DNA of 64,000 nucleotides from Maribacter vaceletii (GTDB lineage: Bacteria > Bacteroidota > Bacteroidia > Flavobacteriales > Flavobacteriaceae). Location: assembly GCF_003634105.1 (NCBI RefSeq), contig NZ_RBIQ01000007.1, positions 124,001 through 188,000 of the forward strand, written 5' to 3'. A program made the position numbers and the translations under genes. This document shows, one piece after another, positions 1-64,000 of this stretch. Under the pieces are notes generated by a model. The model did no database searches. It saw only the letters and a program-made list of their open reading frames with translations, and was not told the origin of the DNA. Position 1 is the stretch's first letter. Each line of letters begins with the position of its first letter.

Positions 1-3
1 TTT

Positions 4-1764
4 CTACTTAATATCCAGTGTATAAGGCATTCTTACTTGAACTCCCTTTTGGTTTATTGCTTTTTTTATTTCTTTTAGTATAGCATATCCTTCTGTACCA
101 ATTTCTTTAGCAATAATTTCTTCTTTATTAAAAACACTAGCTCCTCCTATATCTTCCATTATTTTTTCTATCCCTGTCTTATACTTAGGAAATTTTTTAA
201 TGCCAAATTTGTCTATTCCGGCTAAATTAGCAGCTGCATTAATAGCATCTTCTAGAGTTCCTAGTTCATCTACCAAGCCAACACGTTTTGCATCTACACC
301 ACTCCAAACTCTACCTTGAGCAATACTATCTGCTTGTGCCATAGAAATTCCTCTTCCGCTAGATACTTTCTCCAAGAAAGTTGTGTATGTAGTTTCTATA
401 CTTTCTTGTATTTCTCCTCTAAAACTATCAGACATTGGCTCAAAAACAGAGTACCCTACAGAATTTTTATTAGTTCCTACCTGTTCGGCATTAATTCCAA
501 TATCTGCCGCTAATTCATTTACATTAGGTATAGTCCCAAAAACACCAATAGAACCTGTAATGGTAGTAGGTTCTGCATAAATTTTATCTGCTCCGGCTGC
601 AATATAATACCCTCCAGAAGCAGCAACATTACCCATAGAAACTACTACTGGTTTCACTTCTTTTGCTAAGACCACTTCTCTCCAAATAATATCAGAAGTT
701 AAAGCGCTACCACCAGGAGAATTTACACGAAGAACAATCGCTTTTACTTTTTCATCGTCTCTTGCCTTTATTATAGCTTTATTAATAAGTCCTTGCCCAA
801 TTACTTCATTACTTCCTTCACCATATAATATTTCTCCTTGCGCATAAATTACAGCTATCTTTTTTTCTCCTTTATGTAATTTTATAGTGTTTGCTTTAGT
901 ACTATAATCTTGAATACTTAAAAGGTTAATTTCTTTACCTTCTTCAATTTTAGCAGCATTTCTTAGCTTTTCTTCATATTCATCATAATACGTTATAGCA
1001 TCAATTAATTTAGAAGCTTTTGCATGTTTTGGCATTCTACCTCCTAAAGTATCTGCAATAGCATTCATATTTTCTACAGTCATATTTCTACTTACTGCAA
1101 TATCATCGATAACGGAATTCCAAACAGAGCCTATTAATTCTTTTATTTGTGTTCTATTTGCATCACTCATGTTATCATTTAAATACGGCTCTACAGCACT
1201 TTTGTATTTACCATGGCGTATAACCTCCATCTTAACTCCTGTTTTTTCCTGTAACTCTTTATAAAACAAAACTTCTGTAGACAACCCTTTAAAATCAAGC
1301 ACTCCAACAGGGTTTAAAAAAACTGAATCAGAAACACTAGCTAAATAATAATCTTTTTGCATATAAAAATCGCCATAAGAATAAATAAACTTACCACTAG
1401 TTTTAAAATCCTCTAATGCTTTTCTTATAGATTGTGTTTGCGCCCAACCCGACATTAAAAAATTATTATTTATACTTATACCCACAAGGTCTTTATCATT
1501 CTTTGCAACTTTTATAGCATGAATAATTCTATCTAAATCTTCCGATTTTTGAAACAAAGCCCTAAAAGGGTTTTCCTCATCTCCTCCTACATAATCGCTT
1601 ATTGGTTGCTGTAATTGTAGTTCTAAAATAGATTTTGGTTTTACTTCTACAGTTTCCGAATTACGGCTAGATAAAGCAATAAAAATCACAAACATTATAA
1701 ATACAATCCCAAAAGCTATGATACATCCTAAAATAGCTGCAAGTAGATTTCTTAAAAAATTCAT
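4..1764 (-). CDS. sppA: Signal peptide peptidase SppA, 67 kDa type
   Basis: Membrane-anchored serine protease that degrades signal peptides left in the inner membrane after secretion. The 586-residue length fits the long, tandem-domain form of SppA. Residues 1-33 hold one hydrophobic N-terminal anchor. The first S49 domain carries the lysine motif GKYKSAVEPY, giving the probable general base K188, and the second carries the serine motif NVAASGGYYIAAG, giving the probable nucleophile S383. Both match the Ser-Lys dyad known for the family. The start is an ATG with a good -10-like TATCTTTG box about 25 bases upstream. The gene is divergent from folK. Nothing is truncated: the stop lies at bases 4-6. 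Confidence 0.95.
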   Translation of the reverse strand: MNFLRNLLAAILGCIIAFGIVFIMFVIFIALSSRNSETVEVKPKSILELQLQQPISDYVGGDEENPFRALFQKSEDLDRIIHAIKVAKNDKDLVGISINNNFLMSGWAQTQSIRKALEDFKTSGKFIYSYGDFYMQKDYYLASVSDSVFLNPVGVLDFKGLSTEVLFYKELQEKTGVKMEVIRHGKYKSAVEPYLNDNMSDANRTQIKELIGSVWNSVIDDIAVSRNMTVENMNAIADTLGGRMPKHAKASKLIDAITYYDEYEEKLRNAAKIEEGKEINLLSIQDYSTKANTIKLHKGEKKIAVIYAQGEILYGEGSNEVIGQGLINKAIIKARDDEKVKAIVLRVNSPGGSALTSDIIWREVVLAKEVKPVVVSMGNVAASGGYYIAAGADKIYAEPTTITGSIGVFGTIPNVNELAADIGINAEQVGTNKNSVGYSVFEPMSDSFRGEIQESIETTYTTFLEKVSSGRGISMAQADSIAQGRVWSGVDAKRVGLVDELGTLEDAINAAANLAGIDKFGIKKFPKYKTGIEKIMEDIGGASVFNKEEIIAKEIGTEGYAILKEIKKAINQKGVQVRMPYTLDIK

Positions 1765-1789
1765 TAAATAAGCTGTTAATATTAGCTAA

Positions 1790-1797
1790 CAAAGATA
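1790..1797 (-). promoter_or_regulatory. Probable -7 box of the sppA promoter
   Basis: On the minus strand this reads TATCTTTG, a perfect match to the Bacteroidota -7 consensus TAnnTTTG, about 25 bases upstream of the sppA ATG. No clear TTG lies at the expected -33 position, so it is only a half match. Confidence 0.4.
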
Positions 1798-1835
1798 ACC
1801 AATTGAATTTGTTTTGTTTATTTTGCCCCAAGATT

Positions 1836-2981
1836 ATGAACAACACAACAGACACATATATTTCTATTGGCAGTAACTTAGGCAATAGACTAGAAACCAT
1901 ACAAGAAGCAATATTTTTAATTGCTAAAAATATTGGTATTGTAAAAAAATGCTCTAAAGTGTACGAATGTCCTGCATGGGGATTTTCTGGAGAAAACTTT
2001 TTAAACGCATGTTTATATGTACAAACAAAATTGTCTCCAGAAGAGCTACTTGTTAAATTATTAGAAATAGAAAAAAAATTAGGAAGAGAAAGGTCTGCAA
2101 ATTCTGGCTACCAATCTAGAACTATAGATTTAGATATTGTTTATTACGATACATTAGTACTAGTAAACTCTAATTTAACTATACCACATCCTAAATTACA
2201 AGACAGGCTTTTTGTTTTAAAACCCCTTGCAGATATAGCGCCACAATTTTATCATCCTATTTTAAAAAAAGATACTAGAAATTTAATTCAGGAATGTAAA
2301 GACAAAAGTGTTTTAACAAAAACAAAGTACACTCTTTTTTGTAATAAAAAAGAACTACTTGCCACAACACAGTTTATTTCTATAGAAGGTAATATTGGCG
2401 CAGGAAAAACATCCTTAGCAACTAAAATTTCGGAAGATTTTAATGCCAAATTAGTTGTAGAACGTTTCGCAGAAAACCCTTTTTTACCAAATTTTTACAA
2501 AGACCAGTCTAGATATGCCTTTCCTTTAGAAATGTCTTTTTTAGCAGATAGATACCAACAATTTTCTGATGACACCTCGCAATTTGACCTTTTTAAAGAT
2601 TTTATGGTTAGTGATTATGATATTTTTAAATCTCTAATTTTTGCTAAAGTTACTTTACAAAAAGACGAATATGAATTGTATAGAAAAATATTCAACTTTA
2701 TGTATAAAGAGGTTAAAAAACCTCAAATTTATGTGTATTTATACCAAACCACAGAACGTCTTTTAGAAAACATTAAAAAACGCGGAAGAGACTACGAACA
2801 AGGCATTAAAACCGATTACCTAGAAAAAATTAATAGAGGTTATTTTGATTTCCTTAAAGGTTATCCCAAAGAAAATAGTCTTGTAATAGATGTTACCAAA
2901 TTAGATTTTGTTGCCAATGAAAAAGATTATCAGACAATTATTGATAAAGTACTAAAACTAGCTTTTGAACAAATAAATTAA
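1836..2981 (+). CDS. folK: Fused HPPK (FolK) - deoxynucleoside kinase
   Basis: Bifunctional cytosolic protein of 381 residues. The N-terminal half (about 1-150) is 6-hydroxymethyl-7,8-dihydropterin pyrophosphokinase, which catalyses a step of folate synthesis. It shows SIGSNLGNR near the start and the Mg/ATP-binding signature RTIDLDIVYYD. The C-terminal half (about 180-381) is a deoxynucleoside/deoxyadenosine kinase with P-loop GNIGAGKT at about 185-192, the ERF motif after it and a lid region KKRGRDYEQGI. This fusion is known in Flavobacteriia. I chose the ATG at 1836 because HPPK homology begins a few residues later. A TTG at 1803 would add an unlikely Cys-rich leader. The downstream hairpin at 3072 probably ends the transcript. 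Confidence 0.9.
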   Translation: MNNTTDTYISIGSNLGNRLETIQEAIFLIAKNIGIVKKCSKVYECPAWGFSGENFLNACLYVQTKLSPEELLVKLLEIEKKLGRERSANSGYQSRTIDLDIVYYDTLVLVNSNLTIPHPKLQDRLFVLKPLADIAPQFYHPILKKDTRNLIQECKDKSVLTKTKYTLFCNKKELLATTQFISIEGNIGAGKTSLATKISEDFNAKLVVERFAENPFLPNFYKDQSRYAFPLEMSFLADRYQQFSDDTSQFDLFKDFMVSDYDIFKSLIFAKVTLQKDEYELYRKIFNFMYKEVKKPQIYVYLYQTTERLLENIKKRGRDYEQGIKTDYLEKINRGYFDFLKGYPKENSLVIDVTKLDFVANEKDYQTIIDKVLKLAFEQIN

Positions 2982-3071
2982 CATAATTTTGGCAATTTTC
3001 TTGCACACTTTAAATCAATTGCCGTAATTGCAAAAGCATTTATGCAACTAACTAACTCAAACTTTACTCTA

Positions 3072-3099
3072 AAACCCAACTTAGGTTGGGTTTTTTTTT
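3072..3099 (+). terminator. Intrinsic terminator after folK, overlapping the end of the methyltransferase gene
   Basis: A perfect 9-bp stem AAACCCAAC/GTTGGGTTT with loop TTAG is followed by a run of T on the plus strand, about 90 bases after the folK stop. The loop contains the TAA stop of the convergent gene. In the minus direction only a short T run follows, so it works best as the plus-strand terminator. Confidence 0.75.
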
Positions 3100-3626
3100 G
3101 CTTTAATTTTACTCCAAACATCCCAAATAACAATACCTGCACTAACCGAAATATTTAAAGAATGCTTTGTCCCAAATTGCGGAATTTCTAATACGTCAGA
3201 GCAAATATTAACCACTTCTTGTGAAACCCCTTTTACTTCATTTCCAAAAATTAAAACATATTTCTCATTAGAATTTGCTTTAAAATCCTGAAGCATCTTT
3301 GCATTTTCTGCTTGTTCAACAGCTAAAGTAATATACCCTTGCGTGTTAAGTTCCTGAATTACATTTAGGGTATTTTCTTTATACTCCCAAGTTACACTTT
3401 CTGTTGCACCTAGTGCGGTTTTATTAATATCCTTATTGGGCGGAACTGCTGTAATACCGCAGAGGTATATTTTCTCAATTAAAAAAGCATCTGCCGTTCT
3501 AAAAACAGAACCTATATTGTTTAAACTTCTTATATTGTCTAAAACAATTACAACAGGAGTTTTATTAGCATTCTTAAACCCTTCTACATCTAAACGATCT
3601 AGTTCTTCATTCTTTAATTTTCTCAT
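3081..3626 (-). CDS. TrmH/SpoU-family RNA 2'-O-methyltransferase
   Basis: SPOUT-class, SAM-dependent RNA ribose methyltransferase of 181 residues, which is the short form with only the catalytic knot domain. The three SpoU motifs are present in order: NIGSVFRTADA near residues 37-47, IFGNEVKGVS near 125, and IPQFGTKHSLNISVSAGI near 148-165, which forms the trefoil knot and SAM site. The catalytic Arg is in motif 1. No L30e-like N-terminal domain is present. The substrate (tRNA or 23S rRNA position) cannot be read from the sequence. The gene stands alone, convergent with folK and divergent from mutS. Confidence 0.88.
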   Translation of the reverse strand: MRKLKNEELDRLDVEGFKNANKTPVVIVLDNIRSLNNIGSVFRTADAFLIEKIYLCGITAVPPNKDINKTALGATESVTWEYKENTLNVIQELNTQGYITLAVEQAENAKMLQDFKANSNEKYVLIFGNEVKGVSQEVVNICSDVLEIPQFGTKHSLNISVSAGIVIWDVWSKIKAKKNPT

Positions 3627-3766
3627 GTATCTCTATTAATAAAACATCAAAATATAATACACCAATATTGTTTTTTTAAGTTATCCTGAAATATCAACAA
3701 TGCGGTGTATTCTATAAGGAAAATATTATTTTCGTTAGGTTACAAAAATACTTTAAAAATTACCAA

Positions 3767-6388
3767 TTGGCAGCTAAAGAAAAAACAAAGAAGGTTACCC
3801 CTTTAATGCAACAATACAACACTATTAAAACAAAGTATCCAGATGCTATGTTGCTTTTTAGAGTTGGAGATTTTTATGAAACTTTTGGTGAAGATGCTAT
3901 AAAAGCATCTAAAATATTAGGTATTACATTAACAAACAGGAATAATGGTGGTGAAAAAACAGAACTAGCAGGGTTTCCGCATCATTCTGTAAACACATAT
4001 TTACCAAAACTTGTAAAGGCTGGGCAAAGAGTTGCAATATGCGACCAGCTAGAAGACCCAAAACAAACCAAAACTATTGTAAAAAGAGGCGTTACGGAAC
4101 TTGTAACTCCTGGTGTAGCTTTAAATGATGATATTTTAAATGCTAAAACCAACAACTTTTTATGTGCTGTGCATTTTGGAAGAAAAAAATTAGGTGTTGC
4201 ATTTGTTGATATTTCTACTGGAGAATTTTTAACTTCCGAAGGTAACGAAGAGCAAATAGACAAACTCTTGCAAAACTTTGCTCCTAATGAAATATTAATT
4301 TCTAAAGCGCATAAAAAAGAATTTTTAGATGTTTTTGGAACGCAGTTCCACACTTTCTTTATGGAAGATTGGGTTTTTCAAGAAGATTATACCAAAGAAA
4401 CCCTTACAAACCACTTTAAAACAAATACTCTAAAAGGTTTTGGCGTAGACCATCTTATTAATGGCACTATAGCATCTGGTGTAGTTTTACATTATTTATC
4501 GGAAACACAACATAACCAATTACAACATATAAATAAATTACAACGTATTGCTGAAGATGAATACATTTGGATGGATAGGTTTACCATAAAAAACCTAGAA
4601 CTTTATCATTCCCATAATACAAATGCGGTTACTTTATTAGATGTAATTGACAAAACCATTTCTCCTATGGGAGGAAGAATGATTAAACGTTGGCTTGCTC
4701 TTCCTCTAAAAAATTTGGAAAGAATACAAAAAAGACATGCAGTAATTACTTATTTATCTAAACAAGAAGAAGATTTAGATAAATTACAGCATTGGATAAA
4801 GCAAATGGGCGATTTAGAACGTTTAATTTCTAAAGTGTCTACCGGCAAAGTAAACCCTAGAGAAATTATTCAGTTAAAAAATTCTTTAGAAGCTATTATC
4901 CCTCTTAAACAATTAACTAAAAATGCCAAGAACGAAGCACTAAATCTTATTGGAGACCAACTCCATGGTTGTGATTTACTCCGTAGTAAAATAAAAGAAA
5001 TGCTTAGCGAGGAAGCACCGGTTAATATTCTAAAAGGAAACGCTATTGCCAAAGGGTATTCCGAAGAGCTAGATGAACTTAGAGGACTTGCTTTTTCTGG
5101 TAAAGAATATTTGGATAATATGCTCACTAGAGAAACCGAAAGAACCGGAATAAGCTCTCTTAAAATAGCATCTAACAACGTATTTGGGTATTACATAGAA
5201 GTACGCAACACCCATAAAGACAAAGTTCCAGAAGAATGGATACGCAAACAAACTTTAGTTAATGCGGAACGCTATATTACAGAAGAACTAAAAGAATACG
5301 AAGCTAAAATTCTTGGTGCAGAGGAACGAATTTTAAGTTTAGAACAACAATTATTCTCGCAGCTTGTAGTTTGGATGCAAGAATACATTGCGCCAGTACA
5401 GAATAATGCACAACTAATAGCACAACTAGACTGCCTTTGTGGTTTTACACAGTTATCAAAAGAAAATAATTATGTTTTACCTGAGGTAAATGAATCTACC
5501 GATTTATCTATAACCAATGGTAGACACCCTGTAATTGAAAAACAATTACCACTAGGAGAAACTTATATTGCTAATGATGTGTATTTAGATAGAACACAAC
5601 AGCAAATAATAATGATTACGGGCCCTAATATGAGTGGTAAATCTGCCATATTAAGACAAACTGCATTAATAGTTTTATTAGCGCAAATGGGAAGTTTTGT
5701 TCCCGCAAAAGCTGCCACTATAGGGATGGTAGATAAAATATTTACAAGAGTTGGCGCTAGCGACAATATATCTATGGGAGAATCTACTTTTATGGTAGAA
5801 ATGAATGAAACCGCCTCTATCTTAAATAACCTCTCGGAGCGCAGTTTAGTTCTTTTAGATGAAATAGGTCGTGGAACTAGTACTTATGATGGTATTTCTA
5901 TTGCTTGGGCAATCTCAGAATACTTGCATGAGCATCCTGCAAAAGCAAAAACTTTATTTGCTACGCATTATCATGAGTTAAATGAAATGTGTAACACATT
6001 TGAGCGCATAAAAAATTACAATGTTTCTGTAAAAGAACTAAAAGATACCGTCCTATTTTTAAGAAAACTTACTCCCGGAGGAAGCGAACATAGTTTTGGG
6101 ATACACGTTGCAAAAATGGCCGGAATGCCACAGCAAGTAATTTCTAAGGCAAATAAAATCCTAAAAAAACTAGAAAAATCGCATTCGAGCGAAGAACTTA
6201 CAAATAAATTACAATCTGCCCAGAATGAAATGCAATTAAGTTTTTTTAATCTAGACGATCCATTATTAGAACAAATAAAAGAGGAAATCACTCATTTAGA
6301 CATAGATACATTAACTCCAGTAGAAGCATTAATGAAGCTAAATGAAATTAAACGCTTGCTTGTAAAAAAGAAGAAAGCCACATCTTAA
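3767..6388 (+). CDS. mutS: DNA mismatch repair protein MutS
   Basis: Recognises base mismatches and short loops and recruits MutL. The 873 residues cover the full MutS1 layout. Domain I has the mismatch-reading F-Y-E triad ([11 protein letters not shown]36-Y37-E38). Connector, lever and clamp regions follow. The C-terminal ATPase has Walker A GPNMSGKS at about 619-626, Walker [16 protein letters not shown] and the ATHYHEL segment, then a helix-turn-helix end. The start is taken at TTG 3767, giving [17 protein letters not shown] as in relatives; no suitable ATG lies upstream and the next one (M14) would cut into the conserved start. No clear promoter was seen. Confidence 0.97.
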
Positions 6389-6417
6389 AAAAAATCTTTT
6401 TTTTTATTAAAAATTAC

Positions 6418-6447
6418 TTTGCAATTTATATAATTATCTTAAATTTG
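6418..6447 (+). promoter_or_regulatory. Bacteroidota-type promoter of the tRNA-Gly/tRNA-Leu unit
   Basis: TTTG at 6418-6421, an 18-base spacer and TAAATTTG at 6440-6447 match the consensus TTTG-N17-19-TAnnTTTG exactly. Transcription should begin around 6453, about 35 bases before the first tRNA. Confidence 0.75.
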
Positions 6448-6487
6448 CACCCGCGTCTAGAAACAGACACTTGTTCTTAAACATAAT

Positions 6488-6559
6488 GCGAAAGTAGCTC
6501 AGGGGTAGAGCATCACCTTGCCAAGGTGGAGGTCGAGGGTTCGAATCCCTTTTTTCGCT
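6488..6559 (+). tRNA. tRNA-Gly (anticodon GCC)
   Basis: The 72-base cloverleaf has acceptor stem GCGAAAG/TTTTCGC (one G-T pair), D arm AGCTC...GAGC, anticodon stem CACCT/AGGTG with loop TTGCCAA, and T arm with GGTTCGAATCC. No CCA is encoded. Discriminator base is T. Confidence 0.96.
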
Positions 6560-6601
6560 CAGATATAATATACCAATTGGCTGTTATTTATAACAGTACA
6601 G

Positions 6602-6685
6602 GCTCGAGTGGTGGAATTGGTAGACACGTTGGACTTAAAATCCAATGGACATTAGTCCGTATGGGTTCAAGTCCCATCTCGAGTA
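6602..6685 (+). tRNA. tRNA-Leu (anticodon TAA)
   Basis: The 84-base class II tRNA has acceptor stem GCTCGAG/CTCGAGT and discriminator A. The anticodon stem is TTGGA/TCCAA with loop CTTAAAA, there is a long variable arm (TGGACATTAGTCCG region), and T arm GGGTTCAAGTCCC. No CCA is encoded. It is 42 bases after tRNA-Gly and probably co-transcribed. Confidence 0.96.
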
Positions 6686-6688
6686 CTA

Positions 6689-6730
6689 AAACCCTTGTTA
6701 ATCTTTTGATTTTCAAGGGTTTCTTATTTT
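6689..6730 (+). terminator. Terminator of the tRNA unit
   Basis: A 9-bp stem AAACCCTTG (6689-6697) / CAAGGGTTT (6714-6722) with a 16-base loop is followed by CTTATTTT. It directly follows tRNA-Leu. The rest of the gap up to 6795 is A/C/T-rich and shows nothing else. Confidence 0.7.
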
Positions 6731-6795
6731 AAAACAAGACTCAAATCAAGTCAAACTCAACTTAATCAGATAAAATCAACATTAATTTTTCTAAA

Positions 6796-8295
6796 TTAAT
6801 TTCTTTCTATTTTAAGAACATAAGCAAAATCACAAGGTTTTTCTTTTGGAAATTGAACCACTAAACCCACTCCTGTTTGTTGCCAGCTTAATTTAGCAGT
6901 AGAACCTAATAAAGAGATTGATTTTATATCTCTAGGATATAGTTTCCCCATACTACCAAGAGTTCTAATTAAAACTTCTTTACCTGGCCAATCCATACAA
7001 ATTGCATATAAGTTTCTTCCATTTTGAGTAAAACGAATATCTTCTGCAGTATATTTTGGTATTAATTCGCCATGTTCTTTTCCCTGTCCGTGATGTCCAG
7101 GGTTTGTTACTTCGGTTGGACCTTCTCCAAAGAAAACCCAAGGCATTGTATTGTAAATAGCTTCTTTATTAATTTTAAGCCAATTTCCCATTGCGTATAA
7201 TTCTTTTTTAACTTCGGGGGCAAAAGAACCATCTGCCATTGGAGGAACATTTAGCAGCATACGACCATTTTTACTAGTCATATCTATCAACATATCTATT
7301 AATGTCCCTGCACTTTTAACTTTGTTTACTGGATTGTAAAACCAATTAGAATTCCATGTAAAATGGCGTTGCATATTTACATCTGCCATCCAAGAATCAT
7401 ACTGTAACCCGATTAAATTACCATCTTCAACATCGCGCATTCCAATTCCAACAGGGATGTCATGAGTTTTATAAATAACCTCTACATCTTTCCCCCATTC
7501 TATTCCTTTGTTAAAAAAATGACTTATCATTTTTTGCTGGTACTTTTCAGGTGCACTAATTAGTTCATTATTACCTTCCGGTAACAAACGTCCTTTTTCT
7601 GTCCATTTAAGTAATTCTCCTTTAACAGTACCACCAAAACCAGTATCAAACCAAATTATATCTGGCTCATATTTATTAACTGCTTCCGTTATACGATCAA
7701 ACCATGCGTTAAAAATTTCATTTGAGATTCTTCCTTCATTAGAAGTAGCATAAATAGAGTTATCTTCATAAGGGTTAATATACACCGAATTTTTCTGTGA
7801 AAGTGTTCCCCACATTCGTTCCCAAAAATTACCTGTATGAAATGATGAAATCACAGGCATTCCTCGCTCCCTAAGCTCTTTGGACAAACTCCCATATATG
7901 TCTACTTTAGGGCCTTTTTTTACTGAATTCCAATCCGTTAAATTACTATCCCAATTTACTAGTCCGCTTCCATGCCAAGCAACAGGTCCGGCAAATTGAG
8001 CTCCAGCTGATTGAAATAAATCAACCCATTTTTTTGAATTAAACTTTTTTCCCTCCCACTGCTCTATGGCTTCTAACCGTGTTATTTCCTTATCATCTGA
8101 TGCTAATTGCACAGTTTGCGGACCCCAATGGCAATAGATCCCAAATTTCATATCATATAACCAATCCGGACTTTTATGTTTACGTAAAGAACTCCAATTA
8201 GCTTTATACTTGTTTTCTTTTTTTTCTTGACTAGAAAGTTCTACATTAAAACCTAATAGAAATAAAACAGTTAATAGGTGAATATTTTTTTTCAA
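6796..8295 (-). CDS. Alpha-L-fucosidase, family GH29 (copy A)
   Basis: Exo-acting retaining alpha-L-fucosidase, predicted periplasmic. GH29 features are visible: FGIYCHWGPQ near the N terminus, GPVAWH, the nucleophile region PDIIWFDTGFGG (the Asp after WF), and SKNGRMLLNVPP near residue 340, followed by a beta-sandwich C-terminal domain. I start it at TTG 8295, five bases after the upstream stop, giving a clean signal peptide MKKNIHLLTVLFLLGF. Another TTG at 8316 overlaps the upstream gene, and the first in-frame ATG is inside the catalytic domain. It is closely related in sequence to the next gene and is last in the operon. Linkage specificity is not readable. Confidence 0.88.
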   Translation of the reverse strand: MKKNIHLLTVLFLLGFNVELSSQEKKENKYKANWSSLRKHKSPDWLYDMKFGIYCHWGPQTVQLASDDKEITRLEAIEQWEGKKFNSKKWVDLFQSAGAQFAGPVAWHGSGLVNWDSNLTDWNSVKKGPKVDIYGSLSKELRERGMPVISSFHTGNFWERMWGTLSQKNSVYINPYEDNSIYATSNEGRISNEIFNAWFDRITEAVNKYEPDIIWFDTGFGGTVKGELLKWTEKGRLLPEGNNELISAPEKYQQKMISHFFNKGIEWGKDVEVIYKTHDIPVGIGMRDVEDGNLIGLQYDSWMADVNMQRHFTWNSNWFYNPVNKVKSAGTLIDMLIDMTSKNGRMLLNVPPMADGSFAPEVKKELYAMGNWLKINKEAIYNTMPWVFFGEGPTEVTNPGHHGQGKEHGELIPKYTAEDIRFTQNGRNLYAICMDWPGKEVLIRTLGSMGKLYPRDIKSISLLGSTAKLSWQQTGVGLVVQFPKEKPCDFAYVLKIERN

Positions 8296-8299
8296 AATT

Positions 8300-9826
8300 T
8301 TAATTGTTACGTTCAATTTTCAATACAAAAGCAAAATCGCAAGGTTTTTCTTTAGGAAACTCAACTATTAAACTTTGCGCATTATGTTCCCATTTAATTT
8401 TTGAAGTACTTCCAATAAGTGAAATGTTTTTTATTTCACCAGGGTATAATTTACCATTATAACCTAAAGAATTAATCACTATTTCCTCTTCTGGCCAATC
8501 TAAAATTATTGCATAAATAACTCCGTTTTTTTGAGTAAAACGTATGTCTTTTGAACTGTAAGATGGAATTTCCGTTCCGTGCTTTTTTCCCTGACCATGG
8601 TGGCCTACATTTTTTACAAATGCCGGGCCTTCCCCATAAATTGTCCAAGGTGTTGTTCCATAAATAGCTTCTCCATTTAGTTTTAGCCAACTCCCAATTG
8701 CTAAAAGTTCTTTCTTTATTTCTTCTGAAAAACTTCCATCTGCTTTTGGTGGTACATTTAATAATATTCTTCCATTTTTGGAAGTAATATCAGCTAACAT
8801 ATCCACTAAAATATTAGCATCTTTCAATTTATTTTTTGGATTATAAAACCAAACAGAAGGCCATGCCATATGTTGTTGCATATTAATATCTGCCATCCAT
8901 GGGTCAAATTGTAAACCATCTAAATTTCCATTTTCAATATCTCGCATTGCTACTCCCGGTGGAATATCAAAACTCTTGTAAACAAATTCAACCTCTTTTC
9001 CCCAATCTAATGCAGCATTAAAGTAACTACTTATATATTCTCTTTGAATATCTTCTCGTACACCATCAATAAAAAGCTCTCTTTCAGTTTCTACAATTTT
9101 ACCATCAATCATTTGCTTTCTTAATTCAGGCCCAACTGTTCCTCCAAAACCTACATCAACCCAAACCATATCTGGCTCATATAATTCATAACCTTCTTTC
9201 ATACGGTCTAACCAACCTTGTAAATATTCGCTTGTATAACGTCCTTTTTTTCCATGAACCATAGGAGTATTTCCTCTTTTGGAATAATCTCCTTCTGGTT
9301 GCATATAAGAATCATCTGTTTTACTCATTGCACCCCAAAGTGTTGTACTATGAAAAGAAGCCATTAGTTTCATATCTGTTTTACGAATTTCTTTAGCTAG
9401 TTCCCCATAAATATCAACTTTAGGTCCTTTTTGTGATGAGTTCCAATCGGTAATTTTACTATCCCAATTTAAACAACCATTTACATGCCAAGCAACAGGA
9501 CCTGCAAACTGTGCTCCTGCTTTTTGAAATAAATCTACCCATTCCGAAGCTTTAAATTTTTCTCCTTTCCATAACTTAATAGCCTCATATGCTGGCAAAT
9601 CATTTTTATCCATTTCTAATTGTACAGATTGCGCTCCCCAGTGACTATATATTCCAAATTTTGCATCTAACATCCATTGCGGTGTATCATGTTTTTGAAG
9701 CGAAGACCAATCCGTTTTATAATATATTTTTTCCTTTTTTATTGATCGTTTGTCTTCTTGTTTGGTTTCACAACTTAATAATATAATAGCAAGCAGAAGT
9801 GAAATTGATTTTAAATAATTTTTCAT
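8300..9826 (-). CDS. Alpha-L-fucosidase, family GH29 (copy B), lipoprotein
   Basis: Second GH29 enzyme, 508 residues, colinear with copy A throughout (FGIYSHWGAQ, GPVAWH, PDMVWVDVGFGG with probable nucleophile D224, SKNGRILLNVPP, and the shared ending EKPCDFAFVLKIERN). Unlike copy A it has a lipobox LLSC with C19, so it should be a membrane-anchored lipoprotein, exposed to the periplasm or the cell surface. The ATG at 9826 is clear. Copies A and B look like a tandem duplication with diverged anchoring and perhaps diverged linkage preference. The 48-base gap upstream contains a 16-bp AT palindrome. Confidence 0.9.
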   Translation of the reverse strand: MKNYLKSISLLLAIILLSCETKQEDKRSIKKEKIYYKTDWSSLQKHDTPQWMLDAKFGIYSHWGAQSVQLEMDKNDLPAYEAIKLWKGEKFKASEWVDLFQKAGAQFAGPVAWHVNGCLNWDSKITDWNSSQKGPKVDIYGELAKEIRKTDMKLMASFHSTTLWGAMSKTDDSYMQPEGDYSKRGNTPMVHGKKGRYTSEYLQGWLDRMKEGYELYEPDMVWVDVGFGGTVGPELRKQMIDGKIVETERELFIDGVREDIQREYISSYFNAALDWGKEVEFVYKSFDIPPGVAMRDIENGNLDGLQFDPWMADINMQQHMAWPSVWFYNPKNKLKDANILVDMLADITSKNGRILLNVPPKADGSFSEEIKKELLAIGSWLKLNGEAIYGTTPWTIYGEGPAFVKNVGHHGQGKKHGTEIPSYSSKDIRFTQKNGVIYAIILDWPEEEIVINSLGYNGKLYPGEIKNISLIGSTSKIKWEHNAQSLIVEFPKEKPCDFAFVLKIERNN

Positions 9827-9843
9827 TTTTTAAGTCTTAATTA

Positions 9844-9859
9844 ATAAAGAATTCTTTAT
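9844..9859. repeat. 16-bp perfect AT-rich palindrome in the operon
   Basis: ATAAAGAATTCTTTAT is its own reverse complement. It lies in the 48-base gap between the 645-residue sulfatase gene and the downstream fucosidase gene. It may be an RNA processing site or chance in AT-rich DNA. Confidence 0.35.
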
Positions 9860-9874
9860 CTTCTTTTTATATAG

Positions 9875-11812
9875 TTAGTTAACTTCCAAAGAAGTAGTTC
9901 TAGGCCTTATTTTTTCTTGAATTTTCCATACATCAAAAAAGACCAATCCTAAATGTTCACAATACTTTTCCCCGCATATTATATTATTATCCCATGCTTT
10001 ATATAGACTAATTAATTCTGGAACTGAGTCTCTATTTTTTCGTCCAATTTCAACTATTCCAAAATAAGACATTGGTAATTTCTCCATCCCTAAAGTTGTT
10101 TTCATTTTAACATTTGCACTCTTAAGTTTATCAACAATAGACAATCCAATAGCTCTCCTTTTTGCCATTAACTTATTATAGATTGAGTCTTTTTCTAATA
10201 TTTCAATAGCTTGTTTTTGTTCTCTTGTATAATATGGCTGATAATATTCATGAGATTTTACATTCGTATATATATCTGTTTCATTTATCCAATTCCTATA
10301 AACAATATCTAAAGAATCAACAAGTTTAGAGTAGATAAGTGCCTCATTTCTAGTTTCTGTACCATCTTCATTAATATTATATAATTCCCAAGGGTAATCA
10401 TATAAATGCAAAATTGCACCATCACCACCATTAGATACAATTTTCCAATTTCCTGAAATCAACATCCTACTTCCTTGAAAATACCCTTTAAAATTTTCGC
10501 GCTCAACAACTTTATTATATTTAATGGCAGGCAACAAACTTTTTCCAGAAAGAGCTTTTATTTTCCACTCAGTTTTTAAATTCCCTTCTGGTACAACAGT
10601 CCATGTATCACCTTCTGGGTATTTAACATTTGCTAGCTCTAAAAAAGTCGGCATTAAATCAACGATACTCCCCTTTTGAGTTGATATTGAACCTTTTTTG
10701 AGATTTCCATTTGGCCAATTGACAATAAAAGGTGTTAGTTGGCCACCATTAAACGTAGATCTTTTGTAATTTTTAAAAGGTGTATTTGAAGCATTTGCCC
10801 ATTCAATCCCTAGTTTTGCTTGTGAATTTTTTAAACCTGGTTTGTTATTTAAATTTTTTTCATCCCACATATTCCCTTCTGCATTTCCGCCATTATCCGA
10901 CAAAAAAATAATTAGAGTATTTTCTCTTCGCCCTGTTTCTTCCAGTTTAGTAATTAACTTGCCAATATTTTGATCCATTCTATCAACCATAGCAGCATAG
11001 GTTGCCATAGTTAAATCTGCAATATCTTTATTCTTATAATTCTTCCAAGAAGATACGTTTACATCTCTTTTAGATAATTTCCAATTCTTCGGGATTAATC
11101 CCATTTTTTGTTGGCGACCAAATCTTTGTTCTCTTAATTTATCCCAACCTCTTAAATACTTCCCTCTATATTTTGCAATATCTTGTGGCCAAGCTTGAAG
11201 TGGATAATGTGGAGCATTATAAGCTACATATAAAAAGAAAGGTTCTTTACTGCCTTTATAATCTTCTAAAAAATTAATCGCCCTATTCGTGAATTCATCA
11301 GTGGTATAAAATTCCTCTTTATTATTAGGAATAAATGGAGTTAAATTACTTTCGTCTTCCCAATATTTCTGATTTTTTTTTGGTTCAAAATAATTAAATG
11401 AACCATGCGTACTTCCAAAAAATCGGTCAAAACCTCTTTTTACAGGATTTTCTTTTCCATGCCATTTCCCAGTCATCAATGTTTTATACCCCTCTTTTTT
11501 CAGTAATTCAGCGATAGTTACTCCATTTACCATTTGGTCAGGTGGGCCAACACAACCAGTTTCTATCGGGTACAATCCTGTAAGTAATGAAGCTCTTGAA
11601 GGTGCACATTTTGATCCATTAATAATGTGTGTAAATCGAATACCTTCATTAGCTAGCTTATCTAAATTAGGAGTTTCTATTTCTCCACCATAGCAACCAA
11701 TATCAGAATACCCTAAATCATCAGCAAAAATTACGACAATGTTTGGTTTAGAGTTTTGGGCATTACATGCCAACATTGATATTATAAAAAGGAAAAAGAA
11801 GCGCTCTTTCAT
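9875..11812 (-). CDS. Sulfatase, family S1, lipoprotein
   Basis: Formylglycine-dependent sulfate ester hydrolase of 645 residues. The metal-binding pair DD (D31-D32) lies in IVVIFADDLGYSDIGCYGG, and the maturation motif C-A-P-S-R with C69 as the formylglycine precursor lies in SKCAPSRASLLTG. MTGKWHG and LSDNGG follow as expected. A lipobox ending at C16 (MLACNAQ) predicts membrane anchoring. The protein is longer than the usual 450-550 residues. The extra C-terminal part, after about residue 520, has no domain I recognise. It needs a formylglycine-generating enzyme or anSME, which is not in this window. It sits between the GH28-like and GH29 genes, 7 bases after the former. Confidence 0.93.
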   Translation of the reverse strand: MKERFFFLFIISMLACNAQNSKPNIVVIFADDLGYSDIGCYGGEIETPNLDKLANEGIRFTHIINGSKCAPSRASLLTGLYPIETGCVGPPDQMVNGVTIAELLKKEGYKTLMTGKWHGKENPVKRGFDRFFGSTHGSFNYFEPKKNQKYWEDESNLTPFIPNNKEEFYTTDEFTNRAINFLEDYKGSKEPFFLYVAYNAPHYPLQAWPQDIAKYRGKYLRGWDKLREQRFGRQQKMGLIPKNWKLSKRDVNVSSWKNYKNKDIADLTMATYAAMVDRMDQNIGKLITKLEETGRRENTLIIFLSDNGGNAEGNMWDEKNLNNKPGLKNSQAKLGIEWANASNTPFKNYKRSTFNGGQLTPFIVNWPNGNLKKGSISTQKGSIVDLMPTFLELANVKYPEGDTWTVVPEGNLKTEWKIKALSGKSLLPAIKYNKVVERENFKGYFQGSRMLISGNWKIVSNGGDGAILHLYDYPWELYNINEDGTETRNEALIYSKLVDSLDIVYRNWINETDIYTNVKSHEYYQPYYTREQKQAIEILEKDSIYNKLMAKRRAIGLSIVDKLKSANVKMKTTLGMEKLPMSYFGIVEIGRKNRDSVPELISLYKAWDNNIICGEKYCEHLGLVFFDVWKIQEKIRPRTTSLEVN

Positions 11813-11819
11813 TGCATTA

Positions 11820-13394
11820 TTATTTAATTTTTAATGCCTTCTTTTTTACATTTTCCGAAAAATTGGCGATAGAATTTTCTTTAGATAATTTTGATGGTTT
11901 TAGCTTAATACTTTTCGATAACTCACCTTTTATACTTAATAAATATTCTATACTTTCTAGAGAATTCACATTCGTTAACGTGGTGTTTTTTACATTTTTC
12001 AGTATTAATGCAGAGCCTGCTTCTGGCTTTACAATTAAATTAACAGTATCAAAACTACTATCAACAACATCATCCATTACAATTGCTGGTCTATCATCTG
12101 GGTTTCGCAAACTTAGATTCACATTTTTTAATTTTAAACCTTTAACATGCCTTAAATACATACCATAAGAAGGAAGTACTCCAAAGAAGAGTTGTTCTGG
12201 GTAGCGTGCTTCATCCTCTTTAATAACTTTATCTTTTACATTTTGATTTCCAAACCCTGTATAAGAAAAGTTAATGTCTTCTAATGTTACATTTTCAATA
12301 TAATGTCCTGGTAAACCTGTAAACATAATCCCCTCTGTTGGCGGGTCTATACGCCCGGTAAGTCTTCCTTCTATATTCTTGAATAGAATATTTTTAATTT
12401 GTCCAACCGGTCTGCCTTCCGGTTGAGCATCTGATTTGTAAACTTGTTTTATCGATTTAGAATAATCTCTACCGCGGTTTCCTAACCTTACAAAAATGGG
12501 TCCTCCACAATTGTACATTTTGATATTTGAAATTTCTACATTTTCTATAATAGCCCCATCAACAGCCAGCAATTTTATAGCCCCATGTCTACTATCAAAA
12601 AACTGACAATTGGTAACTTTTATATTTTTGAACCCTGTTTTTGATGCAGTTCCAAATTTTAAAGAAGCCCAGTAACTACTTACGGTACAGTTTTCTACCA
12701 GAAAGTTTTCGCAAATCTTATCTACACTACTTTTAAGACATATCGCATCATCTTCAACCTGTAAATTACAATCTGTAATTTTTACATTGGAACAACCATC
12801 GAAATTCATCCCGTCGTTATTTCTATTCTCCTTGTTATAAACAGAAGTATGATGAATATTTATAGTGTCACATTCTTTAAAATAGACACACCAAGAACCT
12901 GAGTTTTTAATAATAGCATTATCAAACTCAATATTATTACAATTTTCTATTCGAAATAACTTTGGCCTTTCATGACTATGTTTAAACATGTATCCTTTAC
13001 CATTAATTTCTGAACGTGGATGTCCTATAATTTTTATGTTTTTTTCACCATAAGCATAAAACATGCATTTTGAAAAATGTGGCTCTTCTGTTCCTAATGG
13101 GACTTCGGCATAATCCTTAAGGTTAGAACTTCCAAATAATTCCGTATTAGCCTCCATTTTAATAGTGACATTACTTTTTAAAAACAATGTTCCTGTAACA
13201 TATGTTCCTTTTGGAATAATAACGATACCTTTTTCTTTAGAAGCAGCATCAATTGCCATTTGAATGGCTTTTGTACTTAGCTCTATATGTGATTTTTTAG
13301 CTCCAAAATCTAAAATATTAAAAGTCTTTTGTTGGGCTAAAAGAGAGCTAAAACTCAATAAATACAATAGTGTTATTTTATATACCTTTTTCAT
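11820..13394 (-). CDS. GH28-like glycosidase (pectate-lyase-fold beta-helix)
   Basis: Exported right-handed beta-helix enzyme of 524 residues with signal peptide MKKVYKITLLYLLSFSSLLAQ. The N-terminal FNILDFGAK and IVIIPKGTYVTGTLFLKSNV segments are typical of GH28. The catalytic region reads NNDGMNFDG, then VEDDAICLKSS (the paired Asp), then LKFGTASKTGFKNI, and RHGAIKLL. The last two replace the GHG and RIK motifs of fungal polygalacturonases, but this pattern is common among bacterial GH28-like exo-enzymes. The substrate is therefore open: galacturonan, rhamnogalacturonan or another glycan. It starts one base after the GH2 stop, so translation is probably coupled. Confidence 0.8.
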   Translation of the reverse strand: MKKVYKITLLYLLSFSSLLAQQKTFNILDFGAKKSHIELSTKAIQMAIDAASKEKGIVIIPKGTYVTGTLFLKSNVTIKMEANTELFGSSNLKDYAEVPLGTEEPHFSKCMFYAYGEKNIKIIGHPRSEINGKGYMFKHSHERPKLFRIENCNNIEFDNAIIKNSGSWCVYFKECDTINIHHTSVYNKENRNNDGMNFDGCSNVKITDCNLQVEDDAICLKSSVDKICENFLVENCTVSSYWASLKFGTASKTGFKNIKVTNCQFFDSRHGAIKLLAVDGAIIENVEISNIKMYNCGGPIFVRLGNRGRDYSKSIKQVYKSDAQPEGRPVGQIKNILFKNIEGRLTGRIDPPTEGIMFTGLPGHYIENVTLEDINFSYTGFGNQNVKDKVIKEDEARYPEQLFFGVLPSYGMYLRHVKGLKLKNVNLSLRNPDDRPAIVMDDVVDSSFDTVNLIVKPEAGSALILKNVKNTTLTNVNSLESIEYLLSIKGELSKSIKLKPSKLSKENSIANFSENVKKKALKIK

Positions 13395-13395
13395 T

Positions 13396-15867
13396 TTATT
13401 TCGAAATTAAATTTACCGTATTTGAAGATAAACCATCGGATTGCACAGTAAGTTTTACATTACCTGATTCTTTTGTCGACTGAAGAATCACAAGACATTT
13501 ACCATTAAAAGCCATTCGTTGATTAGCTTTAAAAGGTTCTAAGCCCATATTATCTCCATTTCCAACGCCTACTATAGTTACTGGACCTTCAACATCAAAT
13601 CTTAATAGGTTATTTGCTATTGGTACTTCATTACCGTCTTTATCTAAGATGGTACATTCCGCATAAATTAAATCTTGACCATTGGCTTGCATTTCTGTTT
13701 TACGTGTTTCAATTTTTATTTTAGAAGGAGCTCCAGAAGTTTTAACAATTTTCTCCGCAATGTTTTCTCCATTTTTATAAGATACTGCTTTTAACTCTCC
13801 AGGCTTATAAACTATATTCCAAGTTTGGTATTCAACACCTTCAATATTATTTTTTTGCTTTCCTAACGATTTTCCATCCTGAAACAATTCAATTTCATCT
13901 CCATTGGTATAACTATAAACTTGAACTGTTTCCCCTTCCATTCCTTCTAAATTCCAATGCGGAAAAATATGCACCATAGGTTTCTTTGACCACTGACTTT
14001 GATAGAAATAATATCCGTCTTTAGGAAAACCAGCTAAATCTATGGGTGCAAAAGAAGACGAACGTGCTGGCCAACCAAAAGGAATCACTTCTCCTAAATA
14101 GTCCCAACCGGTCCAGATAAACATACCCATTAGATAATCTCTTTCCTTAACAAGTTTCCAAGCTTCCATACCGCTTTCACCACGAATATCTCGTTTTTCT
14201 ACCCAATCAAAAGATTCCTTTTTTTCATATCCAAGTTTATCCCACCAAGCCTTTTTCTTTTCACCGTATAAATATGTTGAACGTGGATAAAATGATTGAG
14301 CTGATTCATGCTCCGTAACTACTGCCATAACATTAGGAAACTTTTCTCTTTCAAGTTTTAATCTCCAATCTTTTATATAATTATATCCATAAATATCACT
14401 TGTAGCGGCTGCCTTTTGATTAGGTCTTTTAAGACTTCCGTAACCATGAACTCCATTAGTTGCAGGTCTATAATCTAGTTCATGAACTATTTCAACCAAA
14501 CGCTTTCCTATTTTTGCTGCACTTTCATAGCGCATTTCAGCAATTTCATTACCAATGCTCCACATGATAACCGAAGGGTGATTACGATCTCTCATTACAA
14601 AATCAGTTAAATCTTTATCTGCCCATTTTTTAAAGACATGTGCATATTTATGTACTAATACTTTCTTTTTTGCTCCATTTTGGGTTGTTGTTGGCGATTT
14701 TGGTGTTTCCCATTCATCAAAGGCTTCATTCATAACTAAAAAACCCATTTCATCACAAACATTCATAAACTCTTCAGAAAACGGATTGTGAGCGGTACGC
14801 ACTGCGTTACATCCCATTTCTCTCAATTTTTCTAACTGACGCTCTATAGTTCTTCTATGAACTGCAGCTCCTAATGGACCACCATCGTGATGTAAGCAAA
14901 CTCCTTTTAATTTGGTAGCCTTTCCATTCAATTTAAATCCATCGCTATTACTATATTCCAAAGTTCTAATTCCGGTTTTAGAAGTTTCAGAATAAATTGT
15001 TTCACCATTTTGTAAAATATCTGTTTTTACAACATATAAATGTGGGGTTTCGGTATCCCATAATAAAGGATTTTCAATAGATAAACTTGATTTATGTTGA
15101 ATAGAATTATTTTTAGTAATTGTTTTAGATTCCTTTTGTAAAGCGACTAAAACACCTTTTTTATCAAAGATTGAAACCTGAATATCGATAAATTTATCTT
15201 CATCAAAATCATTAACAATATTGGTTTCAACAGCAATAGTTGCCTGATTATTTTCAACCTTATTAGCCTTAATATAATTACCCCAAACAGGTATGTATAA
15301 TTTATTGGTTGTTATTAATTTTACATGACGATAAATACCTGTTCCTGTATACCAACGCGCTCCTGGTTGATTTGAATTATCAAGTTTTACAGTTATTACA
15401 TTTTCTTTCCCAAATTTGAGATATTTGGTCATATCGTAATAAAATGCAATGTACCCGAATGGTCTTTTTCCCAGTAAGTTACCATTAATATATACTTCTG
15501 AATTTCTGTAAGCTCCATCGAAATATATAACAGTACGCTTATCCTTGCTACTTTCAGAAACCAAGAATGTTTTTCTATAAGTCACCTTTCCTGTTGGCAA
15601 CCAACCACCTCTAGAAAATGTTGGGTTATCTTTACTAAAGTTTCCTTCAATACTCCAATCATGCGGTAAATTAATAGCTCTCCAATTGGAGTCATCATAG
15701 TTCGTTTTCTCAGAACCTGATATGTCATCCTCATGGAATTTCCATGCGAAATCAAAATTCTCAATAGTATTTATTTGTATTTTTTTTGAATCGTTTGAAC
15801 ATGCAATACTTATTGATGCAATGAATAATATGATTAAACACTTCAGTATATTTTTCATGATTTTCAT
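13396..15867 (-). CDS. Glycoside hydrolase family 2 (beta-galactosidase/beta-glucuronidase type), lipoprotein
   Basis: Retaining exo-beta-glycosidase of 823 residues with lipobox SIAC, C23. Order of domains: jelly-roll sugar-binding (about 35-200, with NLPHDWSIEG and FDGAYRNSEVYING), Ig-like (200-305), TIM barrel (305-600), then Ig-like C-terminal domains including a DUF4982-like and an invasin-like segment. The acid/base is E441 in MWSIGNEI and the nucleophile is E519 or E521 in VVTEHESA. The general layout fits bacterial GH2 beta-galactosidases, but galactoside versus glucuronide preference cannot be decided. The start ATG overlaps the upstream stop as TAATG; an ATG at 15858 is possible. 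Probably removes a non-fucose side sugar. Confidence 0.9.
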   Translation of the reverse strand: MKIMKNILKCLIILFIASISIACSNDSKKIQINTIENFDFAWKFHEDDISGSEKTNYDDSNWRAINLPHDWSIEGNFSKDNPTFSRGGWLPTGKVTYRKTFLVSESSKDKRTVIYFDGAYRNSEVYINGNLLGKRPFGYIAFYYDMTKYLKFGKENVITVKLDNSNQPGARWYTGTGIYRHVKLITTNKLYIPVWGNYIKANKVENNQATIAVETNIVNDFDEDKFIDIQVSIFDKKGVLVALQKESKTITKNNSIQHKSSLSIENPLLWDTETPHLYVVKTDILQNGETIYSETSKTGIRTLEYSNSDGFKLNGKATKLKGVCLHHDGGPLGAAVHRRTIERQLEKLREMGCNAVRTAHNPFSEEFMNVCDEMGFLVMNEAFDEWETPKSPTTTQNGAKKKVLVHKYAHVFKKWADKDLTDFVMRDRNHPSVIMWSIGNEIAEMRYESAAKIGKRLVEIVHELDYRPATNGVHGYGSLKRPNQKAAATSDIYGYNYIKDWRLKLEREKFPNVMAVVTEHESAQSFYPRSTYLYGEKKKAWWDKLGYEKKESFDWVEKRDIRGESGMEAWKLVKERDYLMGMFIWTGWDYLGEVIPFGWPARSSSFAPIDLAGFPKDGYYFYQSQWSKKPMVHIFPHWNLEGMEGETVQVYSYTNGDEIELFQDGKSLGKQKNNIEGVEYQTWNIVYKPGELKAVSYKNGENIAEKIVKTSGAPSKIKIETRKTEMQANGQDLIYAECTILDKDGNEVPIANNLLRFDVEGPVTIVGVGNGDNMGLEPFKANQRMAFNGKCLVILQSTKESGNVKLTVQSDGLSSNTVNLISK

Positions 15868-17270
15868 TAATATTTATTTTCTCCAGCACTAGCTTTATTT
15901 ACAAAAATTTCTCTTGCCTTTTTCATTTTTAAAATATTCGGTAAATGTGGGTCTGGCCAATAATTAACAATGTTTTCTTTATTCCAGTTTTTATATTCTG
16001 CAACTAATTCTTTTACTTTATCTGGCATGATATCAACCAGATTAGTATGTTCGTATGCATCATCTTTTATATTAAATAAGAATAATTCATCTCGTACCGC
16101 TTCTTTTACAAGTTTATAATCTCCTTTACGAACTGCAAATCCGGCCCCATCACTGTATCTCCAAAATAATTTGTCATGTATGCCTTTTTTTGTGATTCCT
16201 TTTGCTACCGGAATTAAATTACCCCCATCAAGCTGTTTTTTAGCTTTAATATTGGCTGCTTTTAGAACTGTTGAAAATATATCGTAGGCTATAACGGGTT
16301 CTTCTATTTTTTGATTTCCATTGAAACCAGCAGGCCAAGACATTAGAAACGGAACTCGAATACCACCTTCAAAAAGTAATCCCTTTTGCCCTCTAAATGG
16401 GTCTTGATTAGACCCCTTACCATGTCCGCCATTATCACTATAAAAGAAAATCAGTGTGTTTTCATATTCCCCTGTTTCTTTTAACTTATTTACTACTTTA
16501 CTTATGCCAGCATCCATTCCAGAAACCATTGCGCCATATGCAGCTCTATCTCCTTGTTCTATATGGTTTACCTTTTCTAAATATGCTTTAGTAGCTTGAA
16601 TTGGCGCATGTGGTGCATTGTAGGCTAAATACATAAAAAATGGTTTCTCTGATTTGCTGTAACTATCAATATATTTTACAGCGGCATTAGAGAAATCATC
16701 GGTTAAATAACTTAAATTCTCAAGAGGTTCTGGTTTTCCATCTCGCATAATTCTATGCCAATTGGTCCAATTCTTCTCCCAATTTTTACCCCAATAATTT
16801 CTTGACCCACCAGAGAATCCAAACCAGTCGTCAAACCCTCTATTATTTGGCCAATACTCTGGAGTGTGTCCTAAATGCCACTTCCCTATGGCACAAGTTT
16901 GATATCCGTTTTTTTTAAGCACTTCAGAAAGAATAGTTTCTTCAAGCGGTAAGCCCATTACAGGACCTTCAAACGCTTTCCCTATATTATTTTCACATCC
17001 AAACCGTTGCTGATATCTTCCTGCCAATAAACCAGCTCTACTTGGTCCACAATAAGAATGCGTAGCGTAACCTGCTGTAAAAACAACACCATCTTTAGCA
17101 ATTTTATCTAATGCTGGTGTTGGAATATCGGTACTTCCATTAAACCCTACATCTGCCCATCCAAGGTCATCTGCAAGAATAATTAGAACATTTGGTTGTT
17201 TAGCCCTTTGCGCTTCTACTGTAAGCATTGTGACAAGATTTAAAATATAAAATAGGAGTTTCTTTTTCAT
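15867..17270 (-). CDS. Sulfatase, family S1
   Basis: Formylglycine sulfatase of 467 residues with a Sec signal peptide (MKKKLLFYILNLVTMLTVEAQ). The metal site is in ILADDLGWADVGFNG. The maturation motif is C74-G-P-S-R in HSYCGPSRAGLLAGRYQ, which marks it as a Cys-type sulfatase. CAIGKWHLG, YLAYNAPHAP and FYSDNGGHG complete the active site. Length is normal for S1. It differs strongly from the other two sulfatases of the operon, so the three probably remove sulfate from different positions or sugars. Its stop overlaps the GH2 start by one base. Confidence 0.94.
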   Translation of the reverse strand: MKKKLLFYILNLVTMLTVEAQRAKQPNVLIILADDLGWADVGFNGSTDIPTPALDKIAKDGVVFTAGYATHSYCGPSRAGLLAGRYQQRFGCENNIGKAFEGPVMGLPLEETILSEVLKKNGYQTCAIGKWHLGHTPEYWPNNRGFDDWFGFSGGSRNYWGKNWEKNWTNWHRIMRDGKPEPLENLSYLTDDFSNAAVKYIDSYSKSEKPFFMYLAYNAPHAPIQATKAYLEKVNHIEQGDRAAYGAMVSGMDAGISKVVNKLKETGEYENTLIFFYSDNGGHGKGSNQDPFRGQKGLLFEGGIRVPFLMSWPAGFNGNQKIEEPVIAYDIFSTVLKAANIKAKKQLDGGNLIPVAKGITKKGIHDKLFWRYSDGAGFAVRKGDYKLVKEAVRDELFLFNIKDDAYEHTNLVDIMPDKVKELVAEYKNWNKENIVNYWPDPHLPNILKMKKAREIFVNKASAGENKY

Positions 17271-17272
17271 TA

Positions 17273-18634
17273 TTAATTGGATATTATTTTTAGGTTAGGA
17301 TTTTCTTTGTATAATTCTTCAATCGCTTTTTTTGTAATTTTTGTATTCCATAAATACACCCTTTTTAAAGATGGCAGTTTTGCAAAAACAATAATGCTTT
17401 TATCTGTGATTTCGGTATTGTATAAATTAAGTACTTCCAAATGTGCAAGAGTTTCTATATGTTTAACACCTTCATCAGTGATATTGGATTTATGAATATT
17501 TAGATATGTTAGATTTTTAAACGCTGAAAGTCTTTTTAACAAATCATCTGTAAGTCCTGATTTACTTATATCTAACCATGTAATTTGCTCTTTCGCTTTT
17601 TCCAAAGTTTCAAAAGCCGATAGCGTTATTTCGTTATCGAAAAATTTCACATCTAACATGTGATGTTCTGCGGACAAAGGATTTACAAGCCACCCTTGTT
17701 CTGATAATTCTAACACAATTTGTTCATCCAACTTGGGGCTTTTAACCGTTTCATAATAAGGTCTTTTTTTTGTGTTTAATTTAAAATCTCTTTCAAAAAG
17801 ATTTTTTAACTCTTTTGGGAATTTATAAGACAATAATCTGCCGTCAAAAGATGCTCCTTCAGCAATCCACCATTCTAAAAGTTTTAGTTCTGTAAATGTT
17901 AATGCAGTGCCTTTAGGAGGCATAAATTTTTTACTGCTTTCAGGAAAGGTAGATCGTAAAAAAAGTTCACTATTATAAGGTTGAAAAGGTGTAATAACCA
18001 TACCATTATCACCACCATCATTCACTTTATCTGTATTGGTAAGGTTAAGTCCGCCATTAGATTTCGTATCATTATGACAGCTAATACATTTATTGTTCAA
18101 AATAGGTTGTATCAAATGTTTAAATACAACTATAGAATCTGGGTTTGATGGTATTTTAAAATTAGATTTCTCTTCATCCCCTTTTAAAAATTCTGGGGCA
18201 TATGCTGTTAAATAATCGCTTCCATGTGTTAAGTTTCCTCCCAAATGTCCTGTTATAGAAATGAGTACGATTAATAAAATAATTATTGTTTTAGACGAGA
18301 TAAACGGAATGTTTATTTTTCCTGATTTTATAGCCCATCCTAAAAACGATAAAACTGCTAATAAAATTCCTAACCATTGATGCCAAAACAAGGTGTTACT
18401 TTCATACCCTCCTTGTTTGGATAACATATATCCTATTATCGCTGAAGCTACGGCTCCTAGTGCTCCACATAACATAGAAATGGATATAGCTGTATTTAAG
18501 GAGGCATACTTAATTTTATAAGCTGAAGACAGTATTTCCATGATACCTGCCAATAAGAGAAAACCAATAGGCAAATGCACAATTAAAGGGTGAAATCTCC
18601 CTAAAAAAATGACTATATCTGACACTTCACCCAT
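17273..18634 (-). CDS. DUF2231 membrane protein with c-type haem site and LRR tail
   Basis: Three-part membrane protein of 453 residues. Residues 1-140 form about four membrane segments of DUF2231 type (LGRFHPLIVHLPIGF). Residues 160-265 resemble the planctomycete cytochrome C-like domain, with one haem-binding CxxCH (C183-I-S-C-H) and the later motif KFMPPKGTALT, where a Met could be the sixth ligand. Residues 330-453 are leucine-rich repeats of the type LTYLNIHKSNITDEG. A membrane-held electron carrier with a protein-binding tail is my inference. It directly follows the TIM-barrel, DUF1501 and PSD1 genes (12-base gap), as parts of one block. No function is established for this combination. 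Confidence 0.82.
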   Translation of the reverse strand: MGEVSDIVIFLGRFHPLIVHLPIGFLLLAGIMEILSSAYKIKYASLNTAISISMLCGALGAVASAIIGYMLSKQGGYESNTLFWHQWLGILLAVLSFLGWAIKSGKINIPFISSKTIIILLIVLISITGHLGGNLTHGSDYLTAYAPEFLKGDEEKSNFKIPSNPDSIVVFKHLIQPILNNKCISCHNDTKSNGGLNLTNTDKVNDGGDNGMVITPFQPYNSELFLRSTFPESSKKFMPPKGTALTFTELKLLEWWIAEGASFDGRLLSYKFPKELKNLFERDFKLNTKKRPYYETVKSPKLDEQIVLELSEQGWLVNPLSAEHHMLDVKFFDNEITLSAFETLEKAKEQITWLDISKSGLTDDLLKRLSAFKNLTYLNIHKSNITDEGVKHIETLAHLEVLNLYNTEITDKSIIVFAKLPSLKRVYLWNTKITKKAIEELYKENPNLKIISN

Positions 18635-18646
18635 TATCGTTTCGCT

Positions 18647-19555
18647 TTATAAATATCTTTTTTTCCATGTATTCATCATGGCTACATTCATTTTAAACTG
18701 GTCAGCGACGGGTTGCTGAGTGTATGGCAACTGCCACATATAATCCTTTGGTCCAAATTCAGGAGTAATGGTTAACAACTCGTTTTTTTCTTTTTTCATG
18801 TCAACAACTTTATCCCACCAAGCAAAATGCACATCTGTAGCTTTTTTCCATTCTGGCGCCCTAAAATCTGGAACTTGAGGCCCTTCTTTAAATCCTACTC
18901 TACCATGTATATTATCTACTCTTTTAAGAACTTTATTCACAATGTCTTTTTGATCTTCTAGGAATGATTCTGATACATTACACCAATGCGAAATGTCTAA
19001 TGTCAGTCTTAATTCTTTCAATTCATTTAAATAAGACTCGCTTAGATGTGCTGCAAATAAAGCACGCCCTCTATGCGTTTCTTGATAAATGGGAATACCA
19101 CTTTCTTTTGATTTTTGAAGCCCTATCTTAAATAGCTCTACATTTTGCTCAAAGGAGAAATAATCTTTACCTGCATGACAATTGATATGATGTGGTCTAC
19201 AGGCTATCATTTTATTCAGATTATCTGTAAATGTATCTACGTGCTTTTGAAAATTATTGCTTTCTCCACTACTTGCAAATCCACTATATGAAATCCCATA
19301 TTTTGCAATAGCTTCAAAAAAATCAGCCTTTTGCCTCTCATCTTTTGGAGGGCCAACAGCAATACCATCATAGCCCTCTCGTTTTGCTGCTTTTGCTATG
19401 TCATCATAAGAACCTTTAAATCCCCATTTTGTTAAATAAAAGGCCAAACCAAAACCAGATGAATTGGACATTTTCGGAGTTAAAGCTTTCACTCCTGAAA
19501 ATGTTAATCCGGCACTAGCCAATGCTGTTGTTGTTATAAATTGTCTTCGTTTCAT
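18647..19555 (-). CDS. TIM-barrel sugar phosphate isomerase/epimerase-like protein, exported
   Basis: AP-endonuclease-2-like TIM barrel of 302 residues, of the family that includes xylose isomerase-like and hydroxypyruvate isomerase-like enzymes. The N terminus MKRRQFITTTALASAGLTFSG has a twin-arginine and a hydrophobic stretch, so it is probably exported, unlike cytoplasmic sugar isomerases. Conserved acidic and His residues appear in YQETHRGRALF, LTLDISHWCNVSES, NIHGRVG and TITPEFGP, which could bind a divalent metal. The substrate is unknown. In this operon a role in converting a free sugar or keto-sugar is likely, but not shown. It lies six bases after the DUF1501 gene. Confidence 0.8.
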   Translation of the reverse strand: MKRRQFITTTALASAGLTFSGVKALTPKMSNSSGFGLAFYLTKWGFKGSYDDIAKAAKREGYDGIAVGPPKDERQKADFFEAIAKYGISYSGFASSGESNNFQKHVDTFTDNLNKMIACRPHHINCHAGKDYFSFEQNVELFKIGLQKSKESGIPIYQETHRGRALFAAHLSESYLNELKELRLTLDISHWCNVSESFLEDQKDIVNKVLKRVDNIHGRVGFKEGPQVPDFRAPEWKKATDVHFAWWDKVVDMKKEKNELLTITPEFGPKDYMWQLPYTQQPVADQFKMNVAMMNTWKKRYL

Positions 19556-19561
19556 AGCTTA

Positions 19562-21049
19562 CTAACTTAAAATATCTTTAACGACATGCCCGTGAACATC
19601 TGTTAATCGGTATCTTCTACCCTGGTGTTTATAGGTAAAGTGTTCATGATTTATGCCCATAAGATGCATGAGTGTCGCTTGAAAATCATGTACGTGAACC
19701 GGGTTTTCAATGGGGTTAAATCCAAAATCGTCTGTTGCTCCATATGATATTCCAGGTTTAACACCCGCACCGGCCATCCACATAGTGAAAGCATAGGGAT
19801 GATGATCTCTTCCCCAGTTTTTTTCATCCTTTATATTACCCTGTAAAAATGGAGTTCTCCCAAATTCTCCTCCCCAAATCACTAAAGTATCTTCCAACAT
19901 ACCACGTTGTTTTAAGTCCTTTATCAATGCGGCACTTGGGGCATCTGTATCTTGACATTGAATTTTTAATTGATGATTTAAATTTGTATGTTGATCCCAA
20001 CCTGCATGCATACATTGTGTAAATCTCACTCCTCTTTCAGCTAGTCGTCTTGCCATAATGCAATTGTATGCAAAACTCCCTTTTCGCTTAACATCTGGTC
20101 CATACATATCTAACACATGCTGTGGTTCATCAGATAAATCTGTTAATTCAGGAACGCTCATTTGCATTTTATAAGACATCTCATATTGAGAAATTCTAGT
20201 ATTGATTTCTGGATCTCCAAACTCTTGATAATTCATTTCGTTAAGCGCTTGCATATCATCCAGCATTTTTCTCCTTGTATTACGACTAATGCCCTCTGGG
20301 TTTTTTAAATAAAGAACAGGATCTCCTCCACCCCTAAATTTTACACCCTGAAATTTTGAAGGCAAAAAACCACTTCCCCAATAATAATCGTAAAATATTT
20401 GTCCGCAACTTGCTTGTTTATCAACGGAAGTCATGGCCACAAAATCTGGTAAATCTTTAGCTGTACTTCCTAAACCATATGTTAACCATGATCCTATACT
20501 TGGTCTACCGGGTTGTTCATTACCCGTTAAAAAGAATGTAATAGCAGGTGCATGATTTACAGATTCAGTATACATTGACTTGATGAAACATAAATCATCT
20601 GCTACTTTGGCCGTTTCTGGCATAAAGTCTGAAACCCAAGCGCCACTTTGCCCGTGTTGTGCAAAATTGCTAATCTCTCCAATTACAGGTCTATCTAATT
20701 GACCACCTGTCATCGTTGAAAAACGTTTACCATGTGTAAGTTCATCTGGAATCTGTTTACCATGCCATTTTCTTAACATGGGTTTATAATCAAACAAATC
20801 GACATGAGAAGGAGCGCCATTCTGAAATAAATAAATAACACGTTTCGCTTTTGGCGGGAAATGAGGCAATCCTAAGTTATTCTTTAAATGCGCATTTATA
20901 GAACCAATGTTTGAACCAAACAATACACTAGGATTAATCATTGAAGCCAATGCCGCTGCTCCAACCCCTTTTGCCATTTTTCCAAAAAAAGCACGTCTTG
21001 TTAAATTCGCTTGATGCGCTTCAAAAGGATGTAAAATATTCTTTTTCAT
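19562..21049 (-). CDS. DUF1501 family protein, Tat-exported
   Basis: Protein of 495 residues belonging to DUF1501, a family with distant similarity to the alkaline phosphatase/sulfatase superfamily. The N terminus has the twin-arginine signal LTRRAFFGKMAKG followed by a hydrophobic segment, predicting folded export with a cofactor. Recognisable family segments are YLFQNGAPSHVDLFDYKP, HAPAITFFLTGN, RRLAERGVRFTQCMHAGWDQH and VIWGGEFGRTPF. No formylglycine motif is present. The family is nearly always next to DUF1549/DUF1553 genes, as here, where the start overlaps the PSD1 stop (TAATG). Biochemical function is unknown. Confidence 0.9.
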   Translation of the reverse strand: MKKNILHPFEAHQANLTRRAFFGKMAKGVGAAALASMINPSVLFGSNIGSINAHLKNNLGLPHFPPKAKRVIYLFQNGAPSHVDLFDYKPMLRKWHGKQIPDELTHGKRFSTMTGGQLDRPVIGEISNFAQHGQSGAWVSDFMPETAKVADDLCFIKSMYTESVNHAPAITFFLTGNEQPGRPSIGSWLTYGLGSTAKDLPDFVAMTSVDKQASCGQIFYDYYWGSGFLPSKFQGVKFRGGGDPVLYLKNPEGISRNTRRKMLDDMQALNEMNYQEFGDPEINTRISQYEMSYKMQMSVPELTDLSDEPQHVLDMYGPDVKRKGSFAYNCIMARRLAERGVRFTQCMHAGWDQHTNLNHQLKIQCQDTDAPSAALIKDLKQRGMLEDTLVIWGGEFGRTPFLQGNIKDEKNWGRDHHPYAFTMWMAGAGVKPGISYGATDDFGFNPIENPVHVHDFQATLMHLMGINHEHFTYKHQGRRYRLTDVHGHVVKDILS

Positions 21050-23580
21050 TATTGTCTGGTTATGGTTTCATCTAAATTTAAAATCATAGAAGTAATAACA
21101 GCATAGGAAGCTAGTTCTGATACATCTAATTCTTCATCAATAAGATACTCTCCTGCATGAATTATTTTTTCAGCTTCTCTTAAATTTCCATTATATTCTT
21201 CTTTTAATCTTTCTAGTCTATTTTTTAATATGTCTAACTCTTGTTTTTTAGGAGTTCTTGAAGTTATTTTTTTGAAGATATATACAATCCTATCCTCGAT
21301 AGAGTTTTTTTGTTTCATAACCTTCGCCGCTAAAACTCTAGAGGCTTCCAGGTATGTAATATCATTTAAAGTATTTAAAGCATGCAAAGGTGTATTGGTT
21401 CGCATAGCTTTAACGGCGCTTTTTTGTCTAGTAGAATTATCAAACAATACTGTTGGTCCTACTATACGTCTCCAAAAAGTGTATAGAGTTCTTCTGTAAA
21501 GGGCATCACCATGATCTTGCTTGTATTTGATTTTACCGAAGGAAGCTTCTTCCCATATACCTGATGGTTGATATGGTCTTACAGGTTTTCCACCTAAAGA
21601 ATCAACCAGTAAGCCACTTGTAAATAGCGCTTGGTCTCTTAGCATCCATGATGGTAATCTTACTCTGGATGCATGCGATAATAATTTATTCTCTGGGTCT
21701 AATTCTAATATATAACTAGACACTTTTGAGGATTGCCTATACGTTGCACTCATTACTATTTTCTTAAAAAGTGCTTTTAAATCCCAATGATTATCTTGAA
21801 AATCTCTAGATAACCAATCTAATAACTTTGGATGGGTTGGAAGCTCCCCTTGAACACCAAAATCATCAACAGTTTTAACAATACCATTCCCAAAAAAAGC
21901 TTGCCAGTACCTATTAACAGTAACTCTAGAAGTTAACGGTTGTTCTCTGGACACGAGCCATTTAGCCAAGGCTAATCTGTTATTTTTAATATCAATCGGC
22001 AATTTAGGTAAAGCTTTTGGCGTGTTCATATAAACTTGTTCGTCCAATCGCGGGTTATCATAACCGCCTCTGTTCAAAACATAGGTATTACGCTGTTCTT
22101 TTAGATTATCCATTACCATGACTTGAGTAATGGAAGATGCTAATTCGTCATATTCTGTTTTTAAATCGAAAACGTTCTTTATAAGTTTTCCGTATTCATC
22201 CTTTTGTTTAAAATATTTTGATAGTCTTTTGTATTGATTTTTAGCTCTAAGTTTGGCCGGTCTTGCTAAAATTCTAGGGTCTAATCCATTCAAATCTTTT
22301 GCTTTTTTAGATTCGGAAGTAGGTTTCCCTTTTTCTCTAGGAAATTTCACCAATTCAGTTTTATCTACTTCATTGTAAAGTTTTTCTATATAAGCTTGAA
22401 TTTTCTCAATTTCCTTTACTTGGTGCTCTTCTCCTATATTTAATAGAGGAGCCTGATTTCCTCCCCAACCACCTCCTTCTTCAGAGGTTTGATTAAAATA
22501 GTCAAACAATTGATAGTATTCCTTTTGAGAAATAGCATCAAATTTATGATCATGACATCGAGCACATTCTAAAGTCAACCCCAGCCATACCGTACCTGTG
22601 GTTTCTACCCTATCAAAAACATTTACAACACGTGTTTCTTCAGGAATAGTTCCGCCTTCAGTATTATATGGATGATTTCTATTAAAAGCAGAAGCCAAAA
22701 CATCATCTTGAGTTGCATCGGGAATTAAATCTCCTGCCAATTGTCTGATAGTAAAATCATCATATGGCATATTACTGTTAAAAGCTTTTATAACCCAATC
22801 TCTCCAAGGCCACATATCTCTAGTAAAATCACCTTGAAAACCATTAGTATCTGCATATCTAGCGACATCCAACCACTCCCATGCCCAGCGTTCTCCGTAT
22901 CGAGGAGAATTAAGTAAACGATCGACTAAATTTTCATATGCACGCTCTGAAGTATCATTCTTAAAGGCTTGGATGTCTTTAATAGATGGAGGTAGTCCAA
23001 TTAAATCAAAAAACAAACGACGGATTAAAGTTTCTTTATTTGCTTCAGGAGAAGGGTTTAAATTCTTTGATTCTAAATTGTTAAGAACAAAATAGTCTAG
23101 TTCATTTTTTACCCATTCGGTATTTTTTACTTCTGGAAGTGTTGCTTTAATTGGTGCTGTAAACGCCCAATGCTCTTTCCATTCTGCTCCTTGTTCAATC
23201 CATTTAATTAAAAGGGCTTTTTCCCTACTTGTTAATTCTAATTTTGAGTCTGAAGGAGGCATTATAAGCTCATCATCATGAGAAAGGATACGATTTACTA
23301 AATCACTTTCCCAAGGTTTATTGGGATGAATAGCAGATATCTCTTTATCTTTTAACAAAGCAATAGCACTCTCTCTAACATCAAGTCTTAAATCTGCTGC
23401 TCTTGCATTTTCATCTGGTCCATGGCAATGAAAACATCTATCTGATAATATGGGTCTAATATGAAAATTAAAATCGACAACCTTAGGAAGATTTTTGTAC
23501 TCAGAATTTATGGTATCAGGTAGCTTGGAATTACATCCTAGAAAAACAAGTCCTAAAAAAATAAATAAAAACTTTTTCAC
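21049..23580 (-). CDS. PSCyt1-DUF1549-DUF1553 (PSD1) cytochrome, lipoprotein
   Basis: Large exported protein of 843 residues with GTG start and lipobox ending at C16. Domain order: planctomycete cytochrome C-like domain with haem motif C49-F-H-C-H53; DUF1549 (about 150-345, with RRLFFDLIGLPPS and RWAWEWLDVARYADTNG) ending in a second CxxCH, C339-A-R-C-H343; DUF1553 in the C-terminal half (TSRVTVNRYWQAFFGNGIVKT). The family is highly expanded in Planctomycetes and other PVC bacteria next to sulfatases. A periplasmic redox role is inferred from the two haem sites; no reaction is known. It is the first gene of the cytochrome block, 31 bases after the first sulfatase. Confidence 0.92.
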   Translation of the reverse strand: MKKFLFIFLGLVFLGCNSKLPDTINSEYKNLPKVVDFNFHIRPILSDRCFHCHGPDENARAADLRLDVRESAIALLKDKEISAIHPNKPWESDLVNRILSHDDELIMPPSDSKLELTSREKALLIKWIEQGAEWKEHWAFTAPIKATLPEVKNTEWVKNELDYFVLNNLESKNLNPSPEANKETLIRRLFFDLIGLPPSIKDIQAFKNDTSERAYENLVDRLLNSPRYGERWAWEWLDVARYADTNGFQGDFTRDMWPWRDWVIKAFNSNMPYDDFTIRQLAGDLIPDATQDDVLASAFNRNHPYNTEGGTIPEETRVVNVFDRVETTGTVWLGLTLECARCHDHKFDAISQKEYYQLFDYFNQTSEEGGGWGGNQAPLLNIGEEHQVKEIEKIQAYIEKLYNEVDKTELVKFPREKGKPTSESKKAKDLNGLDPRILARPAKLRAKNQYKRLSKYFKQKDEYGKLIKNVFDLKTEYDELASSITQVMVMDNLKEQRNTYVLNRGGYDNPRLDEQVYMNTPKALPKLPIDIKNNRLALAKWLVSREQPLTSRVTVNRYWQAFFGNGIVKTVDDFGVQGELPTHPKLLDWLSRDFQDNHWDLKALFKKIVMSATYRQSSKVSSYILELDPENKLLSHASRVRLPSWMLRDQALFTSGLLVDSLGGKPVRPYQPSGIWEEASFGKIKYKQDHGDALYRRTLYTFWRRIVGPTVLFDNSTRQKSAVKAMRTNTPLHALNTLNDITYLEASRVLAAKVMKQKNSIEDRIVYIFKKITSRTPKKQELDILKNRLERLKEEYNGNLREAEKIIHAGEYLIDEELDVSELASYAVITSMILNLDETITRQ

Positions 23581-23611
23581 TATAGTTAACTTCCTTTTTA
23601 CTTAAAATAGA

Positions 23612-25150
23612 TTAGTAATATTTCCAAAAATCTACATTGGCCAGTTCATCATGTGATTTATCACCTAACTCTTTAGCCTTTTGTTTCATTTCATTTCGCA
23701 TGGAAGCAACAATCTCTGCATATTCGGGAAAATCTGCCATATTAAAGATTTCCCAAGGGTCTTTAGTAATGTTAAACAATTGTGTAACCCTAGAACCAGA
23801 AATAAAATCCCCACGTTTTCTACTCACATCAGGAGCTCTAACATATTCTATCAATTTATAATCTCCTTTTCTATAAGCACGTTGGTGCTGGCGATACACA
23901 TGATAGGTGTAGTCTCTTACGCTCTCTGTTTCATTATTTATTATAGGTAATAAACTTGTTCCAGACACAGAGGCAGGTTTCTTAATACCTATCATATCGC
24001 AAAGTGTTGGTAATATGTCTAAATTGTAACAAAAAGCATCCTCTCTTCTCCCTTTATTAGCTTCATCTATTAATCCTCCGGAAATAATAAAAGGAATATG
24101 CACACCATCTTCATCATATATATTTTGCTTACCTAACAATCCATGATTTCCAACAGCTAAACCACTGTCTCCTGCCATTATAATAATAGTATTTTCATAC
24201 AATCCGCTTTCTTTTAAAGCTATAATAACCCTACCGATTTGGGCGTCTAAATGTGTGATTATTGAATAATAATCAGATAAATGTCTTTTTGATATTTCTT
24301 CTGTTCGAGGCCATACATCTAATAGCTCATCTCTTAAAACAATATGTCCATTATCAAAGGGGTGTTGTGGCATATACGAAGGCAATAATCCAATTTCATC
24401 TTCAGGGTACATGTCTTTATATTTTTTCGGAGCTTGTCTAGGATCATGCGGTGTTGGAAAGGCCAAATAATGAAAGAAAGGTTTTTTCTTATTGTAATTA
24501 GAAATAAAATCAACACTAGCATCTGCTAACACTTCAGAAACATGGGGTCCTTTTTTTTCGGTTGCTGTTGGTCCTCTTTTATCAGTTTTAGCAATGGGGC
24601 GTCTTTTTACATTTCCATTTTCATCATACTCCAACAAATAAACATCTTCCATTACATATTTTCCATCTGCATGCCAGTCACTATAAGGCATTCTATATTG
24701 GTCTGTTAAATATGCAGGTTTACCACAAAGTTTATCTCCAGTATCAAAAGATCTAGATAGAGACCCAAAATCTTGATGCCACTTTCCAACATGATGGGCA
24801 TGGTAGCCTTCTTTTTTAAACATTTCCCCCATTGTTGTGTGCTCTTTAGGAATATCGAACCCACGACCCTGTAATTGAAAAACGTTTCTTCCTGTAAGTA
24901 ACATTGCTCTACTAGGCACACAAGTTGCACCGGAAAACGACCCCATTAAGTATGCTTTTGTAAACGCAATACCATCATGAGCAAGATTGTCTAAATTGGG
25001 GGTTTTTACAGCTTCACCCCCTAATGCGTGAACTCCAGAATAACGATGATCATCCGTATAAATTACTAGAACATTAGGTTTGGTTTCTTTTTGTGCTTTT
25101 AACTGAATAGATAAAAAGACCAGTACACTTAGAAGTATTATTTTTTTCAT
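23612..25150 (-). CDS. Sulfatase, family S1 (first gene of the operon)
   Basis: Formylglycine sulfatase of 512 residues with Sec signal peptide MKKIILLSVLVFLSIQLKAQ. The metal site is in VLVIYTDDHRYSGVHALGG, and the maturation motif is C-V-P-S-R in GATCVPSRAMLLTGRN (Cys at about 77). HHVGKWHQDFGS, HYLAFPTPHDPR and IIMAGDSGLAVGNHG complete the active site; GDSG replaces the usual SDNG. The ATG at 25150 is chosen because it begins the signal peptide; an upstream ATG at 25174 would add eight residues. A strong promoter lies about 100 bases upstream. It heads the eleven-gene unit. Confidence 0.93.
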   Translation of the reverse strand: MKKIILLSVLVFLSIQLKAQKETKPNVLVIYTDDHRYSGVHALGGEAVKTPNLDNLAHDGIAFTKAYLMGSFSGATCVPSRAMLLTGRNVFQLQGRGFDIPKEHTTMGEMFKKEGYHAHHVGKWHQDFGSLSRSFDTGDKLCGKPAYLTDQYRMPYSDWHADGKYVMEDVYLLEYDENGNVKRRPIAKTDKRGPTATEKKGPHVSEVLADASVDFISNYNKKKPFFHYLAFPTPHDPRQAPKKYKDMYPEDEIGLLPSYMPQHPFDNGHIVLRDELLDVWPRTEEISKRHLSDYYSIITHLDAQIGRVIIALKESGLYENTIIIMAGDSGLAVGNHGLLGKQNIYDEDGVHIPFIISGGLIDEANKGRREDAFCYNLDILPTLCDMIGIKKPASVSGTSLLPIINNETESVRDYTYHVYRQHQRAYRKGDYKLIEYVRAPDVSRKRGDFISGSRVTQLFNITKDPWEIFNMADFPEYAEIVASMRNEMKQKAKELGDKSHDELANVDFWKYY

Positions 25151-25200
25151 TATTAATAAATTAATTTCTATCATTTAAATTGAGAATCTACATTAATCGT

Positions 25201-25234
25201 TAGAAATGTTACTAATCAAAACGTAATATTTCTA
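25201..25234. promoter_or_regulatory. Inverted repeat, candidate operator of the glycan operon
   Basis: TAGAAATGTTAC (25201-25212) and GTAATATTTCTA (25223-25234) are inverted copies matching at 11 of 12 positions, with a 10-base spacer, so the half-site centres are two helical turns apart. It lies in the transcribed leader just downstream of the promoter. It could bind a dimeric regulator or form an RNA hairpin. Confidence 0.5.
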
Positions 25235-25247
25235 TAACAATTTATTT

Positions 25248-25276
25248 CAAATGTAGACCCAAAATCTAATCTTCAA
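25248..25276 (-). promoter_or_regulatory. Promoter of the sulfatase/glycosidase operon
   Basis: On the minus strand, TTG at 25276-25274, an 18-base spacer and TACATTTG at 25255-25248 match the Bacteroidota consensus perfectly. The leader to the ATG at 25150 would be about 90 bases and contains the inverted repeat. Confidence 0.75.
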
Positions 25277-25308
25277 TAAAAAATAGACTACATAATAACT
25301 ACATTATA

Positions 25309-25339
25309 TTGAAAAAAGGAAATATTAAAACTATATTTA
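25309..25339 (+). promoter_or_regulatory. Possible promoter of the TPR/LuxR regulator gene
   Basis: TTG at 25309-25311, a 20-base spacer and TATATTTA (one mismatch to TAnnTTTG) lie about 35 bases before the ATG. It is divergent from the operon promoter, with about 33 bases between the two. Confidence 0.35.
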
Positions 25340-25373
25340 TCTCATATACCAACATTAAAAAAAATTCAAAAAA

Positions 25374-26951
25374 ATGCTGTATTTCAGACTTTTAACAATC
25401 ATATTAATGATTACATTCATTAAACCTAAAGTCTATGCTTCAATTTCAGACACTATACCACCAATAAATACAACTATACAGCAATCAAAAAAATTCATTC
25501 AAGAAGGATATTCTATTGCTCATGAAAATCAAGAAAAAGCGTATCAACATTTTTTAAATGGAGCTACATATTATAAATTGAAAAAAGATACTACGGCATA
25601 TATAAATTGTATGCTTGGACTATCTGAAATTAAAATAAGACAAGGTAAGTTTAACAGGTCGTTTGAAATATTATGGGATATATTTCCTAAGGCAAAACAA
25701 AATTCTAATAAAAATTCATTAGCGTTGCTTCATCGAAAATTAGGGTCATTATATGGATTATATGGAAAGGACAGTCTTTCTCTATATCATCTAAAAAAAA
25801 GTGTTGAAATCGTGAAAAAAAATAATGCCCCTGAAAATCTTTTGCCTAGTTCTTATTTGCCATTAGCAATACAGTGTATTAACACTAAAAAATACGATAC
25901 CGCTTTAAAATACTTAGACTCTTGTTATTTAAGTAATAAAAAAAAAAATAGGTTAATTTATATTGACGCCTATTATGGACATATACACACTAAAAAGAAA
26001 GATTATAGAAAAGCAAACATATATTTAAAAGGTCTTACATCTAAATTTAAAGAAAGAAAATTAGGCTTTTTAGCTATGGTTTGCTCTTTTAATGGAGATT
26101 TAAAATTATCCCTTAAAGAGACGGATAGTGCTATTTATTATTACAAAAAATCTCTAGAAGTTATAAACACCATGAAAGTGCATATTGAACAAAAAACGGA
26201 AGTTTTAGAGCAACTTGCTACCTTACATTTTAAAATCAATAAAAAAGCACAAGCTTTTAACTATATGAAAAGTGCTAAAGCAATCTCTGATAGCCTTTTC
26301 CACACTCAAAGTGAACATAACAAAGAATTATTTGAAATTAAAAACAAATACCAAGAAGATCTATCTAAAAAAGAAGCCAAAATAATCGCTCAAAACAAAC
26401 TCATTGAATTAAAAGATATAGCTAGCTTTAGACAAAAACTTTTAATCAGTTTACTAATTTTATTAGCCGCTATTGGAATTTTAACTTTTAGACAACGGTA
26501 CCGAATAAAAAAAATGCTTTACAATAAAGAAAAAAATGATGCTATTTTAGAAATAAGAAATAAAGAACTTACAGCTAACGCCCTACAAATTATTGAAAAA
26601 GACCATACCGTTAATGAACTATTAGAAACAATTAAAGAAAACATACCTCAAAAATATAAGTCACTAAATAACAAATACAAGCAAAGTAATGAAAAGTTAT
26701 GGAACGATTTTCATCTTCAATTCACTAAAACCAACAGTGAATTTTATAAACGTTTACTTGAAATACACTCAAAACTTACTCCAAACGATTTAAAATGTTG
26801 TGCCCTCATAAAGCTAAAATTTGACAGTAAAGAAATGTCTCAGATTTTAGGAATCTCATTACATAGTGTGCATATGGCACGCTCTAGAGTTCGCAAAAAA
26901 TTAAATTTATCCAGAGAAGAAAACTTAAGTAACTATATCGCTATGATTTAA
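25374..26951 (+). CDS. TPR membrane regulator with LuxR-type HTH
   Basis: One-component transcription regulator of 525 residues of a kind common in Flavobacteriia. An N-terminal hydrophobic segment acts as signal or anchor. Tetratricopeptide-like helices fill about 35-320, presumably in the periplasm. One membrane segment (LLISLLILLAAIGILTF, about 356-372) is followed by a coiled coil, and a C-terminal helix-turn-helix (LTPNDLKCCALIKLKFDSKE through HMARSRVRKKLNL) resembles LuxR/GerE. No kinase or receiver domain is present. Its divergent position next to the operon promoter suggests that it controls the sulfatase operon, perhaps by sensing a glycan fragment; this is inference. Confidence 0.85.
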   Translation: MLYFRLLTIILMITFIKPKVYASISDTIPPINTTIQQSKKFIQEGYSIAHENQEKAYQHFLNGATYYKLKKDTTAYINCMLGLSEIKIRQGKFNRSFEILWDIFPKAKQNSNKNSLALLHRKLGSLYGLYGKDSLSLYHLKKSVEIVKKNNAPENLLPSSYLPLAIQCINTKKYDTALKYLDSCYLSNKKKNRLIYIDAYYGHIHTKKKDYRKANIYLKGLTSKFKERKLGFLAMVCSFNGDLKLSLKETDSAIYYYKKSLEVINTMKVHIEQKTEVLEQLATLHFKINKKAQAFNYMKSAKAISDSLFHTQSEHNKELFEIKNKYQEDLSKKEAKIIAQNKLIELKDIASFRQKLLISLLILLAAIGILTFRQRYRIKKMLYNKEKNDAILEIRNKELTANALQIIEKDHTVNELLETIKENIPQKYKSLNNKYKQSNEKLWNDFHLQFTKTNSEFYKRLLEIHSKLTPNDLKCCALIKLKFDSKEMSQILGISLHSVHMARSRVRKKLNLSREENLSNYIAMI

Positions 26952-27022
26952 TACTAGACTTAGCATTAAAAATGTGACCATATAGCATCAATTCACTATA
27001 TTTAAAAGTTGATTTTTTTTAC

Positions 27023-27658
27023 ATGAAAAAGTTTTTATTTCGTAGTCTTATATTATTAATTGTCTTACCTGGTATTGCATTAATATTAAGTAATTTTATT
27101 ATTAGTAACTCTACAAATAATAAAACATTCGACAACATTTTAGACATTCCTAAAAACAAAGTAGGGCTTGTTTTAGGCACTGCAAAAAAATTAGTTGGAG
27201 GACAACCAAACCCTTATTACACCAACAGAATTAGTGCTACTATAACTCTATTTAATTCTAATAAAATAGAGTTTGTTTTAGTAAGCGGTGATAATGGAAG
27301 TGTTTATTACAATGAACCCAATAGTTTCAAAAGAGATTTAATTAAGGGTGGTATTCCTGCTGATAAAATATTTTTAGATTATGCAGGCTTCCGCACTTTA
27401 GATTCTATGGTAAGAGCCAAGGCTGTTTTTGGCCTGGACTCTGTTACTATAATTTCTCAAAAATTTCACAATGAAAGAGCAATTTATATTGCTCAAAAAA
27501 AAGGATTAAATGCCATTGGATTTAACGCCAAGGATATTGAAGGTAAATCTGGACTTAAGGTACATCTTAGAGAATACTTTGCACGAGTAAAAGTATTTTT
27601 AGACCTTTTATTTAATACGCAACCTAAATTCTTTGGAGATAAAATTAGTATTAAGTAA
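27023..27658 (+). CDS. SanA/YdcF-like DUF218 membrane protein
   Basis: Protein of 211 residues with one N-terminal membrane segment and a DUF218 (ElyC/SanA/YdcF) domain. Visible signatures are VGLVLGTAKKLVGGQPNPYYTNRISA, VLVSGDNGSVYYNEP, GIPADKIFLDYAGFRTLDSMVRAKAVFG and ISQKFHNERAIYIA. SanA-type proteins are linked with envelope barrier function and vancomycin resistance at high temperature; the reaction is not known. It follows the regulator by 71 bases in the same direction and may be part of the locus or simply be the flanking core gene. It is convergent with the OmpA-family gene across a cluster of palindromes. Confidence 0.85.
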   Translation: MKKFLFRSLILLIVLPGIALILSNFIISNSTNNKTFDNILDIPKNKVGLVLGTAKKLVGGQPNPYYTNRISATITLFNSNKIEFVLVSGDNGSVYYNEPNSFKRDLIKGGIPADKIFLDYAGFRTLDSMVRAKAVFGLDSVTIISQKFHNERAIYIAQKKGLNAIGFNAKDIEGKSGLKVHLREYFARVKVFLDLLFNTQPKFFGDKISIK

Positions 27659-27662
27659 ACTA

Positions 27663-27749
27663 CCTCGGGGCAAGCCCACGAGGCATTTATTAGGAAACTA
27701 ATTTTGATTTCGAGGCAAGCCTCGGAGCATTTAAATCTCGATTATCGAG
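27663..27749. repeat. Cluster of three GC-rich palindromes between convergent genes
   Basis: Three hairpins lie in this gap. Bases 27663-27683 form CCTCG/CGAGG with an inner GGGC-AA-GCCC and one bulged A. Bases 27711-27724 form CGAGGC-AA-GCCTCG. Bases 27737-27749 form CTCGA-TTA-TCGAG. The first two share GGCAAGCC and are followed by GCATTTA. No good T run follows any of them, so plain intrinsic termination is not clear. They look like units of an interspersed palindromic repeat. Confidence 0.65.
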
Positions 27750-27757
27750 TAATACTT

Positions 27758-29674
27758 TTACTTAACCAATACAATTAAAGTTCTCTCATTTTGCTTATGC
27801 AAAAAATCTAAACAATACGCTCCATTAACACACCTATTAACAATCTGTTCCTCTCCGTAGCCTATAGCCCCTACTATATTAGAAACAGATGCACCTTTTT
27901 TAAGTAAATAAAATTTTATGGCATCGGCTCTTTTTTGAGATATTTTCTTATTAGTTGAAGTATATCCTTTACTACTAGTATGTGTTTCTATTCTAAGCTG
28001 TAATTGGGGGAAATTTCTTATGGTCTCAATAACTTTATCTAATTCAACAGCTATTAAAGGGGTTACTTCACTCCTACCTTTATCAAAGTAAAACTTATTA
28101 AGCTTAATAACTTCTTTATTTTCTTTTTCTTCCACCAAGTCTTTTAAAGCCACAATTCCCATATTTAATGGAGCCTTTTGCGCTTCTACCATTCCTTCTT
28201 CATTGTAAGTTACTGAAAAAGAAGAATATCCCTCTTTACTTGTATTTATGGTTATTTGTTTTTGCCAAGGCAGTTCTATACTATAATCTCCATCCTCATT
28301 AGTATATATTTCTCTTATAACACTTCCTCTATTATTTAATAGTTTCACCAAGGCTTTTTCTACACCTCTACGTGTTTTAGAATTTATTACTCTACCTTTT
28401 ATAGCAAAAGTTTTTAGACCTATTTGGTCTGACACACTAAATTTATAAATATCATCTTTTCCTTTTCCCCCTGCTCTATTGGAAGAAAAATACCCTATTA
28501 AGTTATTTGTTTTATCATTTTTCACAATGAACCCAAAATCATCGGATTTAGAGTTAATTCCGCTCCCCAAATTAATTGGTATACTATAACTCTGGTCTGC
28601 TTGTATGTTCGTTTTATAAATATCCATTCCACCAAAGCCATAAAATATGTCTGATGCATAATACAAACTACCATTATATATATAAGGTGCTATTTCATTT
28701 GCAGGAGTGTTAATTTTAGGGCCTAAATTAATTGGTCTAGACATAATTTGTCCATTATTGGTTTCTACATAGTATAAGTCAGTACCACCATAACTATCAC
28801 TAAAATTAGCTGCAAAATACAATCTATTTGTTTCTACCTGATAATGTGGGTAATAAAAAGAAGTGCTTAAATCCTTTAACAAATACCTAAAAGTATTTGT
28901 ATCATCAAAGACCCCTATAGCTAAAGAATTTTTTCCTTCTTCATTAAAAGCCATATTATCGCCATTACTATTAGAACGTATATAAAAAAGTTTTTTCAAA
29001 GTTTCTGAATAATAAGGTGTAGCCTCATGATAACCAAATTCTGGTATTCCAGTAAAAGGATTAGGGTTTAAAACTTCTCCTGTTGAATTTACTTTTGCAA
29101 TGTATATATCAAGATAACCTTCTGCATTAGATTTAGAGGCTTTTTTGTAACTAGCTATTCTACTACTACTAAATAATATTTTATCCTTATAAAAGGATGG
29201 AGAAAAATCTGCTTGAGGGCTATTTATAGAAAGGTTTTCTATTTTGAAATCTTGAGAGGATACCCCTCCAGCTAACAACTCTTTATTAAATTGATAGTTC
29301 TTAAATAATTCTTCGGATAATAAATGTAATTTAGATTGTAAAAAAGCATCAACCCTTTCTTTCTGATTATTTTTAGACAAACTTTGAAGCATTTTATTTA
29401 CTCTATGAGTAGATAAAATAGTATCATTTTCTTTATTAATATTAATATATAATTGCGAAGCGTTTTTAAAATCTTTTATTTGAAAATAACTATCTGCTAA
29501 TTTTAGTTGTTGTTCTTGCGTTAATGGCCATTTTGTTTCCTCTTTACGGTACTCCTCTATAGCTTTAGTAAAATTATATTCATAAAAATAGATATCTGCT
29601 TTAGACTTTTTATTTTGTCCAAGAGATAATTTACTTACTACTAAAAATACTATTATTATATATCTAAATTTCAT
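27758..29674 (-). CDS. OmpA-family protein with TPR and PD40 propeller
   Basis: Exported protein of 638 residues. After the signal peptide MKFRYIIIVFLVVSKLSLGQ come TPR-like helices (about 25-120) and WD40-like PD40 blades (about 170-420, for example GGTDLYYVET and GGMDIYKTN). A carboxypeptidase-regulatory-like beta domain follows (430-510), and then a C-terminal OmpA peptidoglycan-binding domain (FYFDKGRSEVTP through KRADAIKFYLLKKG). It resembles PorE-like partners of type IX secretion. I use the ATG at 29674 because it begins the signal peptide; an upstream in-frame start at 29734 would overlap the PorP gene. It is third in the operon with the giant surface protein and PorP, and may anchor that complex to the cell wall. 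Confidence 0.88.
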   Translation of the reverse strand: MKFRYIIIVFLVVSKLSLGQNKKSKADIYFYEYNFTKAIEEYRKEETKWPLTQEQQLKLADSYFQIKDFKNASQLYININKENDTILSTHRVNKMLQSLSKNNQKERVDAFLQSKLHLLSEELFKNYQFNKELLAGGVSSQDFKIENLSINSPQADFSPSFYKDKILFSSSRIASYKKASKSNAEGYLDIYIAKVNSTGEVLNPNPFTGIPEFGYHEATPYYSETLKKLFYIRSNSNGDNMAFNEEGKNSLAIGVFDDTNTFRYLLKDLSTSFYYPHYQVETNRLYFAANFSDSYGGTDLYYVETNNGQIMSRPINLGPKINTPANEIAPYIYNGSLYYASDIFYGFGGMDIYKTNIQADQSYSIPINLGSGINSKSDDFGFIVKNDKTNNLIGYFSSNRAGGKGKDDIYKFSVSDQIGLKTFAIKGRVINSKTRRGVEKALVKLLNNRGSVIREIYTNEDGDYSIELPWQKQITINTSKEGYSSFSVTYNEEGMVEAQKAPLNMGIVALKDLVEEKENKEVIKLNKFYFDKGRSEVTPLIAVELDKVIETIRNFPQLQLRIETHTSSKGYTSTNKKISQKRADAIKFYLLKKGASVSNIVGAIGYGEEQIVNRCVNGAYCLDFLHKQNERTLIVLVK

Positions 29675-29687
29675 ATTCTTACAAGCT

Positions 29688-30698
29688 TTAGAAAAATCTT
29701 GGAGTATCAATTTGTTTTGGCTTCCCTTTTGCATTTTGGCTTTCTCCTTTATTAGAAGACTTATTAGTTCTATTCGTATTGGAACTTCTTCCTAAATAAA
29801 ACTTAAGAATAAATTCATGAGAACCGCTATTAAAATCTCCTAAGAGGTTTGTATTATAATCATAAGAATAACCAACATACATTGTGTTAGATATTTGAAA
29901 ACCAGCTAACCCACTAAAAGCATTATCTACTCTATAGGATACTCCTGCCGTAAATACATCTTTAATTAAAAAATTAGTAGACACATTAATATTAACAGGT
30001 GCTCCTTGTAATGAATTTATTAAAAATGCGGGTTTAAATTTAAGTCCTTCCGACAAGTTAAACACATAACCACCTACAAAGTTAAATTGTATTTTGTCTT
30101 CTACAACAGTAGCAACATCCTCATTATATACACTTTCCGTCAAAAAATTAGGAATTGAAGCCCCTAAATACCACTGATTCCCATACATGAAAAGACCTGC
30201 TCCTACAGTAGGATAAAATTTGTTTACTGTTTCTCTATCTAAAATTGGCTCTCCAGGGTTTTCAAAGGTACCTTTAGAAAAATCTACATTCAAAAATGAC
30301 CCTCCAGCATCTATTCCAAAAGATAGCTTTGTTTCATCGGTTACTTTAACTTGATAAGAATATGCTATATCTAAAAAAGTTTGTGTTAATGGTCCTATTT
30401 GGTCATTTATAATATTAATTCCCAATCCCATTTTTTCATTTTGGAAAGGAAGGTTTGCTCCCAAACGTATAGTTCTTGGAGCCCCATCAATATCTATCCA
30501 TTGCGCTCTATATGCTGCACTTATTTCTGGAGACTCAACACTCCCAACATAGGCAGGGTTAAAACTTCCAATATTATACATATACTGCGTATACTGGGGT
30601 TCTTTTTGAGCAAAAACCGATGTTATACTAAATAACAAAAGTAATATGGAAACAAACAAAAATTGCTTTTGTATGTCTATCTTATATTTCATATACAT
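29688..30698 (-). CDS. PorP/SprF family type IX secretion outer-membrane protein
   Basis: Outer-membrane beta-barrel-like protein of 336 residues with N-terminal signal (FVSILLLLFSITSVFAQ). Family features are EPQYTQYMYNIGSFNPAYVGS at the mature N terminus, AAYRAQW, GLGINIINDQIGPL and a C-terminal FILKFYLGR barrel strand. PorP/SprF proteins serve the export or surface attachment of type B CTD proteins, and this gene directly follows such a protein with TAATG overlap, supporting the start at 30698. An ATG two codons later would also give a good signal. The C-terminal tail is rich in Ser, Asn and Lys. Confidence 0.92.
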   Translation of the reverse strand: MYMKYKIDIQKQFLFVSILLLLFSITSVFAQKEPQYTQYMYNIGSFNPAYVGSVESPEISAAYRAQWIDIDGAPRTIRLGANLPFQNEKMGLGINIINDQIGPLTQTFLDIAYSYQVKVTDETKLSFGIDAGGSFLNVDFSKGTFENPGEPILDRETVNKFYPTVGAGLFMYGNQWYLGASIPNFLTESVYNEDVATVVEDKIQFNFVGGYVFNLSEGLKFKPAFLINSLQGAPVNINVSTNFLIKDVFTAGVSYRVDNAFSGLAGFQISNTMYVGYSYDYNTNLLGDFNSGSHEFILKFYLGRSSNTNRTNKSSNKGESQNAKGKPKQIDTPRFF

Positions 30699-33600
30699 TA
30701 TCTTATTAACTGTATCCAGCCTTTTTTAACTTTAGAACCATCTCCTAAATCTAGAATATAAAAATAAGTTCCGCTAGGAGATTGTTTCCCTTCATAAAAT
30801 CCGTCCCAAATTATAGTGTCCGTTATATTTTTTCTTTCTAGTATTAAGCTTCCATAACGGTCAAAAATTGTAATAGAGAGGTTAGGAAAATCAGGTAATA
30901 TATTAGAATCTTGAACCTTTAAAACATCATTTGTACCATCACCATTTGGAGAAAACTGGTTGAACAAAAATCCTTCTTCGGCTGGTGTAGGTTCACTAAC
31001 TGTTACCTCCACAACTGCCTCATTATTTTCAAGATTACTATCCGTTGGAAAAGAACTTAATAACGTAGCCGTATTTGTAAATAATCCTTCATTAGGGACT
31101 GTTACCGTAATTATTAAAGTAGCTTCTTCCCCTCTTTCTAAGACTGGAATTTCCCAAATACCTGTATTTATATCATAGACACTACCTGGTTCTGCAATTG
31201 GATCTTCTACGATAGTAAAATTATCTGTGTTTATAATTTCTGAAATTCGTATTTGCGAAACACTTTCCCCTTCTTGAGATTTATTTTCAACCTTTATTGT
31301 AAACACTATTTGGTCACCTACTAACGGCCTACTACTTAGTGCTGCTTTAGTAATTTCTAAATCTGTTCCCTCAGGGATATCTAATTCTAAAGAAACTGTT
31401 GCTGTATCATTAGCTAAGTTATTATCTAATGGAAATGATTCTAATAATTCTGCTGTGTTGGTATAAACTCCTCCTGCTAATACAGTAGCCTCTATAGTTA
31501 ACGTAGCTGTTGCATTAGCCTGTAAATTTTCAAAAATCCAATTACCACTTACTTCATCATACATTCCTGTAGATGTTTCACTAGAAACATACTCAAAACC
31601 AGATTCTAAAACATCTCCTATAGTTATATTTTTTCCTTCATTAGCAGATATATTATTCACTGTAATGGTAAAAATTACATTCTCCCCTAGTATAGCATTT
31701 GGATTATCTAATGTTTTTAAAACTTCTAAATCTATAGGGTCTGGTGTACAATCTGAGACCACGGTAATAGTTACCTCTGTAGAGCTATTTGTACATGGGG
31801 CTTGCGCTCCAGTAGTTGTATATCTAAATATATATTCCCCTACAGCTTCTTCTAAGAAATTAACTTCATTGTCTTGGTTAATCTCTAATGTGGCTGGGCC
31901 CGACACAAAAGTCCACTCCCCTTCATCTACATCTCCTGATAAACGAGTGTCTAAATCTATAAGACTTAACGGTTGTTGTGTAGAGTTTAAATTACATGCC
32001 GTAGCATTACTAGGAATACCAGAAGAAGGTGTTTCCAATATAGTTACCTCAACCGCTATTCTTTCTAACGAAGGGCAACCATTTGCTATGGCTTCTGCAT
32101 AAAAAAATGTGCTTTCATCCACTATAGGCGTTACAAAAGAGCTTCCTGTTCCTATTTGTGTTCCTCCAGTTGGTCTATCAAACCATCGTATAGATGCTCC
32201 GTCACTAGGAGTTGCGGTTATTAAGCCTGAATCTGATTCACATTTTGTTTCTCCTGTAGTTGAAATTATTGTAGGTATTTCATTAGAAATTAATTCAATT
32301 TCTAAAACACCTCCTGCACAATTGTTAGCACTATCATAAAAATAACCAAAGAAGGACCCTTGAACCGTAACATCTTGACTTTCTGCTGGTGTTAAACGCG
32401 CTCCCGAATTAAGTGGATTAGAAGATTGACTCCATCTTAATTCCATTCCTGCTGGTGGTGTAGAATCTGTATACTCATTTAAGTTTGCTTGTATAGCTCC
32501 ACAAAATTCTGCGCTTGGCGCATCTGGGCTTAACAATGGTGTTGGTGCACAATTATCATCATCTCCAATAGTTCCTGTTGCTCTACCATCTCCAGCAATA
32601 AGAACTCCATTAGTCGCACCACTTAAACGAATTGTAAAAGTCTCCGATTCTTCTAAAAGATCATCATCATTAATTGGAACCTCTATTGTTTCTGTCTCCC
32701 CTTGTGTTCCTGCAAAAGTTACGCTACTAGCTACGCCTGTAAAATCTACCCCACCACCTGTTGCGGTACCATTTGTAAATGCATAATTAACTGTTGTGCC
32801 ACCTGCTACCGCATTATCTAAAGTTACTGTAAACACTAAATTACCACCTACAACATCTTCATTTTCTGTAACATCTGCAATACTAAGGGTTGCTGTATCA
32901 TTATCTTGAATAGTAACTGTGGCAGTACGCGCAGAAGCTGGCGTTGCTAAATCATAATTTGTACCAGCAACTAATCGTATTACTACCGTTTCGGAACCTT
33001 CAAAAATAGCATCATCAGTAGGGTTAATTGTTATTAAACCTGTTTCCTGCCCATTAGGAATAGATACAGTTGTACCAATACTTGCATAGTCTGCACCAGT
33101 AGAAGTAGATGTACCTAGTATTTGAAAATTAACTACAATTGGGCTTCCTGTAGTATTAGCCCTTCCTAAATCTACTGTAAAAACACCATTTCTCCCTACT
33201 TCTGCAGCTTCTGTAGCTGTCGCATCTGTAGCGGTTAAGGATGCTATATAAATATCATCATCTTCGTTAGTAACTGGAACATTAGCAACTGTCCCACCAT
33301 TTAAAGTATTATAATCAGGATCTGCAGAAGTTACATTACCTGTAATTATACTGTAATTTTGTGGTCCATCTACTAACACATCATCTACTCCTGTTACTGT
33401 AACAAGAACTCCACTATCCCAATTAGCAACAGGGATATTTACTGTTGCAGGTACTGTCCCTTCTGTTGCATCTGAACTAGACAAAGCAATATTTACAGGA
33501 TTTTCAGGTTGGCTATCTAATGTTACTCTAAATGTTGCTGTTTGTCCCGCCTCTGTAGTATTCCTATTTATTGCCGTAACATTTACTCCTGCTGTATCAT

Positions 33601-34387
33601 TATCTGCAATAGTAACAGTACCACTTTCAGAACCTACTAAAGGAGTAAATGATGTACTACTAGTACCCGTTATAGTTAACAATACGGTTTCGGCTCCTTC
33701 TATAAAATTATCATCTATTGGTAGTATATTTATATTTCTTGCAAGTTGAGTTGCATTAAAAGTAGCTGCCCCGGTAGTAGTATAATCCTCTGTAGCCCCC
33801 AATATAGCAGAACCTGTTAATGTGTAATTAACCGTTAGAGATGTTCCCGTATTATTATTATCACTTAATCTTAATAGAAAACGGCCATTTACTGGACCTT
33901 CTTCGTCTGCATTAGGTATACTTTCAATAACTCTAACCGTTCCTGTATCATCATTTAAAATCCCAACTATAGCAGTATCCGTAATATCAACAAAAAATAG
34001 AAAAAAGCCTGTTGGAATAAAATTATCCATCGATATTATTAATTCCTCTAAACCCTCTATATTAGTATCAGGAGTTGGCAAAACATTAAAATTTATTGTT
34101 TCACCATCATTTCCATTAAAATTTAATGTTTGACTTACAATGGGTGTATAATCATTATCTGATAGAAGAGCAGTATCATCAGAAGTAGAGATATCTACTG
34201 AAAATGGATTAGGAGTAGCTCCTGTTAAAGTAGCAGACATTACAATAACGCCATCATCTTCATTAGCACTTACATCTTCAATAGTTATTGTTTGACTGTA
34301 ACTATTAACATTAAACAAAAGAATTAGTAAAAAAAATACCCCCTTTACTATTAAATGATATACATTATATTTTTCTTTCAATTTCAT
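30698..34387 (-). CDS. Giant Calx-beta/DUF11 surface protein with type B sorting domain
   Basis: Secreted adhesin-like protein of 1229 residues. A signal peptide (about 1-32) is followed by at least five Calx-beta repeats (about 35-620), each with the NDDT/DNDTA calcium-loop ending. Next come Ig-like regions with CESDSG and ACNLNST motifs, and two DUF11-like repeats (about 890-1130, DLEVLKTLDNPNAILGENV and DLEITKAALSSRPLVGDQI). The C-terminal gliding-motility type B sorting domain is FSPNGDGTNDVLKV through WDGFYEGKQSPSGTYFYI. It should be exported by type IX secretion and bind calcium and surfaces. The start at 34387 is the ATG that opens the signal peptide. It is first in the operon with PorP and the OmpA-family protein. 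Confidence 0.93.
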   Translation of the reverse strand: MKLKEKYNVYHLIVKGVFFLLILLFNVNSYSQTITIEDVSANEDDGVIVMSATLTGATPNPFSVDISTSDDTALLSDNDYTPIVSQTLNFNGNDGETINFNVLPTPDTNIEGLEELIISMDNFIPTGFFLFFVDITDTAIVGILNDDTGTVRVIESIPNADEEGPVNGRFLLRLSDNNNTGTSLTVNYTLTGSAILGATEDYTTTGAATFNATQLARNINILPIDDNFIEGAETVLLTITGTSSTSFTPLVGSESGTVTIADNDTAGVNVTAINRNTTEAGQTATFRVTLDSQPENPVNIALSSSDATEGTVPATVNIPVANWDSGVLVTVTGVDDVLVDGPQNYSIITGNVTSADPDYNTLNGGTVANVPVTNEDDDIYIASLTATDATATEAAEVGRNGVFTVDLGRANTTGSPIVVNFQILGTSTSTGADYASIGTTVSIPNGQETGLITINPTDDAIFEGSETVVIRLVAGTNYDLATPASARTATVTIQDNDTATLSIADVTENEDVVGGNLVFTVTLDNAVAGGTTVNYAFTNGTATGGGVDFTGVASSVTFAGTQGETETIEVPINDDDLLEESETFTIRLSGATNGVLIAGDGRATGTIGDDDNCAPTPLLSPDAPSAEFCGAIQANLNEYTDSTPPAGMELRWSQSSNPLNSGARLTPAESQDVTVQGSFFGYFYDSANNCAGGVLEIELISNEIPTIISTTGETKCESDSGLITATPSDGASIRWFDRPTGGTQIGTGSSFVTPIVDESTFFYAEAIANGCPSLERIAVEVTILETPSSGIPSNATACNLNSTQQPLSLIDLDTRLSGDVDEGEWTFVSGPATLEINQDNEVNFLEEAVGEYIFRYTTTGAQAPCTNSSTEVTITVVSDCTPDPIDLEVLKTLDNPNAILGENVIFTITVNNISANEGKNITIGDVLESGFEYVSSETSTGMYDEVSGNWIFENLQANATATLTIEATVLAGGVYTNTAELLESFPLDNNLANDTATVSLELDIPEGTDLEITKAALSSRPLVGDQIVFTIKVENKSQEGESVSQIRISEIINTDNFTIVEDPIAEPGSVYDINTGIWEIPVLERGEEATLIITVTVPNEGLFTNTATLLSSFPTDSNLENNEAVVEVTVSEPTPAEEGFLFNQFSPNGDGTNDVLKVQDSNILPDFPNLSITIFDRYGSLILERKNITDTIIWDGFYEGKQSPSGTYFYILDLGDGSKVKKGWIQLIR

Positions 34388-34432
34388 AACTGTTTTATGA
34401 ATTAACACGAATTCAATCCACAGCAAAACAAG

Positions 34433-34460
34433 TATTTATAAGGCAAAATTTGGGTGTCAA
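34433..34460 (-). promoter_or_regulatory. Possible promoter of the surface-protein operon
   Basis: On the minus strand TTG (within TTGACA, 34460-34455), a 17-base spacer and TATAAATA lie about 45 bases before the ATG. The -7 box fits TAnnTTTG poorly, so this is a weak call. Confidence 0.3.
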
Positions 34461-34548
34461 TATTACTAAAAAAATAAGCCATTACCTCAGGAAATAGCTT
34501 AAATTAGATTTTTTTGGATAAAATACAGTATTATAGGTTATTAGGTAA

Positions 34549-35433
34549 TTATTCTATAATTGCAGCGCTAGTTATTACAGAAGAATTTATTTTATTAACT
34601 AAACCTTGCAACACTTTTCCTGGACCAATTTCTGTAAACTGTGTTGCACCATCTGCTATCATATTTTGTACACTTTGTGTCCATTTTACTGGTGCTGTAA
34701 GTTGTGAAATTAAGTTTTTCTTAATTTCAGAAGCATCAGTAACAGCGGTTGTAGTTACATTTTGATATATTGGGCAGTTAGGTGTATTAAATGTTGTTTG
34801 CTCTATTGCTGTAGCTAATTCTTCTCTTGCTGGTTCCATTAATGGAGAATGAAAGGCTCCACCTACTGGCAATACTAAAGCTCTACGAGCTCCCGCTTCT
34901 TTCATTTTTTCGCAAGCTTCATTAATTGCCTCTACTTCACCAGAAATTACTAATTGTCCAGGGCAGTTATAATTTGCAGGCACTACAATACCTTCTACAG
35001 AATCACAAATTTCTTCCACCACAGCGTCTTCTAATCTTAAAACAGCAGCCATTGTACTTGGCTTTATCTCGCAAGCTTTTTGCATTGCTAAAGCTCTTTG
35101 AGAAACTAATTTTAAAGCCTCTTCAAAATTTAATACCCCATTGGCTACCAGTGCAGAAAACTCTCCTAAAGAATGCCCAGCAACCATATCTGGTTTAAAA
35201 GAATCTCCCATTACTTTACTTAAAATAACAGAATGAAGAAAAATAGCAGGTTGTGTTACTTTGGTTTGCTTTAGGTCTTCTGGCGTACCATTAAACATAA
35301 TATCTGTAATAGAAAACCCTAAAATAGCATTAGCTTGATTAAATAAATCCTTTGCTATTGGGTATTTTTCAAATAGGTCTAACCCCATTCCTACAAACTG
35401 AGCTCCTTGACCTGGAAATATATATGCATTCAT
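34549..35433 (-). CDS. fabD: Malonyl-CoA:ACP transacylase FabD
   Basis: Moves the malonyl group from CoA to acyl carrier protein for fatty acid synthesis in the cytosol. The protein has 294 residues. It begins AYIFPGQGAQFVGMG, carries the nucleophile serine in VAGHSLGEFSALVA, the arginine region in SQRALAMQKA and the catalytic histidine in VGGAFHSPLMEPA. The ATG at 35433 matches the usual start of the family; one three codons upstream (35442) is also possible. It follows the gamma-carbonic-anhydrase-like gene by under 50 bases and is probably in the same transcript as the histidine kinase genes. Confidence 0.95.
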   Translation of the reverse strand: MNAYIFPGQGAQFVGMGLDLFEKYPIAKDLFNQANAILGFSITDIMFNGTPEDLKQTKVTQPAIFLHSVILSKVMGDSFKPDMVAGHSLGEFSALVANGVLNFEEALKLVSQRALAMQKACEIKPSTMAAVLRLEDAVVEEICDSVEGIVVPANYNCPGQLVISGEVEAINEACEKMKEAGARRALVLPVGGAFHSPLMEPAREELATAIEQTTFNTPNCPIYQNVTTTAVTDASEIKKNLISQLTAPVKWTQSVQNMIADGATQFTEIGPGKVLQGLVNKINSSVITSAAIIE

Positions 35434-35480
35434 TTTATTCATATTTAAGGCGGCAAAAATACATATTAAAAATAACTTAC

Positions 35481-35996
35481 TTATTCTTCTTTAAACCAAC
35501 TGGCATATTTAACGTAATTATCTGCTATTCTATTAACTTCTCCAGAACTTAGCTCTGGACTAATATCTTTTATTTTTTTTGCTGGCATTCCTGCGTAAAC
35601 AGTACCTTCTTTTACATGTGTGCCTTTTGTTACTACGGCTCCTGCAGCTATAATACTATTACTTTCTATAATACAATCGTCCATAACAATACTTCCCATA
35701 CCAATTAAAACATTGTCTTTAATAGTACAGCCATGTACTATTGCATTATGCCCAATGGAAACATTATTACCAATAGTGGTTGGTGATTTTTTGTACGTAC
35801 AATGCACTACAGCGCCATCTTGCACATTTACTTTGTTCCCCATTTTAATGTAATGTACATCGCCACGCAAAACAGCATTATACCATACGCTACACTGGTC
35901 CCCCATAGTAACCTCTCCAAGAATAGTGGCGTTCTCGGCTATAAAACAATCGTTACCAAATTCTGGTGTTTTCCCTTTAACTGTTTTTATTATCAT
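35481..35996 (-). CDS. Gamma carbonic anhydrase-like hexapeptide protein
   Basis: Left-handed beta-helix protein of 171 residues with hexapeptide repeats throughout (ATILGEVTMGDQCSVWYNAVLRGD, IGHNAIVHGCTIKDNVLIGMGSIVMDDCII). The three histidines expected to bind metal in gamma carbonic anhydrases are seen in VVHCTY, SIGHNA and AIVHGC. It may hydrate carbon dioxide or be an inactive YrdA/PaaY-like relative; the sequence does not settle this. It probably forms a cytosolic trimer. It lies 13 bases after the LytTR regulator gene. Confidence 0.88.
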   Translation of the reverse strand: MIIKTVKGKTPEFGNDCFIAENATILGEVTMGDQCSVWYNAVLRGDVHYIKMGNKVNVQDGAVVHCTYKKSPTTIGNNVSIGHNAIVHGCTIKDNVLIGMGSIVMDDCIIESNSIIAAGAVVTKGTHVKEGTVYAGMPAKKIKDISPELSSGEVNRIADNYVKYASWFKEE

Positions 35997-36009
35997 ACTT
36001 TAAATTTAT

Positions 36010-36738
36010 TTAAAAAAAGGAAAGCAATTCTTTTTTTCTACTAGCAGAAACAAGTATTTCTTTACCATTAGATAGTATTACACTACCTCCTTTTCCTTTT
36101 CTATATTTTACTATTTCGTTTACATTAACTAAAAAAGACTTGTGAATTCTTGCAAAAGAAAACGTACCTAATGCCTCTTCAAAATATTTTAGAGTTTTAC
36201 TTACTACAATTTTTTTATTTTCTAAATATATCTCGGTATAATTATCATCTGCCTTGCAAAACAATATATCTGCAACATTTAAGACTTGAAAACCATCTTG
36301 TTGCGGTAAGGTTATTTTACCTTCTACTCCGTTAATTTTTGGAGTTAAAACGGTATCTGATATTTGTGCTTCTTTCTCTTTAATCTCTAAAACATAATCC
36401 ACCGCTTTAATTAACTCATCTATATTTATAGGTTTCATTAAATAATATGCGGCATGGTTATTAAGAGCATCCATAGCATATTGGTTGTATGCGGTTACAA
36501 AAACGGTTTCAAAACTTCGTTCTGGAACTTTTTCTAATAAATCAAAAGCATTTCCAAAGGGCATTTCTACATCTAAAAAAACCAAATCTAAGGTGTTTTC
36601 TTGTATTAATTTTAACCCTTCTTCTATTGATGCTGCTTCCCCTAAGAGTGTTACTTTAAGACAATATTTTTGTAAATAATTACGAAGAATCTCCCTGCTA
36701 TTTGCCTCGTCTTCTACTATAATTGCTTTTAATTCCAT
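36010..36738 (-). CDS. LytTR-family response regulator
   Basis: Two-component response regulator of 242 residues. The N-terminal receiver domain (1-120) has phosphoacceptor D56 in DLVFLDVEMPFG, conserved T in FVTAYNQYA and K in YLMKPINIDEL. The C-terminal LytTR DNA-binding domain (about 145-242) includes ILFCKADDNYTEIYLENKK and FARIHKSFLVNVNEI. Its start overlaps the stop of the histidine kinase gene (TAATG), so the two form a pair. Targets are unknown. Confidence 0.94.
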   Translation of the reverse strand: MELKAIIVEDEANSREILRNYLQKYCLKVTLLGEAASIEEGLKLIQENTLDLVFLDVEMPFGNAFDLLEKVPERSFETVFVTAYNQYAMDALNNHAAYYLMKPINIDELIKAVDYVLEIKEKEAQISDTVLTPKINGVEGKITLPQQDGFQVLNVADILFCKADDNYTEIYLENKKIVVSKTLKYFEEALGTFSFARIHKSFLVNVNEIVKYRKGKGGSVILSNGKEILVSASRKKELLSFF

Positions 36739-38933
36739 TATTCTTTTTTGAGTGTAAACTGTACTTTTGTTCCTATACCATCTTCTTGCAAATTAGAGAT
36801 AGACACATCTACTTTATCTTTATGCATCTCGTTTAAAATGGCTATTCTTTTTTTGATATTCCCCATTCCTTTAGATTTCTGCTTTTTCTGGTTTTGGGTT
36901 TTTAGCTCTGCAGATTTTTTTCTTCCAATCCCGTTATCCACAATAACAATATGAACCACTTCATTAGAAACATACAGTATATTAATTTTTAAAAAACCTT
37001 TTTCCTCCTTATAACGCAAACCATGCCAAATTGCATTCTCTATATAAGGCTGTAATAACATAGGTGGAATTTGAAAAGAGTTTATATTAATTTTCTCATC
37101 TACAGTAATGCTATAATCAAATTTATCTGGGAAACGAGAATGTTCTAATTTCACATAAAGTTCTAACAATTCTAATTCTTTTGAAAACGGAATGAAATCT
37201 TCGTCTGAATTTTCTAAAACAGCTCGCATTAGAGTCGAAAAATCACTTAAATACCTATTGGCACTTCTCTCATCATTCTTAGAAATATAATTATTTACAG
37301 AATTAAGCGCATTAAATATAAAATGCGGATTCATTTGTGTTCGTAAAGAACGTAAAGCCAATAAGTTGTTTGCTATTTTTTGTTGCTGATTACTTCTATA
37401 AAAGAAAAAAGCTGCCAATGCCATTAAGACCAAACCTATTATTAAAGAGTAAATAACCCATTTTTGACGCTTATTATTTACTTGATATAACTGTTGTTCT
37501 GTAGAGGCCAGATCGTACTTGCTTTGTGATAATTCGCGTTCTTGCTCTAAGCCAGAAATTCTACTTTGCTTAGAAGCTAATTCTCTATTAAAACGGGCTG
37601 CCTGAGATATTTCTTGCTCTTTTCTTACATAAAGAGTATCAACCACTTTTACATATTCCTGGTAGGTTTCTAAAGCTTTACCAAAATCTCCTTTATACTT
37701 ATAAACTTCCGATAATTTACGAGTTGCATCTTTTTGTACTACCAAATCATCCTCTACATCTGCCTCTACAATACTCTTTTCTAAATACGGTATTGCTTCT
37801 TCATACTTTTGTTGCGCCACATAAGCATTAGCTATCTTGTAATTTATTCTTTGTGATGTTATGGAGTCTGCCAGTACACCTCCTAATTCTTTACTTTTTT
37901 TTACTTTTCCAAAGCTATTTAACTCTCCTAGAGATTCTTTACGAAGTTTAATTTCCTCATCATACCTATTCTTTTTATTATAAAAATCGGCTACTTTCTC
38001 CTTTTCTTGTATTGCTCTTTGTGGGGCTTGCTTTTCTGATAATTCTAAAGAATTTGTATAAAATCCTTCTGCTTCTACACTCCTATTATCACTAGAATAA
38101 GCATCTGCAATTTTAGAATTTAAATCGGCCAATTTTGGCGCTATCTGATTTTTCTTAGCTATAACCAACCCTTCTTCATAAAAAGAAACAGCCTGATTTA
38201 CATTTTCTAAACCTTTATAACTATCCCCTATTGTCTCATACAAAGTAACCTTTTGAAAAGGCACTAAGTTTTTAATGTTTAATAATGGTTCCAGTATAGC
38301 AATAGCTTTTTTATACTCTCCATTTAACACATAAGCTTTTCCTAACAAAAGGGACGTTTTAGAAGATTTGTATGCCTTAATTGCGTCTAAATAACTAGAA
38401 ATTGCTAAATCTGTTTGGTTGTGTTGTTGGTACACTTCTCCTAAAAGAGATAAAGATTTTGCCAACTCTATCTTATTGGCTCTCTTGCCTAAACTTGCAA
38501 TAGATTGGGTAATAAAATCTATGCTCTTTGCTATATCTCCTTTTTTATATTTTTTTGCAGAATCTAATAAAACTTCATGCTCTGAAACACTTTTTACCCA
38601 AGAACTACTTCTTGTTTTTTTTGCTTCAACAACATACCCTTCCACCAAAACATCAATATCTTCATAGCTTTTAACAGTATAATAAATCGTTTCTATTTCT
38701 GGACTTCTAAATAGTATTTCATCGCCTATAGCAACCTTAATCTTAAATTCCCCAAAACTATCTGTATTTGTGTATTGCCCACTATTTGTAGATACCTCAA
38801 CATTACGTATGAGAGTTCTATTTTCTTTCCCTTTTACAGAACCCTTTATTTCTTTTTTAGAATTAAAATCTTGAGCATAGGTTCCAAAACAAAAACTAAA
38901 TAGAACAATAAGTATGTATAGTGCTTTTTGCAT
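36738..38933 (-). CDS. TPR sensor histidine kinase of LytS/YehU type
   Basis: Membrane sensor kinase of 731 residues. After a signal peptide (MQKALYILIVLFSFCFGTYAQ) there is a carboxypeptidase-regulatory-like beta domain (about 27-110). Seven or so TPR units follow (about 125-430), then a coiled coil and one membrane segment (WVIYSLIIGLVLMALAAFFFY, about 492-512). The His_kinase domain has the phosphoacceptor in LRTQMNPHFIFNALNSVN, and the HATPase part has ENAIWHGLRYK and IVDNGIGR. It pairs with the LytTR regulator. The signal sensed is not known; the TPR region suggests protein contacts. Confidence 0.93.
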   Translation of the reverse strand: MQKALYILIVLFSFCFGTYAQDFNSKKEIKGSVKGKENRTLIRNVEVSTNSGQYTNTDSFGEFKIKVAIGDEILFRSPEIETIYYTVKSYEDIDVLVEGYVVEAKKTRSSSWVKSVSEHEVLLDSAKKYKKGDIAKSIDFITQSIASLGKRANKIELAKSLSLLGEVYQQHNQTDLAISSYLDAIKAYKSSKTSLLLGKAYVLNGEYKKAIAILEPLLNIKNLVPFQKVTLYETIGDSYKGLENVNQAVSFYEEGLVIAKKNQIAPKLADLNSKIADAYSSDNRSVEAEGFYTNSLELSEKQAPQRAIQEKEKVADFYNKKNRYDEEIKLRKESLGELNSFGKVKKSKELGGVLADSITSQRINYKIANAYVAQQKYEEAIPYLEKSIVEADVEDDLVVQKDATRKLSEVYKYKGDFGKALETYQEYVKVVDTLYVRKEQEISQAARFNRELASKQSRISGLEQERELSQSKYDLASTEQQLYQVNNKRQKWVIYSLIIGLVLMALAAFFFYRSNQQQKIANNLLALRSLRTQMNPHFIFNALNSVNNYISKNDERSANRYLSDFSTLMRAVLENSDEDFIPFSKELELLELYVKLEHSRFPDKFDYSITVDEKININSFQIPPMLLQPYIENAIWHGLRYKEEKGFLKINILYVSNEVVHIVIVDNGIGRKKSAELKTQNQKKQKSKGMGNIKKRIAILNEMHKDKVDVSISNLQEDGIGTKVQFTLKKE

Positions 38934-39108
38934 GCTTTTTATATAACAACGTAAACTTAGCAGATTTATATGGCATTAAAAAATGGACTCACACGACATT
39001 TTAGCCTTTAAACCTCCTTTTATATGCCTTCACAAAGTTAAAACACGCTTTTACGCATTGAAAAGATGCGCTCCCTCATTCCTCATTTTTTTTTAAAAAA
39101 GTTGCCCA

Positions 39109-39116
39109 TAGATTTG
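39109..39116 (+). promoter_or_regulatory. Probable -7 box of the DUF4349/VWA operon
   Basis: TAGATTTG matches TAnnTTTG perfectly and lies about 24 bases before the ATG at 39140. A TTG at -33 is missing (a T run is there instead). The rest of the 206-base divergent gap shows no other clear element. Confidence 0.4.
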
Positions 39117-39139
39117 ACCCAACATAAACACCTAAAAAA

Positions 39140-39988
39140 ATGAATACAAAAGAAAAACACAATTTTAAAAAAATAACTCTGCTTCTTATTGCAGGCTTTA
39201 TAGCGTTATTTATAGTACGTTTTATATATAGCTACAACGAAAAAGAAACTCCAATACAATTTAACAATCAACTTATTTCTGAAACTATATGGGATGTTAG
39301 AAAAAATTACGCTTCTAAAAAACATGAAGTATTTTCTAACACTAGTGCTGTTCCACAAACTAGAATAGACCAGAAATATGAAAAAATAGCAAAAATTAGT
39401 TCTGGTACAGCAGATTTTATTGCGGATGAAAAATTAATCAGAAATCAGATAAAAAACTATAAAGCTTTAATACAGTATGAAAACAAAAGCGGTAATACTG
39501 GTAATAGGAATTTAAATTTTTCTATTGGGGTGCCTCCAGAAAATTTTGATACCATGTACCAAAGCCTTATTAAAATAGGTGTGGTTTCTGCTAAGCAAAT
39601 TACTAAAACAGATAAAACTAATGAATACAAAGAGCTAAATGCTAAAAAATTATCTCTTGAAAAAATTAGAACTGCGCTGGTAGAATTAAAAGCAAAAGGT
39701 GGCAGAATTGATGAGTTTATGCAGTTAGAAAATAGAATTTTAGAGATAGAACAACAGCTTCAAGATTTAGGAGTTAGCCTTGGTAATTTTGATGATGAGA
39801 ATGAATTCTGTACCGTACAATTTACTTTATCTGAAGGTAAAAAAATAGATACTCCCATAATAACTAAAATTTTATCTGCCTTAGAATGGACCCTAGAAAC
39901 CTATATAAAAATAATGGCTGCACTAACCTTTTTGGCTCTTTTCGCCTATTTAGTAAGCATCACTATTAATAAACTAAAAACATCTTAA
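39140..39988 (+). CDS. DUF4349 membrane protein
   Basis: Protein of 282 residues with membrane segments at both ends (about 10-30 and 255-277) and a soluble middle region. The middle has a small alpha/beta part (LNFSIGVPPENFDTMYQSLIKIG) and a coiled coil (KLSLEKIRTALVELKAKGGRIDEF and EIEQQLQDLG). This layout fits DUF4349, a family of putative lipoprotein/membrane proteins with unknown function. It lies 31 bases before the VWA lipoprotein gene and probably works with it. Confidence 0.8.
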   Translation: MNTKEKHNFKKITLLLIAGFIALFIVRFIYSYNEKETPIQFNNQLISETIWDVRKNYASKKHEVFSNTSAVPQTRIDQKYEKIAKISSGTADFIADEKLIRNQIKNYKALIQYENKSGNTGNRNLNFSIGVPPENFDTMYQSLIKIGVVSAKQITKTDKTNEYKELNAKKLSLEKIRTALVELKAKGGRIDEFMQLENRILEIEQQLQDLGVSLGNFDDENEFCTVQFTLSEGKKIDTPIITKILSALEWTLETYIKIMAALTFLALFAYLVSITINKLKTS

Positions 39989-40019
39989 AATCAATAAATA
40001 AATTCTAAAAAATAATAAA

Positions 40020-41189
40020 ATGAAAAAAGTAAACGCTATTCTTAGTCTTTTATTTGCAGCATTAATTTGCTCTACAACTTTTGGTTGCGAACCAAAAAAG
40101 AAAACAAAAACTATTTACGCACAAGCATTAACAGAAAAGCCTATTGCCAATAACACCGTTAAAATTGCTTTATTACTAGATACTAGTAATAGTATGGATG
40201 GCCTAATAAACCAAGCTAAAGCACAATTATGGGATATTGTAAATAAATTTACGCATGCAAAATGTGGCAATGAAGCTAAACCTAACTTACAAATTGCATT
40301 GTATCAATATGGCAATGACGCCTTGTCTTCTAAAGAAGGATATATACAACAAGTTTTAAATTTTAGTGGCGATTTAGATGAAATCTCTGAAAAACTATTT
40401 TCACTTACTACTAATGGTGGAGAAGAATATTGTGGTGAAGTTATACAAACGTCGTTAAAACAATTAGAGTGGGGTAATAACCAGGACAACTTAAAACTAA
40501 TTTTTATTGCTGGTAACGAACCCTTTACACAAGGAAAATTAAACTATGAAGATGCTGTTACCAATGCCAAAGAAAAAGATGTTATTGTAAATACTATTTT
40601 CTGCGGAAATTACGAACAAGGCATAAATAGCAAATGGAAAAAAGGTGCTACCCTCACTGGTGGAGAATATATTGCTATTAATCACAACAAAAAAATAGTA
40701 CATATAGATACTCCTTATGATGAGGTTATTATTAAACTTAATTCTAAGCTAAATACTACCTACATTTCTTACGGTTCTCTTGGCGCATCTAAACATAAAA
40801 TGCAAAGTACCCAAGATAGTAATGCAATGGAAATGGAAGAAGCCGTTGCTGTAAAACGTGCCGTTAGTAAAAGTTCTAGATTATATAAAAACAAAAATTG
40901 GGATTTAGTAGATGCTGCCGATGATGCTTCTTTTGATGTTTCTAAAGTTAAAAAAGAAGAATTACCAAAGGAGTTAAAAGAAAAATCTAGCGCAGAGATC
41001 AAAAGTTATATTAAAGAAAAGAAAACAGAGCGAGTTAAAATCCAGAATGAAATACAAGAATTAAATAAAAAAAGAAACGCTTACATAGCTAAAAACCAAA
41101 AAGAAAATGCAAAAGGCGAATTAGAAAATGCAATGCTTAGAGCAATTAAAAAGCAAGCTGCTGCTAAAAATTACAAGTGGGAAGAATAA
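40020..41189 (+). CDS. VWA-domain lipoprotein
   Basis: Exported protein of 389 residues. The signal ends at a lipobox-like TFGC (C23). The von Willebrand factor A domain (about 46-230) has a full MIDAS motif D54-T-S56-N-S58, so it should bind a divalent metal and a protein partner. GEEYCGEVIQ and VIVNTIFCGNYEQG hold pairs of cysteines. The C-terminal third is charged and helical (KEELPKELKEKSSAEIK, EIQELNKKRNAYIAK), probably a coiled coil. The partner is likely the DUF4349 protein encoded just before. Function unknown. Confidence 0.87.
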   Translation: MKKVNAILSLLFAALICSTTFGCEPKKKTKTIYAQALTEKPIANNTVKIALLLDTSNSMDGLINQAKAQLWDIVNKFTHAKCGNEAKPNLQIALYQYGNDALSSKEGYIQQVLNFSGDLDEISEKLFSLTTNGGEEYCGEVIQTSLKQLEWGNNQDNLKLIFIAGNEPFTQGKLNYEDAVTNAKEKDVIVNTIFCGNYEQGINSKWKKGATLTGGEYIAINHNKKIVHIDTPYDEVIIKLNSKLNTTYISYGSLGASKHKMQSTQDSNAMEMEEAVAVKRAVSKSSRLYKNKNWDLVDAADDASFDVSKVKKEELPKELKEKSSAEIKSYIKEKKTERVKIQNEIQELNKKRNAYIAKNQKENAKGELENAMLRAIKKQAAAKNYKWEE

Positions 41190-41209
41190 ATAATTAGTTG
41201 GTGTTTTGT

Positions 41210-41250
41210 AATGTGTCTATTCTTATTTATAAGGTAGACACATTTTTATT
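41210..41250 (+). terminator. Terminator after the VWA gene
   Basis: A 10-bp stem AATGTGTCTA (41210-41219) / TAGACACATT (41235-41244) is followed by TTTATTTT. It sits between two convergent genes and may act in both directions, overlapping the PorP stop region only slightly. Confidence 0.65.
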
Positions 41251-42246
41251 TTACTGTGCTGCAGGACAATAACAATCATACTTACGTTCTGATTGTCCAA
41301 AATCGTAACCTACTGTTATTTGATGAAAACCTCCGTTATCAAAGCGAATGTCTCCCATTTGGTAGGAGTAGTTATAAGAAACTAAGAAGTTCTTAATATT
41401 AGCGCCTATAATTGGTGTTATTAACTGTAACCTTTGTTCTCCAAAAGTTCCGTTAGATTGAAACTGAGCACCATCAAAGCTTCTACGATAAGAAATACCT
41501 GCCCAAAGTCTACCAAAATCTACATCTCTATAAACTTTTCCGTTTATATCTAATGTTTTTTCTTTTGTAAAATCTGTAAGCTGAAATAAAACTGAAGGTT
41601 CTATCTGCCATTCATTTCTTCCAAAAATATGACCAGCAGAAATTAAATATCTTTTTAAATTATCAATTTCTATAGCAGTATACAAATCTCTACCACTACC
41701 TAACGCATTTAATACTGCAGCATGTGCATAAAAATCTCTATAGTTATAAGACATTCCAAAATCTAAATTAAAATAACCAACACTATTATTAGTTCCATTA
41801 ATAATAGGATCCGGGATTACGCTTCTAAATTCAGATTCATCTAAATTACTTTGTAAGTATCCTGCGCTTAAACCAAAAGATAATTGGTTTAAAGACCTTA
41901 TATCTCCGCCACCCATTCGTAAGTGATGTGCGTATGTAGCTTTAAATCCTGTTTGCGAATGATACCCATTAGCATCATTATAAAATATAGCGCCTATTCC
42001 ACTATCACTATCTGCAACTCTAAAATGCGCATTTAATGTCTGTAGGCTTGGTGCTTCATCTACATTAAACCATTGCTTACGTATAGTACCACGAACTTTG
42101 CCTCCTTCTCCAATACCTGCCATGGAAGGAAATACTAAATAATAGTTATCGGATAAATAATCAAAATAAACAGGAACCCCTTCTTGTGCATAAGAATTAA
42201 AACTTAACGCAAAGAAAGACAATAGAAGTAAAATTCGGTTTTTCAT
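41251..42246 (-). CDS. PorP/SprF family outer-membrane protein (orphan)
   Basis: Second PorP/SprF-like beta-barrel protein, 331 residues, signal peptide MKNRILLLLSFFALSFNSYAQ. Family features: YLSDNYYLVFPSMAGIGEGGKVRGTIRKQW, GIGAIFYNDANG, LSFGLSAGYLQ and a final barrel strand QITVGYDFG. Unusually it ends with an added tail SERKYDCYCPAAQ that has two cysteines in CYC. No type B CTD partner gene is adjacent; its genuine partner may be far away. It has its own promoter at 42281-42313. The type IX role is inferred from the family. Confidence 0.85.
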   Translation of the reverse strand: MKNRILLLLSFFALSFNSYAQEGVPVYFDYLSDNYYLVFPSMAGIGEGGKVRGTIRKQWFNVDEAPSLQTLNAHFRVADSDSGIGAIFYNDANGYHSQTGFKATYAHHLRMGGGDIRSLNQLSFGLSAGYLQSNLDESEFRSVIPDPIINGTNNSVGYFNLDFGMSYNYRDFYAHAAVLNALGSGRDLYTAIEIDNLKRYLISAGHIFGRNEWQIEPSVLFQLTDFTKEKTLDINGKVYRDVDFGRLWAGISYRRSFDGAQFQSNGTFGEQRLQLITPIIGANIKNFLVSYNYSYQMGDIRFDNGGFHQITVGYDFGQSERKYDCYCPAAQ

Positions 42247-42280
42247 CTAGTAAATGGGGCTAATTAGTTGTTATACCTTC

Positions 42281-42313
42281 TAAATATATAGTATAACGAG
42301 CCAAATACAACAA
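42281..42313 (-). promoter_or_regulatory. Possible promoter of the orphan PorP gene
   Basis: On the minus strand TTG (42310-42308), a 19-base spacer and TATATTTA (one mismatch to consensus) lie about 35 bases before the ATG. Confidence 0.4.
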
Positions 42314-42345
42314 TATTATCCAAATGATTACTAAGAATTACTTTG

Positions 42346-42353
42346 TATTTTTG
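42346..42353 (+). promoter_or_regulatory. Probable -7 box of the nfu promoter
   Basis: TATTTTTG matches TAnnTTTG and is 17 bases before the ATG at 42370. This makes an earlier TTG start at 42343 very unlikely. No TTG is seen at -33. Confidence 0.4.
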
Positions 42354-42369
42354 TAAAAAATTTAGATTC

Positions 42370-43272
42370 ATGAAGGAGTACACAATTACAGTTGTTAGCA
42401 CAAACAATCCTAACATATTAAAATTTGAAACAAATCACCTTTTAACAAGCCATACCAATTTCGAATATAAAAATATTGATGAAGCTAAAAACTCGCCTTT
42501 AGCACAACAGTTATTTTACCTTCCTTTTATAAAGACTGTTTATATTTCTGGCAATTTTATTGGCTTAGAAAGATATGATATTGTTGCTTGGGATGATGTT
42601 AAAGATGAAGTTGCACAACAATTAGTAGAATACTTAAACTCTGGTGAGCCAGTTGTTATAGAAGAGAACACCGACAAACCTGTTGCGGTAACTGTTTATG
42701 CAGAAGTTACGCCTAACCCAACTACAATGAAGTTTGTTGCTAGCAGAAAAATAGTTGCAACAGCTTTTGAGTTTAAGAATATTGATGAAGCAAAAGATTC
42801 CCCATTAGCTTTAGAATTATTTCAACTTCCTTTTGTTAAACAAGTTTTTATTGATGAAAATTATGTGTCGGTCTCTAAATATGATGTTGCAGAATGGGAA
42901 GACATTACTATGCCTTTAAGAGAACTTATTAGGGAGTTTATTGCTGCAGGGAAACAAGTAGTTTCAGATTCTATTGAACAGCAAACAAAAGTTGCTGCTC
43001 CTGTTGAAGTAGAAAAAGCGGTTAGCCTAGATGACACCTCTAAACAAATTATAGATATTTTAGAAGAATATGTTAAACCAGCTGTAGCTAGTGATGGTGG
43101 TAATATTTTATTCCAATCTTATGAAGAAGATACTAAAACCGTAAATGTAATTTTACAAGGTGCTTGTAGTGGCTGTCCTTCTTCTACATTTACATTAAAA
43201 AACGGAATAGAAACTATGCTTAAAAATATGATGGGTGATAAAATAAACGAGGTGGTTGCCGTAAACGGTTAG
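42370..43272 (+). CDS. Nfu-type iron-sulfur cluster carrier with two N domains
   Basis: Iron-sulfur scaffold/carrier of 300 residues in the cytosol. Two tandem Nfu N-terminal domains (about 1-85 and 100-190) are clearly related: both have FEFKNIDEAKDSPLA-like and LPFVKQVFI-like segments. The C-terminal NifU domain (about 218-300) has the cluster-binding CxxC in GACSGCPSSTFTLK and the typical VKPAVASDGGNI. Most bacterial Nfu proteins have one N domain or none. The gene stands alone with a terminator at 43297-43326. Confidence 0.92.
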   Translation: MKEYTITVVSTNNPNILKFETNHLLTSHTNFEYKNIDEAKNSPLAQQLFYLPFIKTVYISGNFIGLERYDIVAWDDVKDEVAQQLVEYLNSGEPVVIEENTDKPVAVTVYAEVTPNPTTMKFVASRKIVATAFEFKNIDEAKDSPLALELFQLPFVKQVFIDENYVSVSKYDVAEWEDITMPLRELIREFIAAGKQVVSDSIEQQTKVAAPVEVEKAVSLDDTSKQIIDILEEYVKPAVASDGGNILFQSYEEDTKTVNVILQGACSGCPSSTFTLKNGIETMLKNMMGDKINEVVAVNG

Positions 43273-43296
43273 TACACTTTTCGCATCTTAAAGAAT

Positions 43297-43326
43297 AAAA
43301 AAGCGCCAAATAAATGGCGTTTTTTT
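43297..43326. terminator. Bidirectional terminator between nfu and tsaB
   Basis: A 12-bp stem AAAAAAGCGCCA (43297-43308) / TGGCGTTTTTTT (43315-43326), loop AATAAA, with one G-T pair. A runs on one side and T runs on the other let it serve both convergent genes. It reaches the tsaB stop. Confidence 0.8.
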
Positions 43327-44002
43327 ATTTTACTTTTTTCTGTTGCATTACAAAATCTTTTAGATAGTAAGGCTCAAAGTAAGCTACATCTTCAAAATCT
43401 TTATTTTGATATTTTTGATAAGATAATTTTGCCATTTCTTTAGCAGATGGAACTACACTAGTATTAAACTCAAAATTAAGATGCGTTAAAATATCTTTAC
43501 ATTTTTCCGCTCCATTACCTGCAATAATGACTTTACCATTTTCTACATACTTACTAAAAGAATTTTCGTCTATAATTTCTGCACGAGTTTCTCTTATTTC
43601 TGAATACGAAGCGTTAAAAACAGTAGAATACACTTCCATCCTTCTTGCATCTAAAACCGGAATAATTACTGTATTTTCTTCCAAAACTACTTGATGTGCC
43701 ATACTTTCTAGTGTGGCTATAGAAATTAAAGGGACATCTAAAGAAAAACATAACCCTTTTGCAGCAGAAACGCCAATACGCAAACCTGTATAAGAACCTG
43801 GGCCTTTACTTACCGCTATGGCATCTATATCTTTACTAGATAAGGAAGCTTCTTGTAAAGCTTCCTCTATAAATATATGTAATTGTTCTGCGTGTGAATA
43901 GTTAGAAGAGTCATGCTCTTTTAAAACAATAAGTTCTCCATCTTTTGCAATACTAACAGAACAGTTAGTAGTTGCCGTTTCTAAATTTAATAATATTGCC
44001 AT
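43325..44002 (-). CDS. tsaB: tRNA threonylcarbamoyladenosine synthesis protein TsaB
   Basis: Non-catalytic partner of TsaD in making the t6A37 modification of ANN-decoding tRNAs. The 225 residues show the ASKHA fold: ILLNLETATTNCSVSI at the start, AVSKGPGSYTGLRIGVSAAKGL at about 65-86, and VIIPVLDARRMEVYSTVF at about 114-131. The length fits the family. It follows the TolC-like gene by 18 bases on the same strand and may be co-transcribed with the exporter, though it has no functional link to it. Confidence 0.92.
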   Translation of the reverse strand: MAILLNLETATTNCSVSIAKDGELIVLKEHDSSNYSHAEQLHIFIEEALQEASLSSKDIDAIAVSKGPGSYTGLRIGVSAAKGLCFSLDVPLISIATLESMAHQVVLEENTVIIPVLDARRMEVYSTVFNASYSEIRETRAEIIDENSFSKYVENGKVIIAGNGAEKCKDILTHLNFEFNTSVVPSAKEMAKLSYQKYQNKDFEDVAYFEPYYLKDFVMQQKKVK

Positions 44003-44020
44003 AAGGACTACAAATATAAT

Positions 44021-45358
44021 CTAGTTTAAGCTTATAGGAATACCAAAATAGAATTCTAATATTTTTAACCTAAAAATATAATCATATTTAGTACGTACTA
44101 CATCTGCCTCTGCGTTATCTACTCTTGATTGCGCCTGACTAAAGTTAAAAGCATTCATTAAACCTACATCAAAACGCTCTTTAGAATAATTATAGGCCAA
44201 TCTTCTTGCTTCTAGTGTTTTTTCTGCTGCTTCATATGCTTTATAAAAGGTTTTAACATCTACATAAGCCTGTTGTATGTTTGATTCTAAATCTAACTTA
44301 TCTTGTTCAAATTGCAGCTTACTTTTTTCTAGTTGAATCTTTGCTCTTTTTATACCATTCTTTGTACTAAATCCATTAAAAATAGGAACATTTAATTGGG
44401 CACCATAAGAAACTCCATCAAAAATCCATAATTGATTTGTAAAACTAGGGTCAATTCCCCCTGGAAGAGTGGTAGCATCAGAATATCTAGAACCATAGTT
44501 AGCAAATCCCGAAAGTGTAGGGTAAATTGCTCCTTTTGCTATTTTTAAATCCTTTTCGGCAAGAGAAACATTAGATTCAGAAAACTTAATATCATTCCTG
44601 TAGCTTACAGCTTTATTAAAAATATCTTTTGCAGAGTTATCTAATATATTTGAAGGCGGAATAGCAAAAGCTTCTTCTACTACATCAAAATTTTGATAAT
44701 CTGTAATTTGCAATAATTGGGCTAAATTTATTCTAGATATTAATACTCTACTCTCACCGTTTACAATTTGTTGTTCTTGGTTCGCCGCAGTTGCCTCAAT
44801 TTCTAACAAATCTCCTTTAGGTACAACTCCAGAATCTACTAACTCTTTAATTCTTTTTAAATCTTGTTCTGTAACAGCGTATTGCGCTCTAGATACTTTT
44901 AAATTTTCTTTATTAGATAAAACTTGTAAATAAGCATTAGCAACATTTAGTCTAATATCATCCTTTAAATCATCTAATCTATATTGCGCTGCAATGGCGT
45001 TTAATTTTGCTCTATTTAGTCTATTTACATTTCGTAAACCATCAAATAAAGTAATATTAGAACTTAAACTTCCATTAACATTAAAAGCAGTAGTATTTGT
45101 TGGTGCATTATTTGTAGGGTTAATAGAAAATCCTGTATTGCTAGATGCTGAACTTGAAGCATTTAAGTTTGGTAATAAATTTCCAAAAGCATCCGACTCT
45201 TCAATTTTAGTATTCTCTAAATCTAAGGCAAACTGCTCAATTGTAAGGTTGTTTTCTACTGCATAAGTAACACACTCTTCCAAAGTCCATTTCTTTTCTT
45301 GTGCAGAAGCTATACCCAGCACTAAAACTAAAAATAGTGTTGTTATTTTAAATTTCAT
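44021..45358 (-). CDS. TolC-family outer membrane efflux protein
   Basis: Outer-membrane channel of 445 residues with signal peptide MKFKITTLFLVLVLGIASAQ. It has two internally related OEP repeats (about 25-220 and 240-440), each with long helices and beta strands (SLSSNITLFDGLRNVNRL and AQLNVPIFNGFSTKNGIKRA). The family forms a trimeric channel that joins to adaptors of HlyD type. It is the last exporter gene, after the second adaptor, and serves both permease pairs in the operon if the model below is right. A leader with ATCAATAATCAAAAAC precedes the ATG. Confidence 0.93.
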   Translation of the reverse strand: MKFKITTLFLVLVLGIASAQEKKWTLEECVTYAVENNLTIEQFALDLENTKIEESDAFGNLLPNLNASSSASSNTGFSINPTNNAPTNTTAFNVNGSLSSNITLFDGLRNVNRLNRAKLNAIAAQYRLDDLKDDIRLNVANAYLQVLSNKENLKVSRAQYAVTEQDLKRIKELVDSGVVPKGDLLEIEATAANQEQQIVNGESRVLISRINLAQLLQITDYQNFDVVEEAFAIPPSNILDNSAKDIFNKAVSYRNDIKFSESNVSLAEKDLKIAKGAIYPTLSGFANYGSRYSDATTLPGGIDPSFTNQLWIFDGVSYGAQLNVPIFNGFSTKNGIKRAKIQLEKSKLQFEQDKLDLESNIQQAYVDVKTFYKAYEAAEKTLEARRLAYNYSKERFDVGLMNAFNFSQAQSRVDNAEADVVRTKYDYIFRLKILEFYFGIPISLN

Positions 45359-45391
45359 TTTTGATTGTTTTTGATTATTGATTGATGCTTT

Positions 45392-46549
45392 TTACTCTTC
45401 ACTTTCTTCGGAATCTTCCTCTTTTTTATTTTCATCACCAATTTTAATCGGCTCTGTTTTATTCCATTGTTTCACCTCATCTTCTTCTGTAATACCTGAA
45501 ACTATTTCCACATTAACTCCATCAGATATTCCAATTTCAAGATTTTTTCTTTCAAACTTTTGATCATCTACATTACCATTAGCGACTTCTACATAAGGTT
45601 CATCTGTCTTTTTATCAAACTGTAGTAACGCTTCAGGAATTACAAGAACATCTTCTTTTTTCTCTAATACAATAGATGCATTTGCACTATACCCAGCTCT
45701 AATAAAAAGATCGTCTTTAATTTCTACGTCTCCCTCTATTCTAAATTGCACTGCTCCAGTTTCTTCTACACCTTTAGGTGCTATAAATTTTAATTTAGCA
45801 TCTAACTCAACATCTTCAACAGCTCCTAAACTAATTTTTAATGGCGTTCCTACTTTTAATTTTCCTACTTCACCTTCATCTACTTTTCCTTCAAATATCA
45901 TTTTACTTAAATCTGCAATAGAAGCAATAGTAGTACCATCATTAAAATTATTACTTTGAATAACCTGATCCCCTTCTTCTACAGGAATTTCTAAAATTGT
46001 CCCTGCTACTGTAGCTCTAATATTTGTATTTGCACTAGAAGAACCGCCAGAAGAACCTACTCTAATAATCTGGTAATCTGCTCTAGAATTTTTTAGTTCT
46101 TGCTCTGCTTGGTTATATTGTAATTGAATTGTGTTATAGTCTTGGCTAGAAATTACCCCTTTATCAAAAAGTTTTTTATTTCTGTCAAATTCAATCTTAA
46201 CATTATTTAATGCCAACTCTGCATTACGAACTCTACCTCTAGACTGGTTTAAAGATTGTTCATTTGGAACCACTTTAATAAGTGCAATTAAATCTCCAGC
46301 CTTAACTTTTGCCCCTTCTTCTAAATATATTTTTTGAATAATACCAGAAATTTGAGGTTTTATCTCTACCTCTTCTTCTGGTACAACCTTGCCTGTTGCA
46401 ACTGTTTTTTTCTCTATGTTAGAAATAAATGGTTTACTAGTTTCATACGTAATTGCAGATTTGCTGTTAGATTTTATAAAAAATACGGCAGCCCATAACG
46501 CACCTAATACCAAAAGACTTATTAGAATGTACTTTACAATTTTATTCAT
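45392..46549 (-). CDS. MacA/HlyD-like periplasmic adaptor (second copy)
   Basis: Membrane-fusion protein of 385 residues with one N-terminal membrane segment (about 6-25). It has split biotinyl-lipoyl halves (KPQISGIIQKIYLEEGAKVKAGDLIALI and NIRATVAGTILEIPVEEGDQV), a helical hairpin between them, and beta-barrel and proximal domains afterwards. A very acidic C-terminal tail (KKEEDSEESEE) is notable. It would link the MacB-like permeases to TolC. It is clearly paralogous to the adaptor at 49872-50984. Confidence 0.92.
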   Translation of the reverse strand: MNKIVKYILISLLVLGALWAAVFFIKSNSKSAITYETSKPFISNIEKKTVATGKVVPEEEVEIKPQISGIIQKIYLEEGAKVKAGDLIALIKVVPNEQSLNQSRGRVRNAELALNNVKIEFDRNKKLFDKGVISSQDYNTIQLQYNQAEQELKNSRADYQIIRVGSSGGSSSANTNIRATVAGTILEIPVEEGDQVIQSNNFNDGTTIASIADLSKMIFEGKVDEGEVGKLKVGTPLKISLGAVEDVELDAKLKFIAPKGVEETGAVQFRIEGDVEIKDDLFIRAGYSANASIVLEKKEDVLVIPEALLQFDKKTDEPYVEVANGNVDDQKFERKNLEIGISDGVNVEIVSGITEEDEVKQWNKTEPIKIGDENKKEEDSEESEE

Positions 46550-46580
46550 TTTATTTGTGTTTATTGTATAATTGGTTTTA

Positions 46581-47843
46581 TTATTCTTCTCTTAATGCAT
46601 CTATTGGCTTAATACTTACTGCTCTTTGCGCTGGTATTAAACCTATTAATGTTCCTAAAATTACCATGATTGCCAAAGCTCCTAAAACATAAGGTATGGG
46701 TACAGTTGGATTGGCATATGGAAAATCTGCATCTTTAGTAAAAGCATTTAATCCGCTAAGTAAGCCCGCACCCAAAATAATACCAACTACTCCTGCTATA
46801 AGGGTTAAAAAAACAGACTCTAATATAATTTGATTTCTTACTTCTGAAGGAGTTGCTCCTAATGCTCTACGTACTCCTAATTCTTTTGTACGTTCTTTTA
46901 CCGAAATTAAAAGTATATTTCCAATACCTATTACCCCTGCCAGTATGGTAGCTATACCTACAACTAGTGACATAAATGTTAATCCGTCTGCAAAACCCAT
47001 AATTTCACCAAAACGTTCTCCTAAATTAAAAGACCCAAAAGCCCTCTCATCTTTAGGGTTTACTCTATGCGTACTTTTTAATATTGCTTTTATATCTTTT
47101 TCTACTTGTACAACATCGGCATCATCATAAGCTGCTATACATAAATAACCTACATTATCTCCTGAATTATACAATTTTCTATAGGTAGAAAATGGAATAA
47201 ACATGGCACTATCCGAATCGAAACTCACGCCTTGTGCTAATTTATGAACTCCTATTACCTGAAAATACACATTACCAACACGTATATAAGCACCTACTGG
47301 ATCCTCCTCTTTTTTAAATAATTCTTGTTGTACACGTTCTCCTATAACAATTACTTTTCTGGCTTGATCCATATCTTCTTGATTGATAAACCTTCCTCCA
47401 TCAAAAATTTTCTTAGTAGATATTTTTGTATAAATAGGATAATCGCCATTAAGGGTATAAGAACCCGATTTTTGTCCTCTTACAGTATACACAGGTTCTG
47501 AGCCAAAACCACCTTGAGTAATTCTAGGGGCTATAAATTGTATTTCTGGAATTCTATTTTCTAAAGTTTCTACATCTCCCAATTTAAGCTGCATAGGTCT
47601 ACCTGTTTTAAAACCATCATATGGCATGCTCGTATTTTGCGCCCAAACAAACATACTATTCATAGCTACGGTTTTAAAAGCTTTATCAAAACCATTATCT
47701 AAACCTTTGGCTGCACCAGAAAGTGCTACGTAAATAAAAATACCCCAAAGAACACCTATTACTGTAATTATTGTTCTGGTTTTATTCTTACTTATAGAAC
47801 CAAAAATCTCTTGCCATGTATTGCTATCAAATAAAAACTTCAT
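46581..47843 (-). CDS. MacB-like ABC permease (type B, second pair)
   Basis: Permease of 420 residues without an ATPase domain. An N-terminal membrane segment (NKTRTIITVIGVLWGIFIYVAL) is followed by a large periplasmic MacB core domain (about 55-260) and three C-terminal membrane segments. KERTKELGVRRALGATPSEV is the FtsX-type coupling segment. Its closest relative in the window is the permease at 51024-52283 (both have WGI and NTMFMW/NSMFVW segments). It is the second member of its pair, one base after the previous gene. Confidence 0.92.
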   Translation of the reverse strand: MKFLFDSNTWQEIFGSISKNKTRTIITVIGVLWGIFIYVALSGAAKGLDNGFDKAFKTVAMNSMFVWAQNTSMPYDGFKTGRPMQLKLGDVETLENRIPEIQFIAPRITQGGFGSEPVYTVRGQKSGSYTLNGDYPIYTKISTKKIFDGGRFINQEDMDQARKVIVIGERVQQELFKKEEDPVGAYIRVGNVYFQVIGVHKLAQGVSFDSDSAMFIPFSTYRKLYNSGDNVGYLCIAAYDDADVVQVEKDIKAILKSTHRVNPKDERAFGSFNLGERFGEIMGFADGLTFMSLVVGIATILAGVIGIGNILLISVKERTKELGVRRALGATPSEVRNQIILESVFLTLIAGVVGIILGAGLLSGLNAFTKDADFPYANPTVPIPYVLGALAIMVILGTLIGLIPAQRAVSIKPIDALREE

Positions 47844-47844
47844 A

Positions 47845-49074
47845 TTATTCGTCTCTTAATGCTACAATGGGTTTAATTCTTGCCGCTCTTTTAGCTGGTA
47901 TATATCCTGCAATTGCACCAAAAACAATTAGCAAAACTGTTGCTCCAATTGCAATTGGCATATCTATATAAGGGTCTGTAATAAAACGGTCTTTTAATTT
48001 ATCTCCCATAGAATTTAGAATTGCTATTCCTATAATCATTCCTATGAAACCAAAAACCGTTGTAATAAAAACAGACTCTAACAAAATAGTTCCTATTACC
48101 GCTTTTGGAGTGGCTCCTAAAGCTTTTCGTATTCCTAATTCTTTAGTACGTTCTTTTACTACAAAAACCATAATATTACTTATTCCTATAATACCTGCTA
48201 TTATGGTGCCTATTGCCACAAAACCAACAATCATTTGTAAAACAAATGCCATTTGCTGTGTTTGCTTAAGACCTTCTGCAACGTTTCTTACATAAAGGCC
48301 GTTCTGGTCATTAGGATTAATAAATTTTTTATTTTTTATAAATTCTGTTAGTCCTTTATCTAGTGCTAAGGCACCAGCATATCCTAATTCTGGTCTAAAA
48401 GCAACAATAATCTGATCAATTTTATCTGTGTTTTTTTCTATTAATTGCCTTGTAGTATATGGAATATAAATACGTCTTTCTTCATCATCGCCACCTTCAT
48501 CTTGGTAAACTCCAATAACTTTAAAGGCACTACCTCCAATGTCTATATATTCTCCCATTGCATTTTTTGCACCAAAAAGGTCTTTTTCTACAAGACGACC
48601 AATAACCGCAGTCTTGCTCTTTTCCTTAACATCTTTTACATTAAGGTATCTTCCTTTCATAATAATAGTCTTCTCTGCTATTTGATGCGATGGTGCTACC
48701 GCTCTTGTAGAATAATTGTTAGACTCATTCTTATATTTAACCAATCCGTTTCTTGAAATTCTTGGCGTTATGTATTCTAAAAAAATTGGAAAATTAGTTT
48801 TTATATCTTCTAAGTCCGAATTATCAAATTCTATTCGCCTACCAGATTTATACCCTTTATATGGTTTTGATGTTTGCCCTGGAAAAAGAGTTATAATGTT
48901 TTGAGCATCATCTTCAAAAAACTTAGAAAAAGTATTCTTAAGACCATTACCAAAGCCAAAAAGAACTACAAAAATTAAAATACCCAAAGCAACTGTAAAC
49001 CCAGATAAGAAAGTCCTAAGTTTATTCTTTTGGATGGTTTCAAAAATTTCTTTCCAGTTATCTCTACTAAACAT
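47845..49074 (-). CDS. MacB-like ABC permease (type A, second pair)
   Basis: Permease of 409 residues with the same FtsX/MacB layout: N-terminal membrane segment after FETIQKNKLRTFLSGFTVALGI, periplasmic core, and three C-terminal membrane segments with KERTKELGIRKALGATPKAV. It is most like the permease at 52287-53531 (IQKNKLRTFL and GFGNGLKN are shared with IQKNKLRTFL and GFGQGMQN). It overlaps the end of the ATPase gene by eight bases, so the two are co-translated. With the next gene it probably forms a heterodimer. Confidence 0.92.
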   Translation of the reverse strand: MFSRDNWKEIFETIQKNKLRTFLSGFTVALGILIFVVLFGFGNGLKNTFSKFFEDDAQNIITLFPGQTSKPYKGYKSGRRIEFDNSDLEDIKTNFPIFLEYITPRISRNGLVKYKNESNNYSTRAVAPSHQIAEKTIIMKGRYLNVKDVKEKSKTAVIGRLVEKDLFGAKNAMGEYIDIGGSAFKVIGVYQDEGGDDEERRIYIPYTTRQLIEKNTDKIDQIIVAFRPELGYAGALALDKGLTEFIKNKKFINPNDQNGLYVRNVAEGLKQTQQMAFVLQMIVGFVAIGTIIAGIIGISNIMVFVVKERTKELGIRKALGATPKAVIGTILLESVFITTVFGFIGMIIGIAILNSMGDKLKDRFITDPYIDMPIAIGATVLLIVFGAIAGYIPAKRAARIKPIVALRDE

Positions 49075-49768
49075 ATTGAGATGCTCTTACTTGCTCTACT
49101 TTTTTATCTTCAATAATAACGCCATCTTTTAAATGCACAATACGTTTACACATATCTGCAATATCTGGTTCATGCGTTACTAAAAGAATTGTATTTCCTT
49201 GGTCATTAATTTTCTGAATAAGGTCCATTACCTCATAAGATGTTTTACTATCTAGTGCTCCAGTTGGCTCATCTGCTAAAAGAACTTTAGGCTCTGCTGC
49301 CATTGCCCTTGCAATTGCAACTCTTTGTTTTTGCCCTCCAGATAATTCATTTGGCAAATGTGTTGCCCATTCTTTAAGACCTACTTGCTCTAAATATTTT
49401 AGCGCCTTTTCTTGGCGTTCCTTACGACCAACTTTTTGATAGTATAATGGCAGTGCTACATTTTCCATAGCACTTTTATAATTTATTAAATTAAAGGATT
49501 GAAAAACAAAACCTAAAAATTTATTTCTATACTGAGCTGCTTTGGTTTCATTTAAATTTTTAATTGGAACACCATCTAATGTATAAGAACCTTCATCTAA
49601 CTCATCTAACATACCCAAAATATTAAGTAATGTAGATTTTCCAGAACCGGAAGACCCCATAATAGCTACTAACTCTCCTTCTTTTACCGAAAAATTAATT
49701 CCTTTTAATACGTGTAACGAATTGCTACCCATTTTATAAGATTTGTGAAGATCTTTAATTTCTATCAT
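49067..49768 (-). CDS. LolD/MacB-type ABC transporter ATPase
   Basis: Cytosolic ATP-binding subunit of 233 residues. Walker A is GSSGSGKST (38-46), the signature is LSGGQKQR (142-149), Walker B is KVLLADEP (D166-E167), and the H-loop is LVTHEPD. It belongs to the group that pairs with FtsX/MacB permeases. It is the only ATPase in a cluster with four permeases, placed between the two permease pairs, so it probably drives both. Confidence 0.95.
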   Translation of the reverse strand: MIEIKDLHKSYKMGSNSLHVLKGINFSVKEGELVAIMGSSGSGKSTLLNILGMLDELDEGSYTLDGVPIKNLNETKAAQYRNKFLGFVFQSFNLINYKSAMENVALPLYYQKVGRKERQEKALKYLEQVGLKEWATHLPNELSGGQKQRVAIARAMAAEPKVLLADEPTGALDSKTSYEVMDLIQKINDQGNTILLVTHEPDIADMCKRIVHLKDGVIIEDKKVEQVRASQYV

Positions 49769-49871
49769 AGTAGTTATCTTATTTTTTGATGGCTATTTTT
49801 TAAACACATAACAGTTAGACTTCTAAGTTCCTTAATTGTTACGTTTTTCTTTCAAAATTATTTGTTAAATA

Positions 49872-50984
49872 TTACTTAGATTCTTCATCAGACTCTATTT
49901 CATTCCAAACTTTTACTTTATCCCCTTCATTAACACCCTCTTTTACTTCTACATAAATACCATCACTTACTCCTAACTCTACTTCCTTACGTTCAAATTC
50001 TTGCTCTCCAATTGCAATCTCTACAAAAGGTTTTTTTGTTTTGCTATCGTACTGCACTAGACCTTCTTTTAAAGACAAAACACTATCTGCTTTAGCTAAT
50101 ATTATAGATGCATTAGCACTTAAGCCTGCTCTTATAAATGTAGTGTCCTTTTTACTTAACGTCCCTTTAATTTCAAACTGTATTGCTCCATTTTCCTCTA
50201 CACCTTTAGGTGCTATATAGTCTAAAACAGCATCAAAAGTTTTATTTTCAATAGCTCCTATAGTAATTTCTAAAGGCAAATTTTCTTTTATTTTTCCTAC
50301 TTCAGACTCATCAACTTTTCCTTCAAAAATCATTTTTTCCACATCTGCAATAGAAGCAATTGTAGTTCCTTCGTTAAAGTTGTTACTTTCTATAACTTGG
50401 TTTCCAACCTCTACAGGAACATCTAAAACCATTCCGCTAACGGTTGCTCTAATTAATGTATTTGCAGCATTACCAAAACCTCTTGTTGTACCTGTTTTTA
50501 CAATATCGTACCTTTTATTGGCTGCATTGTATGCTTGTTTTGCTTGATCATAAGACACCTGAGCTCTTTCTAAATCTACTTTAGAGATTACCCCTTTATC
50601 AAACAAACCCTTTTGTCTTAAATGATTTCTTTGTTGGTCATCCAAGTTTATTTTTGCTTCATCAATAGTATTTCTGGCATCATTAAGTGCATTTAAATTT
50701 GGCACAACTTTTATTTTACATAACAAATCGCCAGATGTAACATAATCTCCCCCTTCTACATATACTTCCTCAATTACTCCAGAGATATTTGGTTTAATTA
50801 AAACCTCTTCTAAAGGCAAAATACTGCCTGTAGCCATTGTCTTTTTTATAATTGTTTTTTTAGAAGGAATTTCTGTTTGATATACCGTTGGGTCCTCTGC
50901 ATTTTTTTGATACAAATAGTACATAGAACCCCCAAAGGCAACTATTATAACTAATAGAATGATGATAGTTACTGATTTTTTCAT
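49872..50984 (-). CDS. MacA/HlyD-like periplasmic adaptor (first copy)
   Basis: Membrane-fusion protein of 370 residues: N-terminal membrane segment (VTIIILLVIIVAFGGSMYYLY), lipoyl halves (KPNISGVIEEVYVEGGDYVTSG and IRATVSGMVLDVPVEVGNQV), helical hairpin, and beta-barrel. It is the paralogue of the adaptor at 45392-46549, with SNNFNEGTTIASIADVEKMIFEGKVDE almost unchanged. It follows the first permease pair by 39 bases and precedes the ATPase gene by about 100 bases. Confidence 0.92.
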   Translation of the reverse strand: MKKSVTIIILLVIIVAFGGSMYYLYQKNAEDPTVYQTEIPSKKTIIKKTMATGSILPLEEVLIKPNISGVIEEVYVEGGDYVTSGDLLCKIKVVPNLNALNDARNTIDEAKINLDDQQRNHLRQKGLFDKGVISKVDLERAQVSYDQAKQAYNAANKRYDIVKTGTTRGFGNAANTLIRATVSGMVLDVPVEVGNQVIESNNFNEGTTIASIADVEKMIFEGKVDESEVGKIKENLPLEITIGAIENKTFDAVLDYIAPKGVEENGAIQFEIKGTLSKKDTTFIRAGLSANASIILAKADSVLSLKEGLVQYDSKTKKPFVEIAIGEQEFERKEVELGVSDGIYVEVKEGVNEGDKVKVWNEIESDEESK

Positions 50985-51023
50985 TTCCTAATTTTTAATA
51001 TTTATTTTGATTGATGTGATTTT

Positions 51024-52283
51024 TTATTCTGCTCTTAAAGCATCTATAGGTTTTGTTTTTATAGCACTTTGCGCCGGAATAAAACCAGCTAAAAGTCCTG
51101 ACACAATTAATATCATTAAAGCAGCTACTACCACTCCTAGACTTACACTTGGGTTTACAAACATATCTACAGGTCCGTTCATATCTAACATTTTATTTAT
51201 CCCATAAATAAATAATGCTCCAAATGTAATTCCTGCCATACCAGATATTATGGTTAAAAAAATAGATTCCATTAAGATTTGTAATTTTATAGACCATGGG
51301 TCTTCTCCCAGTGCTCTTCTAATACCAATTTCTTTGGTCCGTTCCTTTACCACAATTAGCATAATATTACTAACACCAATAATTCCAGATAATAAAACTA
51401 AAACCCCAACGAAATACGCTATAAAACGCATAGCTCCAAAAAGACTTTCTACTCTATTATACTGTTCATACAAATCAAAATTACCAACTGCTCTTTTATC
51501 TTCTGGGTGTACTTTTCTATTTTCTTTAACCAATGCCACAATGCGTTCCTTTAGGTTAGAAATTGAGCTCCCATCATTTGCAGTTATAGCCATCCAACCA
51601 ACATTATCTCCTCTATTAAAAGCTTGCGAAAAAGCAGTAAACGGAACATAAATTTCTTTTTGAGCTTCTTCCCCATCTCCGTCGTTACTTTTTTTCTTAT
51701 ACGTACCAACTACTAAAAAACTAATCCCTTGTATTTTTATATAAGTACCTAAAACTTTTTCTTCTTTCTTGTATAAACCAGTTTTTACACCCTCACCAAT
51801 AATGGCAATTTTTTTCTTCTCCTTAATATCGGAGTAATTAATAAAACGACCAGAAGTAATAGCCATTGGTTCTTGCTTAATAATTTCTGGATAATCTCCA
51901 TAAACGTTATAAGCACCTACATTAATTCCTCTAACCACATTATTACCACCACCAAAACCACCTAGCCTATTTCTTGGTGAAACAAATCTAAGGTTAGGAA
52001 TGTTATCTTTTATAGACTGCACATCGTCTACTTTAAAATTAAAACGCCTTCCTTTTGGTAAGCCTTTATAAGGTTTAGTGGTATTTCTTGTCCACATAAA
52101 CATTGTATTTGTTGCAATATCTCCAAAATCGGATTTTATACCATTTTCTAACCCTTTGCCAGCAGCCAATAGGATTATAAGTATAAGAATACCCCAAAAT
52201 ACTCCAAAAGCAGTTAAAACCGTTCTAAACCAATTACTGGTTAGCACTTCTAAAATTTCTTTCCAACGATCTTTATTAAACAT
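51024..52283 (-). CDS. MacB-like ABC permease (type B, first pair)
   Basis: Permease of 419 residues with the FtsX/MacB layout. The N-terminal membrane segment lies in NWFRTVLTAFGVFWGILILIIL, the periplasmic core is at about 55-265, and there are three C-terminal membrane segments with KERTKEIGIRRALGEDPWSI before the second. A glycine/asparagine-rich loop (RLGGFGGGNN) is in the core. It follows the type A permease by three bases. The substrate cannot be read; relatives export peptides, lipids or antibiotics. Confidence 0.92.
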   Translation of the reverse strand: MFNKDRWKEILEVLTSNWFRTVLTAFGVFWGILILIILLAAGKGLENGIKSDFGDIATNTMFMWTRNTTKPYKGLPKGRRFNFKVDDVQSIKDNIPNLRFVSPRNRLGGFGGGNNVVRGINVGAYNVYGDYPEIIKQEPMAITSGRFINYSDIKEKKKIAIIGEGVKTGLYKKEEKVLGTYIKIQGISFLVVGTYKKKSNDGDGEEAQKEIYVPFTAFSQAFNRGDNVGWMAITANDGSSISNLKERIVALVKENRKVHPEDKRAVGNFDLYEQYNRVESLFGAMRFIAYFVGVLVLLSGIIGVSNIMLIVVKERTKEIGIRRALGEDPWSIKLQILMESIFLTIISGMAGITFGALFIYGINKMLDMNGPVDMFVNPSVSLGVVVAALMILIVSGLLAGFIPAQSAIKTKPIDALRAE

Positions 52284-52286
52284 ATT

Positions 52287-53531
52287 TTATTCGTCTCTTA
52301 AGGCATCAATAGTATGTATACTTGCTGCTCTCCACGCAGGAAAAAAGCCAGCAACAGCTCCTGCAAAAATTAATACAAATACTGTTGTTATAGCTACATT
52401 AAAATTTACAGAAGGATTTAAAATATAATCAACCTCTATATGTGGCCCTACAATTTCTAGTAGTCCCATACTAAATATTAATCCGGCAAATCCGGATAGG
52501 GCGGTGACAAAAATAGCTTCATGCAAAATCATACCAACTATAGACCATGGTTTTGCTCCCAAAGCTTTTCGGATACCTATTTCACGTGTACGCTCCTTTA
52601 CAACAATGAGCATAATATTACTAACACCTACTACCCCTGCAATTATGGTACATATACCAACAAACCAAAAGAACATTTTTATACTGTTTGTTAGGTTAAA
52701 AAATCTCTTTGCTTCTTCCATAGCACTCCACACTTCTATAGCGTTATCATCTTTGGGAGATATAGTATGAGCACTTTGTAAATATCCTTTTAAATCTCTT
52801 TTAAATTGTATTGCTTGCGCAACAGTTTCTTCAAAAGTTTCAGCCGGTGCTAAAGTGTAAGATAAATTATTAACCCTATCTCCTCCATTAAAAGCTTTCT
52901 GTGCTGTAGTTATTGGAATATAAATTCTTTCTTCTTCTCTATCTTCCTTTTCTTTAAACTGACCAATAATTTTAAAAGGAATTCCTGAAATTTCTATAAA
53001 CTCTCCTATTGGAGTTTCTAAATCTCCAAAAACATCTTTTCTTATTTTCTCTCCAATTACGGCAACTTTTCCTGTAGTAATTTCATCGTGATAATTTATA
53101 AAACGCCCTGCAGTAATTTTAGCATTTTCTATTTGCTGAAACTGACTAGAAACCCCTTGAATACCATAGGCCAAAGCTTCTTTTCCGTAATTTACCGATA
53201 CATTTCTAACAAAAATTCTAGGAGATTGGTACTCTATATTTTCCTCTAATAGTTGGGTTGAAAATTCGTAGTTCTCATTGGTAAGAGTAATTCTTCTTCC
53301 TGGATTAAGGCCTTTATATTCTATTGTAGTTACACCAGGCCACACCCAAACACTAGTTGCTGCGTCTTGTTCAAATTCTGCGGCAATTCCATTTTGCATA
53401 CCTTGTCCAAAACCTAATAAAATAACTAGAATAAATATTCCAGAAGCTACAGAAAGACCGGTTAAGAATGTCCGTAGTTTATTTTTTTGAATGGTATCAA
53501 AAATCTCTTGCCATCTTTCGATGTCAAACAT
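52287..53531 (-). CDS. MacB-like ABC permease (type A, first pair)
   Basis: Permease of 414 residues, first gene of the exporter operon. Layout as in the other three: membrane segment after IQKNKLRTFLTGLSVASGI, periplasmic MacB core, and C-terminal membrane segments with KERTREIGIRKALGAKPWSI. The leader before the ATG carries the ATCAATCAATC motif that also precedes two other genes of the cluster. No consensus promoter was found in the 109 bases upstream. Confidence 0.92.
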   Translation of the reverse strand: MFDIERWQEIFDTIQKNKLRTFLTGLSVASGIFILVILLGFGQGMQNGIAAEFEQDAATSVWVWPGVTTIEYKGLNPGRRITLTNENYEFSTQLLEENIEYQSPRIFVRNVSVNYGKEALAYGIQGVSSQFQQIENAKITAGRFINYHDEITTGKVAVIGEKIRKDVFGDLETPIGEFIEISGIPFKIIGQFKEKEDREEERIYIPITTAQKAFNGGDRVNNLSYTLAPAETFEETVAQAIQFKRDLKGYLQSAHTISPKDDNAIEVWSAMEEAKRFFNLTNSIKMFFWFVGICTIIAGVVGVSNIMLIVVKERTREIGIRKALGAKPWSIVGMILHEAIFVTALSGFAGLIFSMGLLEIVGPHIEVDYILNPSVNFNVAITTVFVLIFAGAVAGFFPAWRAASIHTIDALRDE

Positions 53532-53640
53532 AGGTTGATTTTGATTGATTGATGGTTACAACACAAAATGCATTGCACCTATAAGACTACAGAAAGGTAT
53601 AATTGTTACAGTAAAGAAGTGTTAAAAAAAATATAAAACG

Positions 53641-53850
53641 CTATTTCATTTTTTTGTAGATAAAATAAAACACGCCACCTACCAATATATATGGTATTGC
53701 CATAAGATAAACAATACCATTATTTACGCCTTCTGCTGTTGTAGTGTTTTCACCACTTTCTAAAACAGCCCTACACATAGCACATTGCGCTTGCAAAAAG
53801 TCTGGAGCAATTAGTAACAATAGAAAAAGAATTAAACCTATTTTTTTCAT
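53641..53850 (-). CDS. Small membrane protein with CxxC near cytochrome oxidase genes
   Basis: Small protein of 69 residues: signal-like N terminus (MKKIGLILFLLLLIAPDFLQAQ), then C-A-M-C at the mature N terminus, a short polar region and one membrane segment (VYLMAIPYILVGGVFYFIY). The ATG at 53850 is chosen because it begins the signal; an upstream ATG at 53868 overlaps DUF420. The CxxC and the neighbours suggest a role in metal or haem handling during oxidase assembly; this is inference. Confidence 0.75.
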   Translation of the reverse strand: MKKIGLILFLLLLIAPDFLQAQCAMCRAVLESGENTTTAEGVNNGIVYLMAIPYILVGGVFYFIYKKMK

Positions 53851-53860
53851 GCTAACATTT

Positions 53861-54400
53861 TTATACATGCGTATAATATGGTGAAATCATAAAATAAACT
53901 ACAACTCCCGTAATTGCAACGTACAACCAAATAGGGAATGTAATTTTTGCTAATTTCCTATGCGCTTCATATTTTCCTAAATATGCCTTAGCATAGGTAC
54001 GTAATACCAAAGGTATTATTGCTATAGACAAAACTATATGCGTAATTAATATAAAAAAGTAAATGTATTTTAATAATCCTTCTCCACCATATGAGGTAGA
54101 ATCTGACGTCATATGATAACCAATATACATTATCAAAAATAAGAGAGACAAACCAATACAGCTAGTCATTAATTTTTTATGCAATTTTTTATTCCCATTC
54201 TTTATTGCCCAAACCGCAATTACTAAAATAATAGCAGTAAGACCATTTATACCTGCATAGATTGGAGGTAAAAAAGATAATGGCTTTACATTTGGAATTT
54301 TAACCCCAAAGAGTAATGCAACCACAATAGGAACTATAATAGATACAATAGTTATAAGTCTATTAAATTTTTTTTCTTTAATTGTAATAGTATCCGACAT
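53861..54400 (-). CDS. DUF420 membrane protein
   Basis: Membrane protein of 179 residues with about five membrane segments (starting at IVSIIVPIVVALLFGV). Histidines lie in GYHMTSDST, ITHIVLSIAI and YEAHRKLAK. DUF420 (CtaM-like) proteins are linked with cytochrome oxidase assembly and are often found beside SCO genes, as here (one base after the SCO stop). Confidence 0.85.
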   Translation of the reverse strand: MSDTITIKEKKFNRLITIVSIIVPIVVALLFGVKIPNVKPLSFLPPIYAGINGLTAIILVIAVWAIKNGNKKLHKKLMTSCIGLSLLFLIMYIGYHMTSDSTSYGGEGLLKYIYFFILITHIVLSIAIIPLVLRTYAKAYLGKYEAHRKLAKITFPIWLYVAITGVVVYFMISPYYTHV

Positions 54401-54401
54401 T

Positions 54402-55109
54402 TTATTCTGCTAGTAGTTTTTTAATATCTTCTTTTAAAATAGAAATTTGTTCTTTTTCGCCTTCTTCATTTTCTCCTTGCTGTTCGGTAATTGCACCTCT
54501 ATAATAAATTATTGGGTTATTTGCGGCATCTAATCTAGAGCGCATAAAACCATTTTTATCTATTAGTGCAAACATACCGGAATGCTCAAAACCTCCTGCA
54601 ACCTCTTGATTTTCTTTTGCAAAAATATAAAACCCTTTATTTGCAAGCTCGTATATATCTTCCCTATTCCCTGTGAGCAAATGCCAATCTAAGTTTGTAA
54701 TTCTATGCTCCTCTGCATATGCCTTTAAAACCATTGGAGAATCATGTTCAGGGTTTATCGTAAAAGAAGCTACACCAAAATCATTAAATCCTTTAAACTC
54801 CTCTTGAAGTTCTATCAAATTTTTATTCATTACTCGACAAATAGATGGGCAGGTGGTAAAAAAGAATTCTACTACATATACTTTACCTAAATAATCTTTA
54901 TTCGTAATAAATAGGCTATCTTGATTGATAAATGAAAAATCTGGAACCTTCCTATGCTCCCCATTAACATCTATAAATGCTAAACGGCTCATTCTATCAT
55001 TATCTACAATAGTCCCTGTTTGTACCCTATCTATAATTCTTGGAATAAAAATAATTCCAAAGACAAGAACTATTAAAGAAACCCAGACATATGTATAATT
55101 CTTTTTCAT
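54402..55109 (-). CDS. SCO1/SenC copper chaperone
   Basis: Membrane-anchored thioredoxin-fold protein of 235 residues that delivers copper to the CuA site of cytochrome oxidase. A membrane segment lies at about 7-25. The copper ligands are visible: C87-P-S-I-C91 in FFFTTCPSICRVMNKNL and H176 in GGFEHSGMFALIDKNG. It is second in the unit, after the cysteine-free relative and before DUF420. Confidence 0.93.
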   Translation of the reverse strand: MKKNYTYVWVSLIVLVFGIIFIPRIIDRVQTGTIVDNDRMSRLAFIDVNGEHRKVPDFSFINQDSLFITNKDYLGKVYVVEFFFTTCPSICRVMNKNLIELQEEFKGFNDFGVASFTINPEHDSPMVLKAYAEEHRITNLDWHLLTGNREDIYELANKGFYIFAKENQEVAGGFEHSGMFALIDKNGFMRSRLDAANNPIIYYRGAITEQQGENEEGEKEQISILKEDIKKLLAE

Positions 55110-55117
55110 AAGTCCTA

Positions 55118-55744
55118 CTATCTATTTGCAGCGTTCTTTTTAAGAGCCATTCGGTATTCTGCAAGGATAATCTTTACATCATCTTCCATCTTATTATTTA
55201 ACTCTGCTACAGAATTAGCGTTAAAACCATATTTAGTACCCTCATCTTCATCTGATGTTCTACCTCTTAAACTTAGGTCTTTATCTACTATAAAAACATA
55301 AGGTGTAGAATAGTTAGAATCTAACTTAATATTGGTTTGTAAACTATTATATACATTTTGAATTTCAGAAGTATCTGCAAAAACAAAGTTCCACTTATTT
55401 ATATTTACTAAACCTCCTAGTTCTTTCTTGAGCTCTTTAACTTTATCTTCTGCTCCTAAAGGAACCAACATTACAAATTGAAAATCTTTAAACTCAAAAA
55501 ATTGCTTATATATTTTTTGATTTAAATTAAAAGCAGCTCCTTTTTTAACTTCTACATTACTACCTAAAAATCCAAAAATAGATATTTTATTAGCAAAAGT
55601 AACTTCAGAATTTAGGGAAGAAACATCTTCAATATTCTCTGTAAGAATAGGTAATTTACCAAAGTTATTTACTCCAGATGCAAAAAAGAGATATGCAACA
55701 ACAGGCAGAATAAAAAGAACAACTAAGACAAAAACTTTTTTCAT
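55118..55744 (-). CDS. Cysteine-free, SCO/thioredoxin-like membrane protein
   Basis: Protein of 208 residues with one N-terminal membrane segment (VFVLVVLFILPVVAYLFF). The order KISIFGFLGSN, FQFVMLVPLG, WNFVFADTSEIQ and PYVFIVDKDLSLRGRT resembles the strands of an SCO protein. However, it contains no cysteine and no histidine at all, so it cannot bind copper in the SCO way. It lies eight bases before the true SCO gene. It may be a structural partner or a degenerate copy. The relation to SCO is inferred from layout only. Confidence 0.65.
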   Translation of the reverse strand: MKKVFVLVVLFILPVVAYLFFASGVNNFGKLPILTENIEDVSSLNSEVTFANKISIFGFLGSNVEVKKGAAFNLNQKIYKQFFEFKDFQFVMLVPLGAEDKVKELKKELGGLVNINKWNFVFADTSEIQNVYNSLQTNIKLDSNYSTPYVFIVDKDLSLRGRTSDEDEGTKYGFNANSVAELNNKMEDDVKIILAEYRMALKKNAANR

Positions 55745-55768
55745 ATATGTAATAATATAATAACTCTA

Positions 55769-55776
55769 CAAAAATA
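55769..55776 (-). promoter_or_regulatory. Probable -7 box inside the terminator tail
   Basis: On the minus strand TATTTTTG matches TAnnTTTG and lies about 25 bases before the ATG at 55744. It overlaps the T run of the terminator for the upstream oxidase gene. No TTG at -33. Confidence 0.35.
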
Positions 55777-55808
55777 AAAAAGACGGCTTAAAACCGTCTT
55801 TTTTATTT
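55772..55808 (-). terminator. Terminator of the cytochrome oxidase transcript
   Basis: A long stem AAATAAAAAAGACGG (55772-55786) / CCGTCTTTTTTATTT (55794-55808) with a 7-base loop lies just after the subunit IV stop. It is followed by TTTTT in the minus direction. Confidence 0.8.
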
Positions 55809-55826
55809 GTTAAATCTATTTTTATA

Positions 55827-56210
55827 TTAGAAATTCCAAGTAACAAAACCATCTTTATAAACTTCATAAATATAATCGGCCTCTGTTAAAAGAATAAATA
55901 CCAAGTATATTACTAAAAATATTGGTGTCCAAACTAAAGCTCTTCTAAAAGCAGATTTCTCATCTCTTAAGTGCATAAAATCCCATGCTATGTAATAGGC
56001 TTTCACTAAAGTTAAGATAATGAAAATCCAGTTTAATAATTTCATCCCTAATACAGAAGTTCCCGTGAGAGATTCTGGCTTAATAATACCTAAAACAACT
56101 TCTACCGCAGTAACAAGAGATAAAAAGATAAGTACTCCCCAAATTTTTTGCGTGTTATTCTTAAACTTTAAAAGACCTCTAAATATTTCTAATTTGTGTT
56201 CGTGTGCCAT
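55827..56210 (-). CDS. Cytochrome c oxidase subunit IV (caa3/bo type)
   Basis: Small membrane protein of 127 residues with three membrane segments (about 20-38, 50-75, 90-112), as in CtaF/CyoD-like subunit IV. Family segments include WGVLIFLSLVTAVEVVLG and KAYYIAWDFMHLRDEK. It is last in the oxidase unit and is followed by a strong terminator. It stabilises the oxidase; it has no cofactor. Confidence 0.87.
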   Translation of the reverse strand: MAHEHKLEIFRGLLKFKNNTQKIWGVLIFLSLVTAVEVVLGIIKPESLTGTSVLGMKLLNWIFIILTLVKAYYIAWDFMHLRDEKSAFRRALVWTPIFLVIYLVFILLTEADYIYEVYKDGFVTWNF

Positions 56211-56261
56211 TATTTATGCTTTAAAATTTCAATTAAATGAAATGCCGTATCTATTTTTTTA

Positions 56262-57236
56262 TTAAACTAGGTAAAAGAATGTAAATACAAATACCCAAAC
56301 TAAATCTACAAAGTGCCAGTATAAACCAACTTTCTCTACCATTTCGTAATGGCCTCTACGCTCATAAGTTCCTATTACAACATTAAAGAAAATAATAAGG
56401 TTTATTATTACCCCTGACAATACGTGAAAACCGTGAAAACCTGTGATAAAGAAAAAGAAATCTCCAAAAAGTCTACTACCGTATTCATTGTGTATTAGGT
56501 TAGCTCCTTCTACAACTTGTGTTGCATTTTCTAACTTCTTTAAAGATTCTCCTCTAGAAAGTAATGTTTTATGCCCTTCTTCATTAATAGTTTCTGTACG
56601 AACTAAAATGTTAGAATTAGCCTTAAATCCTTTTACTACCTCCTTAACAGAGTAGCTTGGCACATAACCTTCATCATAAAACCAAACTCCATTTTTATTC
56701 TCGTGCTCTACTCTTTCTCCCGGAATAGTTATTGCAAAATCTTTTAACGCAGCTCTTTCTCCAGAATCTGCTTTAACAAATTGTAATATTCTACCACCTT
56801 TTGTTTCTAGAGCTCCTTTATCTCCTTTTATAAACGTATTCCACTCCCATGCTTGAGAACCAACAAAAATAGCACCTCCAATAACAGTTAGGAACATATA
56901 CCATATTACTTTATTTTTTTGCATTTTATGACCTGCATCTACAGCAAGTACCATAGTTACAGAAGACATAATTAAAATAAAAGTCATTAATGCCACATAT
57001 ATCATAGGATAGCTACCATGCGTAAATGGAACGTGTGTAAAAACCTCATCGGCAATTGGCCAAGTTTCTATAAACTTAAATCTTGAAAAGCCATATGCCG
57101 CAAGAAAACCAGAAAATGTTAAGGCATCCGAAACTAGGAAAAACCACATCATCATTTTACCATAACTTGCTCCTAAAGGTTGGTTATCTCCACCACCCCA
57201 TACATTCTCTTCTGTACTTGTTATTGTAGAATTCAT
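56262..57236 (-). CDS. Cytochrome c oxidase subunit III with soluble insertion
   Basis: Membrane protein of 324 residues of the COX3 family. It begins MMWFFLVSDALTFSGFLAAYG and ends FHGFHVLSGVIINLIIFFNVV and KVGLYWHFVDLVWVFVFTFFYLV, both typical. Between the segment ending GSQAWEWNTFI and the one starting GDFFFFITGFHGFH lies a soluble insertion of roughly 100 residues (about 130-230) not present in short COX3 proteins. It works in the inner membrane with subunits I and II, which are not in this window. It lies 99 bases after the other COX3 gene. Confidence 0.9.
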   Translation of the reverse strand: MNSTITSTEENVWGGGDNQPLGASYGKMMMWFFLVSDALTFSGFLAAYGFSRFKFIETWPIADEVFTHVPFTHGSYPMIYVALMTFILIMSSVTMVLAVDAGHKMQKNKVIWYMFLTVIGGAIFVGSQAWEWNTFIKGDKGALETKGGRILQFVKADSGERAALKDFAITIPGERVEHENKNGVWFYDEGYVPSYSVKEVVKGFKANSNILVRTETINEEGHKTLLSRGESLKKLENATQVVEGANLIHNEYGSRLFGDFFFFITGFHGFHVLSGVIINLIIFFNVVIGTYERRGHYEMVEKVGLYWHFVDLVWVFVFTFFYLV

Positions 57237-57335
57237 AAAAAGATTACTATTTTATTAGAATTTTGGACAAAAATACTTTTTTTTTCTTCTTTAGAAAAAC
57301 CGAATCCCTATCAAAACTCACTTTATTTGAAAATA

Positions 57336-57917
57336 TTATTTAACAATTGTCATAAACAGGACTAAATATACCCATAAGAGGTCTAAAAAATGCCAAAAAC
57401 TAGCACCTAAAATTACCCCTAACATATTATCTGAATTGTATTTACCTTTTATTTGGTTATATAAAACTACTACTAATGATATTATACCAGCAACAACGTG
57501 CACAATATGCACCATTGCTATTAAAAAAACATAAGACATTTTAACACTACTAGTGGGACCCGTAAAATAATAACCTTGAGCTACCATTTCTGAAAAACCA
57601 TTAAACTGTAACACAATAAAAATAATCCCCAAGGCTAATGTGGTAAACAATAAAATAGTCCCATTCTTAGTTTGGCTTTTTTTAATGGCTCTTCTTGCTA
57701 AAATATAAGTTAAACTACTTACTATTAATATTGCAGTACTTATATAAAAAGAAGAAGGTAAATTAATTTCTGTAACCCAGTCTTCTCTTCTACTACTAAT
57801 TATATATGCACTAGTCCATCCTGCAAAACCCATAAGTAAACTTATGATACCAAACCAGAGCATCATTATTTTTGCTCTTGCATTTTTTTCTTTTGGTGTT
57901 CCCTGTGTTAAATCCAT
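57336..57917 (-). CDS. Cytochrome c oxidase subunit III (short form)
   Basis: Membrane protein of 193 residues of the COX3 family with five membrane segments. Signatures are MMLWFGIISLLMGFAGWTSAYIIS, AMVHIVHVVAGIISLVVVL and ASFWHFLDLLWVYLVLFMTIVK. Two COX3-like genes in a row are usual in Flavobacteriia. It lies two bases after ctaB. Confidence 0.9.
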   Translation of the reverse strand: MDLTQGTPKEKNARAKIMMLWFGIISLLMGFAGWTSAYIISSRREDWVTEINLPSSFYISTAILIVSSLTYILARRAIKKSQTKNGTILLFTTLALGIIFIVLQFNGFSEMVAQGYYFTGPTSSVKMSYVFLIAMVHIVHVVAGIISLVVVLYNQIKGKYNSDNMLGVILGASFWHFLDLLWVYLVLFMTIVK

Positions 57918-57919
57918 TT

Positions 57920-58822
57920 TTATTGTAAAAATTTATCTATAACATAAACTATTTGCATTAATGTAATATAGCTTACACTTGCCAGCATTAATTTTCTAGC
58001 AGATTTATTATCTCTTTTTTCATAAAGTTTAAATGCAAAAACAAGCATTACTAAGCCCATAGCAAAAACAACAATAGCTGCGGGTATAGATAAATGCAAC
58101 CTACCTGTAAAACCAAATGCAGGAACTACAGATATTAAAAGCATCCAAATAGTATACATAATAATTTGAAGAGCTGTTCCTTTATCTTTTTTTCCTGTTG
58201 GAAGCATTTTAAAACCTCCTTTTTTATAATCTTCATCTAACATCCAGGCTAAAGCCCAAAAGTGAGGAAATTGCCAAAAAAATTGAATCATAAATAGTGT
58301 ACCTGGCTCAATACCAAAATCATTTGTTGCAGCTACCCAACCTAACATAAAAGGAATAGCCCCAGGAAAAGCTCCTACAAATACCGCTAAGGGTGTTATT
58401 GTTTTTAAAGGAGTATATACACTAGTATAAAGAAATATTGAAATTGCCCCAAACATAGCTGTCTTTGGGCTTAATAAATATAAAGAAACAATACCTATTA
58501 CAGTTAACACAACTGCTATTACTATAGCTTTATTTACGGTAATTCTTCCTGCAGGAATAGGCCTATTTTTAGTCCTATCCATTAAAGCATCTAAATCTTT
58601 TTCTATAATTTGATTAAAAGCATTAGAAGCTCCTACCATACAATAACCACCAAAAGACAAAAGGAGAATAGATATATAATTAATTTCTATTGCTCCTAAA
58701 AAATATCCTGCAATAGATGAAAACACAACACTTATAGCAAGCCTTGCTTTTGTAATTTCCTTAAAATCAGCATAAATTAAAGACCAAGTCTTTGTTTCTA
58801 CTGTGCTAACCGCGGTTTTCAT
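57920..58822 (-). CDS. ctaB: Protoheme IX farnesyltransferase
   Basis: Inner-membrane prenyltransferase of 300 residues that makes heme O from protoheme IX for the oxidase. It is a UbiA-superfamily protein with the two Asp-rich motifs: NQIIEKDLDALMDRTKNRP and WALAWMLDEDYKKGGFKMLP. Eight or nine membrane segments are present. The ATG at 58822 is used; an upstream start at 58861 would overlap the promoter box. It heads the oxidase unit ctaB-coxIII-coxIII-coxIV. The symbol cyoE is also in use. Confidence 0.94.
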   Translation of the reverse strand: MKTAVSTVETKTWSLIYADFKEITKARLAISVVFSSIAGYFLGAIEINYISILLLSFGGYCMVGASNAFNQIIEKDLDALMDRTKNRPIPAGRITVNKAIVIAVVLTVIGIVSLYLLSPKTAMFGAISIFLYTSVYTPLKTITPLAVFVGAFPGAIPFMLGWVAATNDFGIEPGTLFMIQFFWQFPHFWALAWMLDEDYKKGGFKMLPTGKKDKGTALQIIMYTIWMLLISVVPAFGFTGRLHLSIPAAIVVFAMGLVMLVFAFKLYEKRDNKSARKLMLASVSYITLMQIVYVIDKFLQ

Positions 58823-58846
58823 TTTAAACAATCTAATTGAGGGCTG

Positions 58847-58877
58847 CAAATATAACCCCAACTCTAATTTTTTGCAA
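58847..58877 (-). promoter_or_regulatory. Promoter of the ctaB/cytochrome oxidase unit
   Basis: On the minus strand TTG (58877-58875), a 20-base spacer and a perfect TATATTTG (58854-58847) lie 25 bases before the ATG. Confidence 0.6.
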
Positions 58878-58998
58878 CGATTTACAAGTATTTATATTAC
58901 ATCTAACAACATTACTACAAACTTAATCTAGTGAAAACGAATATTTTAAAGAGTAATCTTAGCATTAAACACCTTAGCTGTGGTATTTTATAAAAAAC

Positions 58999-59034
58999 AA
59001 AATGCAGCAACAATTACTATTGCTACTGCATTTT
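58999..59034 (-). terminator. Terminator of the downstream TonB-like gene
   Basis: An imperfect 16-bp stem (AAAATGCAG...CAAT / ATTG...CTGCATTTT, two mismatches) with a 4-base loop lies just after the stop and is followed in the minus direction by GTTTTTTAT. The remaining bases 58878-58998 show nothing recognisable. Confidence 0.6.
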
Positions 59035-59041
59035 AGCTCCA

Positions 59042-59845
59042 TTATTGATTTAACATAAAGTTTATTGGAATACTAAAAGGAACTCTAACCGGTTCCCCTC
59101 TTTGTTTACCAGGCGTCATCCTTGGTAATTTACTTATTATTCTTTCTGCCTCGTTTTCTAATAATTTATGAGGGCCTCTTAGTTGTAAATCTGTTATATA
59201 CCCTTCTTTACTAATCTTAAAACCAACATGTACTTTTCCTTTAATCCCTAACTCTTGTGCTTCTTCGGGATATTTAAAATTACGTTGTATATGATTTTGT
59301 ATTTTTTCTGTAAAACATTTTAATCGTTCTTCCTTACCAACATTCTCGCAACCTGGAAAAATAGGTTTATCTCCTACAGCAATAAAAATAATTTCATCTA
59401 TCTCAGGCTCCGCCTCTTTATAAACGATATTATCTGGATTCAAATTTTCTTTGGTTTCCTCTTTTGGTTTTTCAATAAACTCTAATTCTGGTTCTACTTT
59501 TGTATCATCTTTAACAACCTTAAAAGAAGAACTCTTAACCTTTGGTTTTACAACCTTCTTCTTTTCAGGAACCTCCACCTTCATATCGTTCAAGTCTGGA
59601 TAGTACTCCAAAACTTCTGGTTCTAATTCAGTGTGTACCATCTCAGCCCCTTGAAAAGACTCAAAAGACGCCTCTAAAGCAAAATAAACTACAGTCATGG
59701 CTATTATTAAACCAAATTGAAATCTTGTAGAACCTCTTTTTTGTAAATTTACACTGTGTTTGCCATTTTTACGGCTTACTCTGTTGCGCTTGCTGCAATT
59801 CTCATTGCCGTGAGAATTTGCAGGATTACATGTGTTATTATTCAT
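59042..59845 (-). CDS. TonB-like energy transducer (copy 2)
   Basis: Protein of 267 residues. A basic, Asn-rich cytoplasmic N terminus is followed by one membrane segment (QFGLIIAMTVVYFALEASF, about 48-66), a charged Glu/Lys/Pro linker, and a C-terminal TonB-like domain (about 160-267). That domain has KPIFPGCENV, FKYPEEAQELGIKGKVHVGFKI and MTPGKQRGEPVRVPFSIP. It passes proton-motive force to outer-membrane receptors. The ATG at 59845 is chosen because an earlier start lies in the terminator region. It is a paralogue of the next gene upstream. Confidence 0.88.
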   Translation of the reverse strand: MNNNTCNPANSHGNENCSKRNRVSRKNGKHSVNLQKRGSTRFQFGLIIAMTVVYFALEASFESFQGAEMVHTELEPEVLEYYPDLNDMKVEVPEKKKVVKPKVKSSSFKVVKDDTKVEPELEFIEKPKEETKENLNPDNIVYKEAEPEIDEIIFIAVGDKPIFPGCENVGKEERLKCFTEKIQNHIQRNFKYPEEAQELGIKGKVHVGFKISKEGYITDLQLRGPHKLLENEAERIISKLPRMTPGKQRGEPVRVPFSIPINFMLNQ

Positions 59846-59914
59846 AATATTACGTTTTAGACCCGTTACCGGGATTGTTATAATTATGTTAAAACACAAG
59901 AAGCGTACCAAAAA

Positions 59915-59942
59915 AAAATCCCGAGCCAAGGCTCGGGATTTT
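59915..59942 (-). terminator. Terminator between the two TonB-like genes
   Basis: A 13-bp perfect stem AAAATCCCGAGCC (59915-59927) / GGCTCGGGATTTT (59930-59942) is followed in the minus direction by a T run. It ends the upstream TonB-like transcript about 20 bases after its stop. Confidence 0.85.
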
Positions 59943-59963
59943 AAATATTATATATGGAATATT

Positions 59964-60668
59964 TTATTGCAACTTAAAGGTAATTGGAATACTAAATGGC
60001 ACTCTTACCGCTCTTCCTCTTTGTTTACCTGGAGTCATTTTAGGAAGTTTACTAATAATTCTAGCCGCTTCTTTCTCTAAGTTTTTATCTGGTCCACGCA
60101 TTCTAACGCCACCAATACTACCATCTTTCTGAATAACAAACATTACACTTACACGACCTTGAACACCCATTTCTTGAGCAATTTCTGGGTAACGAAAGTT
60201 TTTACCAATGTGCTTTTGCATCATTTTATTAAAACAAGCTCTTTTATTGCTTTCGTTTTCACAACCAGGAAAAACTGGTACGTTTTCAATAACAGCAAAA
60301 GGCACATCTATATCTTCTTCAATTTCTTCTACTTCTACATCCTCAACCTCTATAACCTCTTCTTCTTGACTAGTTTCTGTAGATTCTATTACCGTTTCCT
60401 CCACTTCTTCTTCATCTTCAACTACTTCTATAATTTCAGGCGCAGCTGGTGGTGGTGGTGGTGGTGGTGTTTTTATTTGTTCAGTCATTGGAACCTCTTC
60501 ATCTAAATCATCATCAACATTCATTGAAACATCATACTCATTTGTTTTTTCGTATGTTTTCCATTCTAATGCACGCCAAACAACTAACATAACTACAGCT
60601 AGTCCTATAACGAAGTATAAACTACTATTTTTTGTTAAATCCGCTTTTGGATTCTTTTTAAGTTCCAT
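59964..60668 (-). CDS. TonB-like energy transducer (copy 1)
   Basis: Protein of 234 residues with one membrane segment (SSLYFVIGLAVVMLVVWRALEW, about 15-36), a run of seven prolines (about 68-74) and a very acidic Glu/Val linker (EEEVIEVEDVEVEEIEED). The C-terminal TonB-like domain (about 125-234) has VPVFPGCENES, FRYPEIAQEMGVQGRVSVMFVI and MTPGKQRGRAVRVPFSIP. The proline run is coded by repeated GGT/ACC-type triplets near 60446-60468. It follows the VanZ-like gene by 56 bases. Confidence 0.9.
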   Translation of the reverse strand: MELKKNPKADLTKNSSLYFVIGLAVVMLVVWRALEWKTYEKTNEYDVSMNVDDDLDEEVPMTEQIKTPPPPPPPAAPEIIEVVEDEEEVEETVIESTETSQEEEVIEVEDVEVEEIEEDIDVPFAVIENVPVFPGCENESNKRACFNKMMQKHIGKNFRYPEIAQEMGVQGRVSVMFVIQKDGSIGGVRMRGPDKNLEKEAARIISKLPKMTPGKQRGRAVRVPFSIPITFKLQ

Positions 60669-60724
60669 ATTTATATAATTTAGTGATTGCTAATTTAACT
60701 AATATTTTAATAGAAATGCAAATA

Positions 60725-61123
60725 CTATTTCCATTTTAACGCCCATTTCTTAGAAAAATAACTTTTTATTGCTATTCCTCCACAAATTGCGCCAAAACTA
60801 TTTGCTAAAACATCTAACACATCTCCCTGTCTATCAGAAGTATATGTTAATTGTAAAATCTCAATAACTATGCCAAAAATAATTGCAAAAAAAATCATCC
60901 AAAACACTCCTTTATTTAGAGCTGTATTTCCTTGTGTATGTTCCCTTATTGCAAAAACACCTAAAACAACAGCTCCAAAATAAAATCCAAAGTGTACTAC
61001 TTTATCAAAATGAGGGATACTTATTTTTGGAGTACTACTCTCTGAAAAAGAAAATAAGCTGGCAAATGTTACTAACATCATCCAGCTTATAAATAAAATT
61101 CTATATATACTTTTTTTAAGCAC
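60725..61123 (-). CDS. VanZ-like membrane protein
   Basis: Membrane protein of 132 residues with four membrane segments. The family motif is in [22 protein letters not shown] and in [33 protein letters not shown]. The start is GTG, overlapping the gcvH stop by eight bases, so the two are translationally coupled. The function of VanZ-like proteins in Gram-negative bacteria is not known; a link with glycopeptide resistance is not implied here. Confidence 0.85.
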
Positions 61124-61496
61124 TAACTAACTCTTTATAAGCATCTGCACTTAATAACTCCTCTATTTGAGAAGCATCTGATATTTTTATTTTAATCATC
61201 CAACCTTCTCCGTAAGGATCTGTATTAACTTTTTCTGGCTCTTCTTCTAAACCTTCATTAAAAGCTATTATCTCTCCACTTAATGGTAAAAATAAATCGG
61301 ATACAGTTTTAACTGCCTCTACAGTTCCAAAAACTTCATCTTTATCTAAAGTTTCGTCCAGTGTTTCTACCTCAACATAAACAATATCACCAAGTTCTCC
61401 TTGCGCAAAATCTGTTATACCTACTGTAGCAACATCTCCTTCTATAGTAACCCACTCGTGATCTTTTGTATATTTTAATTCCGATGGTAAATTCAT
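61116..61496 (-). CDS. gcvH: Glycine cleavage system H protein
   Basis: Lipoyl carrier protein of 126 residues that shuttles the aminomethyl group between P and T proteins in the cytosol. The lipoylated lysine is K63 in [16 protein letters not shown]. The start sequence [15 protein letters not shown] and the end [13 protein letters not shown] match the family. The ATG at 61496 is used; an upstream in-frame start would lie inside the promoter. It sits just after sprA, an order that I recall as common in Flavobacteriia. Confidence 0.95.
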
Positions 61497-61519
61497 AATA
61501 TATATTTTAATTAGCAAAA

Positions 61520-61551
61520 CAAATGTAACAGATTCTATAACAGTATTCAAA
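61520..61551 (-). promoter_or_regulatory. Promoter of gcvH
   Basis: On the minus strand TTTG (61551-61548), a 20-base spacer and a perfect TACATTTG (61527-61520) lie 24 bases before the gcvH ATG. Confidence 0.6.
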
Positions 61552-61597
61552 AAAATAAGCGACTTAGTTAAGCTAATTTCTATAGAGCTATTACAAC

Positions 61598-64000
61598 TTA
61601 GTTTCCAAAATTATACCTAAGTGTAAACCCGGCGTTTATAGTTGTTTGCGGGAATGCTGTAGAAACTGCAAACTGAGAGAATGAATGGTCATAAAAGAAT
61701 AATGCATTTAAACTCTTACTTAATGCATAATCTGCCGTAAATTTTATAGATAATAAATTTTGCCCTGAAGTAATTTGGTTATTATCTATATCTAGGTTTC
61801 TTATAATTGTAATATTATCTCTTAAAGTTACATCTGCTTTAAGGTTTAAATCTCCTTTAAGCCTTGTTTTTTCTCCTCCTATATTAGTTACAAATTTTAC
61901 ATCTTTAATTCTGTAGCCTAAACCAACTGTATATTCTTTTCCATTTATCTCGGTCAGTAAATTATTATCAAAACTTAGAGAGAGCGCTCTATCTGTACGT
62001 ATTTCTGCTAGTACACTAACCGAATTTTTCATTTCAAAATCTACTCGCATTAATGGATTAAACTGATCTGTTAAAACCACATTACTAATAATATTATCTG
62101 GCAATACATCTCCATTTTCTAAATTTATATTCCCATTTTGCTTTTCTAAATTGGTCTGAAAAGAGTTTATACTATACGAAGCTCTATACCCATGACTTAA
62201 TGAGAAACGTTTAAATTTCTTTTTAAACCATTTGTTGCGCATTAAACCAGTATACTTAAGATTCCAATTTGGGATAGGAATAGACCTAAAAGCATCTAAA
62301 TTTACTCTATCTACTTTTTGCCCAGTATATGCTGCAAAGAAAGCTGGCAACAACACTTCTTGCTGTGTTTTACCATAACGCTCTGGAAAACCATCTGCAT
62401 CTACTGCTCCAATTGTTTCTCCACGATCACTAACCAACCTATTAGCAACTGTTATTCTATTTTGTTTAAACTCTTGGAATGTCTCTGAATCAAACTCATC
62501 ACTTTTTCCAAAAGCAGTACCAATCATTATGGTTGATATACTAAAGTTTCCAAAATTATTTCCTAATAAGTTTTCATATTGATAATCTCCGTTCCCTAAA
62601 TCATTAACTTGAAAACTTTCTTGATAACTATTAGAATATTGCCTATCTGCAGATAAATCTATTGTTAAATCTTTTATTGGCTGTGCTGTCGCGGTAATAT
62701 TTAGCTGCTTATTTGTTCGCTCTACGTATTGTTCATTAAATTCTTGAAAAGGAGTTAACCAACCATTACGAGCAGCCTCAAAACGAACATCTGCTTGACT
62801 ACCAAAAATAAATCCTATAGATGGTCTTGTTGTTCCTATAAATCCTATAGATTGTGTATATCCTGGAAGCACTTTACCATTACTCTCATTGTAATTTATA
62901 TTTAAACGCTTCACCATAGTCAAAACATCTACAGCTGTATTAAACAAACCACTTGTTTTTCCTTTTTCCTTTTTAGTATCCTTTGTATTTCCTGCTTTAT
63001 CTTTTCTTGCAAGTGCATTTTTTGCAGATGCCTTACCTGTTCGCTTCTTAAGTCCTAAAAGGTCATAGAACTTCTGCATAGTTAAAGACGCTGTAAGGTT
63101 ATGTGTATTTGCATTTTGAATTGTGTTAATTGAAGCTTGGTAGCCTAATGCATCTGAAGCTACTTCTGCCAAGGCATCACCACCGCGCTGCCAATCAAAA
63201 TTACTGGTGTAACTATACTGTGCACTAATAAAATCTAATGCAGGAATCTTATTGAATGGAATTTCATAATTCAATTGCATTTCTTGTGCATGTCTATTTG
63301 GTTCTCCTATATCAAAGAAACCATCCCATAATTCTAAAGTTTCGTCTATTCTAGAATCTGGATTACCTTCTTCTTCAAAATAATTACGAACAATACTATT
63401 ATTAGAACCCGTTAAATTTAATCTAAGTGATTTTGTTAAACTATAATTTACAGCATATTGCCAGTTAAATTGATAATTTCTTTGTTGTAATTCTGGCAAC
63501 TCTAATTTATCTACACCTTCCTCTAATACATCTCTAAAACGCTGTTTATTAAACTGCCTATTAATATTAGAGTTCACGGATATACTACTTGGCAAAAGAT
63601 TTAAGTTCAGATCTTTTAACCACTGAAAATACTTTCCATTAAACAAAGAGTCTTTCTTTTTAAAAGGTGCTACCTCGACTGGTTTAAAATTGTGATTGTA
63701 AACAAAACCTGTATTAACGTTTTGATCTCTTAATTCTGAAATTTCAAAATCTCTATGGTTTGTTTCGTTATAAGAATAGTTAAATGTAAAATTTTCAATA
63801 TCATAAAAATTAGCATCTGCTTCTTCTCCTCTATTTTTACGAACACCTATTAAGTTAATACTTGTACGTTTTGTATAATCTTCTGCTTGTTCTAAAAGAT
63901 CATCTGCTTGTTGCTCTGTATCTGCAGCATCTACTAAATCATCTAACTTTAAATCATCATAAACAGGATCAAACTCTGGAGTAACTAGTTGTTCTGATAT
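61598..64000 (-). CDS. sprA: SprA/Sov translocon of type IX secretion, C-terminal part
   Basis: Only the last 800 residues are in the window; the reading frame stays open to the right edge, so the gene continues beyond 64000. SprA is the very large outer-membrane barrel through which type IX cargo passes. Visible family segments are [60 protein letters not shown] and the ending [22 protein letters not shown] at 63646 is only an internal leucine: the frame upstream reads on without a stop. It is the export machine for proteins such as the giant CTD protein at 30698-34387. Confidence 0.95.

Follow-up and report, generated by a model that had tools for sequence, protein, structure and literature searches.

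The DUF1501 family is strongly expanded in planctomycetes. PSD1 and PSCyt2 were each counted 41 times in Rhodopirellula baltica, and the passages of that study on these domains propose a redox role for PSD1 (PMC2754498). The sections of a study of freshwater Verrucomicrobia that concern these families describe proteins that combine PSCyt with PSD domains, mention CBMs and propose a role in carbohydrate use; PSCyt2 genes there lie mostly beside families of unknown genes, with sulfatases frequent nearby (PMC5615132). DUF1501 is also the partner of DUF1800 in a gene pair reported with a bacterial chitin synthase and a sugar epimerase, in the part of PMC5122149 that treats it. The literature found on PSD1, PSCyt2 and DUF1501 reports no reaction in the portions that deal with these families. 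Because sulfatase vicinity with a carbohydrate role for PSCyt genes and a redox proposal for PSD1 already appear in the cited passages, the earlier note's term "undescribed system" for the block analyzed here was too strong.

This block lies in Maribacter vaceletii, in a window of 64,000 nucleotides (the whole stretch of DNA analyzed). It resembles the Verrucomicrobia sets, as the same passages of PMC5615132 present them, in carrying both domain types on a single chain with sulfatases nearby, but it differs in its residence in Flavobacteriaceae, apparently through transfer, and in its DUF2231-PSCyt1 partner and TIM barrel, both absent from the PVC gene chains examined. As in the DUF1800-DUF1501 pair, to the extent that PMC5122149 details it, DUF1501 is the second gene and carries a twin-arginine signal; DUF1800, however, has no CxxCH, whereas PSD1 has two, and hhalign comparisons of PSD1 with DUF1800 were not significant (four profile sets, E = 0.02 to 0.26; reversed controls, 0.05 to 0.37).

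An 11-gene run around the block

The four block genes were described in the earlier note as consecutive, with gaps of 12 bases or fewer, and as held between an upstream sulfatase and a downstream sulfatase/glycosidase set. Both descriptions hold at this locus: all four genes are on one strand, separated in transcription order by a 1-base overlap (PSD1/DUF1501), 6 bases (DUF1501/TIM), and 12 bases (TIM/DUF2231), and the flanking sulfatases lie 31 bases before and 2 bases after the block. Given the shared strand, the tight gaps, and the GH2, GH28, third sulfatase, and two GH29 genes downstream, we treat 25174 to 6796 as one 11-gene run, whose target looks like a sulphated sugar polymer.

Features of the run and its divergent neighbor in the window
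Feature	Coordinates	Strand	Support
Divergent TPR protein	25374..26951	+	Translation; Pfam TPR_12 only
S1-type sulfatase, first gene of the run, motif CVPSRAMLLTG	23612..25174	-	Pfam, 162 bits, and motif
PSCyt1-PSCyt2(DUF1549)-PSD1(DUF1553) protein, 843 aa	21049..23580	-	Pfam
DUF1501	19562..21049	-	Pfam, 528 bits
Xylose-isomerase-like (XI-like) TIM barrel	18647..19555	-	AP_endonuc_2 match below cutoff
DUF2231 membrane domain, PSCyt1 haem-c motif, and LRR	17273..18634	-	Pfam
S1-type sulfatase, motif CGPSRAGLLAG	15867..17270	-	Pfam, 228 bits, and motif
GH2; closest NCBIfam model, beta-galactosidase GalB	13396..15867	-	Pfam; GalB 732 bits, below cutoff of 900
GH28	11820..13394	-	Pfam
S1-type sulfatase, motif CAPSRASLLTG	9875..11812	-	Pfam, 224 bits, and motif
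GH29 alpha-L-fucosidase	8300..9826	-	Pfam, 201 bits
GH29 alpha-L-fucosidase, last gene of the run	6796..8316	-	Pfam, 202 bits

Pfam found no SusC or SusD family member among 20 open reading frames scanned from 6796 to 38933, so the run is not of the SusCD type by this measure. The divergent TPR protein is a possible regulator of the run; its C terminus resembles a LuxR-type HTH by eye, and Pfam returned no HTH family. Two tRNA genes end at 6686, next to the last gene, and a tRNA-borne island was considered and discarded, with no direct repeat of a tRNA end among the repeats listed for 6300 to 27800. G+C content is uninformative on origin (block, 34 to 35.5%; window, 29 to 38%).

Recurrence and conserved residues of the block proteins

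Elsewhere in the family, 20 TIM loci were retrieved; 14 of them repeat the order PSD1-DUF1501-TIM-DUF2231 cytochrome, the remaining six being without PSD1. Of 45 loci selected solely through PSCyt2, 44 have DUF1501 adjoining PSD1 (exception, L276); together these counts argue that the block is not a chance arrangement. Pairing was also counted at 102 of 112, a figure biased because some of its loci, unlike the PSCyt2-chosen set, were fetched through DUF1501. Mirror-tree correlation between PSD1 and DUF1501 reached r = 0.92 (102 pairs, 0 of 2,000 permutations, also within phylum groups).

All three family domains of the PSD1 protein exceed their Pfam cutoffs (PSCyt1, 58 bits versus 22; PSCyt2/DUF1549, 288 versus 29.8; PSD1/DUF1553, 295 versus 28.5). 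Its two CxxCH haem-c motifs, at residues 49 to 53 and 339 to 343, are kept in 109 of 112 homologues; C339, C342, and H343 are invariant among 76 aligned sequences, and C49, C52, and H53 occur in at least 90%. The N terminus looks lipoprotein-like by eye. A PDB fold search with the AlphaFold2 model (pLDDT 93.5, pTM 0.91) gave no match at an E value of 0.001 or below; cd1 nitrite reductase appeared at E = 2.4. Pfam DUF1800 matches seven of the 11 PSD1 rows (eight fusions, described below, and three unfused proteins) of one alignment at E ≤ 1 (best, 1.2e-5; C-terminal in the row shown), and matched two PSD1 proteins in another scan.

The DUF1501 assignment is secure (PF07394, 528 bits versus a cutoff of 27), and the N terminus is of the RR type and Tat-like by eye. 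Its AlphaFold2 model (pLDDT 85.6, pTM 0.84) matched alkaline phosphatase in Foldseek at E = 3.9e-7, with TM-scores of 0.28 to 0.40 and large rmsd, and hhalign aligned its C-terminal half with sulfatases at a probability of 93.5 (reversed-profile control, 0.4). The predicted fold is thus that of the alkaline phosphatase/sulfatase superfamily, shared with S1 sulfatases. H166, D352, H354, and R398 are present in all 117 homologues and in 16 of 16 divergent DUF1501 proteins. Unlike in S1 sulfatases, the universal H166 seems to occupy the position of the catalytic Cys, with which it aligns in a low-confidence part of the hhalign alignment; the formylglycine motif C/S-x-P/A-S-R is absent, all 117 homologues having His where the motif would align, and DUF1501 was not classed as a sulfatase. 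At residue 77, the expected site of a first metal-ligand Asp, 116 of 117 homologues carry S, A, N, or G. DUF1501 relatives also pair with DUF1800, and since that partner is CxxCH-free, DUF1501 could catalyze a non-redox reaction.

The TIM barrel had been called an exported, epimerase-like protein. Its RR-type N terminus fits export, but the match to AP_endonuc_2 (PF01261) stays below the cutoff (23 versus 31.1 bits). E159, D187, H217, and E266, presumably the Glu-Asp-His-Glu metal ligands of the XI-like superfamily, are invariant in 12 of 12 aligned sequences, and the best PDB profile match is a weak one to AsbF (E = 0.0087), whose substrate is a 3-keto compound. In the DUF2231 protein, H15, H20, H85, H130, the CxxCH motif (C183, C186, H187), and M238 are found in 63 of 63 aligned sequences and H137 in 62. 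DUF2231-PSCyt1 is fused to PSD1 in 12 proteins, each roughly 945 aa long (L095 and L211 to L221) and each with an adjoining DUF1501 gene; Pfam scans of eight found DUF2231, PSCyt1, PSCyt2, and PSD1 in every one. These fusions place the DUF2231 and PSD1 genes in one path. The M. vaceletii genome has TatC and cytochrome c assembly genes.

Origin and glycan settings

Transfer from PVC bacteria had been suggested for the whole block. In both the PSD1 and DUF1501 trees, the window pair forms one clade with three other Flavobacteriaceae inside a PVC clade, and AU tests rejected Bacteroidota monophyly for both proteins (run on 42 rows out of 117 and 43 out of 112 with long rows dropped, subsets and groups being chosen after the trees were seen). 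These two results support acquisition of the pair from planctomycete/verrucomicrobial bacteria. For the trees, a scan of genome contigs supplied the best 80 of at least 594 stretches, and L086 was left out as a copy of L098. These are quick trees, one with 37 open branches among 114 inner ones and the other with 28 among 109. The PVC relatives include several MAGs, with L099 on an 8.3-kb contig; L100 lies on 1.6 Mb. The suggestion does not extend to the TIM and DUF2231 proteins, whose nearest relatives are in Bacteroidota: of 40 genomes from outside Bacteroidota, PVC ones included, three have TIM relatives (E ≤ 1e-5, 33 to 36% identity), and the absence of such relatives from the other 37 led us to reject whole-block transfer. 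TIM identity to L058 and L059 is 52 to 53%, a measure used because the TIM tree was set aside for two rows of length 10 and only four starred branches out of 22. The block, as judged from its homologues, is a mosaic of a PVC-derived pair and two genes with Bacteroidota relatives.

We compared observed with expected sulfatase counts around the loci, identifying sulfatases in loci with a purpose-built HMM (22 sequences) and taking genome totals from Pfam (first look, at least 63 in four genomes). Across 34 loci, 11 were observed versus 5.9 expected (Poisson P = 0.04), and type-B loci had 17 versus 6.5 (P = 4e-4; based on the 31 of 45 whose genomes had a sulfatase count, which was lacking for 14), with six type-B loci entering both counts and both P values too small because sulfatases cluster and loci are related. 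A sulfatase is present in 10 of 45 type-B loci. Fourteen type-A loci had 2 versus 2.0 expected, and the three closest relatives of the window block had 0 versus 0.6 within the 20 kb examined. We abandoned the proposed lock to sulfatases as a general rule and kept it for type B, the one enriched subtype.

Four of eight type-C loci carry an N-glycan set: GH92 in all four, GH20 in L083, L085, and L091, Asparaginase_2 in L080, L085, and L091, GH18 in L083, and GH29 in L091. Elsewhere, an XI-like TIM, a GFO/IDH/MocA, and a GH109-type gene surround PSD1-DUF1501 (L125), a Tat-signal GFO/IDH/MocA gene directly precedes PSD1 in L100, one of the PVC relatives that the window pair has, and an NHL propeller protein fills the TIM slot in many related operons. 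In a scan of operon companions alone (80 proteins from named loci, out of 154 compiled across the whole set of loci), each family occurred in at most four and sugar-oxidation enzymes were just a few.

Possible roles of the block

The two haem-c motifs of PSD1, its DUF2231 partner with five near-universal histidines and a CxxCH, and the 12 fusions point to the redox role that the earlier note had inferred. Our leading reading, held with a little less than even confidence, is a periplasmic sugar or oligosaccharide oxidation module feeding the quinone pool. A sugar or oligosaccharide freed by the neighboring sulfatases and glycosidases would be bound and oxidized by one complex of PSD1 and DUF1501, the latter with residues that look like a metal site; the haems of PSD1 would hand electrons to the PSCyt1 haem in the DUF2231 protein, and these would then cross its membrane domain, where the five histidines probably form a haem-b or quinone site, to the quinone pool. 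The keto sugar may next be the substrate of the TIM barrel, acting as an epimerase, dehydratase, or lyase that depends on a metal. This proposed chemistry and the conserved divalent-metal ligand residues resemble 3-keto-glycoside lyases, which use a divalent metal and a catalytic His according to the relevant part of PMC13273386; the TIM protein is set apart by its weak similarity to solved structures and its RR-type signal. Counting for sugar oxidation, besides the haem motifs and fusions, are the mirrored PSD1 and DUF1501 trees, the TatC and cytochrome c assembly genes, the glycan enzymes of the window run and the type-C N-glycan loci, the invariant TIM ligands, the AsbF match, and the GFO/IDH/MocA genes of L125 and L100. 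Against it, Pfam found no flavin, molybdopterin, or PQQ domain in the four block proteins and hence no recognized center to take electrons from a sugar; the DUF1501-DUF1800 pairing, most subtypes without sulfatase enrichment, and the few oxidation companions also count against it. Broadened to the family, PSD1-DUF1501 would be a new class of respiratory sugar oxidoreductase spread laterally as a cassette for different glycan operons, which is possible if doubtful. PSD1 would then be a di-haem enzyme with a fold not in the PDB, DUF1501 a His-centered metal-binding sister of sulfatases, and the DUF2231 haem-b/c protein their wiring to the quinone pool; lateral transfer and an exchange of partners would bring the cassette into operons for sulphated glycans or N-glycans, and DUF1800-DUF1501 would be the haem-free counterpart.

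The wiring evidence serves identically for reverse flow, in which quinol would reduce the DUF2231 cytochrome and then PSD1, whose PSCyt2 haem would activate O2 or H2O2 to attack or modify a glycan or protein, as MauG or an oxidase might. We consider this unlikely. It would suit the CCP_MauG (MauG-type peroxidase) gene after the module in L126 and the Fe/Mn superoxide dismutase gene directly before PSD1 in L165, which are equally compatible with oxygen chemistry, and the inverse distribution against glycoside hydrolases and surface-water genome association stated in the pertinent passages of PMC5615132. However, each of these two genes was verified in just one locus, and the PSD1 fold had no peroxidase or oxidase similarity at E ≤ 0.001 in the PDB search.

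A further reading, also improbable, assigns catalysis to DUF1501, as an ester hydrolase or transferase that depends on a metal and has His replacing formylglycine; PSD1 would be a binding scaffold with structural or sensory haems. The alkaline phosphatase and sulfatase matches, the four universal residues, and the pairing with haem-motif-free DUF1800 speak for such an enzyme, but the Foldseek TM-scores are low, and it leaves the conserved PSD1 haem motifs and the DUF2231 fusions unexplained. We regard a passenger status as very unlikely, in which the block would be a PVC pair carried into a flavobacterial glycan operon with no role in degrading the glycan of this run: the three closest relatives lack sulfatases within the 20 kb examined, and a relative sharing 60% identity with the sulfatase that opens the run (L254, genome G180) has GH2- and sulfatase-like neighbors without a PSD1 gene within 20 kb, but here four open genes with gaps of at most 31 bases are packed between two sulfatases, and the pair recurs in other kinds of glycan operon.

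The flavobacterial copies of PSD1-DUF1501 lie in compact operons, where companion genes hint at the substrate. With the DUF2231 fusion, the swappable TIM and propeller partners, and the N-glycan and sulphated-glycan settings, the loose idea of a redox role, perhaps on carbohydrates, can be recast as assays that name both substrates and residues.

The sulfatase and glycosidase run

The four-gene block was claimed in the earlier note to sit inside a sulfatase/glycosidase run, and this is correct: the genes share one strand, gaps are tight and sulfatases lie on both sides. Spacing within the block is a 1-base overlap, 6 bases and 12 bases, the flanking genes lie 31 and 2 bases away, and the run's widest intergenic gap measures 48 bases. 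Each of the three sulfatases in the run keeps the C-x-P-S-R motif, and FGE-type genes are present in the genome, which encodes 55 sulfatases, two PSCyt2 genes, two full-length DUF1501 and two divergent DUF1501. A scan of 20 ORFs in the 6796-38933 interval found no SusC/SusD family. The tRNA pair that follows MutS ends ~110 bases from the run's last gene and is a possible insertion point; the direct repeats listed near it (6300-27800) include no tRNA-end repeat.

Features of the window in and around the gene run
Feature	Position	Strand	Content
11-gene run	25174-6796	-	sulfatase, PSD1, DUF1501, TIM barrel, DUF2231-PSCyt1-LRR, sulfatase, GH2, GH28, sulfatase, GH29, GH29
PSD1	21049-23580	-	PSCyt1-PSCyt2(DUF1549)-PSD1(DUF1553)
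DUF1501	19562-21049	-	
TIM	18647-19555	-	xylose-isomerase-like barrel
DUF2231 protein	17273-18634	-	DUF2231-PSCyt1-LRR
MutS	3767-6388		
tRNA pair	6488-6686		tRNA-Gly, tRNA-Leu
OmpA, PorP/SprF genes	27758-34426		with 1242-aa CHU_C protein, DUF11 and Calx-beta domains (type IX secretion cargo)
Efflux genes	44021-53531		OEP, HlyD, three MacB/FtsX permeases among scanned ORFs

Origin and make-up of the block

PSD1 subtypes were set by length and tree, under labels coined here. Type A proteins are about 910 aa long and accompanied by TIM; those of type B measure 1066-1109 aa and frequently have an NHL propeller as partner; those of type C have 780-795 aa, in many cases alongside NHL and a chitobiase-C-like protein. 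The window type (the window, L093, L096 and L098, the same locus as L086) spans 843-850 aa, and a fused type of about 945 aa has DUF2231-PSCyt1 joined to PSD1. Among 199 family genomes, PSCyt2 occurs in 47, DUF1501 in 121 (divergent ones counted), DUF1800 in 110 and the TIM protein in 20; the sole other sampled genome of the genus (G152) is without PSCyt2. The 20 TIM loci, which leave out matches in G015 and G112, have the order PSD1-DUF1501-TIM-cytochrome in 14 cases, and PSD1 was not seen in six (L070, L073-L077). A symporter gene comes next in the chain in 8 of these 14, one called by a Pfam match (Na_sulph_symp) and the remaining seven by similarity to it.

Outside loci in both trees were drawn from the best 80 of at least 594 matching contig stretches, and support is SH-aLRT from quick searches. 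In the DUF1501 tree (117 rows), the window and three Flavobacteriaceae form one clade (support 100), nested in an 11-row set (100) with five Verrucomicrobiota and two Planctomycetota, itself nested in a 19-row set (95) holding 15 PVC rows. The PSD1 tree (112 rows) recovers the same four-row clade (100), which joins four Verrucomicrobiota (96) within a 19-row set containing 15 PVC rows (99). Of the PVC relatives, L099 lies on a small MAG contig and L100 on a 1.6-Mb contig. An all-Bacteroidota grouping was rejected on reduced sets of 42 rows (19 constrained; lnL 196 lower, p 3e-111) and 43 rows (19 constrained; lnL 118 lower, p 5e-6), the groups for these monophyly tests having been named after the trees were seen. 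The genome's second copy (L078), a PSD1-DUF1501-NHL-DUF2231 module of Bacteroidota ancestry (G000:C1, about 407-416 kb) with three sulfatases in 20 kb, clusters with Tamlana and other Bacteroidota in both trees. That the window-type pair descends from an old duplication with many losses, and not from transfer, is less likely because the clade is seen in so few genomes: frames of the window type's length are listed for only 4 of the 199 genomes, and these are the ones that make up the clade.

The partner genes have other kin. The window's TIM shares 52-53% identity with the TIM proteins of L058 and L059, both beside type-A PSD1; the window's DUF2231 gene pairs with that of L093 (99), then with other Bacteroidota, and occurs in none of the PVC chains examined. 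In L093 an NHL protein occupies the slot held by TIM in the window. This Bacteroidota kinship and the NHL/TIM swap argue for a mosaic, in which PVC bacteria would have supplied the PSD1-DUF1501 pair, and Bacteroidota modules its partners. The proposed PVC transfer is thus supported for PSD1 and DUF1501, in both trees, and not supported for the TIM and DUF2231 genes.

Pairing and genomic company

DUF1501 lies immediately 3' of PSD1 in 102 of 112 rows (median gap 5 bases), many of these loci having been fetched by DUF1501, and adjoins PSD1 in 44 of 45 type-B loci picked by PSCyt2; in the lone exception (L276) a GH2-like gene is next instead. Over 102 pairs, PSD1 and DUF1501 patristic distances show a correlation of 0.92; in 2000 mirror-tree permutations, whether unrestricted or kept within Bacteroidota/other, the highest value reached was 0.20. 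Mirrored trees would be expected of an obligate PSD1-DUF1501 complex; joint transfer of neighbours yields the same pattern. The window's genome also holds two DUF1800-DUF1501 pairs (L242, 7648-10254; L243, 7465-10718), and CxxCH is absent from the DUF1800 proteins read.

Sulfatases are enriched near type B (17 observed vs 6.5 expected, 31 loci), with type A (2 vs 2.0, 14 loci), type C (1 vs 1.4, 8 loci) and the window's closest relatives (0 vs 0.6, 3 loci) near or below expectation; the three remaining loci had 1 vs 0.5. Kin of the window's first sulfatase stand 1-2 ORFs before PSD1 in L078, L090, L255, L256 and L276. Across 80 named loci, a sulfatase is present in 8/39 Bacteroidota, 4/25 Verrucomicrobiota, 2/12 Planctomycetota, 1/1 unassigned and 0/3 others. 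No family exceeds four members among 80 scanned companions (sulfatases, SDR and GFO/IDH/MocA, four each; AP_endonuc_2, ThuA, FAA_hydrolase and FGE, two each). At L125, PSD1-DUF1501 is accompanied by an FGE-like gene, an XI-like TIM, GFO/IDH/MocA and a GH109-type gene. Four type-C loci (L080, L083, L085, L091) carry GH92, with GH20 in three, GH18 in L083, GH29 in L091 and Asparaginase_2 (glycosylasparaginase-like) genes in three; among the genes scanned, a predicted N-glycan gene set thus surrounds PSD1-DUF1501 in 4/8 type-C loci.

Predicted folds, proposed electron path and prior knowledge

The PSD1 model (pLDDT 93.5, pTM 0.91) has no PDB match at E <= 0.001 (Foldseek, 350,542 chains; best E 1.1). 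The DUF1501 model (pLDDT 85.6) has 210 (best E 3.9e-7) with TM-scores of merely 0.28-0.40, and the 50 listed are alkaline phosphatases, sulfatases and a phosphonate monoester hydrolase. Profile alignment of DUF1501 with sulfatases is firm solely over C-terminal residues 359-471 (prob 93.5, reversed control 0.4). H166 aligns with the sulfatase formylglycine Cys in global and extended modes alike, within a low-confidence part of the alignment, and in the model it opens a helix following a strand, the arrangement known from sulfatases. H166, D352, H354 and R398 are present in 117/117 proteins and in 16/16 divergent ones, of which 11 go with DUF1800 and 5 with fused PSD1. At E395 all 117 have Glu and the 16 have Glu or Asp; at H416 all 117 have His, as do 11/16.

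PSD1 carries CxxCH motifs at residues 49-53 and 339-343, the latter invariant across 76 aligned sequences. Across the DUF2231 protein and its homologues, counting those that are fused, H15, H20, H85, H130, CxxCH and M238 are conserved in 63/63 and H137 in 62/63. Hydropathy gives three membrane segments at the chosen threshold, and we read a possible fourth near H85. Because of the conserved histidines, the DUF2231 domain may bind haem b or quinone. DUF2231-PSCyt1 and PSD1 share one chain in 12 proteins (L095, L211-L221), with DUF1501 adjoining, and all eight fused proteins scanned match DUF2231, PSCyt1, PSCyt2 and PSD1. Fused L095 also shows a rhamnosidase-N/GH2-N-like stretch (Pfam, row shown). 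In Tamlana, a di-haem CCP_MauG gene immediately follows the module (L126, 14009-15178).

In earlier publications, sulfatase-adjacent PSCyt genes have been given a proposed carbohydrate role (PMC5615132), PSD1 already bears a 'redox' label (PMC2754498), DUF1501-DUF1800 is placed alongside chitin synthase and a sugar epimerase (PMC5122149), and DUF1501 appears merely as an amplicon hit (PMC4982196). To call the block an undescribed system was therefore an overstatement, the first two links being in print. Among the open-access papers listed, none was recognisable as dealing with the function of these families, their Bacteroidota modules, the DUF2231 fusion or the N-glycan operons. The proposed sugar-redox mechanism of the block is plausible, and the strongest additions made here are the DUF2231 fusion, the predicted PSD1 fold unmatched in the PDB, the universal DUF1501 His and the N-glycan setting.
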